IMG/VR virus record: IMGVR_UViG_3300049215_000149
Coordinates: 1 to 44,178 of that record
DNA from: a virus
Length of the DNA stretch: 44,178 nt
Strand: one strand, 5' to 3'
Shown here: piece after piece, positions 1-44,178 of the stretch
How positions within the stretch are numbered: position 1 is the stretch's first letter
Layout: each line of letters opens with the position of its first letter
The notes under the pieces: generated by a model
Database searches by the model: none
Seen by the model: the letters and a program-made list of their open reading frames with translations, nothing else
Told to the model about the DNA's origin: nothing
Translations under genes and position numbers: made by a program

Positions 1-196
1 TGAGAGCAGGCCTGCATACGTCAACGACTCTGCCGCCCAGCAAGCGGCAACCATTCGAGCGCTACGAGTGCATCATCCCGGCCGATTGGCAGCCGGGGAA
101 ACCCGTGGAGTAAAGGGAATGGCGGAAAATCTGGCGCACGCCGAGAGTAACAGCGGCGTGATCGACAAGGGTGCGCTCCAGCGATTCGTCGAGCGG
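1..196. repeat. Terminal overlap, left copy
   Basis: These bases match 43983-44178 except at three positions: 11 (c here, a there) and 68-69 (gt here, aa there). The simplest reading is assembly overlap of a circular or circularly permuted genome, which fits headful packaging. The mismatches change one residue (Cys here, Ser in the right copy) of the small protein that crosses the join. They could be population variants or sequencing errors at the contig end. Confidence 0.9.
3..113 (+). CDS. 3' part of the 67-aa protein crossing the join
   Basis: This is the last 36 codons of the small protein read in full at 43892-44095. The frame runs from codon aga at 3 to the stop taa at 111-113. The stop is followed after five bases by the start of the GapR-like gene, so the two belong to one transcription unit. 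This copy differs from the right-hand one by one residue (Cys for Ser before IIPADW). Function unknown. Confidence 0.75.
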   Translation, partial: RAGLHTSTTLPPSKRQPFERYECIIPADWQPGKPVE

Positions 197-373
197 CTGG
201 AGGTGATCGACGAAGAACTGTCGGGGCTCCGCGAGGACCGCAAGGAGATTGTGAAGGCCACGATGGACGCCTACCGTTCGGCGCTCGGCATGCTGTCGGA
301 CACCCCGCTCGGCGAGGCGGCCGTTGTCGAGATGAGGGATCTGCGCGGTCGTGCCCGGCCTCCTCGCGATTGA
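119..373 (+). CDS. GapR-like (DUF2312) small coiled-coil protein, apparently lacking the central segment
   Basis: An 84-residue protein. The start at 119 follows the Shine-Dalgarno-like aaaggg at 113-117; an upstream in-frame ATG at 68 would overlap the preceding gene. Residues about 16-43 form an amphipathic helix (LQRFVERLEVIDEEL) that resembles the first helix of GapR/DUF2312, an alphaproteobacterial protein that encircles overtwisted DNA. The later stretch DAYRSALGML resembles the GapR C-terminus. The 30 or so residues normally between them, including the basic GNGFD...RK region, appear to be absent. It overlaps the resolvase gene by 23 bases. The GapR assignment comes from remembered family features. 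A generic coiled-coil protein is the alternative. Confidence 0.6.
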   Translation: MAENLAHAESNSGVIDKGALQRFVERLEVIDEELSGLREDRKEIVKATMDAYRSALGMLSDTPLGEAAVVEMRDLRGRARPPRD

Positions 374-977
374 CCCGGCAACAATTTGCGGCTGGGCATT
401 CTGCCGGCCGGGCGAGCGCCCCGTATGGGGCTCGCAGCGCATGGGGAGGAAGGTGGGATGCTCGCTCGGGGAGTCGCTGGCGTTCTTCGAGCGGTTCCTT
501 GACGAGCACATTGAGTCGGGCGATCCCGACCATATCGTGTTCGAGGCGCCCTACATCCCGATTGCACAGCAGCCCCGCTTTGCCAAGGCCGGCACCGCGG
601 TGGCGCGCGCACCGGTGATCCCGATGAACGCGGAAACCGTCAAAAAGCTGATGTGTCTTGCCGGACTGATCGAGAAGGCTGGCTTCACGCACAGCATCCC
701 GGTCCAGGAAGCGACTGCCGGGCAGATAGCGAAGTTCTTTACCGGGCAAGCGCGCTGGGGCGGCCGAGAGGCCAAGAAGGCCGCGACGATGCGGGTATGC
801 AGGTCCGGCGGCTACGACGTGAAGGACGACAACGAGGCGGACGCGCTGGCGCTGCTGATGTACGCGGAGGCGACGCTTTACCCGCAGGCGGCGCGGTCAC
901 GGCCCGCGTGGTCGCCGCTCATTCCCCCGGATATGTCATCTCAGGCGGGCGCAGCAGCACGTTCACGCCGATCGTGA
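351..977 (+). CDS. RuvC-like Holliday-junction resolvase (RNase H fold)
   Basis: A 208-residue protein starting at GTG 351 inside the end of the previous gene. The RuvC-type acidic residues are visible: Asp8 in LLAIDPATICGWA, Glu65 in HIVFEAPYIP, and Asp160/Asp164 in DDNEADALALL. Length and motif spacing fit phage and bacterial RuvC-like nucleases. These cut four-way junctions, and in phages they resolve recombination intermediates or branched DNA before packaging. RecT and a RecA-fold ATPase lie on the opposite strand, so recombination-dependent replication is likely. The 3' end overlaps the end of the converging ATPase gene by 59 bases. The low-complexity C-terminus after about residue 180 lies largely in that overlap. 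Confidence 0.8.
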   Translation: MPGLLAIDPATICGWAFCRPGERPVWGSQRMGRKVGCSLGESLAFFERFLDEHIESGDPDHIVFEAPYIPIAQQPRFAKAGTAVARAPVIPMNAETVKKLMCLAGLIEKAGFTHSIPVQEATAGQIAKFFTGQARWGGREAKKAATMRVCRSGGYDVKDDNEADALALLMYAEATLYPQAARSRPAWSPLIPPDMSSQAGAAARSRRS

Positions 978-2085
978 CGCGCACCAGCCGGCCGTCGCCC
1001 ACGAGCCGGTCCTGCACCTTGACGAGCGCGCTGTCCGGGTAACGCTGGAAGCCGGGCAGCGCCTTCACGGCCCTTGGTAGCGACCATCGCTTGGTCGGGC
1101 TCGCATGGATTGCAGCGCCATCGAGGATCAGCGATTTAACCGCGGCGAGCACCTGCAGCTCGAATTCGAGTTGGCCGAAAAAATCGTGCCGCGGCGGCTC
1201 GACCTCGGCGTTGTTGCCGATGAATGTCTGGCTCTCGCTATCCCAGCGGAGAGGCAGCTCAAGCGGAGCGTCTTCGCCGAGGTTTCCCTTGATCCGGGTC
1301 AGCATGCGCTCGCCGCGGCTCTCATAGGACAGCGGGTCGTAGTGCGCTGGCCGGGTGAGGTGCAGGTGCGCGCGGGGCTTTGACGACCACTCGTTGCAGC
1401 CGGCCCAAGTCTCGCTCTGATCCTTGGGCGGGTGGACGGTCAGGATCACGGCGCCCTCGCGCTGGGCGGCCCAGCCCGTCAGCCAGACCAGGAAGTCGAT
1501 CGCGATAAACGGGTTGTTGGCGCTGCCCTGGAGCACGTCCGAGCGGGTGTCGAGGACGAGGAGTTGCGCCCCGAACAAATCCAGCTTGGGAGCGAGCCAG
1601 TCATGCCAGAGCGGGGTTTCCTGGCCGCGCTCCTCGCCAATCGCCCGATATCTTCGCAGGAACGAAAACTTGCCGTGGCCGCTGCGGACATGAACATCGC
1701 TCTCGATATCGGCCGGGTCGGCTTGAAGCCGTTCGAGTATCCGGTCGCGGCGCCATAGCAGCACGCGAGCCGGGTCTTCGCAGAACATTCCGAAGCCGCG
1801 CAACTTGGTGGTCTCGCGCCCGAGCCATGGCCGGCCGAGCGCCGAGCTTATGAGCAGGTCCATCAGCAGGGAGGATTTGCCGAGGGATTTGTTGCCCGAG
1901 AACAGGCAGACGCTGCCGACCGGGATGAGCCCGTCGACCAGCCACTCGACCGGCGGCTCCGAGCCGAGACGGGCGGTCGAGAGGTCGAGGATTTCTTCGT
2001 CAGCGAACGGATTTGGGCGGGGCTTGAGCCTGACAACATTGTCTTCGGGAAACGGGTCGGGACCGAGGAGCGGGTCAAAGGGCAT
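919..2085 (-). CDS. AAA/RecA-fold ATPase, RepA-like helicase or recombination mediator
   Basis: A 388-residue protein and the last gene of the leftward early operon. It has a Walker A motif at residues 64-71 (GNKSLGKS), a Walker B at about 175-179 (LLVLD) and a sensor-like stretch VILTVHPPKD near residue 213. This order is typical of AAA_25/RepA-like ATPases, hexameric helicases related to plasmid RSF1010 RepA and to phage Sak4-type proteins. With no phage polymerase or primase in the genome, it is the best candidate for the replication helicase or for a partner of RecT. The start codon lies inside the end of the upstream gene (11-base overlap). Whether it acts as helicase or single-strand annealing partner cannot be told from sequence alone. 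Confidence 0.75.
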   Translation of the reverse strand: MPFDPLLGPDPFPEDNVVRLKPRPNPFADEEILDLSTARLGSEPPVEWLVDGLIPVGSVCLFSGNKSLGKSSLLMDLLISSALGRPWLGRETTKLRGFGMFCEDPARVLLWRRDRILERLQADPADIESDVHVRSGHGKFSFLRRYRAIGEERGQETPLWHDWLAPKLDLFGAQLLVLDTRSDVLQGSANNPFIAIDFLVWLTGWAAQREGAVILTVHPPKDQSETWAGCNEWSSKPRAHLHLTRPAHYDPLSYESRGERMLTRIKGNLGEDAPLELPLRWDSESQTFIGNNAEVEPPRHDFFGQLEFELQVLAAVKSLILDGAAIHASPTKRWSLPRAVKALPGFQRYPDSALVKVQDRLVGDGRLVRVTIGVNVLLRPPEMTYPGE

Positions 2086-2524
2086 GCCGCAGCCTCACGA
2101 GCCCGGTCGCGCCAGCCCGAAGCCAGGTCAACGGGTCCGGGTGAACGGGAACGGGGAACGGATCAAACTCTCGCGGCTCGCGGCATCCGAGCCAGCCGGC
2201 AGCACCGATGCGGCGCAGATACGTGCCCGGCCGATCCGGTCGCCACACCACCAAATCCAGAATGTCGCCGTAGAGCAGCGTCCCTTCCGGATCGACCGTC
2301 TCCGGGCTGTCGGATAGATCGGCGCGGCAGGGTGTGACATAGGCAAGACGCCCGGCCATCGCGGGCTCGTACAGGCCACCCGGCAGCCGCTCGATCCGTT
2401 CAAGCCCGACGAAGCTCGCCATAATGAGCCCACGCGGGATGCCGGCAGCGTCGAGCGCCTCGCAATACGGGCGGCTCAGCCGGCGATAGGCGAGGTCAAA
2501 CTCGCCGTCGAGGTCTACGCGCAC
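2075..2524 (-). CDS. Conserved-looking early protein, unknown function
   Basis: A 149-residue soluble protein just upstream of the ATPase, with an 11-base overlap that suggests translational coupling. I do not recognise the family. It has the stretch GLIMASFVGLERIERLPGG near residue 33, and a middle segment (TLLYGDILDLVVWRPDRPG) that looks like a beta-rich domain. There is no signal peptide, membrane segment or clear catalytic motif. Composition and codon use match the neighbouring early genes. Its place beside the ATPase suggests a role in replication or recombination, but nothing in the sequence proves it. Confidence 0.65.
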   Translation of the reverse strand: MRVDLDGEFDLAYRRLSRPYCEALDAAGIPRGLIMASFVGLERIERLPGGLYEPAMAGRLAYVTPCRADLSDSPETVDPEGTLLYGDILDLVVWRPDRPGTYLRRIGAAGWLGCREPREFDPFPVPVHPDPLTWLRAGATGLVRLRHAL

Positions 2525-2527
2525 GGC

Positions 2528-2590
2528 TCAGCGCCCGCGCATCATCTCGACGTTGACAATTCGTGAATTGTTCTGCAAAAGGCTGGTCAT
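2528..2590 (-). CDS. Possible 20-aa peptide
   Basis: A short frame with ATG at 2590-2588, a modest GGGGA upstream, and its stop just before the start of the 149-residue gene. It would encode MTSLLQNNSRIVNVEMMRGR. It fills the only clear gap in this part of the operon. It could be a real small peptide, a leader, or chance. No family is recognisable. Confidence 0.25.
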   Translation of the reverse strand: MTSLLQNNSRIVNVEMMRGR

Positions 2591-2668
2591 TCGATCGTCC
2601 CCAACGTTCGACCCCGCGGGTCGCCGAGTCCCCCAACCCGGCGGCCCGCACCCCCAAAGCCAATTCAC

Positions 2669-2875
2669 CTACGATCCGGGCCGGAAGTCAACGCCGGCCC
2701 ACGGGTCAGCTGGTTCCGGCTCTGCGGCGGCGGCCCTGGCGACGGCACGCAGCGCCCGCAGTTTTTCCCGACGCTTTTTATCCCAACGTGCGGCAGCCGC
2801 TTTGCCCTTCTCGGTCTTGCGATACCGCGCGACCGCGGCGAGTTGCAGGTGATGATTTGACGGCGCGTAGCTCAT
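2669..2875 (-). CDS. Small basic early protein
   Basis: A 68-residue protein whose ATG overlaps the stop of recT (ATGA at 2872-2875), so it is probably translated by re-initiation. The middle is rich in Lys, Arg and Ala (YRKTEKGKAAAARWDKKRREK), predicted helical and strongly basic, which suggests nucleic-acid binding. The C-terminus is acidic and proline-containing. Coupling to recT suggests a recombination accessory role. This is inference, since no family is recognised. Confidence 0.6.
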   Translation of the reverse strand: MSYAPSNHHLQLAAVARYRKTEKGKAAAARWDKKRREKLRALRAVARAAAAEPEPADPWAGVDFRPGS

Positions 2876-4428
2876 TTCGGCGGGACCTGCAGCCGCAGCA
2901 TCCTGGCGCGGCGGTCGTAATCGAACGATTGCGCCTGCGCCGGCAAGGCACTCTCGTACCGCTCGATCTCGGCTTTGTTCGCGCCATAGAAGATCGCGAG
3001 GTCGGGCACGGTCTGAATTTGGTCAGCGCGCTCGTCGAACCGCTCGCGCCATAGGCCGAAATCCGGGTATTTCGGACCCGGCGGGATCGGGATCGCCGCC
3101 GTCTCGAACAGGCCGGGCGCATCCCCCGGAGCCGGAGACGAACCGGCTTGCTCCGGGGGACGATCAGCCGGCGGCTGATTGCGTGGCATACGGCGAGCGG
3201 CGGCGGGCGCTGGTGGCGATATTTGGGTTCCGCCGGCCAAGGGGGCCTCGGCAGCCTTAGGCTCACCAGCGGGCTTCCCAGGCGATTTCATCGCGGCCAG
3301 ACGATCGGCGTGCAGCGTCATGATCTCGGTCGCGTGATATTCCTCGCCAGCCCGGAACATCTCCTTGACCATCTCCGCGCCGTTCTCCCAGATGGCTTCC
3401 ATCTCGGCGACGGTTTTTGCGGCCTCCAGCGCCGCGCGGTAAGCTTGGGCCGCATCGGCGACGTGCGCAAATTCGTGTATTTCGCCATCGGCGGTCGCGA
3501 AGGCGTAAATGCGAGGGTCGGCCCGATTACCGGCTTTCACATCGACGGCATCGCTGCCGCCGGGAGCGCCACCGGATCTCTGCCCATCGGGCCTTTCGAC
3601 ACCCTCGCTTGCCGCGGGGAGGGGCGCTCCATCGGAAACTGTGTCGGTGAAATCCTCGCGGCGCGGGCGCGGCGGCGGCAAGGGCAGAACTTCCTCAGCC
3701 TCATCAATCCGCCGGAACAGCGCCTCCATCTCTGAGCCGTTCGGGGCTTGCTTCGAGGCTCGGCGCATTACCGTCTTGCGCCACATCTCGGCCTCGCTCT
3801 TCGCCCACGGGCTCGACTGGTTCACGTTGCCGGCGCGATCTTTGTAAGACTTCGAGTAACTGTCGCGGATCAGGTTGAGTTCTCGCGCCGACATCACTTC
3901 GCGTATTGTCTCGCCGTTTTTTAGTTTGATGATCGCGTAGGCCCCGACCGGCTGACCCGGCTCCTGGTCGATAGCTGCGGGCGTGTGCTCGATGCGCGGG
4001 TCCTCGCCCTTGGCGTAATGGAAATGGTCATTGCTGTAGACCACTTCCGCGGTCGCGGACAGCACTTCGCCGGTATTCCGCATGCGCTTGCGAATGCCGG
4101 CGATCATCGGGATATAGGTAACGCGTTTCACCCACTCGTTGTTGACCTGCGTGTTGTAGATTTCGAGATGCGCTTCGCGGTCGTCGGGATAGAGCCCGTC
4201 ATGAGCGCACTTGACACATGCCGTGAAGAGCGACCGTCGGTCAGCGCGGGCGAGGTTCGGGTTCTGATTGACGGCGGTTATGACCACCCGCTTGAACCGA
4301 TCGAGCGGGATGTGGTCCGGCAGCGCATCGGCAAGGCTCGGCGCGTAGATTTCGAGCGCCTGGTCGAAGGGCAGCGTCTGCAAATCCTGGTTGCTGGCGC
4401 GGGCCGGCAGCTTGGTGTCGTCAGGCAT
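2872..4428 (-). CDS. recT: RecT-family single-strand annealing protein with a long C-terminal extension
   Basis: A 518-residue protein. The start at 4428 is chosen because its ATG overlaps the stop of the upstream Cys-rich gene, with GGGA just before it; a longer frame reaches 4515. Residues about 20-230 carry RecT features: RFKRVVITAVNQNPNL, CAHDGLYPDDREAHLEIY, and the core VTYIPMIAGIRKRMRNTG, then the region ending RRASKQAPNGSEM. RecT anneals complementary single strands and promotes strand exchange, usually with an exonuclease; no exonuclease is recognisable here. Typical RecT is about 270-300 residues. The extra 290 residues are a proline-rich linker plus two alpha-helical segments (about 325-375 and 460-510), probably protein-interaction domains. 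Confidence 0.85.
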   Translation of the reverse strand: MPDDTKLPARASNQDLQTLPFDQALEIYAPSLADALPDHIPLDRFKRVVITAVNQNPNLARADRRSLFTACVKCAHDGLYPDDREAHLEIYNTQVNNEWVKRVTYIPMIAGIRKRMRNTGEVLSATAEVVYSNDHFHYAKGEDPRIEHTPAAIDQEPGQPVGAYAIIKLKNGETIREVMSARELNLIRDSYSKSYKDRAGNVNQSSPWAKSEAEMWRKTVMRRASKQAPNGSEMEALFRRIDEAEEVLPLPPPRPRREDFTDTVSDGAPLPAASEGVERPDGQRSGGAPGGSDAVDVKAGNRADPRIYAFATADGEIHEFAHVADAAQAYRAALEAAKTVAEMEAIWENGAEMVKEMFRAGEEYHATEIMTLHADRLAAMKSPGKPAGEPKAAEAPLAGGTQISPPAPAAARRMPRNQPPADRPPEQAGSSPAPGDAPGLFETAAIPIPPGPKYPDFGLWRERFDERADQIQTVPDLAIFYGANKAEIERYESALPAQAQSFDYDRRARMLRLQVPPK

Positions 4429-4582
4429 TGTCCCATCCCATATCGCGGTCGAGTTGATCGTGGGCTTCCTCTCGCTGCTGAGACGCAATGTCACGAGCGG
4501 CTCGGTCGCATTCACGTGACCCGCAAGTATCGAGTGGATCGTAATCGCAATTAAAGCAATGCCGCATCCGTCCGGGCATCAT
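4421..4582 (-). CDS. Small cysteine-rich, zinc-ribbon-like protein
   Basis: A 53-residue protein between two ATGA-type junctions: its ATG overlaps the stop of the upstream gene (4579-4582) and its stop overlaps the recT start. An N-terminal cluster CFNCDYDPLDTCGSREC gives a C-x2-C...C-x4-C pattern that suits a small zinc-binding knuckle. The C-terminal half is helical and acidic (QQREEAHDQLDRDMGW). Position next to recT suggests an accessory recombination role. A GTG 12 codons upstream is a less likely start. Confidence 0.65.
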   Translation of the reverse strand: MMPGRMRHCFNCDYDPLDTCGSRECDRAARDIASQQREEAHDQLDRDMGWDNA

Positions 4583-5406
4583 CGCACCTGTGAGGTTGTG
4601 TTTTCGTAAATCCGGCACCCGCGAAGTTCGCGACCGCCGGCGCGGATGAATGAACGCACCGCCTTCTCGATCGCGTCCAGCGCCAGGTGCGGCCGCAACG
4701 CTTCGAGATCGATCGCGCCGCGGTCGAGATCGGCGAAATCCCAGAACGTCCGCAGGCTTGCGACGGCCCCGAGGTCAGAACGCTGGCGGCTCATCTCTGC
4801 CGCGTTGGCATCGGCTGCCCTGGCGGCAACCTCCGCATCGGCTGCGGCCTCGCCAGCGGCGCGCTCGGCCAATATTGCTGCGGCCAGGTCGTCCTCGGTA
4901 CGCATCTCCGCCAGCGCTACTGCGGCTTCGCGGGCCAGCTTGGCGGCTTCCTCACGCTTGGCCTGTTCCTCGGCCTCGCGGCGCCGGCGCTCGGCAGCAG
5001 CAACCTCGCGCTGGTAGGTCGTCAGTCGGCCCTCGACGATGCGCTTGCTGCGGTCGAGCGGTTCCGTGATCGCCTTAAACGTGCCATCGATCAGCCGGCC
5101 GCCCTCAAGGAAAGGCTCTTTGCGCGCGACGCGATCGGCCTCGGCGTTCTTGACGCACGCCATTATGAGCTTGATCAGGTCGGCGACCCGCCGCGCTGTG
5201 TCGTCGTCGGTGATCTCGATCGGACACCGGGCTACGGACCCGAGCAGTTCATCCCGGCGGTCGGCGAGTGTTTCAATCTCTGCCAGCAGGTATTCCCGCA
5301 TTGCCGCGGCGTCGAGCGTGACACGGCCCTTGTCATCGAGCGCGAGCCAGCCGACCGGGCGGTTGTGGCCAATGCCGGGCTCGAGGTCGGCAAAGTCGTT
5401 GATCAT
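4579..5406 (-). CDS. RecT-neighbour coiled-coil protein with GIGHNRP motif
   Basis: A 275-residue protein. The start at 5406 has a strong upstream GAGAGGGAAG; the frame is open much further upstream, but there it is only a shadow of the 132-residue gene. The N-terminus carries the motif GIGHNRP, seen in many alphaproteobacterial phage early proteins. Residues about 120-185 form a long Lys/Arg/Glu/Ala-rich coiled coil (TYQREVAAAERRRREAEEQ). The C-terminus has a conserved-looking block (AVASLRTFWDF, LDAIEKAVRSFIRAGGREL). Proteins of this build commonly sit beside RecT genes and are thought to help recombination. Exact activity is unknown. Confidence 0.7.
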   Translation of the reverse strand: MINDFADLEPGIGHNRPVGWLALDDKGRVTLDAAAMREYLLAEIETLADRRDELLGSVARCPIEITDDDTARRVADLIKLIMACVKNAEADRVARKEPFLEGGRLIDGTFKAITEPLDRSKRIVEGRLTTYQREVAAAERRRREAEEQAKREEAAKLAREAAVALAEMRTEDDLAAAILAERAAGEAAADAEVAARAADANAAEMSRQRSDLGAVASLRTFWDFADLDRGAIDLEALRPHLALDAIEKAVRSFIRAGGRELRGCRIYENTTSQVR

Positions 5407-5416
5407 AGCTTCCCTC

Positions 5417-5811
5417 TCAAAACGGTGGTGGCGCGGTGAACAGGTCAATCTGGCGCTTCGGCTGGGCCTGCGGCTCGGAAGGCGCATGCTGGCGAGACCA
5501 GCCAGCATCCGCACACCGGAAGCGGTAATCAGCCTCGGTCGTCTCCTCCCGCCGCCAGGCGCACCAGACATCGAGCGGGTCGCAGTCATCGCCGAGGATG
5601 TCGGCGACCAGCGGCAGGCAGAGCGGCGAGCGGTCGAGCAGGTTGTCGGGATTGCCCGGCTCATGGTCGAGCGGCCCGACGATCCGCGCGGCGATCCAGG
5701 GCCGGCCTTTGCCGAGGCAAATGAGATAATGGCCCGCGCGCATCTCACGGTTTTGGCTCGCATGATCGCGCACAGCGTCAGTGACCGCTTCGGCAAAGAG
5801 GCGGGCAAAAT

Positions 5812-5815
<4 letters not shown>
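5417..5815 (-). CDS. Early protein, unknown function
   Basis: A 132-residue protein whose ATG overlaps the stop of the DUF5131 gene (5812-5815). The N-terminal half is helical, then GHYLICLGKGRPWIAARIVGPLD, and the C-terminus ends in the tail QIDLFTAPPPF. That QxxLF-type end recalls beta-clamp-binding peptides (consensus QLxLF). I see no other motif. If the tail binds the host sliding clamp, the protein could act at replication forks; this part is inference. Confidence 0.6.
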
Positions 5816-6827
<1,012 letters not shown>

Positions 6828-6831
<4 letters not shown>

Positions 6832-7229
6832 TTCGGCGGCTCCGGCTGCGGCATCCAGTGCGTCACGACGCAGGATTCATTGTCCCAATCCCACTCGATC
6901 GCGATGCCACCGCGCATCCGCCATTCGCCCTCGCACCAGTGGCAGTTGCAGAAACGCTCGTCTGTCCCGCTTGGATGGAAAACGCGCCACAGGTCGATCA
7001 CGGTCCCGTCCCTGGGCGCGGTCTCGATCGGTCGCCACTGGGCCGGGATGCAAGAGCAGGCGCCGGGTGTGGGGCAGCCACGCGGCTCGATGCCGGCCCC
7101 GATAGCCGCCTCGCGCCGGCCCTCCTCGCGGGCGGCGGCGGCGGCAGCCGCGATAGCCACATCAAAGAGTCGCATCGCCTCCTCGCCGTGCGATTTAATT
7201 TCTAAGGCAAAGGATTCCCGGTCGATCAT
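6828..7229 (-). CDS. DUF551-like early protein
   Basis: A 133-residue protein with its start at 7229 overlapping the stop of the upstream gene (ATGA). After an Ala-rich helix (LFDVAIAAAAAAAREEG) comes WRPIETAPRDGTVIDLW, the signature of DUF551-type domains common in phage early genes. It is followed by several Cys/His residues (FCNCHWC...) and a C-terminal THWMPQPEPP, which also fits the DUF551 ending (WMPLPEPP). The family is small and of unknown function. Confidence 0.75.
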
Positions 7230-7681
7230 TGCTCGTCTCCGATCTTTCTGAATTCCAGGATCAGGTGATAGCGGGGCGTCTCGCCCCAGTTGACAGCACA
7301 GCACGGCAAGGCGCGATTAACCGCGGTCAGGTGGCCGATCTGCAGGTGCAGCGCCGCGATGCCGGCGAACACATAGCAGCTCGGGTTAGTCACGATCGCC
7401 GCCTGTACCTCGATCACGTCGGACGCCGGCGGCAACCAGGCGCTCGCTTCGCCGGGGTTCAGCCGCTCGATCCGAACGCCGCCCATTTCGTGGCCCTGCG
7501 CTGCCGGCGACTTGCGGACCCGCGCCAGGACGTTCCGCAGCGGCGTCCAGTCGCGCAACTCAGCCGCCCAGCGGTCGCCGTCGCGGGCAATGAATACGCC
7601 GGTCTCGAATAGTCCGACCTTCGACCGCAGGCTCGAAGCCAGCGACCAGAAGTCGAGGAACATGAGCGGGGTGAAATTCAA
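7226..7681 (-). CDS. Aspartyl/asparaginyl hydroxylase-like (cupin) protein, degenerate
   Basis: About 151 residues. I place the start at TTG 7681, which overlaps the upstream stop (TTGA); ATG 7663 and GTG 7705 are alternatives. The segment IERLNPGEASAWLPPAS...AIVTNPSCYVFAG...LQIGHLTAVNRALPCCAVNWGETPRYHLILEF follows, in order, the beta-hydroxylase pattern: R-L-x-P-G, HxD, T-N-P, N-N-R-x-x-H, NWG, R-x-H-L. The HxD position reads PAS and the distal histidine position reads Cys. Two of the three expected iron ligands are therefore missing, and catalysis by the usual mechanism is unlikely. It may be a binding-only relative. The family link is by remembered pattern. Confidence 0.5.
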   Translation of the reverse strand: MNFTPLMFLDFWSLASSLRSKVGLFETGVFIARDGDRWAAELRDWTPLRNVLARVRKSPAAQGHEMGGVRIERLNPGEASAWLPPASDVIEVQAAIVTNPSCYVFAGIAALHLQIGHLTAVNRALPCCAVNWGETPRYHLILEFRKIGDEQ

Positions 7682-7917
7682 TTTATCCGCCCGGACGGCG
7701 ACCACGGCGCGGCGCTGATTGCCATCATCTCGCGCGGAGCCAGCCGCATCAGCTTGATCGCGTGAAAGGGGATGCAGGTGTCATTCGTCCACAGCATCCC
7801 ATCGTTTCTGACGCGGATCAGCAATTGATGGAACGTCCCGGCCGGCGTCCCCACGTCGATCCGCGAGCCGTCAACCAAGAACACGGCCACGTTTTCGGTC
7901 GCTTCGTCGTCGGTCAT
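7678..7917 (-). CDS. Small early protein, beta-rich
   Basis: A 79-residue protein starting at 7917, where ATGA overlaps the end of the epimerase gene. The sequence (VAVFLVDGSRIDVGTPAGTFHQLLIRVRNDGMLWTNDTCIPF) looks like a compact beta-barrel or sheet domain. No family is recognised and no export signal is present. It is translationally coupled on both sides. Confidence 0.6.
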   Translation of the reverse strand: MTDDEATENVAVFLVDGSRIDVGTPAGTFHQLLIRVRNDGMLWTNDTCIPFHAIKLMRLAPREMMAISAAPWSPSGRIN

Positions 7918-8759
7918 CGGGACAACCAGCATTTCGTCGTTTCGACGATGTAGGGCAGCCTCGATTTTCCGGTCGGCTCCCAGCCGAAGGAATTGCAAGG
8001 GTTCGCGGCCGGAACATCTGAAATCTCGCCATCCCGGTCCCCCGGTATTTTGGCGATCGGGCCGCATTGCCGCTCGACTTCGGACAGCACTTCGTAGGTT
8101 CGGGTCAAACGGCCCGACCCAATATCGCAGGTTCCTCGCCACGATGTTTCGAGCGCCAGGCAAAACGCTTCGGCGACATCCTCGACATGCACGTAATCCC
8201 GGCGCGCATTGCCGTTGACGGCTAATTGCGAGCCCGTCAGCGCGGCCCGCACCGCCCGCGGGATCAAATGCGTTTCGATTAGCCGCTCCTCGCCGAGAGA
8301 CTCATCGGTGGCCGCGCCAGCCACGTTGAACAGGCGCAGCACAGTGGTCCGGTCTCGAGCCCAGCGCTGCAGAATAGCCTCGCCCATCATCTTCTGAGAT
8401 GCGTAGGGCGAACTCCCCGCGTCGTAGATGGCGCAGGACGAAGCGAATACGATCGGGACGCCACACAACAGCGCCAGGGTCTTCGTCGCCTCGACATTCG
8501 CCCGGTAATAGTCCCGGTGGCGCCGAAACGACTCCGCCACGATCGACCGCCCAGCCAGGTGAATGCAGGCCTCGATCTTGCCGAGATTGAGCCGCCCCAT
8601 GTCGCACACATCGCCGACAATCAACTCGCCCCAGCGCACTGCCGAGCGGTTGCCGGTCGAGAGGTTATCGAGGGTCACGGGATCGTGGCCTCGAGCGGCG
8701 AGCGCGCGACACACGAATGAGCCGATGTAGCCGGCCCCGCCTGTGACCAGCACTCTCAC
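7914..8759 (-). CDS. NAD-dependent epimerase/dehydratase (UDP-glucose 4-epimerase-like)
   Basis: A 281-residue short-chain dehydrogenase-type sugar-nucleotide epimerase. The NAD-binding motif GGAGYIG is at residues 7-13, followed by LDNLSTG, DVCD and IHLAG. The catalytic triad region reads FASSCAIYDAGSSPYASQK, with Tyr119 and Lys123 of YxxxK. NARRDYVHVEDVAEAFCLAL matches the substrate-domain block of GalE-type enzymes. The start is GTG 8759, which overlaps the stop of the upstream small membrane gene. It is somewhat shorter than cellular GalE (about 330 residues), mostly at the C-terminus. It probably alters nucleotide-sugar pools for surface glycans. It lies in an early operon and is GC-rich like its neighbours. 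Confidence 0.88.
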   Translation of the reverse strand: MRVLVTGGAGYIGSFVCRALAARGHDPVTLDNLSTGNRSAVRWGELIVGDVCDMGRLNLGKIEACIHLAGRSIVAESFRRHRDYYRANVEATKTLALLCGVPIVFASSCAIYDAGSSPYASQKMMGEAILQRWARDRTTVLRLFNVAGAATDESLGEERLIETHLIPRAVRAALTGSQLAVNGNARRDYVHVEDVAEAFCLALETSWRGTCDIGSGRLTRTYEVLSEVERQCGPIAKIPGDRDGEISDVPAANPCNSFGWEPTGKSRLPYIVETTKCWLSR

Positions 8760-8920
8760 AGCGGCCACCATCCATTGGGCGCGCGCGTTGCGGCGAGCGC
8801 GATTGCGATCAGGCTGATCGCCAGCCCATTCACCAGCAGGATATTGAGTATCCAGCGCGACACTCTCGCCGCACGCAACTGACGGCGGGCAGCGGCGCAG
8901 GCGCTCACGGTCGGGTGCAT
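8756..8920 (-). CDS. 54-aa single-pass membrane protein
   Basis: The start is ATG 8920 inside the end of the upstream gene, and the stop overlaps the epimerase start (GTGA). The N-terminus is basic (ARRQLRAARVSRW). One hydrophobic helix follows (about residues 23-44, ILNILLVNGLAISLIAIALAA) with a short C-terminal tail. By the positive-inside rule the N-terminus faces the cytoplasm. Its role is unknown. Small early membrane proteins of phages often act in superinfection exclusion or host takeover, but that is only a suggestion. Confidence 0.6.
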   Translation of the reverse strand: MHPTVSACAAARRQLRAARVSRWILNILLVNGLAISLIAIALAATRAPNGWWPL

Positions 8921-9318
8921 AACGCGGCCTCCATCATCGCCAGGAACATTTCAGCCGCCGCCACAAAGCCATGCCAGGGGCGCTGCACGCCGTCCGGCGC
9001 ATAGGATGGGCGCGGATGCCCATATGCTCCCCTTATCTGGCCATCGCCGAAACTATCGGGATTTGAGCCGCTTGCGCGGCAGGCCGCGCGCGCCAGACGC
9101 TCTATCAGAGCGGCCGAATGGTGCGGCATCATTGGGACTTCCTTTCGATCGGGCCGATCGGGCAGATCTCCGATCCTTTTCCAGCAGGAATTGTCGTCGG
9201 CGCTGGCAACCCATGCGGTGCCGTCGTCGGCTACTACGTAGATGGCCGGGCTCAGATACCCGCCGCTCTTGAGCGTTTCGCCTGGCGCGTAGGTCAGGCT
9301 GACAATTTTACGTTTCAT
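8905..9318 (-). CDS. Early protein, unknown function
   Basis: A 137-residue protein. The start at 9318 sits just downstream of the repeated GGGGAGATC element; the frame is open further upstream but has no better start. The N-terminal half (KRKIVSLTYAPGETLKSGGYLSPAIYVVADDGTAWVAS) looks like a small beta domain. The second half is helical (LIERLARAACRASG...GFVAAAEMFLAMMEAAL) and resembles short phage proteins of unknown role. The end overlaps the next gene by 16 bases. Confidence 0.6.
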   Translation of the reverse strand: MKRKIVSLTYAPGETLKSGGYLSPAIYVVADDGTAWVASADDNSCWKRIGDLPDRPDRKEVPMMPHHSAALIERLARAACRASGSNPDSFGDGQIRGAYGHPRPSYAPDGVQRPWHGFVAAAEMFLAMMEAALCTRP

Positions 9319-9321
9319 CAC

Positions 9322-9353
9322 GATCTCCCCAGGTCTGCGATCTCCCCCTGGTC
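9322..9353 (-). repeat. GAYCTGGGGAGATC element, two tandem copies
   Basis: On the minus strand, two copies of the element (9353-9339, GACCAGGGGGAGATC; 9335-9322, GACCTGGGGAGATC) stand just before the ATG at 9318. The GGGGAG core of the proximal copy is correctly placed as a ribosome-binding site. The outer bases form a GATC..GATC-like near-palindrome. Confidence 0.65.
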
Positions 9354-9370
9354 GCGAGCGGCGCGGCCGG

Positions 9371-9384
9371 GATCTGGGGAGATC
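9371..9384. repeat. GATCTGGGGAGATC element
   Basis: A copy with perfect GATCT/AGATC arms around GGGG. It overlaps the stop codon of the 37-residue gene. The GGGGAG core reads on the plus strand here, opposite to the nearby early genes, so this copy cannot be their ribosome-binding site. Confidence 0.6.
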
Positions 9385-9496
9385 AATTAAACCAGCCTCC
9401 GATGCGGTCCACACGCACCGGGCCGCTCGCGATGGTGTCAGGTTTCGCCAGGCATCCCAGGGTCAGAGCTATTCCGGCCGGCTGGCGGTCGGTCAT
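9383..9496 (-). CDS. 37-aa early peptide
   Basis: The ATG at 9496 overlaps the stop of the upstream gene in the ATGA style used throughout this operon. It encodes MTDRQPAGIALTLGCLAKP followed by DTIASGPVRVDRIGGWFN. No family is recognised. Support is the coupled start and the fact that it fills the gap before the repeat-bearing leader at 9322-9384. Confidence 0.45.
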   Translation of the reverse strand: MTDRQPAGIALTLGCLAKPDTIASGPVRVDRIGGWFN

Positions 9497-9681
9497 CGCA
9501 ACACAGGAGCGGCGACGATGGCCTGCAGTGGGCGCAGAGCGTCCAATCGCTGCTGCAAGGTCATCGCTCTGAATTTAGCGGTCTTTTTCAGCTTGGCGAT
9601 ATCAGCGACGGCCTTGCGCCGCGCCGCCATGCGCTCGATGATGGCATCGTATTCTTCGGCTGTCGCGTAGTGCAGTTTCAT
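9493..9681 (-). CDS. Small helical early protein
   Basis: A 62-residue protein with its start at 9681 behind a GGGGAG-containing repeat. It is almost entirely helical, basic and Ala-rich (AAEEYDAIIERMAARRKAVADIAKLKKTAKF), with no Cys or Trp. It could bind nucleic acid or act as a small adaptor. No family is recognised. Confidence 0.6.
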   Translation of the reverse strand: MKLHYATAEEYDAIIERMAARRKAVADIAKLKKTAKFRAMTLQQRLDALRPLQAIVAAPVLR

Positions 9682-9686
9682 GTTTT

Positions 9687-9724
9687 GATCCTCCCCGGGT
9701 CAGCGGTTGTGATCTCCCCAGGTC
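9687..9724 (-). repeat. GAYCTGGGGAGATC element, two tandem copies
   Basis: On the minus strand, copies at 9724-9711 (GACCTGGGGAGATC) and 9701-9687 (GACCCGGGGAGGATC) precede the ATG at 9681. The first overlaps the stop of the 72-residue gene. This is the same doubled arrangement as at 9322-9353, so the unit of repetition is a leader, not a lone ribosome-binding site. Confidence 0.65.
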
Positions 9725-9941
9725 ATGCTTGCCTAGCCTTTCCAGCCGAGCTCGAGCGGTCTCCGTCGATGGCGCGACGGGCAGCATCCATCGCTATCAT
9801 CAACCCTTGCCGGCTACGGCCGATAATCTTGACGGTGCGTAGAACTTCGGCTGCCGTTCCCGACGCTTTGCAAACACGTAAGGTGCCACCGTCACGGGTC
9901 ACGTGGTAGGGCGCGCTTTCGTAGACGATTTGAATGGTCAT
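9723..9941 (-). CDS. First gene of the leftward early operon, 72 aa
   Basis: The start at 9941 lies 6 bases after a GATCTGGGGAGATC copy and about 45 bases from the predicted -10 at 9992-9987. The N-terminal half (IQIVYESAPYHVTRDGGTLRVCKASG) is strand-rich. The C-terminal half (EVLRTVKIIGRSRQGLMIAMDAARRAID) is helical and basic, and could bind DNA. As the first early gene it could be a regulator or host-takeover protein. No family is recognised. Confidence 0.6.
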   Translation of the reverse strand: MTIQIVYESAPYHVTRDGGTLRVCKASGTAAEVLRTVKIIGRSRQGLMIAMDAARRAIDGDRSSSAGKARQA

Positions 9942-9946
9942 GTGGT

Positions 9947-9960
9947 GATCTCCCCAGATC
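9947..9960 (-). repeat. GATCTGGGGAGATC element
   Basis: A single copy with perfect GATCT/AGATC arms, 6 bases upstream of the ATG at 9941. It provides GGGGAG as ribosome-binding site for the first leftward gene. Confidence 0.65.
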
Positions 9961-9986
9961 CGGCGGGCCATCCCGCCTCGCCTCAA

Positions 9987-10015
9987 AACATAATGGCGGT
10001 TGCGGTTCAGCGCAA
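9987..10015 (-). promoter_or_regulatory. Leftward early promoter with TTGCG-N6-CGCAA operator
   Basis: The palindrome at 10000-10015 is TTGCGGTTCAGCGCAA. Read leftwards, its TTGCGC (10015-10010) is followed after 17 bases by TATGTT (9992-9987), a sigma70-like pair. A dimeric protein bound to the palindrome would cover the -35 box. The first leftward gene starts at 9941. Confidence 0.6.
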
Positions 10016-10093
10016 GCTGCATGATGCCAGCGGGAACTTCCGACATGTTCCCGAATCGGTCCCGCAAAAAGATGGTAATCGCTAAATAATCGC

Positions 10094-10123
10094 TTGCGCT
10101 TTAACGCAAGGCCGCACTATATA
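10094..10123 (+). promoter_or_regulatory. Rightward early promoter with TTGCG-N6-CGCAA operator
   Basis: The palindrome at 10094-10109 is TTGCGCTTTAACGCAA. Its TTGCGC is followed after 18 bases by TATATA at 10118-10123, placing a start site near 10130, ahead of the ATG at 10157. It shares arms and several spacer bases with the sites at 10000-10015 and 43856-43871. Confidence 0.6.
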
Positions 10124-10136
10124 GGTGGCGTAACCG

Positions 10137-10150
10137 GATCTGGGGAGATC
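10137..10150 (+). repeat. GATCTGGGGAGATC element
   Basis: The only copy that serves a rightward gene. GGGGAG at 10142-10147 is 9 bases from the ATG at 10157. It is identical to the copy at 9371-9384, so the first genes on both sides of the divergent promoter share the same leader element. Confidence 0.65.
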
Positions 10151-10156
10151 AAAACC

Positions 10157-10219
10157 ATGTCCGACCTTTATCAAGCCGTGACCGATCGCATCGTAGCGCA
10201 GATCGCCATCGCGGCGTAA
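10157..10219 (+). CDS. 20-aa ArdC-N-terminus-like peptide (truncated antirestriction gene or leader)
   Basis: It reads MSDLYQAVTDRIVAQIAIAA and stops. The first 16 residues closely follow the start of ArdC-type antirestriction proteins (DUF1738: DLYQxVTDRIIAxLExG), which normally continue for about 280 residues. Promoter, repeat element and ribosome-binding site are all intact and the peptide is the first of its operon. No trace of the remaining ArdC sequence follows. It could be a remnant left by deletion or a retained leader peptide. Confidence 0.5.
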   Translation: MSDLYQAVTDRIVAQIAIAA

Positions 10220-10235
10220 ACCAAGGGGAACCGAA

Positions 10236-10481
10236 ATGACTCGATTCATGATGACACCGCCGATCGTTCGCGCCGCTTGCATCGACGCCGGCAATCGGTC
10301 AATGCGGTCGCGCGGCCTGACCATGTGGGACGCCAAAGCCTGGGACGCCGCGACGGCCGAGTACGATCGGCTTGACCCTCGCACCTGTCCCGGCTGCGGC
10401 GAGCTGCTGCCCGTCGCCGAGCGCGGTTGCGACAACCCCGACTGTCCGGCACCCGCCCCGCCGTCGGAGGAACCGCGATGA
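10236..10481 (+). CDS. 81-aa protein with a C-terminal zinc ribbon
   Basis: It starts at 10236 behind AAGGGGAAC. The C-terminal part has a clear four-cysteine knuckle, CPGCGELLP...GCDNPDC (C-x2-C-x13-C-x4-C), followed by a proline-rich tail. The N-terminal half is helical (MWDAKAWDAATAEYDRL). Such ribbon proteins bind nucleic acid or protein partners. The stop overlaps the start of the next gene (ATGA at 10478-10481). Confidence 0.65.
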   Translation: MTRFMMTPPIVRAACIDAGNRSMRSRGLTMWDAKAWDAATAEYDRLDPRTCPGCGELLPVAERGCDNPDCPAPAPPSEEPR

Positions 10482-10759
10482 GCGCGCCCATGACCCCTTT
10501 CATCCCCGGCCGTCGCTATCGCTGCCGCTCGGACGAGACGGTCGAAATCCTCGCGATCGACCCGGCCGGGACCTATCCGACCGAGCCCCCAAGCGGGGCG
10601 AGAGACCCGACGATCTGGCCGATCGTCTACCGCGTGCTGGATGGCCGATGGCGCGGCCTGACCGGGCGGGTTATGCCAGATGGTGGCGCTTGCCGGATAG
10701 CCGGCAGGCGGGTCGAACACGAAAGCGATATCCTGCCGCCGGCGGATGCCCCCCGATGA
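10478..10759 (+). CDS. 93-aa protein, last gene of the rightward early operon
   Basis: The start at 10478 overlaps the preceding stop. The sequence looks like one small beta-barrel domain (FIPGRRYRCRSDETVEILAIDP, PIVYRVLDGRWRGLTGRVMPDGG), broadly similar to SH3-like folds. No family is recognised. The intrinsic terminator lies about 25 bases downstream. Confidence 0.6.
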   Translation: MSAPMTPFIPGRRYRCRSDETVEILAIDPAGTYPTEPPSGARDPTIWPIVYRVLDGRWRGLTGRVMPDGGACRIAGRRVEHESDILPPADAPR

Positions 10760-10784
10760 GCGCGATCGCATCCCGTCCACATCA

Positions 10785-10806
10785 GCCCCGCTTCGGCGGG
10801 GTTTTT
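10785..10806 (+). terminator. Rho-independent terminator of the rightward early operon
   Basis: Stem CCCCGC / GCGGGG (10786-10791 with 10796-10801) around a TTCG tetraloop, followed by five T. This is a textbook strong intrinsic terminator on the plus strand. It isolates the early unit from the late operon. Confidence 0.9.
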
Positions 10807-11249
10807 GCTGTCCCAAACAGCGACTCACCGACTCAGAAACAACACACGCCACCGTGTTGAATGCACCGCACAAAGCCGCATCGATCCTCGCTAAAAATAG
10901 GTCATCTTGACTGACCTAATATCCAGCGTTTATCGATTCGCGCGTAACCATCTATCCCTGCATAAAAACCACTGCGCCAGCAGCCCGCATCCAACACCAG
11001 CACTCGCAAGCCGATAGGCGATAGCTCCCAAGCCAACGCCCCGATGACGACGCTCGAGCGCTGAAGCCTCCTCCCCCGCTGCAATGCACCGTCGGTAAGC
11101 CAGTGCCACCAACAACGGCCAGAAACCGTCGCCCGCACGCTGCTTAGTCCCAAACCAACCCGCAAGACCCCCTCAGACAGAATCCCTTATAGCCGCGCGC
11201 GTACGCGGAAACCGTTGCGCTCGTCCGCAATCTCCGATAACCCGCCCGC
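10807..11249. other. Spacer between early terminator and late operon
   Basis: About 440 bases without a convincing gene. Two overlapping minus-strand frames cross it (10902-11165 with a TTG start, and a frame ending at 10930 with no good start codon, whose end LASAGVGCGLLAQWFL looks membrane-like). Neither has the strong third-position GC bias of the other genes. The region holds a perfect palindrome at 10898-10918. Its position makes it the likely site of the late promoter or of a replication start, but I see no clear promoter or DnaA-box cluster. Confidence 0.5.
10898..10918. promoter_or_regulatory. Palindrome TAGGTCA-N7-TGACCTA
   Basis: Perfect 7-base arms around TCTTGAC, in an AT-richer patch (CTAAAAATAGG...CCTAATAT) of an otherwise GC-rich spacer. 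The form is typical of an operator for a dimeric regulator. It lies upstream of the late genes and differs from the TTGCG-N6-CGCAA sites, so it may mark separate late control. Confidence 0.5.
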
Positions 11250-11633
11250 ATGCCCACCGACGCCCGACCCAGCCTCCCAGCCGCCCGTAAAGCAGAAATC
11301 GCGCAAATCCTCCCCGCAGCCCTCGATCGCGGCCGCCAGCGTCCCAAAGGCTACGGAGGATGGCCCGTCGCCAAACGGCTCGAATGGACATTCCAATGCT
11401 CCGTCGACGACATCGAGGAGATCGTCAACCTCCGCCTGGACGCTCTTACAGCCGATCCCGTCGCCTACCGCGCCTATGTCGAAGTCGTGCTCGCGGTCTA
11501 CCGCAGCGGCATGCAACATGGACTCCAGCGCGCGCGGGCCGAAGATCAAAGGTCACTCGCCGAGCTCAACCGGCGGCTCAAGGCTGCTGAGGGAGAGCGC
11601 TCGAGCGGCGCGGACGGCAGCGCACAAGGCTAG
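11250..11633 (+). CDS. 127-aa helical protein at the head of the late operon
   Basis: The start at ATG 11250 has no strong ribosome-binding site. The sequence is helical throughout: N-terminal basic segment (ARKAEIAQILPAALDRGRQRP), middle LEWTFQCSVDDIEEIVNLRLDAL, then a charged C-terminal helix (QHGLQRARAEDQRSLAELNRRLKAAEG). Position upstream of the large terminase and a helical DNA-binding look allow a small-terminase role, but no family signature is seen. Confidence 0.55.
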   Translation: MPTDARPSLPAARKAEIAQILPAALDRGRQRPKGYGGWPVAKRLEWTFQCSVDDIEEIVNLRLDALTADPVAYRAYVEVVLAVYRSGMQHGLQRARAEDQRSLAELNRRLKAAEGERSSGADGSAQG

Positions 11634-11638
11634 ATGTT

Positions 11639-11911
11639 GTGCCGCTCGAGCCGTTTCCCGGTTGCTGCGGTGCAAAAACCGGTCAAGGCATTGATGCGGC
11701 AGGAAACCCGATTTTCCATAATGGCGGTTATGCGACTACAGAGGGGTCGGGTGTTGCGACGCACCATTGCCGCATGTTCCCGAAACGTCCCGGCCGTTCG
11801 GGGAAAACCGGGCCGCCGGCCGGCCATGGGAAAAATTTACAGCCCCTTTCGGAAACCGGCGGTGATTTTGGGAATTTGGTGATGGGTGCGAGGGGGGGTA
11901 AGTGGCGGTGA
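11639..11911 (+). CDS. Possible 90-aa Gly/His/Cys-containing protein
   Basis: The frame starts at GTG 11639, 6 bases after the preceding stop. Of the two overlapping frames here, this one has protein-like content (CCGAKTGQGIDAAGNPIFHNGG, then VATHHCRMFPKRPGRSGKTGPP); the other is Arg-rich and shadow-like. There is no recognised family. The Cys and His residues could bind a metal. Start codon and ribosome-binding site are weak. Confidence 0.4.
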   Translation: MPLEPFPGCCGAKTGQGIDAAGNPIFHNGGYATTEGSGVATHHCRMFPKRPGRSGKTGPPAGHGKNLQPLSETGGDFGNLVMGARGGKWR

Positions 11912-11926
11912 TGGTGAAGGCGGCGC

Positions 11927-12250
11927 GTGGTTACGTTGGCAGAGGCTAGGTTTTCTGCGGAGTTTCGGGGTATGTATCCAGAGGTTGTCGCCCGCGCAGA
12001 TCGTGGCAAACCCGTAAGGCGTCTAGCGTTGGAAACCGGAAAGCGAGTTGTCTACCTCGCTAATCCGGAGCGAATCGACGCCGTGGAGGCTGGCGAAAGC
12101 TACCCCATAGGCTTTCCGATGGAGGATGTGTTTGAGTTCGACGAGGCGGTTTTTGCCATCCTCGTCGAACAATGGGCGCGCCAGCGGGCTACCGATCCCG
12201 CAATATGGCGGAAACTTAAACCGTACGCCTTACGTGCGTCACGGGGATAA
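11927..12250 (+). CDS. 107-aa protein upstream of terminase, unknown
   Basis: It starts at GTG 11927. The sequence is acidic in the second half (YPIGFPMEDVFEFDEAVFAILVEQWARQRA) with a helical N-terminus (LAEARFSAEFRGMYPEVVARADRG). It is the gene immediately before the large terminase, the usual place for the small terminase, but I see no helix-turn-helix. It could be a terminase accessory protein. Confidence 0.6.
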   Translation: MVTLAEARFSAEFRGMYPEVVARADRGKPVRRLALETGKRVVYLANPERIDAVEAGESYPIGFPMEDVFEFDEAVFAILVEQWARQRATDPAIWRKLKPYALRASRG

Positions 12251-12291
12251 TCCCGTTTGATATTGTGTCCGTGCGGTCCTGGGGAGGGTCG

Positions 12292-14361
12292 GTGTCGTTG
12301 GCCTGGGTGTCGGCCGCCTGCGTGGCCGGGGTCGCCGATGTGGGGGAGTTGGGATGCCTGACCTTGCCTAGGAAGAGGGCTGATCCGCTGGGGGCGTTGC
12401 GGGAGCGGTTCCGGCGGGATCGGTGGTTTGCGCATCGGATACTGTTTGAGCCGCGGCATGAGTTTGCCTCGGCTCCGTATCACCGGGAGTTGGTGGATGA
12501 CTTCTGGTCGGAAGAGCCCGACAGCGTGATTTTGGCGTTTCGGGGAGCGGGGAAGACGACGACGGATGAGGAGGATGTGACGATTGCGGCGGTCGAGGGG
12601 GTGTACCGGAATATTTTGCTGATCGGGTCGAACGAGGGGCGGGCGGCGGAGCCTCTGGCGGCGATCAAGAACGAGATCGCGATGAACGAGGTAATTCATC
12701 GGGTTTACGGGGAGTTGCGGGGGGATGTGTGGACGCAGACGAAGATCGTTCTGGCGAACGGGGTTTGCGTGCAGGCTTTGGGGCGGGACCAGGACATCCG
12801 GGGGATCAAGCACCTGGATTTTCGGCCTGATCTGGTGCTGGTGACGGATTTTGAGGACAAGGACAACGTTCAGACGCCGGAGGGGCGTCGCAAGACGCTG
12901 CGGTGGTTTCTGCGGGAGTTGCTGCCGGCGTGCGACCCGCGGCGGAAGGTTCGGGTGCATACGACGCCGATGGATGCGGAGTCGGTGCCGATGCTGTTGA
13001 TTGAGGAGGATCACTGGCCGAACCGGGTTTTTCCGATCTGCTATCTGGACGAGGCGGGGGAGGAGCAGCCTTCGTGGCCGGGGTCGATGTTTACGATGGA
13101 GTGGATCGAGCGGACGCGGGCGCGGTTTCGGCGGCTGGGCGATCTGGACGGCTGGGAGCAGGAGTATATGTGCCGGGCGGTGTCGGAGGAGGCCCGGTTT
13201 TTCCGGCGCGAGGACATGCGGGTGGTGCCGCGGACGCGGGTCTGGGAGGGGGTGTGGTGCATGATCGATCCGGCCCGGACGGTGGGGCGGGCCAGCGCGT
13301 CTACGGGTTGGGCGGCTTGGTCATGGGTGCGCAATCGGCTGGTGGTCTGGGATGCCGGCGGGGAAATGCTGTTGCCGGACGCGATAGTTGATCTGGCATT
13401 CCGGCTGAACGAGGAGCTTGAGCCGATTGAGGTCGGGGTCGAGAAGGACGGACTGGATGAGTTTTTATTGCAGCCACTGCGACATGCTGGTTCCGTCCGG
13501 CGTGTGTCCCTACCGTTTCGCGGAGTGCGCGCCCCGCGGGGAAAGCACGCTTTCATCCGCGGGCTGCAGCCATTCTTCCGGGCCGGCGAGGTCGAGTTCG
13601 TCAAGCCTCTGGAGACGCTGGCTGACCAGCTTCTGGGGTTCCCGAGAGGACGGATAGACGCGCCGAACGCGCTCGCCTATGCGGTGCTGAACCGGCCGGG
13701 CCTTCCGATTTACGAGGCGTTCGACCCGCGGGAAAACATCGTCGAGGGCTTGGCCGAGGTCTGGGGCCGCCCGATCTTCCTGGCCTGCAACGCCAAGTCG
13801 GGGATCGTGTCGGCGGCGTTGATGCAATTTGTCGAGAACGAGTTTCTGGTGCTGGCTGATTGGCTGATCGAAGGTGACGCGCTGGCGGTGTTCGAGAGCA
13901 TTGCGCGCGAGGCCTCGATGATGTGCGGTCGGTCGCCGGTGGTGGTGGCGGGCTCGCTGCACTGGCAGCACTATGGCAACCTCGGGCTGGTGCAGGCGGC
14001 GAAGTCGGTGCCGATGGAAGTGCGGCGCGGCGGCGACCAGATCCGGGGCCGCTCTTTTCTGACGACCGAGTTCGAGCGCCGCGGGCGCCGGGGGGCGCCG
14101 AGGGTGCAGATAGCCGACACCTGTCGCTGGACGTTGAACGCGCTTGCCGGTGGGTATGCCCGGCCGCAGCATGCGCGGGTGCTGAGCGCGGACGCCGAGG
14201 ACAACCGATACCGGGTGCTGATGGAGGGGATCGAGGCGTTCGCCGGCCTCCTGGCGCTCGGGGTTGTTGACAGCGAGGACGAGGAAACGGGTAACTTCTC
14301 TTACGACCGGCAGGGGCGGCGCTACCGGAGCGCGATGCCGGGCCTGGGAGCGAGACATTGA
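12292..14361 (+). CDS. terL: Terminase large subunit
   Basis: About 689 residues. The start is taken as GTG 12292 because GGGGAGGG lies just upstream; the frame also allows GTG 12265. Motor ATPase: Walker A-like FRGAGKTT (83-90), Walker B LVLVTDFED (181-189) and a coupling-motif-like HTTPMD. Nuclease: MIDPARTVG, VEKDGLDEF and a late RIDAPNALAYAV carry the acidic residues expected of the RNase H-like domain. The C-terminus runs about 200 residues past the usual nuclease end (LPIYEAFDPRENIVEG... onward), so it is long for a TerL (typically 450-600). It drives ATP-dependent packaging at the portal and cuts concatemers. Confidence 0.92.
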   Translation: MSLAWVSAACVAGVADVGELGCLTLPRKRADPLGALRERFRRDRWFAHRILFEPRHEFASAPYHRELVDDFWSEEPDSVILAFRGAGKTTTDEEDVTIAAVEGVYRNILLIGSNEGRAAEPLAAIKNEIAMNEVIHRVYGELRGDVWTQTKIVLANGVCVQALGRDQDIRGIKHLDFRPDLVLVTDFEDKDNVQTPEGRRKTLRWFLRELLPACDPRRKVRVHTTPMDAESVPMLLIEEDHWPNRVFPICYLDEAGEEQPSWPGSMFTMEWIERTRARFRRLGDLDGWEQEYMCRAVSEEARFFRREDMRVVPRTRVWEGVWCMIDPARTVGRASASTGWAAWSWVRNRLVVWDAGGEMLLPDAIVDLAFRLNEELEPIEVGVEKDGLDEFLLQPLRHAGSVRRVSLPFRGVRAPRGKHAFIRGLQPFFRAGEVEFVKPLETLADQLLGFPRGRIDAPNALAYAVLNRPGLPIYEAFDPRENIVEGLAEVWGRPIFLACNAKSGIVSAALMQFVENEFLVLADWLIEGDALAVFESIAREASMMCGRSPVVVAGSLHWQHYGNLGLVQAAKSVPMEVRRGGDQIRGRSFLTTEFERRGRRGAPRVQIADTCRWTLNALAGGYARPQHARVLSADAEDNRYRVLMEGIEAFAGLLALGVVDSEDEETGNFSYDRQGRRYRSAMPGLGARH

Positions 14362-15245
14362 AGCCTCTCTGCATTTATCACGGAAATTGCCAGGACGGCT
14401 TCGCCGCGGCGTGGTGCGTCTGGATGGCTCTCGGCCACGAGGTGGACCTGCATCCTGGCGTTTACCAGGAACCTCCGCCCGACGTTGCTGATCGCGATGT
14501 CATCATCGTTGATTTCAGTTACAAGCGGCCGGTATTCGAGGAAATGGCCGCGAAGGCTACCAGCCTCTTGGTCCTCGATCATCACAAGACCGCAGCAGAA
14601 GACCTGCAGGGATTTCGGTCACCTTTCGGAAATGGCTGGCCGCGGCATCTTGACAACATTTATCAGGACATGTGTGAGGGGTGCGGCGGCGTTCCTTATG
14701 CGCTCTTTGATATGGATCGAAGCGGCGCTGGCTTGGCGTGGGATTTTTTCTTCAAGGCGCCTCGGCCCAAACTTATCGATCATATCGAAGATCGCGACTT
14801 GTGGCGTTTTGCGCTCCCGAAGACGCGCGAGATCGCAGCTGCCGTGTTCTCCTATCCCTACGATCTTGATCTGTGGTCGGGCTTGATGGCTGATGAGGGT
14901 AGCATTCTTGCCCGGTTGGCGATCGAGGGCGAGGCAATCGAGCGCAAGCACCACCAGGACATCGCTAATCTGCTGCCGGTGGTGCAGCGGGAGATGGTGC
15001 TCGGTGGCATGCGGATGCCGGTGGCATGCCTGCCGCTGACCTTCACGAGCGATGCGGGTCACACGATGGCCGTAGCAGCGGACGGTGTCGCCGCCTGCTA
15101 TTGGGATACGCCCGCAGGCCGTGTGTTCTCGCTGCGTTCAACTGACTCCGGTCCCGACGTGAGCCTGATCGCAAAGAAATACGGCGGCGGAGGACACCAT
15201 CATGCGGCGGGGTTTCGCGCCGCGATCGGTTGGGAGGGCGAATGA
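14358..15245 (+). CDS. DHH-family phosphoesterase
   Basis: A 295-residue protein starting at TTG 14358, which overlaps the terminase stop (TTGA). N-terminal motifs: YHGNCQDGFAAAW (His8, Asp13), VDFSY (Asp52) and the name-giving DHH at 74-76 (LVLDHHKT), followed by HIEDRDLWRF. The C-terminal DHHA1 signature GGGGHHHAAGF is present. DHH/DHHA1 proteins use two metal ions to cleave short RNAs, phosphoadenosine phosphate or cyclic dinucleotides (NrnA, GdpP, RecJ relatives). Here it sits oddly between terminase and portal. It could recycle nanoRNA or destroy a nucleotide signal used in anti-phage defence. Confidence 0.88.
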   Translation: MKPLCIYHGNCQDGFAAAWCVWMALGHEVDLHPGVYQEPPPDVADRDVIIVDFSYKRPVFEEMAAKATSLLVLDHHKTAAEDLQGFRSPFGNGWPRHLDNIYQDMCEGCGGVPYALFDMDRSGAGLAWDFFFKAPRPKLIDHIEDRDLWRFALPKTREIAAAVFSYPYDLDLWSGLMADEGSILARLAIEGEAIERKHHQDIANLLPVVQREMVLGGMRMPVACLPLTFTSDAGHTMAVAADGVAACYWDTPAGRVFSLRSTDSGPDVSLIAKKYGGGGHHHAAGFRAAIGWEGE

Positions 15246-15436
15246 CCGACGAGCGGCTCGACCATCTCTGCGAGGCGATCGGCTACCTGGCCGCGGCGGT
15301 AGGGGCGGTCGGCGCCGGCCGCGATCCGAACCTCGCCATCCTGAACGCGCGGCGGGAGTTGCGGCTGGCGAAAGAAGAGGGGCTGCCGTCTATCCTGATC
15401 ACCCCTGTCGAGCCCGAGCTGCCGCATGCCGGATGA
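15242..15436 (+). CDS. 64-aa protein between DHH enzyme and portal
   Basis: The ATG at 15242 overlaps the DHH stop (ATGA). The protein is helical and Ala-rich (LCEAIGYLAAAVGAVGAG, then LNARRELRLAKEEGLPSIL). Its last 11 bases overlap the portal start. Possibly a small head or packaging accessory protein. No family is recognised. Confidence 0.6.
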   Translation: MTDERLDHLCEAIGYLAAAVGAVGAGRDPNLAILNARRELRLAKEEGLPSILITPVEPELPHAG

Positions 15437-17570
15437 CGAACCCGATCTGGACCTGCCGCGCGACCGCGAACTGGCGTCCCGCAAGGACGGCCGGCTGTGG
15501 AAGGACCTGATCAAGGAGTTCGACCGCATCCGGCGCGGGTTCGAGGACCAGGGCACCCGCGCCGACGCGATCCTCGATAACTGGGATATGTACAATTGCA
15601 AGACCAATCAAAACCAGAATTATCAGGGCAACTGCGAATACTACGTTCCGATAGTATTCAACGCGGTTAACGCGCGAAAGACCCGTTTCGTCAACCAGAT
15701 TTTCCCATCGTCGGGCCGCTACATCGATGCGGCGAGCGACGATGGCTCGCTGCCTGGCGCGGCACTGGCGCTGATCGAGCATTACGTCCGGCAGACCAAG
15801 CTGCGCACCGATATCATGATGGCGCTGCTGCCGAACGGCGACCTGGAGGGTCAGTACAACCTCTACGTCGATTGGAACGAGTTGAAGCGCTATGTGGTTT
15901 CACGTGAAACCCGGCCGGCGCAGGTGCAGGTGCCGGAGCTGGGTGAGGCCGAGGGCGAGGATGTCGAGACGATCATCGAGGAGGAGATCGTCGATCAGCG
16001 GCCGGCGGTCGAGGTCCTGCATGATCCCGATGTGCTGATCCTTCCGCCGACCGCGGATTCGGTAGAGGATGCGCTAGCGCAAGGGGGCAGCGTAACGATC
16101 GCCCGGCGCTGGACGCTGGAGAGCTTCAAGGCAAAGATCGCGGACGGGACCCTCGTCAAAAAATATGCCGACCTGATCGCCGAGCATGACGGCTGGCGCG
16201 ACGACGATCCGCGCTCGGTGGCCCGCGAGCAGGTTGACGCCGCCGGGATCAAGGGCAAGGGCAAATATATCCTGGTCTATGAGACCTGGAAGAATCTGAA
16301 GGTCTCTGAGGAAGAGGGCTACCGGCTCTGCCGCTCGTATTACGGCGGCTACGACCTCGTCCTGTCCTGCCGGCGCAACCCGTTCTGGAATGACCGCTGC
16401 CCGCTGATTTCCAAGCCGGTGCTCAAGATCGCCGGGCAGATGAAGGGCATGGCGCCGGTCGAGCGCATCAAGGCAATCCAGTATCACGCGAACGACATCG
16501 CCAACCAGGCGGCCGACAGCGCCACCTATTCGATGCTGCCGATCGTGATGACCGACCCGGAGAAAAACCCGCGCACCGCGACGATGGTGCTCAATCTCGC
16601 CGCGGTCTGGGAGTGCGACCCGAACTCGACGCGGTTTGCCGAATTTCCGAAGCTCTGGCAGGACGGGATAGCCATCATCCAGAACGACGTGAGCCTTGCG
16701 TTTCAGACGATGGGCGTCAACCCAGCGATGCTGCCGCAGCAGACCGGTCGCCCCGGCGCCAAGCGCAACCAAGCCGAGATCGCGCTAGAGCAGACCGTCG
16801 ATATCATGTCTACGTCCGAAGCCTGCTCGGTGCTAGAGGAGGGCGTTCTGACGCCGCTGATCATGCGGTTCGGCGAATACGATTCGCAGTTTCGCGATGA
16901 CGAAGTGATGATCCGGGCTTACGGCGAGCTCGGGATCGAGGCCAAAATGGAGCGGATCAAGCCGCGCCAGTTCAGCCACCGCTACACCTTCACCTGGTTC
17001 GGGGTCGAGCAGGCCCGCAACGCGGCACAGATGCAGCAGCAGATCGCACTCTTGAACGTAGCGATGACGCCGCAGATGCAGATGGCCTTGCAGAAGGCCG
17101 GCTTCACGATCAACCCGGCCCCGGTCCTGGAATCAGCGTTCGGCAATGTGTTCGGCTGGCGGCTCGCCCGCCAGGTGTTGAGGGATGCGCGGCAGCAGCT
17201 TTCGGTCGATCCGATGATCGAGAACGGCATGCTTCTCGACGGTTTCGACGTGCAGGTTCACCCGCTTGACGAAGACCCGCAGCACCTTTCGGCACATCAG
17301 CAGGCGATGGCGGCCGGCGATCCGACCGGCATGGTGCGCATCCACATGCAGCGCCATCTGCAATCAATGCAGATGAAAGCCGCGGCGATGATGCAGCGCG
17401 GCATGATGCAGGCGATGCAGGGCGGGCAGGAAGGTGGTGGCGGTGGTCCGGGCCAGCCTCAGCCTGGCGCGACACCAGCCGGCCCGCGGCTGATCAAGGG
17501 GCCGGCGGGCATGATTCATCCCGATCAGATGGCGCGCGCCGGCGCGCCGGGCATGCCGAGGAAGATGTAA
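15426..17570 (+). CDS. Portal protein (P22 gp1-like podovirus portal)
   Basis: A 714-residue protein that forms the dodecameric ring through which DNA enters and leaves the head. Portal features are position after terminase and before scaffold and capsid, an acidic helical N-terminus (KDLIKEFDRIRRGFED), the wing/stem region with YVPIVFNAVNARKTRFVNQIFPSSGRYI, the crown-like VERIKAIQYHANDIANQAADSATYS, and a long Gln/Met-rich helical barrel at the C-terminus (MQMKAAAMMQRGMMQAMQGG). The length is close to that of P22 gp1 (725), and the helical barrel agrees with that type. The start at 15426 lies inside the preceding gene. Confidence 0.88.
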   Translation: MPDDEPDLDLPRDRELASRKDGRLWKDLIKEFDRIRRGFEDQGTRADAILDNWDMYNCKTNQNQNYQGNCEYYVPIVFNAVNARKTRFVNQIFPSSGRYIDAASDDGSLPGAALALIEHYVRQTKLRTDIMMALLPNGDLEGQYNLYVDWNELKRYVVSRETRPAQVQVPELGEAEGEDVETIIEEEIVDQRPAVEVLHDPDVLILPPTADSVEDALAQGGSVTIARRWTLESFKAKIADGTLVKKYADLIAEHDGWRDDDPRSVAREQVDAAGIKGKGKYILVYETWKNLKVSEEEGYRLCRSYYGGYDLVLSCRRNPFWNDRCPLISKPVLKIAGQMKGMAPVERIKAIQYHANDIANQAADSATYSMLPIVMTDPEKNPRTATMVLNLAAVWECDPNSTRFAEFPKLWQDGIAIIQNDVSLAFQTMGVNPAMLPQQTGRPGAKRNQAEIALEQTVDIMSTSEACSVLEEGVLTPLIMRFGEYDSQFRDDEVMIRAYGELGIEAKMERIKPRQFSHRYTFTWFGVEQARNAAQMQQQIALLNVAMTPQMQMALQKAGFTINPAPVLESAFGNVFGWRLARQVLRDARQQLSVDPMIENGMLLDGFDVQVHPLDEDPQHLSAHQQAMAAGDPTGMVRIHMQRHLQSMQMKAAAMMQRGMMQAMQGGQEGGGGGPGQPQPGATPAGPRLIKGPAGMIHPDQMARAGAPGMPRKM

Positions 17571-17758
17571 TGGCTATATTGGGGCCGTTGGGACAGGCGT
17601 TCGTCGATAGCGTCGCGCTCGATCCGCCGGAAGACGGTATCGTTCTGGTATCAGAGGAGCGGTGGCGTCGGATACAGGCCGAAAACTGTAATTCATGGAA
17701 GACGGTCAGGGGCTATCCGATCAGGATCGTCCCGAAAAACCACTTAATATCTTCTTGA
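17570..17758 (+). CDS. 62-aa protein after portal, unknown
   Basis: The ATG at 17570 shares its A with the portal stop (TAATG), showing tight coupling. The content (AFVDSVALDPPEDGIVLVSEERWRRIQAENCNSWKTV) resembles a small mixed alpha/beta protein. No family is recognised. It is followed by a spacer of about 90 bases with two hairpins. Confidence 0.6.
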   Translation: MAILGPLGQAFVDSVALDPPEDGIVLVSEERWRRIQAENCNSWKTVRGYPIRIVPKNHLISS

Positions 17759-17800
17759 CATCGGTCGCGAGACAGCGGCAAAGCCAATCCCCATCGCATG

Positions 17801-17840
17801 GCGGGCGTAACCCGCTTTCCGCATTGAGGGCGTAACCCTC
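17801..17840 (+). promoter_or_regulatory. Tandem pentaloop hairpins ahead of the scaffold gene
   Basis: Two stem-loops have different stems but the same loop: GCGGG-CGTAA-CCCGC (17801-17815) and GAGGG-CGTAA-CCCTC (17826-17840). The second ends one base before GGAGAG, the ribosome-binding site of the gene at 17851. Neither is followed by a T run, so they are not ordinary terminators. A role in translation control or RNA processing at the head-gene boundary is likely. Confidence 0.6.
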
Positions 17841-17850
17841 TGGAGAGAAC

Positions 17851-18594
17851 ATGTCAGAAGAGCGGCAACAGCCCGACGCGCAAGATGCTGATCTCGATCT
17901 CGACGAAACACCCGAAGAAGAACTGGAGCCCGCCGATGATGTCGGCGAGGAGCCAGTAGAGCCGGAAGCCGAAACTGGCGGGGAACCGCCGGCCGAACGG
18001 CAGCCGAGCCGCGCCGAGCGCCGAATTCAGACGCTCAATCGAGAACGCCAGGAACTCCGCGAGAGGGTGGCGAGGCTCGAAGGCCAGGCGCAGGCGAGGC
18101 CGCAGCCGGTTCAGCCGCAGGTCGATCAGGAACGCGAGGCGAGGGAATTCGCCGAGCGCATCCGGTTGATGGCTCCCGACGAAGCGGCTCTCGCGGTGCA
18201 GCAGCGGGTCGAACAGCGCACCCAGCAGATGATGCTGGCGCAGGAAATCCGCCTCGGTGACATGCTCGACCGACAATCCTTTGCACAGTTGCAACGCGAC
18301 GAGCCCGCCGCCCGCCGTTGGGCCGATCAGGTCGAGCGGGTGCTGACGCAGGAGCGCGCGCAGGGCCGCAACCCGACCCGCGAGACGGTCTACACGTATC
18401 TCGCCGGCAAGGAAGTGCGGTCTCGCAGCGGCAGGGACACCGAACAACAGCGCCGCACCGGCGCACGAAGGATTGCCGCGCAGACCACGCGGCCCGGAAG
18501 TGCCCGCTCGACCGCCGCCACGCCGGCGCAGCGCCGCGGCGATGAGTTCAGCGAGCAATCGTTTTTGGAACGCTGGGGCGACACGCCCCTCTAA
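17851..18594 (+). CDS. Scaffold protein (head assembly)
   Basis: A 247-residue highly charged protein directly upstream of the capsid gene. The N-terminus is very acidic (DLDLDETPEEELEPADDVGEEPVEPE). A coiled coil follows at residues about 52-85 (SRAERRIQTLNRERQELRERVARLEGQ), then a Gln/Arg/Glu-rich helical middle and a basic C-terminal segment (GARRIAAQTTRPGSARS). This build and position are characteristic of phage scaffolds, which guide procapsid assembly and then leave. Ribosome-binding site GGAGAG at 17842-17847. Confidence 0.82.
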   Translation: MSEERQQPDAQDADLDLDETPEEELEPADDVGEEPVEPEAETGGEPPAERQPSRAERRIQTLNRERQELRERVARLEGQAQARPQPVQPQVDQEREAREFAERIRLMAPDEAALAVQQRVEQRTQQMMLAQEIRLGDMLDRQSFAQLQRDEPAARRWADQVERVLTQERAQGRNPTRETVYTYLAGKEVRSRSGRDTEQQRRTGARRIAAQTTRPGSARSTAATPAQRRGDEFSEQSFLERWGDTPL

Positions 18595-18610
18595 GTCACC
18601 GCGCCCCTGA

Positions 18611-18626
18611 CCGGCCCGGTGGCCGG
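18611..18626 (+). promoter_or_regulatory. Hairpin in the leader of the capsid gene
   Basis: A 6-bp GC-only stem, CCGGCC/GGCCGG, around loop CGGT, four bases before the AAGGGAAGG ribosome-binding site of the capsid gene. No T run follows. It could stabilise the mRNA end or set capsid translation. Confidence 0.45.
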
Positions 18627-18643
18627 ATCAAGGGAAGGTGACA

Positions 18644-19996
18644 ATGGTTGCGAATGCATCCGTAAATTTCAGTGGTGATATCAGTCGGTATCTCGACTCC
18701 AAGGTCCTGCGCCTCTCGCAGCGCCATCTCGTCGTGCGGCAGTTTGCAACGAAGGTCAAAATCCCGACCAACGAAGAGCTGACCTATACCGCGACCCGGT
18801 TCAACCGCCTGCCGCTGCCCTACGCGCCGCTGAACGAGGGCGTCCCGCCGGTCGGCGAAGAGATGTCGATCAGCCAGGTGACGGGCGTCGCCATCCAGTG
18901 GGGCGACAAGGTGACGGTTCCCGACGTGGCGAACCTCACGATCCGCCATCCGGTGGTTCAGCAGGCGATCCGGCTGCTCGGCTACCAGGTGCCAGAGACC
19001 TACGAGCGTAACTGCTTGGTGCAGCTCACGTCCGGGACCCAGGTCAATTACGTCAACCAGCGCGGCGCGCGCGCCAATCTGGTGGCCGGCGACGTGCTTG
19101 ATCCGACGACGGTTAACCGCACGGTGTCGAACCTGAAGACGCGGGGCGCGCCGATGATGAACGGCCCGACCGAGACCGATGTCTTCAAATCGATCGAGGA
19201 GGGGCCGCGCAAGGCGCTCGCTAACCCGATCACGCACGAGCATTACGTCGCGGTCGGCCACCCGATCCCGCTGAACGACTTTGCCAACAACTCTACCGTG
19301 CAGACAGCGTGGTCCTACAGCGACATCAACAAGCTCTACATCAACGAAGTCGGCCAGTGGAGGGGCATGCATTTTTGCGAAAGCAACATGTTGCCGACCT
19401 GGACCGGCCTCGCCCAATCGGCCGGCACCCCCGGCACCGCAGGCAACCTCGCGACCAGCGCCAACTACTATGTGCAGGTAACGGGCTCCGACATCCAGAA
19501 CCAGTACGAGAGCCAGATCGCCCAGGTTTCGGCGGCGATCAGCGTCACCGGCCCCACCGGCTCGATCAGCGTCACTGTCCCCTCGACGCAGGGCTTCACC
19601 TATTCGATCTACATCGCAATGGGCGTCAACGCCTCCCCGATGAACCTCGGGCTCTCGGCGTCGGGGCCGACGACCGGCCCCTATGCCGGGCAAGCCGTAC
19701 AGATTCCCCCCGGCACGACCGCGATCCTGACGGGCATCGGCCTGATGCAGATCCCGCCCGCGGCGCCGGCCGAGGATATTACCGTTTTCCCGATGTTCGT
19801 CTTCGGCGAGGATGCGTTCTGCGCGCTCGAACTCGAACGCTTGACCTGGACCAGACTGTTCGAGGCCGATAAGTTCGACCCGCTCAACCAGCTGCGGGTG
19901 GTCGGCTGGAAGGGCTGGGATGGCTACGTGATCACGAACCAACAGTTCATGGAGCGTATCGAGTCCTCGGCGTCGAACACCGGAGCCTACCCCTGA
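18644..19996 (+). CDS. Major capsid protein, N4-gp56 family, with an inserted domain
   Basis: A 450-residue protein. The start at 18644 has AAGGGAAGG upstream; a GTG two codons earlier is possible. The N-terminal part (TATRFNRLPLPYAPLNEGVPP, VAIQWGDKVTVPDVANLTIRHPVV, YERNCLVQLTSGTQVNYV) matches N4-gp56-family capsids with the HK97 fold. Family members usually run straight from the ESNMLPTW block to the VFPMFVFGEDAFCALEL block. Here about 120 residues (roughly 256-375, Ser/Thr/Gly-rich, beta-like) separate them. This is probably an Ig-like domain displayed on the shell. Despite the family name, there is no N4 virion RNA polymerase in the genome. Confidence 0.9.
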   Translation: MVANASVNFSGDISRYLDSKVLRLSQRHLVVRQFATKVKIPTNEELTYTATRFNRLPLPYAPLNEGVPPVGEEMSISQVTGVAIQWGDKVTVPDVANLTIRHPVVQQAIRLLGYQVPETYERNCLVQLTSGTQVNYVNQRGARANLVAGDVLDPTTVNRTVSNLKTRGAPMMNGPTETDVFKSIEEGPRKALANPITHEHYVAVGHPIPLNDFANNSTVQTAWSYSDINKLYINEVGQWRGMHFCESNMLPTWTGLAQSAGTPGTAGNLATSANYYVQVTGSDIQNQYESQIAQVSAAISVTGPTGSISVTVPSTQGFTYSIYIAMGVNASPMNLGLSASGPTTGPYAGQAVQIPPGTTAILTGIGLMQIPPAAPAEDITVFPMFVFGEDAFCALELERLTWTRLFEADKFDPLNQLRVVGWKGWDGYVITNQQFMERIESSASNTGAYP

Positions 19997-20127
19997 TGAA
20001 GTCGACCGGCAAATCTGCTAACCCGCAGGGCAAGAAGCGGCCCAGCTCGGTGAGCGGCTACCGGGTTTCGGGCTACACGGAAAATCCGCCGATCGGCCGC
20101 AAGCCCGGCGCGAAGAAAGGGAAGTGA
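19996..20127 (+). CDS. 43-aa basic protein after the capsid gene
   Basis: The ATG at 19996 overlaps the capsid stop (TGATG). It encodes a Lys/Gly/Pro-rich peptide (KSTGKSANPQGKKRPSS...IGRKPGAKKGK) without acidic stretches. It could be a small virion or DNA-binding protein. The long uninterrupted coupling of genes here supports it as real. Confidence 0.55.
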   Translation: MKSTGKSANPQGKKRPSSVSGYRVSGYTENPPIGRKPGAKKGK

Positions 20128-20128
20128 C

Positions 20129-20413
20129 ATGGCGGTTCGCCTGAGGGTTTATCTTGATATCGATTGGGTCGGCGACGGGATGGGTCCGTCCGGTCTCTAC
20201 ATCGCGGCAGCCAACAACCCGATGCTGGGCTCGGTCGGCAATGCGCAGACCCTGCGCTTGCAGCAGGGCGAGCCGGTGCAGGCGGTTCTGCCGGACACGC
20301 CGACCGCGACCGAGATCCACGATGCCGTGCTGCTGGCGGCGGCGGACCTCAACGTGCAGATCGACGCGACGGTGGTCGCGCAGATCGACGGCTGGGCGAC
20401 GGGAAATCCATGA
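20129..20413 (+). CDS. 94-aa virion-region protein
   Basis: It starts at 20129 one base after the previous stop. The protein is beta-rich at first (MAVRLRVYLDIDWVGDGMGPSG), with LRLQQGEPVQAVLPDTPTATEI and a final helix. Similar small proteins appear between capsid and tail genes of podoviruses and may be head-decoration or completion proteins. The role here is inferred from position only. Confidence 0.6.
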   Translation: MAVRLRVYLDIDWVGDGMGPSGLYIAAANNPMLGSVGNAQTLRLQQGEPVQAVLPDTPTATEIHDAVLLAAADLNVQIDATVVAQIDGWATGNP

Positions 20414-20598
20414 TGCCTCGGCGCACGCCTGGCGGCAAGAAGACCAAACTCGCCAGCTTTGAGGACAAGGTGAGCGCGTCGAGCCTGCCGGGCGGCCCGA
20501 GCGAGAAGTTCGCGATTGCCAACAAGGTGGGACTGATGCGTGGCAGCAAGCCCACGGCGCGGGGCATGAAGCCCGCGAAGTCAAAGAGGAAGCGCTGA
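20410..20598 (+). CDS. 62-aa basic virion-region protein
   Basis: The ATG at 20410 overlaps the previous stop. The protein is strongly basic at both ends (PRRTPGGKKTK; ARGMKPAKSKRKR) with a centre SLPGGPSEKFAIANKVGLM that looks conserved. It is short for the ORF size usually listed, but its coupled start and stop support it. It possibly packs with DNA in the head. Confidence 0.6.
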   Translation: MMPRRTPGGKKTKLASFEDKVSASSLPGGPSEKFAIANKVGLMRGSKPTARGMKPAKSKRKR

Positions 20599-20891
20599 TG
20601 GCGACAGTTACTCTCGGCACGGCGGCGCAGACCACGCTTGTCGCCATGCCCTATTCGATGTCGGCGCCCGAGGCGGACTTCGCCACGATCGCCCAGCACA
20701 TTCTCGATGACCAGAACGTCGCCCACCCGATTTATGGCAATGCCGCCTGGGCGCTGAACGGGCTCCTCTACGTGCCGAACCGCGGGGTGCTCAAGGTGCT
20801 GCCCGGTGACTATGTGGCCTACGATCCGAACGGCTGGCCGATCCTGGTCTCGGCCAACAGCATCGCCGGCACCGGCTGGGATCATTCCTGA
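20598..20891 (+). CDS. 97-aa virion-region protein
   Basis: The start at 20598 shares its A with the preceding stop (TGATG). Sequence ATVTLGTAAQTTLVAMPYSM...WALNGLLYVPNRGVLKVLPGDYVAYDPNGWPIL suggests a beta-sandwich with a hydrophobic core, as in small capsid-associated or decoration proteins. No family is identified. It sits in the head-gene block. Confidence 0.6.
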   Translation: MATVTLGTAAQTTLVAMPYSMSAPEADFATIAQHILDDQNVAHPIYGNAAWALNGLLYVPNRGVLKVLPGDYVAYDPNGWPILVSANSIAGTGWDHS

Positions 20892-20904
20892 TGAGGAACC
20901 ATTG

Positions 20905-21585
20905 ATGCGCAAAGGCGAAGCGATGACTGAGGAGCAAAAGCGCAGGATGACGGAAGGTCGCGCGCGTCGGCGGGCGGAAAGGGCTGAAGCCGCCGCGCTC
21001 GGAGTGTCCGAGCCGATGCCCTATGTCGCGCCGGATCGGGAACCCGAGCCCGTCGAAGACCTGTTCGACGCCGAAACGCAGGCGCTGATCGACGAGGGCC
21101 TGATCACAGCGGCCGACGTGCTCAATCTGCGGATCGAAGCCAAGGCCAAGATCGAGGTCGAGCGGCGGGCGAACGCGAAGAAAAACATCCTGGCGAGGCT
21201 GATCCAGCAGGAACGCGATGCGGCCGGCGTCACCCCGGCCAAGGACGCCCGGCGCCGGTATCTCGACGAAATCGTCGATATCACGATCACCCTGCCGATG
21301 CTGCGTTCGCCGAACGCCGCGGTCATCAACTGGCCCGATCCGATCCGGATCGATGGCAAGATGTTCGCGCACGGCCGGACCTATCAGGTGAGCCGCGCGC
21401 AAGCCGCGACGCTGCTCGATATGATGGGCAAGGCGCGCAAGCACCATGCCCAGGTCAACGGCGAGTCGCCGGCCTATTACGACCAGAACCGCGGCGCGTT
21501 CTCATTTATGGGCGGCGTCGCCCGCGGCACCGGCGGCACCGGGTTGCAGAGCCCGATCATGGAACGCCGGGGAGCCACCGCATGA
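20905..21585 (+). CDS. 226-aa structural-region protein with charged helices
   Basis: It starts at 20905 behind GAGGAACC. The N-terminus is Glu/Arg/Ala-rich helix (TEEQKRRMTEGRARRRAERAEAAA), followed by DAETQALIDEGLITAADVLNLRIEAKAKIEVERR. The C-terminal half is a beta-type domain (VDITITLPMLRSPNAAVINWPDPIRIDGKMFAHGRTYQV). Proteins with this plan occur beside podovirus capsid genes and may be head-completion or internal proteins. There is no firm family name. Confidence 0.65.
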   Translation: MRKGEAMTEEQKRRMTEGRARRRAERAEAAALGVSEPMPYVAPDREPEPVEDLFDAETQALIDEGLITAADVLNLRIEAKAKIEVERRANAKKNILARLIQQERDAAGVTPAKDARRRYLDEIVDITITLPMLRSPNAAVINWPDPIRIDGKMFAHGRTYQVSRAQAATLLDMMGKARKHHAQVNGESPAYYDQNRGAFSFMGGVARGTGGTGLQSPIMERRGATA

Positions 21586-22088
21586 GCGATACCAGCGGCG
21601 CCCCCTACTACATCCCACCGGAGCGCGAGGAGCCAGCCATCCGGGTGACGATGACGATCACGGCCTCGCCGCATCGGCAGATCGGGTTCGAGACCGTCGT
21701 GGCGCAGGGGTTGCCGGCCAACGAGTTCGACGAGCTGGTCGATCGCATGGCGCATGTCGCTGACCGGCAGCAGGCGAAGATCGAGTTCGTCGAGCATCAG
21801 AAGCAGTTGACGATCCTGCGCAACCTGCTCGCAGCCGCGGCCCGAGACTATGCGGAAACGAGCGAGCGATTTCAAATCGAGGCTGGAGGGGCAAACTCGG
21901 ATACACCTGTGTTCGGCACCCACGGGCGTGTGCCTCGATTGTCGAAACAGCAGACCGCGCATCTGGACGTGCTCAAGAAGCAGATCGAGGAATACAAGAC
22001 GCAGATCGCGACCCGCGAGGAGACGATGGCCCGCTGCCGCCTGCTGATCGACGGCGACTCGGAGCCGCTGGCGCAAGCCGCCGAGTAA
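21582..22088 (+). CDS. 168-aa coiled-coil structural-region protein
   Basis: The start overlaps the previous stop (ATGA). The N-terminal strand-rich part (IRVTMTITASPHRQIGFETVVAQG) is followed by long helices (LVDRMAHVADRQQAKIEFVEHQKQ; KQQTAHLDVLKKQIEEYKTQIATREE), probably a coiled coil. It could be a small tail or head-neck protein. Function unknown. Confidence 0.6.
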   Translation: MSDTSGAPYYIPPEREEPAIRVTMTITASPHRQIGFETVVAQGLPANEFDELVDRMAHVADRQQAKIEFVEHQKQLTILRNLLAAAARDYAETSERFQIEAGGANSDTPVFGTHGRVPRLSKQQTAHLDVLKKQIEEYKTQIATREETMARCRLLIDGDSEPLAQAAE

Positions 22089-22091
22089 GCG

Positions 22092-23102
22092 ATGGCGCAG
22101 ACTGCATCGCAAATCCTCGCGAGGGCGATGCAGCGCGCCAAAGCGCCGGCGGGCTATTCGAGCCAGGCCGCGGGTGAACTGAACGCCATCCTCCAGGATC
22201 TGGCCGAGGAACGCGACCTCGCGGTCGCCCGCGGCTTCTTCTCGTTCATCTTCAATTCGCAGGCGTCGTCGATGCTGGGCGGGCAGAACATCGGCGCATC
22301 CGGCCCCTACCCGCTGCCGCTCGATTATCTGCGGACCTCCGGCTCCTCGGGTTCCGAGGGAACGCAGAAATCGACCTTCTGGTTCATCAACGGCGTCCCG
22401 TACCCGATGATCCCCTGCGATCTGTCAGAATTTGACATGCAGGTGCAGCAGGCGGGCATCAGCTCCTACCCGTGGCTCTGGGCGACGGATATGTCACAGC
22501 GGGTGATCGCCCGCACGACGACGGGCACGGTCCACAGCAACACCACGCTCGACAACATCCTCGACCCGACAGGGATCGTCGCCGGGATGACCGTACAGGG
22601 TCCGGGGGTTCCGCCTGATCCTTACGACACCGCGGCCCAGCAATCGGTCAACACGACTGTCGTTTCTGTCACGGGAACCTCGCTGCAGCTTTCGCAGGAT
22701 GCGACCCTCACCGCGGCGGGCGGGGTCTATACTTTCGGCTATCCTGGGGTCGGCTACGCCTACCCGCCGCCATCCGGCAATTACCCGGTGAACCTGCGGT
22801 ATCAGCGCCAGATGCCGGACCTCGCGACCGACGCGATGGGCAACCTGACGACGGCCGCGGCAAACTCGGTGCCGTGGTTTCCGCACATCGGCAGCCTCAC
22901 CGAAATGCTTGCCGCGCGGCTGATGGAACTGACCGACGACACCCGCGCCCTGCCGTATGCGGCGCATGCTGGTCAGATGCTCGACGCCTATCTGAAGATG
23001 AAGGACGACGACACGAACCGGGCGAAGACCGTGCAGCTCGACCGCCGCCGGTTCGGCAAGCAATTCCCGCTGCTGAGGAACACGAAGACTATCGGGTGGT
23101 GA
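22092..23102 (+). CDS. P22 gp4-like head-tail adaptor with an inserted beta domain
   Basis: A 336-residue protein. The N-terminal helices (ASQILARAMQRAKAPAGYSSQAAGELNAILQDLAEERDL) and the later block (YPVNLRYQRQMPDLA...VPWFPHIGSLTEMLAARLMELTDDTRA) fit the tail accessory/adaptor proteins that extend the portal in P22-like podoviruses (P22 gp4). Residues about 138-222 (LDNILDPTGIVAGMTVQGPGV, TSLQLSQDATLTAAGG) form a repeat-type beta domain absent from the basic adaptor. A related pattern is present in the next protein. Its place directly before the gp10-like gene matches the P22 order. Confidence 0.7.
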   Translation: MAQTASQILARAMQRAKAPAGYSSQAAGELNAILQDLAEERDLAVARGFFSFIFNSQASSMLGGQNIGASGPYPLPLDYLRTSGSSGSEGTQKSTFWFINGVPYPMIPCDLSEFDMQVQQAGISSYPWLWATDMSQRVIARTTTGTVHSNTTLDNILDPTGIVAGMTVQGPGVPPDPYDTAAQQSVNTTVVSVTGTSLQLSQDATLTAAGGVYTFGYPGVGYAYPPPSGNYPVNLRYQRQMPDLATDAMGNLTTAAANSVPWFPHIGSLTEMLAARLMELTDDTRALPYAAHAGQMLDAYLKMKDDDTNRAKTVQLDRRRFGKQFPLLRNTKTIGW

Positions 23103-23105
23103 GCG

Positions 23106-25877
23106 GTGCCGCTGCGCAACGCCAAGCCCCTGACCCTTCGCCTGCACGGCGCTACGGACGCGATCGACGGGACAAACGCGCCCAAGGGCTCGATGTTCCG
23201 GCTGTCGAATGTGGTGCCATCGACGCGCACGATGGACACCTGGGAGCCGCGGCCGGCGGCCGTGTATGCGGGCGATCTTCACTTCCGGCCCGACCTCTTC
23301 CCGGCCCCGATCGGGCAGATATCGGTTCACCTGGTCGTCGGCAACCTCTGCTTCGGCATGTGCGCGACGGGCCTTACTGCTGGGTACGACCAGCCGTTTG
23401 TCTGCGACCTGACGACGGGCGGGTTCATCCCGGTCTTTGGTGTGACGGCGGCGAATGTGCCGGCGACGCAATCCCCGACCGGCAACTGGAACCCGCCGAA
23501 GATGGCGCAGGTCGGGCAGCGTATCGTGGTGACGCATCCGGGCTTTCCAGGTGCTCTGGTGAAATTCGGCTGGTTCGACATTTCGTCGTTCTCGGCCTCG
23601 ATTGACGGCTACCTGACCAGCGGCTCGACACAGGTGGTCGGCGTCTTCGATGTAACCGGCCTTCAGCCCGGCATGACGGTGGCGGGAACGGGCATTCCAG
23701 GCGGCACGACGCTGGTCGATATCCAGTCACCGTTCATCACCGTGCAGGGTGATCCGAACAACGCCGGCGACACGGTGCTGAACCTCAACTATACCCAGCC
23801 GTCTGCGCCCGTGGCCCCCGCGCCATTCATTTTTCCCTTCGGCGGCCAGGCGGTGAACGGTCCCGGCATCGTTGCCGGTTCAGTGGTTGTCGGCAACCCG
23901 ACGATCGTCTCGCAGACGCAGAACGCGGCGCTGGTGCAGGTGACGATCTCGATCCCGGCCACCGGGACATCCGGCTTCGTCCCGACCTATTCGTTCTCGG
24001 GCGAGTATTCGCTGATCATCTCGCAGCCGGCGACGGTTGACGGCACCGAATCGCTCCTGATCAAGGGCGGCACCCGGGTGCAGCCGTTGTGGGGGTCCGG
24101 CGATACCGCGATCAATCACCTGCCCTCGCAGCCGGTCGGGGTCGCGCAATACAACGGCGAGTGCTGGTTTGCCTGCGGGATCGACGGGGCTCCGTTCTCC
24201 GATCCGCTCCTCGCCTGTGTGCGCACCAACGCGAGCCAGGCGATCACCACCGATGACGGGCTCGCGACGACGGCGATCGAGGGTCTGCCGCTGACCTCGG
24301 CATTGACCGGAGGCATCATTCAGGCGCTGGTGCTGTTCGAGGGCGCCAGCAAGACGCAGGAAATCACCGGCGATTTCTTCGCCGGAACGCTGACGCTGAA
24401 CGAGCTGAACATTCCGACCGGGACGGTGGCGCCGCGCACCGTGGCGCCGAGCATGCTGGGCCTCGCCTTTGTCTCGCCGGAGGGTCTGCGCATCATCGAC
24501 TTCGGTTCGAGGGTGAGCGAACCGATCGGCGCTGCCGGCACCGGGATTACCCTGCCGTTCATGTTTTCGCAAATACCGACCAGGATGGCTTTGAACGCGA
24601 ACGCGGATATCATCCGGGTCGCGGTCGAGAACGATCTTCCGGGCGGTCAGTTTTCGGCCAGCCGAGGGCGTACAACTCAGGAATGGTGGTTTCACGTCAG
24701 TCGAAAAGTGTGGTCTGGCCCGCACTCTCTTACTTCCCAAGGTATTCAGCCGTGGACCTCGCCATTGACGGGGGTCAACACGTTCATCATCACGACCTTC
24801 AATCAACCTGGAATGCTGTTGCGCAGCGACAGCTACGTCTCGGGCGATACGACTTACGAAGAGGGGGCGGTATTCGATCCGAACACCGGATTTTTGACCG
24901 CAGGAAACCTCGTGAGATGTGGATTGTGCTCGACGCTCCTGCCCGATACTGGCGCTATGGCGATGAACGCGATCGTCGAGACCGCGCTGGCCCTCAAGAT
25001 GCCGTCCGATCACGACCTGACGATCCGGGCATACAACGAGGCGGGCGAGTTGCTGGACGAGGTTACGATCGCCGGCCTCTATGCGATGCCGATTACCGGA
25101 CAGGCAATCTCCGGGGCTTTCCTCGGCTACGCCGTCGAAGGTTTCCTGAACCAGTATAAAATCCCGTGGCATGTTCCGCTGGTATTCAAGCAGTGTTTTC
25201 TTGATCTTGAATGCCGGGCGCGGTTTGGGGTGACATTCGGAAACTGGTACTTGCGGTATCAGGTGTTGGGCGATTTCGACACCGACTTCCCGTACCAGCC
25301 CATGACCGCCCAGATTGAAGCTCTTCTGGATGACGTTACCGGGCAACCTGTTGCGCAAGCGTTAATTATTCCCGGCGCCGCACCGATGGGGACCAAGATC
25401 GGCACAGTTGTCGTGCGGGTCGGTAGCACGGTGATTGTCAATCCGTTGCTCACCCTTTCGTTTAACGAACTGGAGTCCGACGTTCAGACGGGAAACCAGA
25501 ATGATGAAGGCGTCTTTGCGATCGAACAGTTTTCCTCGTCGGGGATCACCGGAGACACGAACGGAACGACGGCGCTGGCAAATTTATCGGCCGATGTGAT
25601 CGCGGCCGGCTGGGATATCGGGATGAGCATCGTCGACTCGGCGTTCGAGTTGGGGACCGGGGAGACCCTGGCGGCAATTGCCGGCGGTGGGCTGTCAGCG
25701 ACACTCGGATCGGCCGCCGCGGGAACGGTTATCGGGGACGAATTCACCGTGACGGGCCAGAACCTCGTTACGAATTGGACAGGAACGCTTGCGGTCGGTC
25801 TGTATTCCGGTCAGATAAAGATCGAGAAGCCGGGCTTTCGGACGAGCTATTTCGACTTCTTCGTGACGGTGACGTGA
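23106..25877 (+). CDS. P22 gp10-like tail needle-hub / beta-propeller protein
   Basis: A 923-residue protein starting at GTG 23106. The N-terminus (RLHGATDAIDGTNAPKGSMFRLSNVVPSTRTMDTWEPRP) and propeller-type blades (VAQYNGECWFACGIDGAPFSDPLL, GLAFVSPEGLRIIDFGSRVSEPIG, WWFHVSRKVWSGPHSL) resemble the DNA-stabilisation/tail hub protein of P22-like phages (gp10, about 470 residues). It is about twice that length. Residues about 165-297 form an inserted beta region with VTGLQPGMTVAGTGIPGGTTL. The last 200 residues add a Gly/Thr/Ala-rich beta region. It closes the portal channel and probably holds the receptor-binding parts. Confidence 0.72.
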   Translation: MPLRNAKPLTLRLHGATDAIDGTNAPKGSMFRLSNVVPSTRTMDTWEPRPAAVYAGDLHFRPDLFPAPIGQISVHLVVGNLCFGMCATGLTAGYDQPFVCDLTTGGFIPVFGVTAANVPATQSPTGNWNPPKMAQVGQRIVVTHPGFPGALVKFGWFDISSFSASIDGYLTSGSTQVVGVFDVTGLQPGMTVAGTGIPGGTTLVDIQSPFITVQGDPNNAGDTVLNLNYTQPSAPVAPAPFIFPFGGQAVNGPGIVAGSVVVGNPTIVSQTQNAALVQVTISIPATGTSGFVPTYSFSGEYSLIISQPATVDGTESLLIKGGTRVQPLWGSGDTAINHLPSQPVGVAQYNGECWFACGIDGAPFSDPLLACVRTNASQAITTDDGLATTAIEGLPLTSALTGGIIQALVLFEGASKTQEITGDFFAGTLTLNELNIPTGTVAPRTVAPSMLGLAFVSPEGLRIIDFGSRVSEPIGAAGTGITLPFMFSQIPTRMALNANADIIRVAVENDLPGGQFSASRGRTTQEWWFHVSRKVWSGPHSLTSQGIQPWTSPLTGVNTFIITTFNQPGMLLRSDSYVSGDTTYEEGAVFDPNTGFLTAGNLVRCGLCSTLLPDTGAMAMNAIVETALALKMPSDHDLTIRAYNEAGELLDEVTIAGLYAMPITGQAISGAFLGYAVEGFLNQYKIPWHVPLVFKQCFLDLECRARFGVTFGNWYLRYQVLGDFDTDFPYQPMTAQIEALLDDVTGQPVAQALIIPGAAPMGTKIGTVVVRVGSTVIVNPLLTLSFNELESDVQTGNQNDEGVFAIEQFSSSGITGDTNGTTALANLSADVIAAGWDIGMSIVDSAFELGTGETLAAIAGGGLSATLGSAAAGTVIGDEFTVTGQNLVTNWTGTLAVGLYSGQIKIEKPGFRTSYFDFFVTVT

Positions 25878-26530
25878 TGCGCCGCGTGCTGCTTCCGCTT
25901 CTCGCTCTGTGCGGCCTGTTGTGGGCGGGCTCGGCCTCGGCGCAGGTTGTATGCCTCTTGCCGTACAACCTGCAAAACGGCGTGGTCTACGACGCGACGC
26001 AGGTGATGGCCGACCTCCAGGCTCTGCAGGCGTGCTTCGGCGGAACCGCGCCGAGCGCGCAATGCTCATCGAGCGCGCCGGGTCTGGTGCCGGCGACCGG
26101 CGGTGGCACGGCGAACTATCTCCGGGCTGATTGCACCTTCCAGCCGATCGCGGTGACGGATTGCAGCAATCTCCCGGCGGGGGGCTGTCCCTTCGACATT
26201 GCGATGTTCATCCCCGGTATTCCCGCGGACGGAGCCATCGTTCGGGTGGCGATCACCCGGGCGGTCAGTTGTCCCTCGGGGTTTGGCGGCTCGATTGGAT
26301 ACGCCCGCGAAAGCTCATCGAGCTCGGCGGTGATCACGGTTAATCAGGTGACGGCGGGCGTCGGGACGGCGCGCGGGACGGTGACGTTCAACCTCTCGAA
26401 TACCGGAGCCTTTGCTTCCGGCGCCGGGATGACGCTTGCTGCCGGCGATCTGGTCGAGTTCGAGTTCCCCACCCCGGCCGATATCACCCTCGGCGACATC
26501 GCGATCACGCTGCAATGCTCGCGCACCTGA
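25877..26530 (+). CDS. Exported 217-aa protein with Sec signal peptide
   Basis: The start at 25877 overlaps the hub stop (TGATG). The signal peptide is textbook: basic RR, then LLPLLALCGLLWAG, then cleavage after SASA (about residue 22). The mature part has eight or more cysteines (VVCLL, QACF, SAQCSSS, DCTF, DCSN, GGCPF, SCPS, LQCS), suiting disulphides in the periplasm, and a beta-sandwich-like end (GTVTFNLSNTGAFASGAGMTLAAGDLVEFEF). Tail proteins are normally assembled in the cytoplasm without signals, so this protein is probably delivered to the periplasm or cell surface. Confidence 0.75.
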   Translation: MRRVLLPLLALCGLLWAGSASAQVVCLLPYNLQNGVVYDATQVMADLQALQACFGGTAPSAQCSSSAPGLVPATGGGTANYLRADCTFQPIAVTDCSNLPAGGCPFDIAMFIPGIPADGAIVRVAITRAVSCPSGFGGSIGYARESSSSSAVITVNQVTAGVGTARGTVTFNLSNTGAFASGAGMTLAAGDLVEFEFPTPADITLGDIAITLQCSRT

Positions 26531-27342
26531 GGCGCTTTGCGGTCTGGCTGGCGCTTCTGGCGCTGGCCTCGCATGCTCACGCCGCATGCCAGTTGGATGG
26601 ACAGGCGACGCTCGGCACGACCTACAACCACACATTCCCGACCCGGACGATCGGCATTTCGACGATCCACGCGAACGACCTGCTGATCATGCACGTCGGG
26701 ATCAACTCGGAAAATCGCGGTTCCCCGAACTATGTTCCATTTGTAACCGGCATCACCGGCGCGGGCGTCACCTGGAAGAAGCGGATCAGCGCCGGCAACT
26801 TCATACCGAGTTGCTGGTTCTTCGGGGATTGCTGGGTCGCAAGTGAGGTTTGGTACGCGGTGGCGCCGGCGGCGATCTCGCCGAGTGTCGTCACGGTGAA
26901 CGTCTCAACCCCGGACGTTGCCTATGCGAGCCTGAGCTTCTTCGCGATCCACAATTCGAGTGCTTTCGACGCCAATGGTTCGCTGCCGAGGCTGGCGACG
27001 AATTATACGACATCGACGGCGGCGATCCAGGTGCCGGGGGTGTCAACCAATTCGGCGAACACCTGGGGTTTGACCTTCTGCGATTTCTTCGGTCCCGGCG
27101 TTGGCAGCTTCGCATGCTCGGTCCAGGCCGGCCCTTGGGCGAACATCAACGGCATCAGCCAGCAGAACCTCTTCATCAGTTTCGGGCTGGCGACGGGCGA
27201 TGCCTTCCTGGCGCTCCCGGCCGCTGTGTCAGGCGTGACCTTCGCGCCCTATGCGACGGCGGAAAACCGCTGGATCGCGATCGGGGATGCTGTGGTATGC
27301 GGGTCCGCCGGCTCTTTCTCGAACGTGCAGATCAACGAATGA
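26515..27342 (+). CDS. Exported 275-aa protein with Sec signal peptide
   Basis: It starts at 26515 within the end of the previous gene. Signal peptide: HLRRFAVWLALLALASHAHA with cleavage near residue 23, followed by Cys-containing AACQLDGQATLG. The mature domain is Ser/Thr/Asn-rich beta (LLIMHVGINSENRGSPNY, VTWKKRISAG, FFAIHNSSAF), resembling carbohydrate-binding or adhesin-like sandwiches. Paired cysteines occur in CWFFGDC. No catalytic motif is seen. Confidence 0.72.
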   Translation: MLAHLRRFAVWLALLALASHAHAACQLDGQATLGTTYNHTFPTRTIGISTIHANDLLIMHVGINSENRGSPNYVPFVTGITGAGVTWKKRISAGNFIPSCWFFGDCWVASEVWYAVAPAAISPSVVTVNVSTPDVAYASLSFFAIHNSSAFDANGSLPRLATNYTTSTAAIQVPGVSTNSANTWGLTFCDFFGPGVGSFACSVQAGPWANINGISQQNLFISFGLATGDAFLALPAAVSGVTFAPYATAENRWIAIGDAVVCGSAGSFSNVQINE

Positions 27343-27536
27343 AGGCTTTCGCCCTTGCTGCCGTGATCCTTGCCGCCGCGCCGTCGCTCGCCGCCGATGC
27401 GCCGATGGTGACTTTGCGGATGACGCAGCAACAGTTATTGTTGATCGTTCAAGGGTTGCAGGGCTTGCCTTACCGACAGGCAGCCCCGCTGCTGAAGATC
27501 ATCGACGAGGCAATGGAGAAGACCGATGGCAGGTGA
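27339..27536 (+). CDS. Small exported protein, 65 aa
   Basis: The ATG at 27339 overlaps the preceding stop (ATGA). The signal peptide MKAFALAAVILAAAPSLAADA is clear, with cleavage after SLA near residue 18. The remaining 45 residues are a helix rich in Gln and Leu (MTQQQLLLIVQGLQGLPYRQAAPLLKIIDEAME). Probably a small periplasmic protein. Confidence 0.68.
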   Translation: MKAFALAAVILAAAPSLAADAPMVTLRMTQQQLLLIVQGLQGLPYRQAAPLLKIIDEAMEKTDGR

Positions 27537-27705
27537 CCGCAAGAGCATGCCGCAGCAGTCGCACGAGCACGACATGCAGAAGCAGGAGCCGGGGATGCCG
27601 GGGCCGATGAGCGGCAACGGCCGGGCGATGCCGACGCACGAGTCGCTGCCCGGCGGTCGCGAAGGCGGTTCCAAGAAGGGACCGAAAGCCTCGCCGCAGC
27701 TCTGA
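27526..27705 (+). CDS. 59-aa low-complexity protein
   Basis: The ATG at 27526 lies in the end of the previous gene and the frame runs to a stop at 27703. The content is polar, with Met, Pro, Gly, His and Lys (SMPQQSHEHDMQKQEPGMPGPM...GREGGSKKGPKASPQ), and probably disordered. It lacks a signal peptide, unlike its neighbours. Role unknown. Confidence 0.5.
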   Translation: MAGDRKSMPQQSHEHDMQKQEPGMPGPMSGNGRAMPTHESLPGGREGGSKKGPKASPQL

Positions 27706-27714
27706 GCCAGGCCG

Positions 27715-28065
27715 ATGCGTGACGTCCCCCCACTGATGCGGCTCGGGATCTGGGCCTTCGCGGCGCTGGCTTCGGCGGGGCTCGCCTTCGCGGTCTGGGC
27801 AGCGGCGACAAACCCGTTGCCGCCATCGGGCGATTACGCAAAGTTCGCGGCGTATCAGCAGGGTCGCGCGATCTCGACCGGCACCTATTTCCCGGTGACG
27901 AAGGCGATCTTCAATGGCAACGCGACCGCCTGCAACATGACGTTGCTGCTCAACCTCGATACTGCCGGGGTAGCCTTCGATAATGTGCCAGCGGGCGCGG
28001 TCATCACCTTTATGGCCCGCCTGGTCAGCGCGACGACGTGCAGCAATTTGGTCGCGCTCTACTAA
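27715..28065 (+). CDS. 116-aa protein with N-terminal signal/anchor
   Basis: It starts at ATG 27715, or at 27736, which would give a cleaner signal segment RLGIWAFAALASAGLAFAVWAAA. The mature part (GTYFPVTKAIFNGNATACNMTLLLNLDTAGVAF, ITFMARLVSATTCSNLVALY) is a small beta domain with two cysteines. It is probably exported or anchored in the inner membrane. The end overlaps the O-antigen polymerase-like gene by 28 bases. Confidence 0.65.
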   Translation: MRDVPPLMRLGIWAFAALASAGLAFAVWAAATNPLPPSGDYAKFAAYQQGRAISTGTYFPVTKAIFNGNATACNMTLLLNLDTAGVAFDNVPAGAVITFMARLVSATTCSNLVALY

Positions 28066-29147
28066 GCCGATTCGCTGTTCTCGGCTTCTGCATCTCCGTC
28101 ATCTATTGGCCGGGCCTGCTCGGCGCCGCCTTGGTTCCCCGCTGGGCCGCAATCGCGGTCGGGGTGCCGCTCGCCTCGCGGCTTGACCCGCGTGAGGTCG
28201 AAGCGCGATATCTCTGGCTCCTGGGCGCGCCGCTTGTCAGCATTGTTATCCTCCGATGTCCGAGCCTCGACCGGGGCGCTCAGGACCTTCTCTTTCTGTG
28301 CTTCCTGGGGCTCGCGTTCATCGCCGCGGCAGGGCTTAAATCGCTCGACGGCGTGATGACCGGGCTTGCGCTCGGCGCGGGGGTCTCGGGTGTCCTGTGC
28401 GTCGCGCAGCTTTTCGGCTGGTCGCCGGTCGGGCAGATCAGCGTGCCCGCGGGCCTGTTCTGGAACTCGGAGGCGCTCGCCGAGTTTGCCGCACCCGTCG
28501 CGGTGTGGGCGATCTTGGCTCGTTCTCCGCTCGTTCTGCCGGCCGTTCTGCCTGTGCTCCTTTGCCACTCCCGCACGGCGCTGCTGGCGAGCGCCCTGGG
28601 GCTGCTGTACGCATGGGAAGCGTCATGGCGGGCAAAGATGCTAGCGGCATTCTTCGTTGCCGTAGCGGCTTCCGCGGCGCTTTTCTGGAGGCTTCCGAGT
28701 GCTAGCGAGAGGATCGAAATATGGCAAGCGGCGATCTCGGGGATGACGTGGCTCGGAAACGGCCTCGGATCGTTTGCCGCGGCTTATCCGAGGTACGACA
28801 CGGCGCACAGCGACGGCCTCCAGATGTTGTTCGAGCTTGGGCCGGCTGGCGTATTGTGGTTTTTGATCCCGATCCTGCTCTTGACGGAAAGGCGTAGGAG
28901 CCGTGGTGAGCGCGCGACTCTTGTCGCGATCATCGTTCAGGCGTGCATCTCGTTCCCGCTCCATCAGCCTGCCGCCGGCTTTGTGGCTGCGGTTGTGGTG
29001 GGCTTTCTGGCTGGCCGTCGGCGCGGCTTATGCGGTCAGCAATCTTGCGGCCGAGATTACCATGTCGCGGGTGATGGCGCGGTGGCCGCAATCCCCTTCC
29101 GAGATCCTGGCCGGGCTCGACCGCGCGGCATCTTTCTATCCGCTTGA
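28038..29147 (+). CDS. O-antigen polymerase/ligase-like (Wzy/WaaL type) multi-pass membrane protein
   Basis: A 369-residue protein from GTG 28038, with about ten hydrophobic helices. The central part has CHSRTALLASALGLLYAW, then RIEIWQAAISGMTWLGNGLGSFAAAYPRYDTAHSDGLQMLFELGPAGVLW. That order (SRTA, R-x-x-x-W, G-x-GLGSF, AH-x-D-x-LQ-x-x-x-E-x-G) is the Wzy_C/O-antigen ligase signature of enzymes that polymerise or attach surface polysaccharide in the inner membrane. Cellular members are usually about 400 residues. The last 40 residues after AGRRRG look like out-of-frame translation and overlap the next gene. A phage product of this type could change the host O-antigen and block superinfection. 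Confidence 0.75.
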   Translation: MQQFGRALLSRFAVLGFCISVIYWPGLLGAALVPRWAAIAVGVPLASRLDPREVEARYLWLLGAPLVSIVILRCPSLDRGAQDLLFLCFLGLAFIAAAGLKSLDGVMTGLALGAGVSGVLCVAQLFGWSPVGQISVPAGLFWNSEALAEFAAPVAVWAILARSPLVLPAVLPVLLCHSRTALLASALGLLYAWEASWRAKMLAAFFVAVAASAALFWRLPSASERIEIWQAAISGMTWLGNGLGSFAAAYPRYDTAHSDGLQMLFELGPAGVLWFLIPILLLTERRRSRGERATLVAIIVQACISFPLHQPAAGFVAAVVVGFLAGRRRGLCGQQSCGRDYHVAGDGAVAAIPFRDPGRARPRGIFLSA

Positions 29148-29202
29148 CCCGCATCTTAATGCGCTGCAAAGGCTGATACGTGAACGAGTGAGGGCGAAAT
29201 GA
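28903..29202 (+). CDS. 99-aa membrane protein overlapping the end of the Wzy-like gene
   Basis: The start is GTG 28903 or 28906, with AGGAG (28896-28900) just upstream, inside the Wzy-like gene in another frame. The first 25 residues are Arg/Ser-rich. Then come a membrane helix (LWWAFWLAVGAAYAVSNLAA) and a helical tail (SEILAGLDRAASFYPLDPHLNALQRLIRERVRAK) that looks like genuine protein and resembles the membrane-proximal tails of polysaccharide proteins. From about 29030 this frame is more protein-like than the Wzy frame. Either a real overlapping gene or the true end of the Wzy-like protein after a frame change. Confidence 0.6.
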   Translation: MVSARLLSRSSFRRASRSRSISLPPALWLRLWWAFWLAVGAAYAVSNLAAEITMSRVMARWPQSPSEILAGLDRAASFYPLDPHLNALQRLIRERVRAK

Positions 29203-29507
29203 AATTTGTGTTGCTGACCGCGCTTGCGGCGCTGATGGGCGTTGGGTTTTTCGCAATGCAGGTTTTGGCCCAGCGGCCGACGCAGCCCGATGTGCTCGGA
29301 CAGAGCGTTGTGGGTATCCAGGGCGTCCCGGTGGTAGCGACTCATCCGATGGGGACGCAGGCGCTGTCCTACAGCTCGCCGCTCGGGGCTTATGTGCCGG
29401 GCGCACCGATCAACGCCGCTACGTGGCCGACAAGCTGCTCATCTCCGATCGTGCAGCCGACAGGTACGGTCTACAGCGATAGTGGCACGCTGAAGGTTTG
29501 CCCGTAA
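29199..29507 (+). CDS. 102-aa exported or anchored protein
   Basis: The ATG at 29199 overlaps the preceding stop (ATGA). N-terminal signal/anchor KFVLLTALAALMGVGFFAMQVLAQR. The rest is short strands with Pro, Ser and Thr (VVGIQGVPVVATHPMGTQAL, GAYVPGAPINAATWPTSCSSPIV) ending in CP. It lies directly before the collagen-like fibre gene, and might serve as its base or its anchor. Confidence 0.65.
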   Translation: MKFVLLTALAALMGVGFFAMQVLAQRPTQPDVLGQSVVGIQGVPVVATHPMGTQALSYSSPLGAYVPGAPINAATWPTSCSSPIVQPTGTVYSDSGTLKVCP

Positions 29508-29513
29508 CCTCCG

Positions 29514-30503
29514 ATGGCCCGCTCTCGGCCTCCCGGCTCGGATACGCTCGGCCCGCTCGATGTTGGGTTGCAGGGCCGCGCGCTCGGCCCGCAGGCGCCG
29601 GCTGACAATGATGCGCTAGTCTGGGTTGAGTCGCTCGATGCATGGATGCCGCGCCCGCAGAGCGGTGGTCCTGGTGCAACGGGCGCGGTCGGCGCGACAG
29701 GCGCGACAGGACCGGACGGCGCGACCGGGGCGTCAGTTACGGGGGCGACGGGCGCGACCGGGGCGGCTGGAACCGATGGCGGAACCGGCGCGACCGGCGA
29801 TGATGGCGCGACGGGTGCGACAGGGGCCTCGGTAACAGGTGCGACCGGTGCGACCGGGGCAGGCGGGACTGGTGGCGCGACCGGGGCTACGGGGGCGACG
29901 GGGCCGCTAGGCGCTCGAGGGCCGACCGGGGCCACCGGGGCTCAGGGAGCGACCGGGGCGGGGGCATCGGGGCCGGCCGGGCCTTCGGGGGCCACAGGTC
30001 CATCCGGCGCGACGGGGCCGCAGGGGCCGACCGGGCCATCGCCCGGCGCTACCGGGGCCACGGGGGCTGCAGGCGCCGACGGCGGGACGGGGCCGACCGG
30101 ACCATCGGGGCCAATCGGGGCAACCGGGGCAGATGGGGCAACCGGGGCAACGGGGATAGGTGCTTCGGGTGCAACCGGGGCATCTGGTGCGACAGGCGCG
30201 ACCGGGGCCGCGGCCTTCACCAAGGCAACAGGCCTCACAGCGATCGGCACAAACCAGGGAACTGCGCTCGTCCTGACGGCGAATTTCAACGTGATCTCGA
30301 CGGCTGGCTCGGGAACCGGGGTGGTGCTGCCGAGCCTCGATCTGATCGCGGTGACGAACCAGGGCGCGAACGCCATCATCGCCTACCCGGCCTCGGGCGG
30401 GACGATCAACGAAGGGGCCGCGAACGCCGGCATCACGATCTATCCGAACACGACGGGCATGTTCATCCTCGCCGCGGCATTGACTTGGGAGAGCGTGCCA
30501 TGA
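29514..30503 (+). CDS. Collagen-like tail fibre/adhesin
   Basis: A 329-residue protein with no signal peptide. The N-terminal 50 residues ([35 protein letters not shown]) resemble fibre-attachment segments. Residues about 51-233 are Gly-X-Y repeats dominated by GAT, with interruptions (VT twice, AS twice, P once). The C-terminal 95 residues are a globular beta domain ([46 protein letters not shown]), a typical trimerising tip found after phage collagen repeats. Collagen triplets form a trimeric rod, so this is probably a fibre or spike shaft that reaches the host surface. Confidence 0.82.
29664..30212 (+). repeat. Gly-X-Y (mostly GAT) coding repeat
   Basis: About 61 triplets, largely Gly-Ala-Thr, encoded by near-identical 9-base units (variants of ggcgcgacc). 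The DNA repetition makes the region prone to length variation by slippage or recombination, which would alter rod length. Confidence 0.85.
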
Positions 30504-31429
30504 GGCGCGGGCTTATCGTCGGCGCGGTGTGCTTTCTGGTCGGCGCAATCGGGCTCGCGTTCGCCCAGACGACCGGGCTGCGGCCGGAGCAATTCATCGC
30601 GCTGCCGTGGACCTGGAGCGGCATCCAGTCATTCAACGACGGCAAGTTCGTCCTCAACGGCTCATCTAGCGGTTCATCGACGGTAAAGGCTCCGGCGACG
30701 GGCGGCGGGACCGCGACCCTGCCGACCGGCAGCGGGACGCTGGTCTATTCGGCCGGAGGCGGGGCAAATCTTGTCGTCGGCACGACCGCGATCACGAGCG
30801 GCACGAGCGGGCGTATTCTCTACGACAACGCCGGGGTGCTGGGCGAAGCTACCGTTACGGGCTCGCTCGGCAACGTGGTGCTATCGACCTCGCCGAGCAT
30901 TTCGGGCCTTACGGTCACGAGCAGCTTTACGGCAACCGGGCTTGTCACGAATGCCGATCTCGTCAGCCCATCGATCACGATCGCGGGCAGCACATGTACG
31001 CTTGGGTCAAGCTGCCTGGGGTCTGACGGGAATTTCGCCTTCCTCGACGTGGCGCAGAGCTTCACCAAGCCGCAGCGGGTCAAGGGCGGCAATGTCGCGA
31101 TCTCGACCGCGACCTTTACTTTCGATCTGAGCGCTCAGCAGGACTTCGAGATCACGCTGGTTCATGCGTCCTGCCCCTGCACGATCGCAAACCCGACGAA
31201 CATCTCGGCAGCCGCCAGCGACCACCAGCACGGTGTCATCATCGTCAACCAGTCGGCGACAGGCTCCGACACAATTGGGACGTGGGGCAGCCAGTGGGTC
31301 GCGGCCGGCGGGGTCTCGGCCCTGCCCGCGCTATCGACCGGGGCAAACGCGCAGGACATCTTCGCCTATGACGTGATAGACTCCACACACATCCTCATCG
31401 CTCCGGTGGCGGCCAATGTTTCGCACTAA
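30500..31429 (+). CDS. Exported 309-aa fibre-like protein
   Basis: The start at 30500 overlaps the fibre stop (ATGA). Signal peptide [21 protein letters not shown], cleavage after AFA near residue 23. The mature region has [22 protein letters not shown] and [23 protein letters not shown], a beta-repeat pattern frequent in phage tail fibres, and then Ser/Thr/Gly-rich strands with four cysteines. A tail-fibre-type sequence carrying a secretion signal is unusual. It may act outside the cell or be a moron adhesin. Confidence 0.7.
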
Positions 31430-31430
31430 G

Positions 31431-32561
31431 ATGTTTCGCTCGGCTTTTCTTGCGGTTCTTGCGACGCTTCCGGCCCTGCCGGTACCGGCGTCTGCGGCGA
31501 TCCTGTGGTTCGGTGGCGAGGATACGAGTTTTACATGTGTCGGAACTTGCGCTAGTACCAATGGCGGCAATCAATTCGATGCGTCTTTTGCACGCACATC
31601 AATGTCCGTGCAAAATGGCACATCCACTTCTGATCCACCAACGAATCTTTTGGTACCTGCCCCAGCCACTTTTACGGCGTGTAATAATCCGTGCTGGATA
31701 CATTTGAAGGTTTCGGCATATAATGTTATAACTACAACAAATAATGAACAATTTTTGATTTTATATGGCACTGACGGCGTGGGGAGATTATATCTCCGCC
31801 AGACCGGCGCAAATGGAACATTGAAACTTTCAATTGCCAATGCTGCACGAACGTTCACTGATCTTGCTACGTCAACAGCAACGTACACAAATGCGTATCC
31901 AGCAGGTACTATTACACAAATTGATCTCGGCATCAGTTCTACGTGTTCCAGTGGTGATACGGCAGTATTATATATCAATAATGTTCAAGGTATAAGTTAC
32001 ACTGGCAATTTATGTACTGATGCAAATACGCAATGGAATAAAATTGCAATTGGATCAATTAGTAATACAACACTAACTTGTGTTAGTGACGGAAGTTGTA
32101 TCTCTGAAGTAATTGTTGCTAGTGAAGATACCCGCTCGATGCGATTGGCGACGTTGATTTTGCAAGCGGCAGGTAACACTCAGGGATGGACGCCAAATAC
32201 GCTCGCGAATGTCAATAAAGCAACGATCAGTGATGGAACGTTTGTTTCGGACTCGACAGGCAATGTGTTGTCGCAGTGGAAAGTGCAGACGGCAGCGCCG
32301 ACCGGAACATGGGGCGTAAAGGCGGTTTCAATTGAGTCACGGCTGCTCGCCAGTATAACCGGGCCGCAGAATTTCGACTGGTCCTGGCGCATAAGTGGCT
32401 CGGATTATCTTGCAGGGACGACAACGGCGTTGACCAATAACTTTGCCAACTATCGGCTCCAGCGAGACACATCGCCGGCGACCGGTACAACGTGGGGAAT
32501 TTCCGAAGTATTCAACACGTCTACGAATCAGATGAATATCGGCGTTAAGAGCTTGCCATGA
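31431..32561 (+). CDS. Exported 376-aa beta-rich protein, AT-rich gene
   Basis: The start is chosen at 31431, one base after the previous stop; ATG 31416, five codons upstream, is possible. Signal peptide FRSAFLAVLATLPALPVPASA. The mature part has ILWFGGEDTSFTCVGTCAS and concanavalin-like strands (NEQFLILYGTDGVGRLYLRQTG, DTAVLYINNVQGISYTGN), suggesting a lectin or LamG-type sandwich. Six or more cysteines could form disulphides. Bases 31590-32250 are strikingly AT-rich with T/A-ending codons, unlike the rest of the genome. The gene therefore looks recently acquired. Confidence 0.7.
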   Translation: MFRSAFLAVLATLPALPVPASAAILWFGGEDTSFTCVGTCASTNGGNQFDASFARTSMSVQNGTSTSDPPTNLLVPAPATFTACNNPCWIHLKVSAYNVITTTNNEQFLILYGTDGVGRLYLRQTGANGTLKLSIANAARTFTDLATSTATYTNAYPAGTITQIDLGISSTCSSGDTAVLYINNVQGISYTGNLCTDANTQWNKIAIGSISNTTLTCVSDGSCISEVIVASEDTRSMRLATLILQAAGNTQGWTPNTLANVNKATISDGTFVSDSTGNVLSQWKVQTAAPTGTWGVKAVSIESRLLASITGPQNFDWSWRISGSDYLAGTTTALTNNFANYRLQRDTSPATGTTWGISEVFNTSTNQMNIGVKSLP

Positions 32562-32905
32562 AGAAAGTTTTATGTGCAGTGTTGTTACTAATGTTTATGT
32601 CTGTTTCAGTATGGGCACTTACGGAGGAAGAAGCCAGCAAAATTGTTGGATTTGCCGTGCTGAATGGTATTGCCGAAGAAACCAGCAAGATCGTTGGCTT
32701 CGCTGTATTGAACAGCATTGCGGAAGAAGACAGCAAGATCGTCGGCTTCGTTGTTCTCAAGGGTTCGCAAGAAGCCAATTCGAAACTAGTAGGGTTCGCC
32801 GTGCTATGCACGCCGACGACCGGCGTTCTGACGGGGGCATGTCCGATCCCGCCGCCAACAGGCAGCCCAGGCGCAGGCGGTTTGAGCATATCGGTCCCGT
32901 GGTGA
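32558..32905 (+). CDS. Exported repeat protein with four SKIVGFAVL units
   Basis: A 115-residue protein whose ATG overlaps the previous stop (ATGA). Signal peptide KKVLCAVLLLMFMSVSVWA, cleavage near residue 20. Residues 27-83 hold four units on an exact 16-residue period, each centred on SKIVGFAVL (SKIVGFVVL and SKLVGFAVL in units 3 and 4), separated by acidic linkers such as NGIAEET. A Pro/Gly-rich tail with two cysteines follows. Regular beta strands with acidic turns suggest a small solenoid or self-assembling fibre. Similar short VAYAVL-type repeats are remembered from alphaproteobacterial phages, but I cannot name a family. Confidence 0.72.
   Translation: MKKVLCAVLLLMFMSVSVWALTEEEASKIVGFAVLNGIAEETSKIVGFAVLNSIAEEDSKIVGFVVLKGSQEANSKLVGFAVLCTPTTGVLTGACPIPPPTGSPGAGGLSISVPW
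32636..32806 (+). repeat. Four 48-bp coding repeats
   Basis: Units start at 32636, 32684, 32732 and 32780. Their DNA differs at many synonymous positions (aaa/aag, att/atc, gga/ggc/ggg, ctg/ttg/ctc/cta) while the protein units stay nearly identical. The duplication is therefore old and the protein pattern is maintained by selection. Confidence 0.85.
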
Positions 32906-32916
32906 TGGAGAAGATC

Positions 32917-33336
32917 ATGCGTTTCTGGATGGCGCTCGCGTCGATGTTGCTGGCCGCGCCGGCGATGGCGCAGACGGTGCCGTGTACGACGGCTGGGCTA
33001 CCGGCCGGCCAGTGTCAGGTGAATGTCGTGGTGACGATCACGCCACCGGCTGGCTGCACGATCGTCAACGGTGGCCCTGGGGCGAGCAACGTCGCCTTCA
33101 CGGCGGCGGCTCCGCTTCTCGCGGGCCAGAAGCTCGGGACGTTCGCCCCGGCGCTCAGCGGCACATGCAGCGGCCCGGCAACCGCCACGGTGTCCGACAA
33201 TCGCTTCGTCGTGAACGGCCTCGACCTCGACGTGGGGCCGGTGCCGCCGCCGGTGAATGCTACCGGCAACACCATCTTCACCTTCACGGCGACGTTCGCG
33301 CCGCCCGCAGCGGCGGCATCGGCAGGGGGCAAATGA
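32917..33336 (+). CDS. Exported 139-aa protein
   Basis: The start is chosen at ATG 32917, five bases after GGAG; ATG 32905 is also in frame. Signal peptide RFWMALASMLLAAPAMA, cleaved before QTVPC. The mature part has cysteines in PCTTAG, GQCQV, GCTIV and TCSGP, and a beta-sandwich look (NVVVTITPPAG, ATATVSDNRFVVNGLDLDVG, NTIFTFTATFAPP). Probably a secreted or periplasmic beta domain. Confidence 0.7.
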   Translation: MRFWMALASMLLAAPAMAQTVPCTTAGLPAGQCQVNVVVTITPPAGCTIVNGGPGASNVAFTAAAPLLAGQKLGTFAPALSGTCSGPATATVSDNRFVVNGLDLDVGPVPPPVNATGNTIFTFTATFAPPAAAASAGGK

Positions 33337-33719
33337 TCCGCTGGCTGGCCCTCGCGCTGGCGCTGGCGATGCCTCCGCTCGCCGCGCAGACGGTCGATCA
33401 GCCGGCTGCTGTGATCGCCGTGGGGCCGGCGGCGGTGTGGATCGACACCGGGAACGGTGACAGCGCGGCCAAGTCGATCGCGGTCCCGCCGGGTGGCTCG
33501 GCGACGGCGCCGATCGTGTTCGGGCCGGGTGTGCAGCCGCCGAGCGATGCCGCGGTGGCGGCCGACGAGCCAGGATGGACCGCGCGCCTCAGTGCCGATG
33601 GCCGGTCAATCACGGTGACGCCGCCCGCAACCTTCTCCGCGGGCAGCACGGTGCTCCGCTACAGCGCACCGAGCGCACAGCTTGCGGACCAGGCGATCGC
33701 CTTCATCGGCCAACCATGA
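33333..33719 (+). CDS. Exported 128-aa beta-sandwich protein
   Basis: The ATG at 33333 overlaps the previous stop (ATGA). Signal peptide RWLALALALAMPPLAA, cleaved before QTVDQ. The mature part (AAVWIDTGNGDSAAKSIAVPPGGSATAPIVFG, WTARLSADGRSITVTPPATFSAGSTVLRYSAP) resembles an Ig-like or Big-type domain. It is the last of the exported series. It shares the QTV start of the mature chain with its upstream neighbour. Confidence 0.7.
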   Translation: MIRWLALALALAMPPLAAQTVDQPAAVIAVGPAAVWIDTGNGDSAAKSIAVPPGGSATAPIVFGPGVQPPSDAAVAADEPGWTARLSADGRSITVTPPATFSAGSTVLRYSAPSAQLADQAIAFIGQP

Positions 33720-33735
33720 AAGAGGGGGAAAAGAG

Positions 33736-33987
33736 ATGCGAATCCAGGTCTACGAGGAAGAACTCGGCGAGGGCGTGCAGCTAATCGTCAAGAGGAGCAC
33801 TCAAGGCGAGCCATTTTACGGTCTGCGCATATGGCTGAAGACCGCCCAGCCGTTGCTCGACCATTCGACGCCCGAGGACGATGACCGCAGCGCAGTAACC
33901 TTCTGGGCGCGCGATCCGGCAACCCTGAAGGATCTCTGCGGCGAGATGGTGCAAGCCTTTCAGCGCGGCATTGCACGGATTACCTGA
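33736..33987 (+). CDS. 83-aa protein, unknown
   Basis: It starts at 33736 behind AGAGGGGGAAAAG. A small mixed alpha/beta protein (MRIQVYEEELGEGVQLIVKRSTQGEPFYGLRIWLKT, then DRSAVTFWARDPATLKDLCGEMVQAFQRG). No signal peptide. No family is recognised. Confidence 0.6.
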   Translation: MRIQVYEEELGEGVQLIVKRSTQGEPFYGLRIWLKTAQPLLDHSTPEDDDRSAVTFWARDPATLKDLCGEMVQAFQRGIARIT

Positions 33988-34004
33988 CCGCCGCCGAGCC
34001 TGAC

Positions 34005-34250
34005 GTGTTCACCCTTTGGAGGATGTCCCGCGGCGGGCTTTACGCCCGGCGTTTCAAGAAGGGGCTGACGCTCGATCAGGTCGGTGGAATCCTGCGGAAG
34101 TCCCGGAATCACCGATGGCGGCTGGTGCTGCGGCTAGATGGCGATGCGCCACCACCCAGGTCGGCGTTTTATTCCCACGGGGAATTGTATAGGAGGTATG
34201 CGAAAAATGGCAATTTCGAGGACGCGATTTTGACGGGGCATGGACGATAA
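34005..34250 (+). CDS. Possible 81-aa basic protein
   Basis: The frame starts at GTG 34005 with no strong ribosome-binding site. The content is basic (MSRGGLYARRFKKGLTLDQVGGILRKSRNHRWRLVLRLDGD). Coding potential is moderate. A real gene is likely because the frame spans nearly the whole gap between its neighbours, but the function is unknown. Confidence 0.45.
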   Translation: MFTLWRMSRGGLYARRFKKGLTLDQVGGILRKSRNHRWRLVLRLDGDAPPPRSAFYSHGELYRRYAKNGNFEDAILTGHGR

Positions 34251-34253
34251 CCG

Positions 34254-34484
34254 ATGTTCGGCATAACCAAGTTGTTCGAGCATCACTTGAACGAATGTCG
34301 CGATAGATATGTTGCGCTCAATGCGTCCCTGACTGCGCTCGACAAGAAGATCGACGCGACCCGAGAATCCGCAGACCGAGGTTTTAACCATATTTACGGG
34401 CTGTTGTGGGCTCTTGCCGGAACGACGGTGGTAATGCTTCTGGTTGCGGTTGCGACCCTGCTGCTGAAACTGATCCATCCCTGA
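34254..34484 (+). CDS. XhlA-like membrane protein (lysis-associated)
   Basis: A 76-residue protein with an N-terminal helical coil (ECRDRYVALNASLTALDKKIDATRESADRGFNHIYG) and one C-terminal membrane helix (LLWALAGTTVVMLLVAVATLLLKL). This is the layout of XhlA-type haemolysin/holin-associated proteins, which help release endolysin. The gene opens a short block of small membrane proteins, so a lysis role is reasonable. No endolysin is recognisable nearby. Confidence 0.6.
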   Translation: MFGITKLFEHHLNECRDRYVALNASLTALDKKIDATRESADRGFNHIYGLLWALAGTTVVMLLVAVATLLLKLIHP

Positions 34485-34496
34485 GGAGAAAAACCG

Positions 34497-34670
34497 ATGC
34501 CCGAAGCACGCTTTGACGTTTCGCTGAACCTGAAGCTCAGCCTCACCCCGTCCGAGTTTTCGCAGTTCGTGCAGGCGCTGCTGATGGTGGTGCTGCCGGA
34601 TACGCTGCCCGAGGGGGCGTTCACCTTCGCGCCGCATCCGCAGCCGGCGCAGGGAATTGCAACGGCATGA
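34497..34670 (+). CDS. 57-aa protein in the lysis-like block
   Basis: The start at 34497 has GAGGAG upstream. Sequence ARFDVSLNLKLSLTPSEFSQFVQALLMVVLPDTLPEG, with a moderately hydrophobic centre, then a Pro/Ala tail. It may be a small membrane-associated accessory protein. The stop overlaps the holin-like gene (ATGA). Confidence 0.55.
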   Translation: MPEARFDVSLNLKLSLTPSEFSQFVQALLMVVLPDTLPEGAFTFAPHPQPAQGIATA

Positions 34671-34843
34671 ACATGAGCCTGCATCCCAAGGTCGCAGCCG
34701 GCACCCTGGCGGCGGCCCTGACCGGCATCCTGATCTCCGAACTGTCGCGCCGCGGGATCAGCATCGGGGCCGGCGAGGCCGCGAACATCACGACGATCAT
34801 CGCCTTCGTCGCCGGCTACTTCACTCCGCAAGGTGCAGCATGA
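34667..34843 (+). CDS. Holin-like protein, 58 aa
   Basis: The ATG at 34667 overlaps the previous stop; ATG 34673 is an alternative. Two hydrophobic helices (VAAGTLAAALTGILISEL; AANITTIIAFVAGYFTP) flank a short loop with RRG. This HPKVAAGTLA...TTxxAFVAGYFTP pattern is common among small phage holins. Holins form pores in the inner membrane and time lysis. Confidence 0.65.
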   Translation: MNMSLHPKVAAGTLAAALTGILISELSRRGISIGAGEAANITTIIAFVAGYFTPQGAA

Positions 34844-35328
34844 GCGAGCTACCCGAGGGCCGGATCGAAACCTTCCATGCCGAGGATATAAAGCGGCGCT
34901 ATCGCGTCGTCGATCGCAGCAGCCTTGCGACTGTGCCGGGCGAGGTCGTCAGCGCGAACCCGACCACCGGCGAATGCACGATGCGAGAAAAGGATGGCAC
35001 GGTGAAAACGCACAACCTGGGGCCTGGCGGTCTCGCGATCGTGACGCGGGTTCTGCTGCCGCTCGCGCTCATCCTCGGCATGACGGCGTGCGCTCAGACG
35101 CAGATGGACACCCAGAACGCCGCGGCGCTCGCCCAGAAGGCTGGAGACGCGCAGGGGGCTCAGTGCTGGGCCGCGCTCGGCGTGCCGCTCGGGCAGGCCC
35201 CACAGGGCGCGGGAGTGGCCTACGCGATCGAAGCCAAGCGCCTGATCGCCGGCATCATCAAGGAAGGCCCCTGCGCCCAGCTTGCAGCCGAAATCCTGGT
35301 GCAGGTCGGGAGCAAGTTCGTCCCGTGA
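34840..35328 (+). CDS. 162-aa protein with an internal lipobox (possible spanin-like lipoprotein)
   Basis: The start at 34840 overlaps the holin stop (ATGA). Residues 1-66 are a soluble domain (IETFHAEDIKRRYRVVDRSS...DGTVKTHNLG). In the middle is a complete lipoprotein signal, TRVLLPLALILGMTAC, which could begin at the in-frame GTG 35040 to yield a separate lipoprotein of about 96 residues. The mature part (QTQMDTQNAAALAQKAGDAQGAQCW) is helical. The gene may therefore make two products, or one fused protein. Placement after the holin suggests an outer-membrane spanin-like function, but evidence is limited. Confidence 0.55.
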   Translation: MSELPEGRIETFHAEDIKRRYRVVDRSSLATVPGEVVSANPTTGECTMREKDGTVKTHNLGPGGLAIVTRVLLPLALILGMTACAQTQMDTQNAAALAQKAGDAQGAQCWAALGVPLGQAPQGAGVAYAIEAKRLIAGIIKEGPCAQLAAEILVQVGSKFVP

Positions 35329-36470
35329 GGTTTCACGTCCTCGGCATCCCACATACGGTGTCGACCAGCGACTACAGCCTCTGCGCATTCACGACGAAGG
35401 TGGTGAAGCTTTGCCGGATGCTGCGGGCGCACGATCATGACGTGTTCCACTACGGCCACGAGGACTCGGTGGTTGATTGCACCGAGCATGTCACCGTCAC
35501 CACGCGCGCCGACATCGCGCGTACCTACGGTGATGCGTTCGACTGGCGTAAGGACGGGCTGCCGCCGTTCCGGTCGAACGATCACGTCAACCTGACCTTC
35601 CTGCGGCGCTCGATCGGAGAGATTGCGCGGCGCTGCGTGCCCGGGGATTTCCTGCTCTGCATGTGGGGCGGCGGGCATCGCATGGTCGCGGACGCTTTCC
35701 CGGACTTGAAGGTGGTCGAACCCGGCATCGGCTACCCGCGAGGCCATTTTGCGCCCTTCAAGGTGTTTGAGAGTTACGCGCTTTTGCACGCCTATCTCGG
35801 GCTCGATCACGTCGCCAGCGCCTTCAACAATCGCTGGTACGAGGTCGTAATCCCGAACTATTTCGACCCGGGCGAATTCGAGTTCCGACATGACAAGGGG
35901 GACTACCTGCTGTTCCTCGGCCGCATCGGTTCCGGCAAGGGAACGCACATCGCGATCCAGATCGCCGAGGCGACCGGCGCCAAGTTGATCGTCGCGGGGC
36001 CGGGTGAGATCGACCAGTCGATGGCGCGCACCGAGCGGCCGATCGCCGAATATGTCGAGCACGTCGGAATCGTCGATGTGGGGCGCCGGCGGGAACTTCT
36101 ATCGCGGGCCAGGGCGGTGATCGCGCCAACAACTTTCCTCGAACCCTTCAACGGGGTGCATGTCGAGGCGATGATGTCGGGAACGCCGGTCATCACTACG
36201 GATTTCGGAGCGTTCGCCGAATACAACCTGCATGGGATCACTGGATACCGCTGCCGAACCTTCGAGCAGTTCACCTGGGCGGCGCGCAACATCGGGACGA
36301 TCCAGCCCGGCGCCTGCCGATATTGGGCGACGAAGAATTTTTCGATGGAGCGGGTCGCCAAGATGTATGAGGAATTCTGGTGGCAGGCCGACAAGGCGCA
36401 GTGGTATGAGCCGAGACCGGATCGAAAGGAACTCGATTGGCTGACCAGGGAATATCCGGCGGTCTGGTAG
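35325..36470 (+). CDS. Glycosyltransferase family 4-type (GT-B) enzyme
   Basis: A 381-residue protein from GTG 35325, which overlaps the previous stop (GTGA). The C-terminal Rossmann half has YLLFLGRIGSGKGTHIAIQIAEATGAKLIVAGPGE and the donor-binding block APTTFLEPFNGVHVEAMMSGTPVITTDFGAFAEYN, with the E-x7-E-like motif of GT4 enzymes. The N-terminal half (FHVLGIPHTVSTSDYSLCAFTTKVVKLCRML, PGIGYPRGHF) holds the acceptor side. It transfers a sugar from a nucleotide donor, on host surface glycan, phage protein or DNA. Together with the early epimerase and the Wzy-like protein it points to glycan modification. Confidence 0.85.
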   Translation: MRFHVLGIPHTVSTSDYSLCAFTTKVVKLCRMLRAHDHDVFHYGHEDSVVDCTEHVTVTTRADIARTYGDAFDWRKDGLPPFRSNDHVNLTFLRRSIGEIARRCVPGDFLLCMWGGGHRMVADAFPDLKVVEPGIGYPRGHFAPFKVFESYALLHAYLGLDHVASAFNNRWYEVVIPNYFDPGEFEFRHDKGDYLLFLGRIGSGKGTHIAIQIAEATGAKLIVAGPGEIDQSMARTERPIAEYVEHVGIVDVGRRRELLSRARAVIAPTTFLEPFNGVHVEAMMSGTPVITTDFGAFAEYNLHGITGYRCRTFEQFTWAARNIGTIQPGACRYWATKNFSMERVAKMYEEFWWQADKAQWYEPRPDRKELDWLTREYPAVW

Positions 36471-36898
36471 CCGCCCCGGAATTCTGGCATCGGTTCCGGC
36501 AGGATCCCGGTCTGCCGTCTCTTATCCTGGCCTACAACGAAGAACTCGGCGTTGTCACGGACCCGGATTGGTCGCTGATGACGCGCCGCGCCGCGGTGGG
36601 CGACCTCCACACGTTCACGCTTCGGAATTTGCGGAATGCGTTGTGCGGCTTTTGCCTCTGCGAGATGCGGGCGCTGACGGCATTCAAGGGCAGGCGGCTC
36701 GCCTTTGCCGACAACATCTACGTCGAGCCGCGCCACCGGCCGGCCGGCAGGGATATTTTGATAGATGAGGTATGTCGGTATATGCGCGACAAAGGTGCAA
36801 GTCAGTTCGCGATGCACCACCACGCGGAACCGGCATGCGTTCCGCCCCTCGGCGCGGTGATGACGATGCGGGTGCTGGTCAAGGAGTTGCGGCCATGA
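36437..36898 (+). CDS. GNAT-fold protein (T7 gp13-like internal virion protein or acetyltransferase)
   Basis: A 153-residue protein starting at TTG 36437, supported by AAAGGA six bases upstream. The block ALCGFCLCEMRALTAFKGRRLAFADNIYVEPRHRPAGRDILIDEVCRYMRDKGASQFAMHHHAE fits the GNAT acetyl-CoA fold (beta4-alpha3). The canonical R/Q-x-x-G-x-G/A loop reads RPAGRD. T7 gp13 (DUF2833), a protein needed for internal core assembly, has the same fold and a similar position before the ejection proteins. Either this structural role or an acetyltransferase is possible. Confidence 0.65.
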   Translation: MADQGISGGLVAAPEFWHRFRQDPGLPSLILAYNEELGVVTDPDWSLMTRRAAVGDLHTFTLRNLRNALCGFCLCEMRALTAFKGRRLAFADNIYVEPRHRPAGRDILIDEVCRYMRDKGASQFAMHHHAEPACVPPLGAVMTMRVLVKELRP

Positions 36899-37842
36899 GT
36901 TTCCTGGGGGGAATGTTTGGAGGTCCGAGCGCATCCGGGACGAGCAGATCGCCGAGCAACAACACCGCGCAAGCCTACATCCCGCAGAACCAGCCGGGAT
37001 CGGATGCGACCTACTGGAACAGCCTCAACAACCTCGGCGACCTGAGCAGCCAGATCCTCGGCCAGGCTCAGGGCATCATCAACAACCCGTATAAGGGCGA
37101 GTACGGGGCCAACATGGTCTCGGGATTGGGCATCCCGTTCGGCCAGGGCATGGTCGGCCAGGGGCAGACCCTCGGCAACTACGGGCTCAACACGCTGAAC
37201 ACCGCGTTCGACCCTATGCAGTCGCTGCACAACACGCAGGCGACGCAGAACCTGAACCGGCAGAACGCGATCAACGCGATGTCCGGGGTTGCCGGGACGC
37301 CCTACGGCGCCGGCGTCACCGGGCAAAACCAGCAGGGTTTCGAGCAGAACTGGCTCAACCAGATGCTCCAGCGGCAGGCGACCGGGTTACAGGCCGGGGG
37401 GGCCGCCCTGACGCAGGGTGGGCAACTCGGCAACACCGGCCTCAACACGATCCTGAGCTCGCAGTTGGCGCCGTATAATACTTGGAACCAGCAGGTCGGA
37501 AACCAGCAGAATGCCCTGCTATCGGCTTTCAATCCGCAACAGAACATCCTCCAGGACACGCTGAATTATCTGAAGACGGGTCAGGGCGCTTCGGAACTCT
37601 CGGGCCAGCTCGGCCAAATGGGCACAAACCAACTCGGCCAAGCGTTCGGCGGCATCAACAGCCTGATCGGCGGCGGCGGGCTTGGGAATTTGGCGTTCGG
37701 GAGCGGCGGCTTGAGCGGAGCGCTCGGGCTCGGGTCGGGCGGATTGCTGGGCTCTCTTGGCGGTCTATTCGGCGGCGCTGGCGCGGCCGGTGTCGGTTCT
37801 CTTGGCCCCGCCCTCGACTTGGGCCTTCTGGCGGCGGTGTAA
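36895..37842 (+). CDS. Internal virion/ejection protein, Gly/Gln/Asn-rich
   Basis: A 315-residue protein, its ATG overlapping the previous stop. It is dominated by Gly, Gln, Asn and Leu (SSQILGQAQGIINNPYKGEYGANMV, NTQATQNLNRQNAINAMSGVAG) and ends in a glycine-rich hydrophobic tail (GGINSLIGGGGLGNLAFGSGG...). Podovirus ejection proteins that form the trans-envelope channel share this composition and position just before longer ejection proteins. No enzymatic domain is seen. Confidence 0.68.
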   Translation: MSFLGGMFGGPSASGTSRSPSNNTAQAYIPQNQPGSDATYWNSLNNLGDLSSQILGQAQGIINNPYKGEYGANMVSGLGIPFGQGMVGQGQTLGNYGLNTLNTAFDPMQSLHNTQATQNLNRQNAINAMSGVAGTPYGAGVTGQNQQGFEQNWLNQMLQRQATGLQAGGAALTQGGQLGNTGLNTILSSQLAPYNTWNQQVGNQQNALLSAFNPQQNILQDTLNYLKTGQGASELSGQLGQMGTNQLGQAFGGINSLIGGGGLGNLAFGSGGLSGALGLGSGGLLGSLGGLFGGAGAAGVGSLGPALDLGLLAAV

Positions 37843-39320
37843 TGAACCTCACCGGCATCCTCGCTGGCTTCGGCCAGGGCCAGCAGTTCACCGCTGACCT
37901 TGCGCAGCGGCAGGCCGAGTCGCAGCGCACTCAGATCCTGACCCGCATGGCGCAGGAGCAGCTTCAGGACTACATCCGGCAGCAGGCGGCGCAGGGGACG
38001 GCATTCAAGGCGTTGCAGGAACTGGCGGGGAGTGCCGCACCGCCGAGCGGCGGCATGCCGGCTGGGGGATTGCCGGGCGATCAAACGGCGCTACCCGATG
38101 TGCCGAGCTATGGCGGGTCGATGACGCCGCTAACAGCCCCCTCGCCAAATCCACGGGCGTCATTCTCCACTGGCCCCACGGGTCTTGCAACGGGTCTCGC
38201 CTCGCCACAATCGCCTGTCGGCTGGCCATTTTCCAGCCTTCCCAAAACAGACACGCCTGCGCCACCCTCATCTTATGAGGCCGCCAGAGGGGGGCCTGGC
38301 GCGCCACCCGGCCCTGGCGCTCCGCTGACGCCACCACCGAAGCCTCCGATGGGAGCGTCGCCTCTTGCGGGCGCAGGCGGACAACCCAATCCGATCGCCC
38401 AGGCGGTGCAGCAGAATATTCCGCAGGGCATGACCGGCGTCGTCGGGCTGCCGCAACTCGCGAACGCAATTCAGCGGGTGGCTCCGAACGCCTCGGATCA
38501 GGAGAAATTCGCAGCGCTCGCACAACTCCAGCACCTTCTGACGCCTGACGCGAAGGCGCAGATGCAGGTGCTGATGGCCGAGCTGCGGGGCCAGATACAG
38601 GGCGAACTCCGGTCGATGACCACGCCGCACCAGCAGGCGCAATTCGATGAACGCGTTCGCCATGACAGGGCGATCGAAGCTCAGGGCGCGGAACGGAGCG
38701 CGGATGCACGGAATGTGCATGAAGATGCCGCCGCCGCCAGGGCTGACACTCGTCAGGATCGGCTCGATGCCAAAGCCGAAAAGGACGCTGAAAAGCAGCA
38801 GAAAGCACAGGACGCAATTCGCGAGCGCGATGCCATCGTCAAAGAGGCGACCGATCTCGCCGCGGCGGTGCGCGCCAATCCCAATCTGGTTGGCTTGCGG
38901 GGTGCGGGCGCCCGTTTTCTCGGCGGTGTCAAAGAGCAGGTTTTCGGTTCTGCCGATGATCGCACGAGAGAAGCTGACGAGTTTGCGGCGCGTGTCTCGG
39001 CACTCCAGGCGAGGCTCACGAAGCCTCTGCTCGGTGCCCGATATTTCTCGGGGCCGGCGCAGGCTCGCATGGCTGAATTGGTGCCGTCACTCGGCCGGCT
39101 CGACAATCCGACGCGCGTTACGTCGGCGCTCGACAATCTGTCGAAGATCATGGGCGAGATTTCCATTCCGGGCGCACCCGGCGGGACGGAGCAGATCGGC
39201 GGCGGCTCTCCCGCAGTCCCTCCCACGACTCTTACGGCGACAGGCCCCGGCGGCCACAAAATCCATAGCACGGACGGCGGCAACACCTGGCTTGACGAAA
39301 ACAACCAGCCGGTGCGCTGA
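37842..39320 (+). CDS. Internal virion/ejection protein, 492 aa
   Basis: It starts at 37842 with a TAATG overlap. N-terminal helical segment rich in Gln (QGQQFTADLAQRQAESQRTQILTRMAQEQLQ), Pro/Gly/Ser-rich linker (about 75-190), then a long charged coiled coil (RHDRAIEAQGAERSADARNVHEDAAAARADTRQDRLDAKAEKD) and a C-terminal helical part ending in HSTDGGNTWLDENNQP. This is the usual second protein of an ejection trio. Confidence 0.65.
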   Translation: MNLTGILAGFGQGQQFTADLAQRQAESQRTQILTRMAQEQLQDYIRQQAAQGTAFKALQELAGSAAPPSGGMPAGGLPGDQTALPDVPSYGGSMTPLTAPSPNPRASFSTGPTGLATGLASPQSPVGWPFSSLPKTDTPAPPSSYEAARGGPGAPPGPGAPLTPPPKPPMGASPLAGAGGQPNPIAQAVQQNIPQGMTGVVGLPQLANAIQRVAPNASDQEKFAALAQLQHLLTPDAKAQMQVLMAELRGQIQGELRSMTTPHQQAQFDERVRHDRAIEAQGAERSADARNVHEDAAAARADTRQDRLDAKAEKDAEKQQKAQDAIRERDAIVKEATDLAAAVRANPNLVGLRGAGARFLGGVKEQVFGSADDRTREADEFAARVSALQARLTKPLLGARYFSGPAQARMAELVPSLGRLDNPTRVTSALDNLSKIMGEISIPGAPGGTEQIGGGSPAVPPTTLTATGPGGHKIHSTDGGNTWLDENNQPVR

Positions 39321-42166
39321 TGCCATTGCCGCAGGGTTACACGCTCGATCAACCGCAACAGCCCGCAACAGCACAGCCGCACCTTCCGCCGGGCTACACG
39401 CTTGATCCGATCCCGCCGCCCGACCCGCATCAGGGTATGACGCACCAGCCGGTGCAGTTGCCCGGCGGTCGGATGCAGGGCGTCGACTACACGACAGGGA
39501 CGGGGTTTTTTGATCGGATGGCGCTCAATCAGGCGTCCAATCCTGCCGAACAGAAGCTCTACCTCGAAAAAAAGTATGGCGCCGATAAGGTTCACCAGGA
39601 CCCTGGTGGCCGTTTCTACATCATGACCCCTGACACCAAAATGGTAGCGCCCAGCGGCGGCTCGCCCTTTCAACAATTCAGCGCCGCGATGGCTGATCCG
39701 ACAATGGTCGGTGGCACCCTTGGCGGAGTGGCGGGGTCGGCGATACCGGGTGTCGGCACGGCGGGAGGCGCTGTTGCCGGGGCAATGGCAGGTGGCGCGT
39801 TGGGTCGCACTGTCTCAGAGGCGTGGAAATCTCTCGTCGGCACTTCCGCGTCAACGGCTGGCGAAAAGGCTCATGAGATTGGCTCCGCCGGCTTGGCGAT
39901 GGGAGGCGGCGAAGGTGCCGGCCGGCTGATCAGCGGCATCCCGAGCGCGGCCGGCTCTGTATTCCGCAGCAAAGTGGCGGGCGTCACACCAGAAAGCCGG
40001 CAAATGGCGGCGACGATCGAGCGCATGGGCGGGGTGGCTCCGATACAGACCGCAGCGCCCGGTCTGGCCTCGCCGTCGCAGAAGCAGTTCATTTCCGCAA
40101 AACTCGGCGAGGACTGGCTGGCTCAGCGCAACACGCCAGTTGTCCAGAAGCGGCTACAAGACATCATCCGGTCGTCCTCCTTGTCGCCCGTCGAGCGGGA
40201 AAACCTGATCCGACAGATGCTCGACCCGGCAGCCGCGGTTTCAACAACAGAAACCGGCGAGCCCCTTGTTCAGGCAGTGCGGTCAAAAGTCGCCGGTATG
40301 GAGGCAAACGTCTCTCGCCTGACGGCCGACGCCGACCGGATTCTCAATAGCCAGCTTTCATCGATTACCAGGCGCATGGCGAAGCCTGGCTCGCTTGGTC
40401 AAGATGTTGCGGCAGACCTAGCTACCTCCCGCCAGCAATTCAGCGAAGCAGCCCAAAAACTTTATGGCCCGATTGACAACATCGTCGGCGATCAAGCTGT
40501 TGTTCCGACCGCCGGGATCAAGAAACAAGCCACCGAATTGCTGCAATCCCCGCTTTTCGGGGACCCCCGGCTCGTCCCGGTCATGACCAATCTCTCGAAG
40601 CTGCCCGATCACATAAAATTCAGCGATGCGCAAGAAATCCGCACGCTGCTGAACAATTGGGAGCTTTCACCGGACCTTGCCGGCAGCCTGCCGAAACGGC
40701 AATTCAGTCTCCTACGGGACGCCTCGGATGCAGCGTTTACGGCGGCGGCGGATAATCCTGCGATAGCTCCAGCGATCGACATGCTACGCAAAGCCGATGC
40801 GTTCTATGCCGAGGGGATCAAGAAATTCAAAAATGTGACGATCAACCAAATCGTACATGACGTGCGGGACGGCATCGTCCCGAACCCGGTGGTGGTGGCA
40901 AACAAGGTGCTCCGAGAGGGGCAGCTGGAACAGGCGCAGACCATTAAGGGTATGGTCCAGCCGAGCGTCTGGGAACGCATCGCCGGCGCTGATTGGGAGT
41001 CTATCGTCGGTCATGGAGGAAGCGCCCGCGATCCGCAATCCGGCGACATCATCCCGCGCCGTCTGGCAGCCGAGGTCGCCGACCGTAAGGCAAGCGGGTT
41101 GCTCGATCTCACCTACGGGTCCAGGGCGAGGGATATCGAACTTTACGCCGATCGGGTGTCGGCGCGTGGCGGGAAACTCCCGCCCGAGGCGCTGGGCCTT
41201 GATCGCCTCGGCCGCACGGTGCGGGAGCTGGATGTCTCGCAGAAGCGCCTCGACGATTACCTGAAGACAAACTACCTGGCGGCGCTCGCAAAGCCCGGCC
41301 CCGTTTCGGACGATGCCGTGCGGTTTGTCGTCAAGCCAGGACAGACCGAGCGTCTTGAAATGGCGAGGGCGGAATTCGGTGATTCCTCTCCGCAGATGAA
41401 GGCGATCCGGACCCAGGCACTGAAGGAACTTCTGCACAGCGCTGTCGCGCGGTCTCCGACAGGGGTCGGACAAGCCATTTCGGGGACAGGCATCGAGCGA
41501 GCGCTTTCGCAATACACAACCCGACAACAGGAAATCTTATTCCCTGGGGGCTTAGCCGAGGACATGAGGCAGCTCGCCAGGGAAATTCGCGGGATGTTCC
41601 CTGGCATGGCCCGCGGCGATATGCTGACAGGCGCGCAAATCGCCGGAGCAATCAAAAATGCTCCTCTGTTGGGGAGCATGAGAGCGGCGCGGGCCGGGGC
41701 TATTACGGGCGCGGTGCTGGGCGGTCTGCCGGGGTTTGCGGCGGGGCCGGGCGGGGCAATGATAGGCGCCGGCGCCGGGGCTACAGTCGGCGCAATCGCC
41801 GGCGGATTAGCTGGCGGCCGTCTTGTAAAAACCCAATATTATCAAGCGTTGGCGTGGATTTACTCTCAGCCGCGAGTTGTTCGGATGTTGACGCAGGGGC
41901 TACAGCCGGGACCTGGGAAGGCAGTCACCCGCGAAGTGATCCGCGGCATCTTCCGCCTCGCCGGCTATGGCATGCTTCCCGACGTGCAGGAACAGGACCC
42001 GGCACTCGGCTCGTATCAGCGCGCTGCATCCGCTCGCACTTGGTCATCGCCATTCTCAAATCCGCTGCTGCCGCCACTCCCGCCGATGCGCGATCGCCTT
42101 GGTATCGGGGACCGCGGCCCGCAGGGCGGCACCGTTACGGGCGTGACGCCGGTCCCGCCGACGTGA
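39320..42166 (+). CDS. Large internal virion/ejection protein, 948 aa
   Basis: The start at 39320 overlaps the preceding stop (TGATG). The N-terminus has two copies of LPxGYTLD (residues 3-10 and 22-29). Two glycine/alanine-rich hydrophobic stretches (about 134-160, GGTLGGVAGSAIPGVGTAGGAVAGAMAGGALG; and about 797-835, GAVLGGLPGFAAGPGGAMIGAG...) could insert into a membrane. The middle is long helices. It fits the largest ejection protein of podoviruses, which crosses the cell envelope during DNA entry. I see no transglycosylase catalytic motif, though this is the most likely place for a hidden cell-wall enzyme. Confidence 0.7.
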   Translation: MPLPQGYTLDQPQQPATAQPHLPPGYTLDPIPPPDPHQGMTHQPVQLPGGRMQGVDYTTGTGFFDRMALNQASNPAEQKLYLEKKYGADKVHQDPGGRFYIMTPDTKMVAPSGGSPFQQFSAAMADPTMVGGTLGGVAGSAIPGVGTAGGAVAGAMAGGALGRTVSEAWKSLVGTSASTAGEKAHEIGSAGLAMGGGEGAGRLISGIPSAAGSVFRSKVAGVTPESRQMAATIERMGGVAPIQTAAPGLASPSQKQFISAKLGEDWLAQRNTPVVQKRLQDIIRSSSLSPVERENLIRQMLDPAAAVSTTETGEPLVQAVRSKVAGMEANVSRLTADADRILNSQLSSITRRMAKPGSLGQDVAADLATSRQQFSEAAQKLYGPIDNIVGDQAVVPTAGIKKQATELLQSPLFGDPRLVPVMTNLSKLPDHIKFSDAQEIRTLLNNWELSPDLAGSLPKRQFSLLRDASDAAFTAAADNPAIAPAIDMLRKADAFYAEGIKKFKNVTINQIVHDVRDGIVPNPVVVANKVLREGQLEQAQTIKGMVQPSVWERIAGADWESIVGHGGSARDPQSGDIIPRRLAAEVADRKASGLLDLTYGSRARDIELYADRVSARGGKLPPEALGLDRLGRTVRELDVSQKRLDDYLKTNYLAALAKPGPVSDDAVRFVVKPGQTERLEMARAEFGDSSPQMKAIRTQALKELLHSAVARSPTGVGQAISGTGIERALSQYTTRQQEILFPGGLAEDMRQLAREIRGMFPGMARGDMLTGAQIAGAIKNAPLLGSMRAARAGAITGAVLGGLPGFAAGPGGAMIGAGAGATVGAIAGGLAGGRLVKTQYYQALAWIYSQPRVVRMLTQGLQPGPGKAVTREVIRGIFRLAGYGMLPDVQEQDPALGSYQRAASARTWSSPFSNPLLPPLPPMRDRLGIGDRGPQGGTVTGVTPVPPT

Positions 42167-43491
42167 GAGTGCTGTTCATCGACGACGCCGGCGACGGCCT
42201 ACTCGACCTGGCGCTCCGGGCGCAGGCGGCAGACCATCAGGTGAAGTACTTCCTCCGCGTCTACGACCGCGAGAAACGACCGGTCGGCAAGGGGCTCGTC
42301 GATCGCGTCGATGACTGGCATCCCTGGATCAGATGGGCCGATCTGGTGCTGCTCGGCGGCAACGGCCGGTACATGCATGAGATGGAGCGCTGGCGCCGCG
42401 AGGGCGTGCCAATCATCGGCGGCAACCCCGAGAGCGCGTCATGGGAGCTCGACAGGCTCAAGGGCATGGCCGTCTTCCGGAGCGCGGGCATTCCGGTCCC
42501 GCCATATAAGGAATGCCGCGACTATACAGACGCTATTGGTCAACTGACGCGCCAGTTCGGCGACGGCGTTGCGATCAAGCCCTGCGGAGATGTGGCGGAT
42601 AAAAGCCTCAGCTTCGTTGCAAAAACGAGCGGGGAAGCCGTCTGGAAAATTGACCGTTGGAAGCACTCGGGCAAGGTCTTCCGTGAAGGTTTCATTCTTC
42701 AGGATCGCATTAAGGGCGTCGAGATGGCTGTCGGTGCTTGGTTTGGTCCGCATGGCTTTGCTCCGGGATGGGAGGAGAATTTCGAGGAGAAGCGCCTATT
42801 CGCCGGCGCGCTTGGTCCGAACTGCGGCGAGGCGGGAACCGTGATGCGCTTGGCTGCGAAGTCGAAACTCGCGGACAAGGTGCTGAAGCCGCTTGAGTCC
42901 GCGCTCGACGAGATAGGCTACATCGGCAATGTAGACGTGAACTGCATCATCGACGAGGAAGGCAACCCCTGGCCGCTGGAATTCACAATGCGGTTTGGCT
43001 ACCCGGCAATCAATATCGAACTGGCGCTGCATGATGGCGATCCTATGGAGTTTCTGGCCGGGGTCGCGAGCGGTGAGCCGGCCGGTCATCGTCAGCTCGA
43101 CAAGATCGCCGTGGGGGTAGTCGCGGCAATTCCGCCATATCCATTCGGCCATGAGAAAGCCGAGGAGACAGTTGGCGTTCCGATCTGGGGCGTCACGCCA
43201 AGTCTGGAAGAAAGCCTGCATCTCTGCGATGTCATGCAGGGCGAAGCGCCGCGGATCGTGGGCGGGCAGGTGAGTAAAGAACCGCATCTTTGCACCGCGG
43301 GCTCCTATGTGCTGGTGGCGACCGGGGTGGCCGACACCGTGACGCAGGCGCGCCAGCAGGCCCACCGCGTGCTCAACCGGCTGACGATTCCGGCGTCTCC
43401 GTTCTGGCGGAATGATATCGGGTCGCGCCTTCGGGGGCAGCTTCCCGATCTTCAGCGGCACGGGTACGCGACGGGGATTGATTACGCTTAG
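42163..43491 (+). CDS. PurD-like ATP-grasp ligase
   Basis: A 442-residue protein from GTG 42163, overlapping the previous stop (GTGA). The N-domain (MRVLFIDDAGDGLLDLALRAQAADHQVKYFLR, ADLVLLGGNGRYMHEM) and ATP-grasp core (VAIKPCGDVADKS, ILQDRIKGVEMAVGAWFG, GYIGNVDVNCIIDEEGNPWPLEFTMRFGYP) follow the layout of phosphoribosylamine-glycine ligase. The signature normally reading DHKR...GDGGPNTGGMG is replaced by FEEKRLFAGALGPNCGEAG, so substrate may differ. ATP-grasp enzymes join a carboxylate to an amine or thiol. The gene ends the late operon and might modify a nucleotide, peptide or glycan. It is not needed for virion structure. Confidence 0.75.
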   Translation: MRVLFIDDAGDGLLDLALRAQAADHQVKYFLRVYDREKRPVGKGLVDRVDDWHPWIRWADLVLLGGNGRYMHEMERWRREGVPIIGGNPESASWELDRLKGMAVFRSAGIPVPPYKECRDYTDAIGQLTRQFGDGVAIKPCGDVADKSLSFVAKTSGEAVWKIDRWKHSGKVFREGFILQDRIKGVEMAVGAWFGPHGFAPGWEENFEEKRLFAGALGPNCGEAGTVMRLAAKSKLADKVLKPLESALDEIGYIGNVDVNCIIDEEGNPWPLEFTMRFGYPAINIELALHDGDPMEFLAGVASGEPAGHRQLDKIAVGVVAAIPPYPFGHEKAEETVGVPIWGVTPSLEESLHLCDVMQGEAPRIVGGQVSKEPHLCTAGSYVLVATGVADTVTQARQQAHRVLNRLTIPASPFWRNDIGSRLRGQLPDLQRHGYATGIDYA

Positions 43492-43655
43492 CAGCAGTCA
43501 TCCTCGCCCCCGTCGTCGCCTTCGAGCGGGTAGTCTCCCGTGAAGTCCTGGGGCTCGATAACCTCCTCGTCATCGTTCGGCGGGTCGGGGTCATTGTTCC
43601 AGCCGATGTCGAAGTAGTCGTTTGGCCCCTCGTCCCAAAGGGCGATCTCAGCCAT
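43488..43655 (-). CDS. 55-aa extremely acidic protein, DNA-mimic candidate
   Basis: The ATG at 43655 overlaps the end of the upstream membrane-protein gene by eight bases. The protein has 13 Asp and 7 Glu and no Lys, Arg or His, for a net charge near -20, and ends in two cysteines (GGEDDCC). Aromatic residues (W, F, Y) are spread between the acidic clusters, as in compact DNA mimics such as T7 Ocr or phage anti-nucleoid proteins. It is expressed from an early-type promoter, separately from the late genes. The stop overlaps the end of the ATP-grasp gene on the other strand. Confidence 0.65.
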   Translation of the reverse strand: MAEIALWDEGPNDYFDIGWNNDPDPPNDDEEVIEPQDFTGDYPLEGDDGGEDDCC

Positions 43656-43818
43656 AGATTGCGGCCACGATCACGCCGGCGATGGCGACCGACAGCAGCA
43701 GCGCGACAAATATGCCACGCATCGGGTCGAGGTCGTCGCCCTCGGTGAGCGACCCGCCGGTGATCAGGCGTTCGGCGCGGAACCTGGTCATATTGTAGAC
43801 ATTCTGTATTTCTGGCAT
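43648..43818 (-). CDS. 56-aa tail-anchored membrane protein
   Basis: The start at 43818 has a strong AAGGGAC; a longer frame to 43893 lacks one. The N-terminal 33 residues are soluble (EIQNVYNMTRFRAERLITGGSLTEGDDLD) and the C-terminus is one hydrophobic helix (GIFVALLLSVAIAGVIVAAIYG). First gene of the two-gene leftward unit opposite the 67-residue protein. Possible superinfection-exclusion or host-membrane role, by position only. Confidence 0.65.
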   Translation of the reverse strand: MPEIQNVYNMTRFRAERLITGGSLTEGDDLDPMRGIFVALLLSVAIAGVIVAAIYG

Positions 43819-43842
43819 GAGAGTCCCTTCGTTGAAACGCTG

Positions 43843-43884
43843 ACGATAACCACCCTTGCGGTGAAGCGCAAGCCCTGTCATAAA
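43843..43884. promoter_or_regulatory. Divergent promoter with TTGCG-N6-CGCAA operator
   Basis: The palindrome at 43856-43871 is TTGCGGTGAAGCGCAA. Leftwards, TTGCGC (43871-43866) then 17 bases then TATCGT (43848-43843) would drive the membrane and acidic genes. Rightwards, TTGCGG (43856-43861) then 17 bases then CATAAA (43879-43884) is so close to the ATG at 43892 that the transcript would be leaderless. It is the same palindrome as in the 9942-10156 region. Confidence 0.55.
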
Positions 43885-43891
43885 ATGCAGC

Positions 43892-44095
43892 ATGAAAATG
43901 CCCAGCCTCGCCCGCCGCGCCCGCGCTCTCGCTTGGACTCAAGCCATGTTGGACGCGGGGTTTACCGAACATAGCCTGCGCGTGAGAGCAGGACTGCATA
44001 CGTCAACGACTCTGCCGCCCAGCAAGCGGCAACCATTCGAGCGCTACGAAAGCATCATCCCGGCCGATTGGCAGCCGGGGAAACCCGTGGAGTAA
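43892..44095 (+). CDS. 67-aa basic protein heading the rightward unit
   Basis: It starts at ATG 43892 (or 43898) directly after the palindromic promoter. The N-terminal half is a basic helical region (SLARRARALAWTQAMLDAGFTEHSLRVRAGL) that could hold a short DNA-binding helix pair. The second half is PPSKRQPFERYESIIPADWQPGK. As the first gene of its unit it is a candidate regulator that could act on the TTGCG sites, but I see no convincing helix-turn-helix. It continues into the GapR-like and RuvC-like genes across the join. Confidence 0.6.
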   Translation: MKMPSLARRARALAWTQAMLDAGFTEHSLRVRAGLHTSTTLPPSKRQPFERYESIIPADWQPGKPVE

Positions 44096-44178
44096 AGGGA
44101 ATGGCGGAAAATCTGGCGCACGCCGAGAGTAACAGCGGCGTGATCGACAAGGGTGCGCTCCAGCGATTCGTCGAGCGG
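43983..44178. repeat. Terminal overlap, right copy
   Basis: It repeats bases 1-196 with three substitutions. It holds the end of the 67-residue gene and the first 26 codons of the GapR-like gene, so both genes are continuous on the circular map. Confidence 0.9.
44101..44178 (+). CDS. 5' part of the GapR-like gene (duplicate of 119-196)
   Basis: The first 26 codons of the gene read in full at 119-373, identical in sequence, cut by the window end. It is the same gene seen twice because of the terminal overlap, not a second copy. Confidence 0.85.
   Translation, partial: MAENLAHAESNSGVIDKGALQRFVER

Follow-up and report, generated by a model that had tools for sequence, protein, structure and literature searches.

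What does a tailed phage do with a short, signal-peptide-bearing protein built largely from 16-residue repeats? The window analyzed here, a 44,178-bp tailed-phage record whose genes include those for the terminase, the portal and the major head protein, encodes such a protein at positions 32558–32905. A first-pass annotation had offered two functions for it: self-assembly into functional-amyloid- or curli-like fibres, or a role as a repeat-based adhesin. We propose that the array gene and the gene upstream of it, here termed FGGED after a motif in the N-terminal part of its product, form a two-gene tail-adhesin cassette in which the array is a tether that organizes or attaches a lectin-fold protein at the tail; we assign this reading a probability of about 0.6.

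Sequence and repeat structure of the array protein

The array gene (32558–32905, + strand) encodes 115 residues, as annotated, with four SK[IL]VGF[AV]VL units whose serines fall at residues 27, 43, 59 and 75. The signal peptide noted in the first-pass annotation was also recovered by a simple heuristic (score 4.31): the N-terminus (MKKVLCAVLLLMFMSVSVWA) is signal-peptide-like, and residues 1–20 (32558–32617, + strand) form a putative Sec signal peptide likely to be cleaved after VWA. Unit 1 (SKIVGFAVLNGIAEET, 32636–32683), unit 2 (SKIVGFAVLNSIAEED, 32684–32731) and unit 3 (SKIVGFVVLKGSQEAN, 32732–32779) are followed by a fourth of which the core alone, SKLVGFAVL (32780–32806, all + strand), is present. 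The earlier description as four exact 16-residue repeats thus holds for the register but not for unit 4, the flanks of which differ. Likewise, the acidic turns that had been pointed out are present in the window (AEE/AEEE) but are a local feature, the turns of most relatives being PPxG-like. A Pro/Gly-rich C-terminal tail (32807–32902, + strand) ends in GGLSISVPW; many short relatives also have a short hydrophobic stretch as their C-terminal end.

The 16-residue register is far above chance: after residue 20, the self-match at offset 16 comprises 35 residues, against a shuffle maximum of 22 (0/20,000 reach 35). Tandem Repeats Finder reports a period of 48 nt with 2.7 copies at 32627–32754. Compared unit against unit, the 9-residue core shows 3–7 synonymous and 0–2 non-synonymous codon differences; codons have diverged mainly synonymously while the cores were kept, which upholds the proposal that selection maintains the pattern. 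An antisense ORF (32545–32889) was not accepted as genuine, since the synonymous changes are distributed as the + strand reading would have them.

AlphaFold predicted only short strands for the array as a monomer (pLDDT 55, pTM 0.28), a low-confidence prediction in which the window protein by itself has no stable or ordered fold. Searches with the whole 115-aa protein, by tblastn in phages, in viral contigs and against Pfam, yielded nothing, and sequence comparison with the PDB gave only chance matches to a dehydrogenase; matches to PHROG 22446 (E 0.008) and to a GNAT Pfam family were likewise taken as chance. The Adeno_shaft profile of Pfam, which describes the adenovirus-type triple beta-spiral shaft, did not match the window array.

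A wider family of repeat arrays

Relatives were found through degenerate DNA patterns for two adjacent units, scanned over IMG/VR contigs, which identified genuine arrays in 32 viral contigs. These define a widespread family whose tandem unit reads [ST]K[LAVI]xx[YF]A(V)L, and the periodicity on which the first-pass annotation had staked its reading is present in them at 15–19 residues: 17 (28 cases), 16 (15), 15 (5), 18 (5) and 19 (1). Most arrays hold two to three strict units, with conservation (in per cent) of S84 K100 x x x Y85 A76 V100 L79, the K and V values being fixed or nearly fixed by the selection pattern used. The profile search with the unit that had been suggested as a check succeeded, since a profile built from units of other contigs, without the window, ranked the window ORF first of 799 (E 6e-17, four domains), the second-ranked window ORF following at E 0.21.

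The unit core is kept in phages of Vibrio, Brevundimonas, the Roseobacter group and Ramlibacter. The strict pattern, which fits 13 of the phage and viral loci then known, was also applied to 84,980 species genomes of bacteria and archaea, where it returned a single locus, in a prophage-like region of Ramlibacter aurantiacus. Several arrays stand alone in proteins of just ~48–80 aa, and some array proteins carry additional Ig-like (He_PIG), glycine-rich or discoidin-like regions. In five loci (L028, L038, L040, L092 and L100), SKxxxYAVL units are mixed with (V)TQ/SQxxxEVL-type units, which suggests that the strict motif probably captures only part of the family. Other repeats also occur beside the arrays: a second repeat (ALxGRI...) lies between the SK-YAVL array and the tail-tip domain in L039 (13214–14122) and L052 (1620–2843), and in L078 (7408–8925; also L020) a short SK-YAVL array precedes a long run of ~20-residue LSAxxxITSxGTK-type repeats.

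A search of the open literature with the motif letters found no paper, and a description may exist elsewhere. Neither the repeat family nor the strict pairing presented below is apparently described in Pfam, PHROG or the literature searched; the kind of system, a tail adhesion module, is already known.

Pairing with a lectin-fold protein

The FGGED gene (31416–32561, + strand) encodes 381 residues and overlaps the start of the array gene through ATGA (32558–32561). Its product comprises a signal peptide, a sandwich at residues ~25–245 and a C-terminal beta domain, and matches phrog_6368 (E 2e-22), a PHROG with function not known that is matched by 18/18 aligned FGGED members. An AlphaFold2 model based on 18 sequences reached pLDDT 85.4 and pTM 0.87, from which residues ~25–245 are confidently predicted to adopt a ConA/LamG-like lectin sandwich, or jelly-roll. 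The best VIA match was glucuronan lyase 2zzj (Z 15.8 over 194 residues), followed by Cip1 and the calreticulin and ERGIC-53 lectin domains; these ConA/LamG-like lectins and lyases share the fold at Z about 13–16 but only 7–17% sequence identity. Foldseek also returned the receptor-binding domains of clostridial neurotoxins, holders of the same common fold, and such a predicted fold by itself proves neither function nor carbohydrate binding. Viral structure matches included proteins of Roseovarius phage 1 and Vibrio phage VpV262 and an Achromobacter phage AchV4 protein annotated as 'virion structural protein'. By sequence, the whole window FGGED protein found nothing in the viral contigs, and a profile search of the PDB with alignment A1, which was too diverse to be used as a scan pattern, found no relative.

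Among the window neighbours sought in array loci, FGGED recurs almost everywhere and the other proteins rarely or never. A homologue is encoded in 31/32 array contigs versus 0/18 contigs without an array (Fisher 1e-12), the controls being pattern-match records lacking a genuine array (L009 and L043 were counted as genuine arrays); with near-duplicates removed, the figures are 26/27 and 0/15. The sole array contig without FGGED, L047, is an 11.8-kb fragment, and for seven loci with an absent or partial neighbourhood, the full records contained FGGED in 7/7 cases. A reverse scan with one FGGED protein, with arrays recognized by reading adjacent frames, placed an array beside or near FGGED in 17/17 full loci, about seven of these contigs being already known from the pattern scan. 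Three of the loci (L087, L089 and L092) have variant arrays that the strict unit profile missed, and in L086 the array lies ~1.6 kb from the FGGED gene. The distance between the FGGED stop and the opening of the array frame could be measured in 35 pairs and is no more than 40 nt in 30 of them. Pairing of array and FGGED is thus near-obligatory; EE36phi1 has an FGGED homologue, but no array is visible beside it. The number of units bears no obvious relation to the number of FGGED genes, at one gene and four units in the window, one and seven in L003, and two and six in L076.

A three-part order, in which a discoidin-like region and then the array adjoin the FGGED gene, is common to very different phages: L110 (4745–6354; orf33/orf34 of the Roseovarius podovirus RPP1) and L056 (4277–5957; Ramlibacter). 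In two loci, the frame of FGGED copies seems to be broken (L074, minus-strand frames 5929–6837 and 6780–7616; L024, 1211–2224), for which sequencing error and decay are indistinguishable.

Association with the tail tip

Several arrays are fused to recognizable tail-tip proteins. In L052, L035 and the Brevundimonas phage Strzyga, the array lies N-terminal of the Dit domain in a protein with DUF2460 (distal tail), and L052 matches the distal tail proteins of known structure from R4C and RcGTA (E 1.6e-7). Elsewhere the array is joined to the hub (L047, which matches the R4C hub at E 2.6e-66), to a gpL-like protein (L013; Phage_tail_L), to the Pam3 plug gp18 (L039), or to a third, frame-broken FGGED copy (L074). 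Roseophage RPP1 has an FGGED homologue in orf82 (E 1e-23); the gene immediately preceding it, orf81, has a three-to-four-fold Y.VTGM-type repeat at its C-terminal end that was recognized by eye rather than with the unit profile. Mass spectrometry of purified RPP1 virions found the products of both orf81 and orf82 (PMC4193335); this result, from a distant relative, is the sole experimental support.

The window arrangement, in which FGGED adjoins an SK..YAVL-type or variant array, recurs in Strzyga and the Brevundimonas phage Delta, in the Rhodobacter phages RcXuper and RcKickapoo, and in the roseophages DSS3P8, V13 and RPP1. Unlike the window, these loci have no noted signal peptide and are mainly annotated as hypothetical, and their arrays often lie within a larger protein or upstream of FGGED.

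A structural precedent is offered by phage JBD30, in which an N-terminal loop of Dit (residues 2–74) wraps the tail fibres of three gp47–gp48 heterodimers (PMC11445458). The arrays of L052, L035 and Strzyga may be likened to this loop by position. Inspection of the fibre-wrapping N-terminus of JBD30 gp49 revealed no visible repeat, and gp47 and gp48 did not match the FGGED profile; JBD30 serves as a precedent for geometry and position only, not as a homologue. In the branched receptor-binding systems of Klebsiella phages, which have conserved peptides and anchor domains, a receptor-binding protein is coupled to a different tail component through short peptide motifs. Those motifs are single N-terminal peptides, whereas the present family has tandem arrays.

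Genomic setting, export and origin

The array gene shares one run of genes with a collagen-like tail fibre gene (29514–30503, + strand; Pfam Collagen E 8e-16, PHROG tail fibre E 8e-30). The next gene (32905–33336, + strand; ATG at 32905, alternative start at 32917) is predicted to be exported, and its start may overlap the array stop in TGATG (32903–32907); the stretch 32917–33333 had no match in Pfam or PHROG. No tail-tube gene was found in the window, so the phage is likely short-tailed.

Signal peptides are unusual on phage tail genes and usually absent from phage virion proteins. Among the FGGED/array pairs compared, they occur only in the window, L003 and L053–L055, and there on both partners together, which argues that array and FGGED act in the same place. 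Export, as predicted from the N-termini, appears to mark a minority subset rather than being a general trait of the array family. Within the window, the region 25874–33719 contains at least seven signal-peptide-like starts (25874, 26515, 27297, 29199, 30485, 31416 and 32558); those at 32899/32917 and 33333 are probably of this kind too.

The two genes form a low-GC island (31416–32905, + strand; GC 0.47–0.52, GC3 0.44–0.55) among genes with GC3 of about 0.73–0.85. The window portal had no match in 12 other cassette-bearing records, a mismatch that suggests transfer of the cassette between unrelated phages; together with the low-GC island, it makes horizontal gain of the pair likely.

Proposed function of the cassette and alternatives

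In the tail-adhesin cassette that we propose, each 15–19-residue unit, made up of [ST]Kxxx[YF]A(V)L and a turn, would most likely be a beta-strand-forming segment in an otherwise flexible chain. The chain would extend outward from the tail and organize or attach copies of the lectin-like protein there, and the tethered protein could then contact host surface glycans. We infer direct binding between the array and the lectin-like protein, with each unit as a docking strand for one lectin subunit and a corresponding stoichiometry, and a glycan as the target. The window cassette would probably pass through the inner membrane and then either enter the particle or act at the cell surface, and this exported form matches a tail tether less well. 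A more elaborate version, which we consider possible but less likely than not, is a multivalent scaffold with one beta-strand per lectin copy, in which repeat number would set the adhesin copies per tail arm. Such a module would pass from one tailed phage to another, unrelated one and be spliced onto any tail-tip protein available, with one subset traveling via Sec.

Alternatively, the array protein could itself be the adhesin, its strands binding the host surface while the lectin-like neighbour acts as a separate receptor-binding protein of the same operon. The added Ig-like, glycine-rich or discoidin-like regions and the small stand-alone arrays favor such a role, but the unit core is kept across different hosts, whereas receptor-contacting parts usually vary, and adhesins acting independently would not be expected to keep so strictly to a single partner family; we consider this unlikely. 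An assembly chaperone for FGGED that is not stable in the particle would be consistent with the predicted disorder of the array alone and with its overlapping position downstream of a tail protein, as in tail-fibre assembly genes. It is made quite improbable by RPP1 gp81, which has a comparable array and which mass spectrometry detected in virions, and by the fusions of arrays with hub or distal-tail proteins, which are expected within the particle.

Among the functions originally suggested, the adhesin has gained support, because arrays almost always accompany a protein with a lectin fold and, in relatives, are joined to proteins of the tail tip. The extracellular fibre, in which exported units would stack as cross-beta in the manner of a functional amyloid, has gained none and seems very improbable. 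The short strand-turn units, constant register and signal peptide would all suit it, but no curli-type motif is present, the Curlin profile of Pfam did not match the window array, the units lack the conserved Gln/Asn of curlin repeats, and the monomer prediction has no ordered fold. Moreover, curli proteins (CsgA/CsgB, with conserved Ser, Gln and Asn) are encoded in a csg operon, whereas the window array is surrounded by phage tail genes, and most members of the family are non-exported and fused to or beside tail-tip proteins.

The tether reading puts forward a definite mechanism, open to testing, by which tails could hold lectin-type proteins. Genes near the phage tail tip are mostly annotated 'hypothetical', and the repeat and its partner provide a handle for adhesin modules across many unrelated phages. 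The family also accounts for several orphan small ORFs, often <80 aa and easily overlooked by gene callers, and its exported version raises the question of why tail-adhesin proteins should be sent through the Sec pathway.

Other genes of the window

Judged from their translations alone, several further products look like enzymes of surface sugars: an O-antigen-ligase-like membrane protein (28038–29147), a glycosyltransferase (34833–36470), a sugar epimerase (7914–8771) and an acetyltransferase (36437–36898), which could possibly form a surface-sugar modification set. The translation of 41854–43491 is similar to an ATP-grasp-type enzyme, an odd neighbor for phage structural genes.
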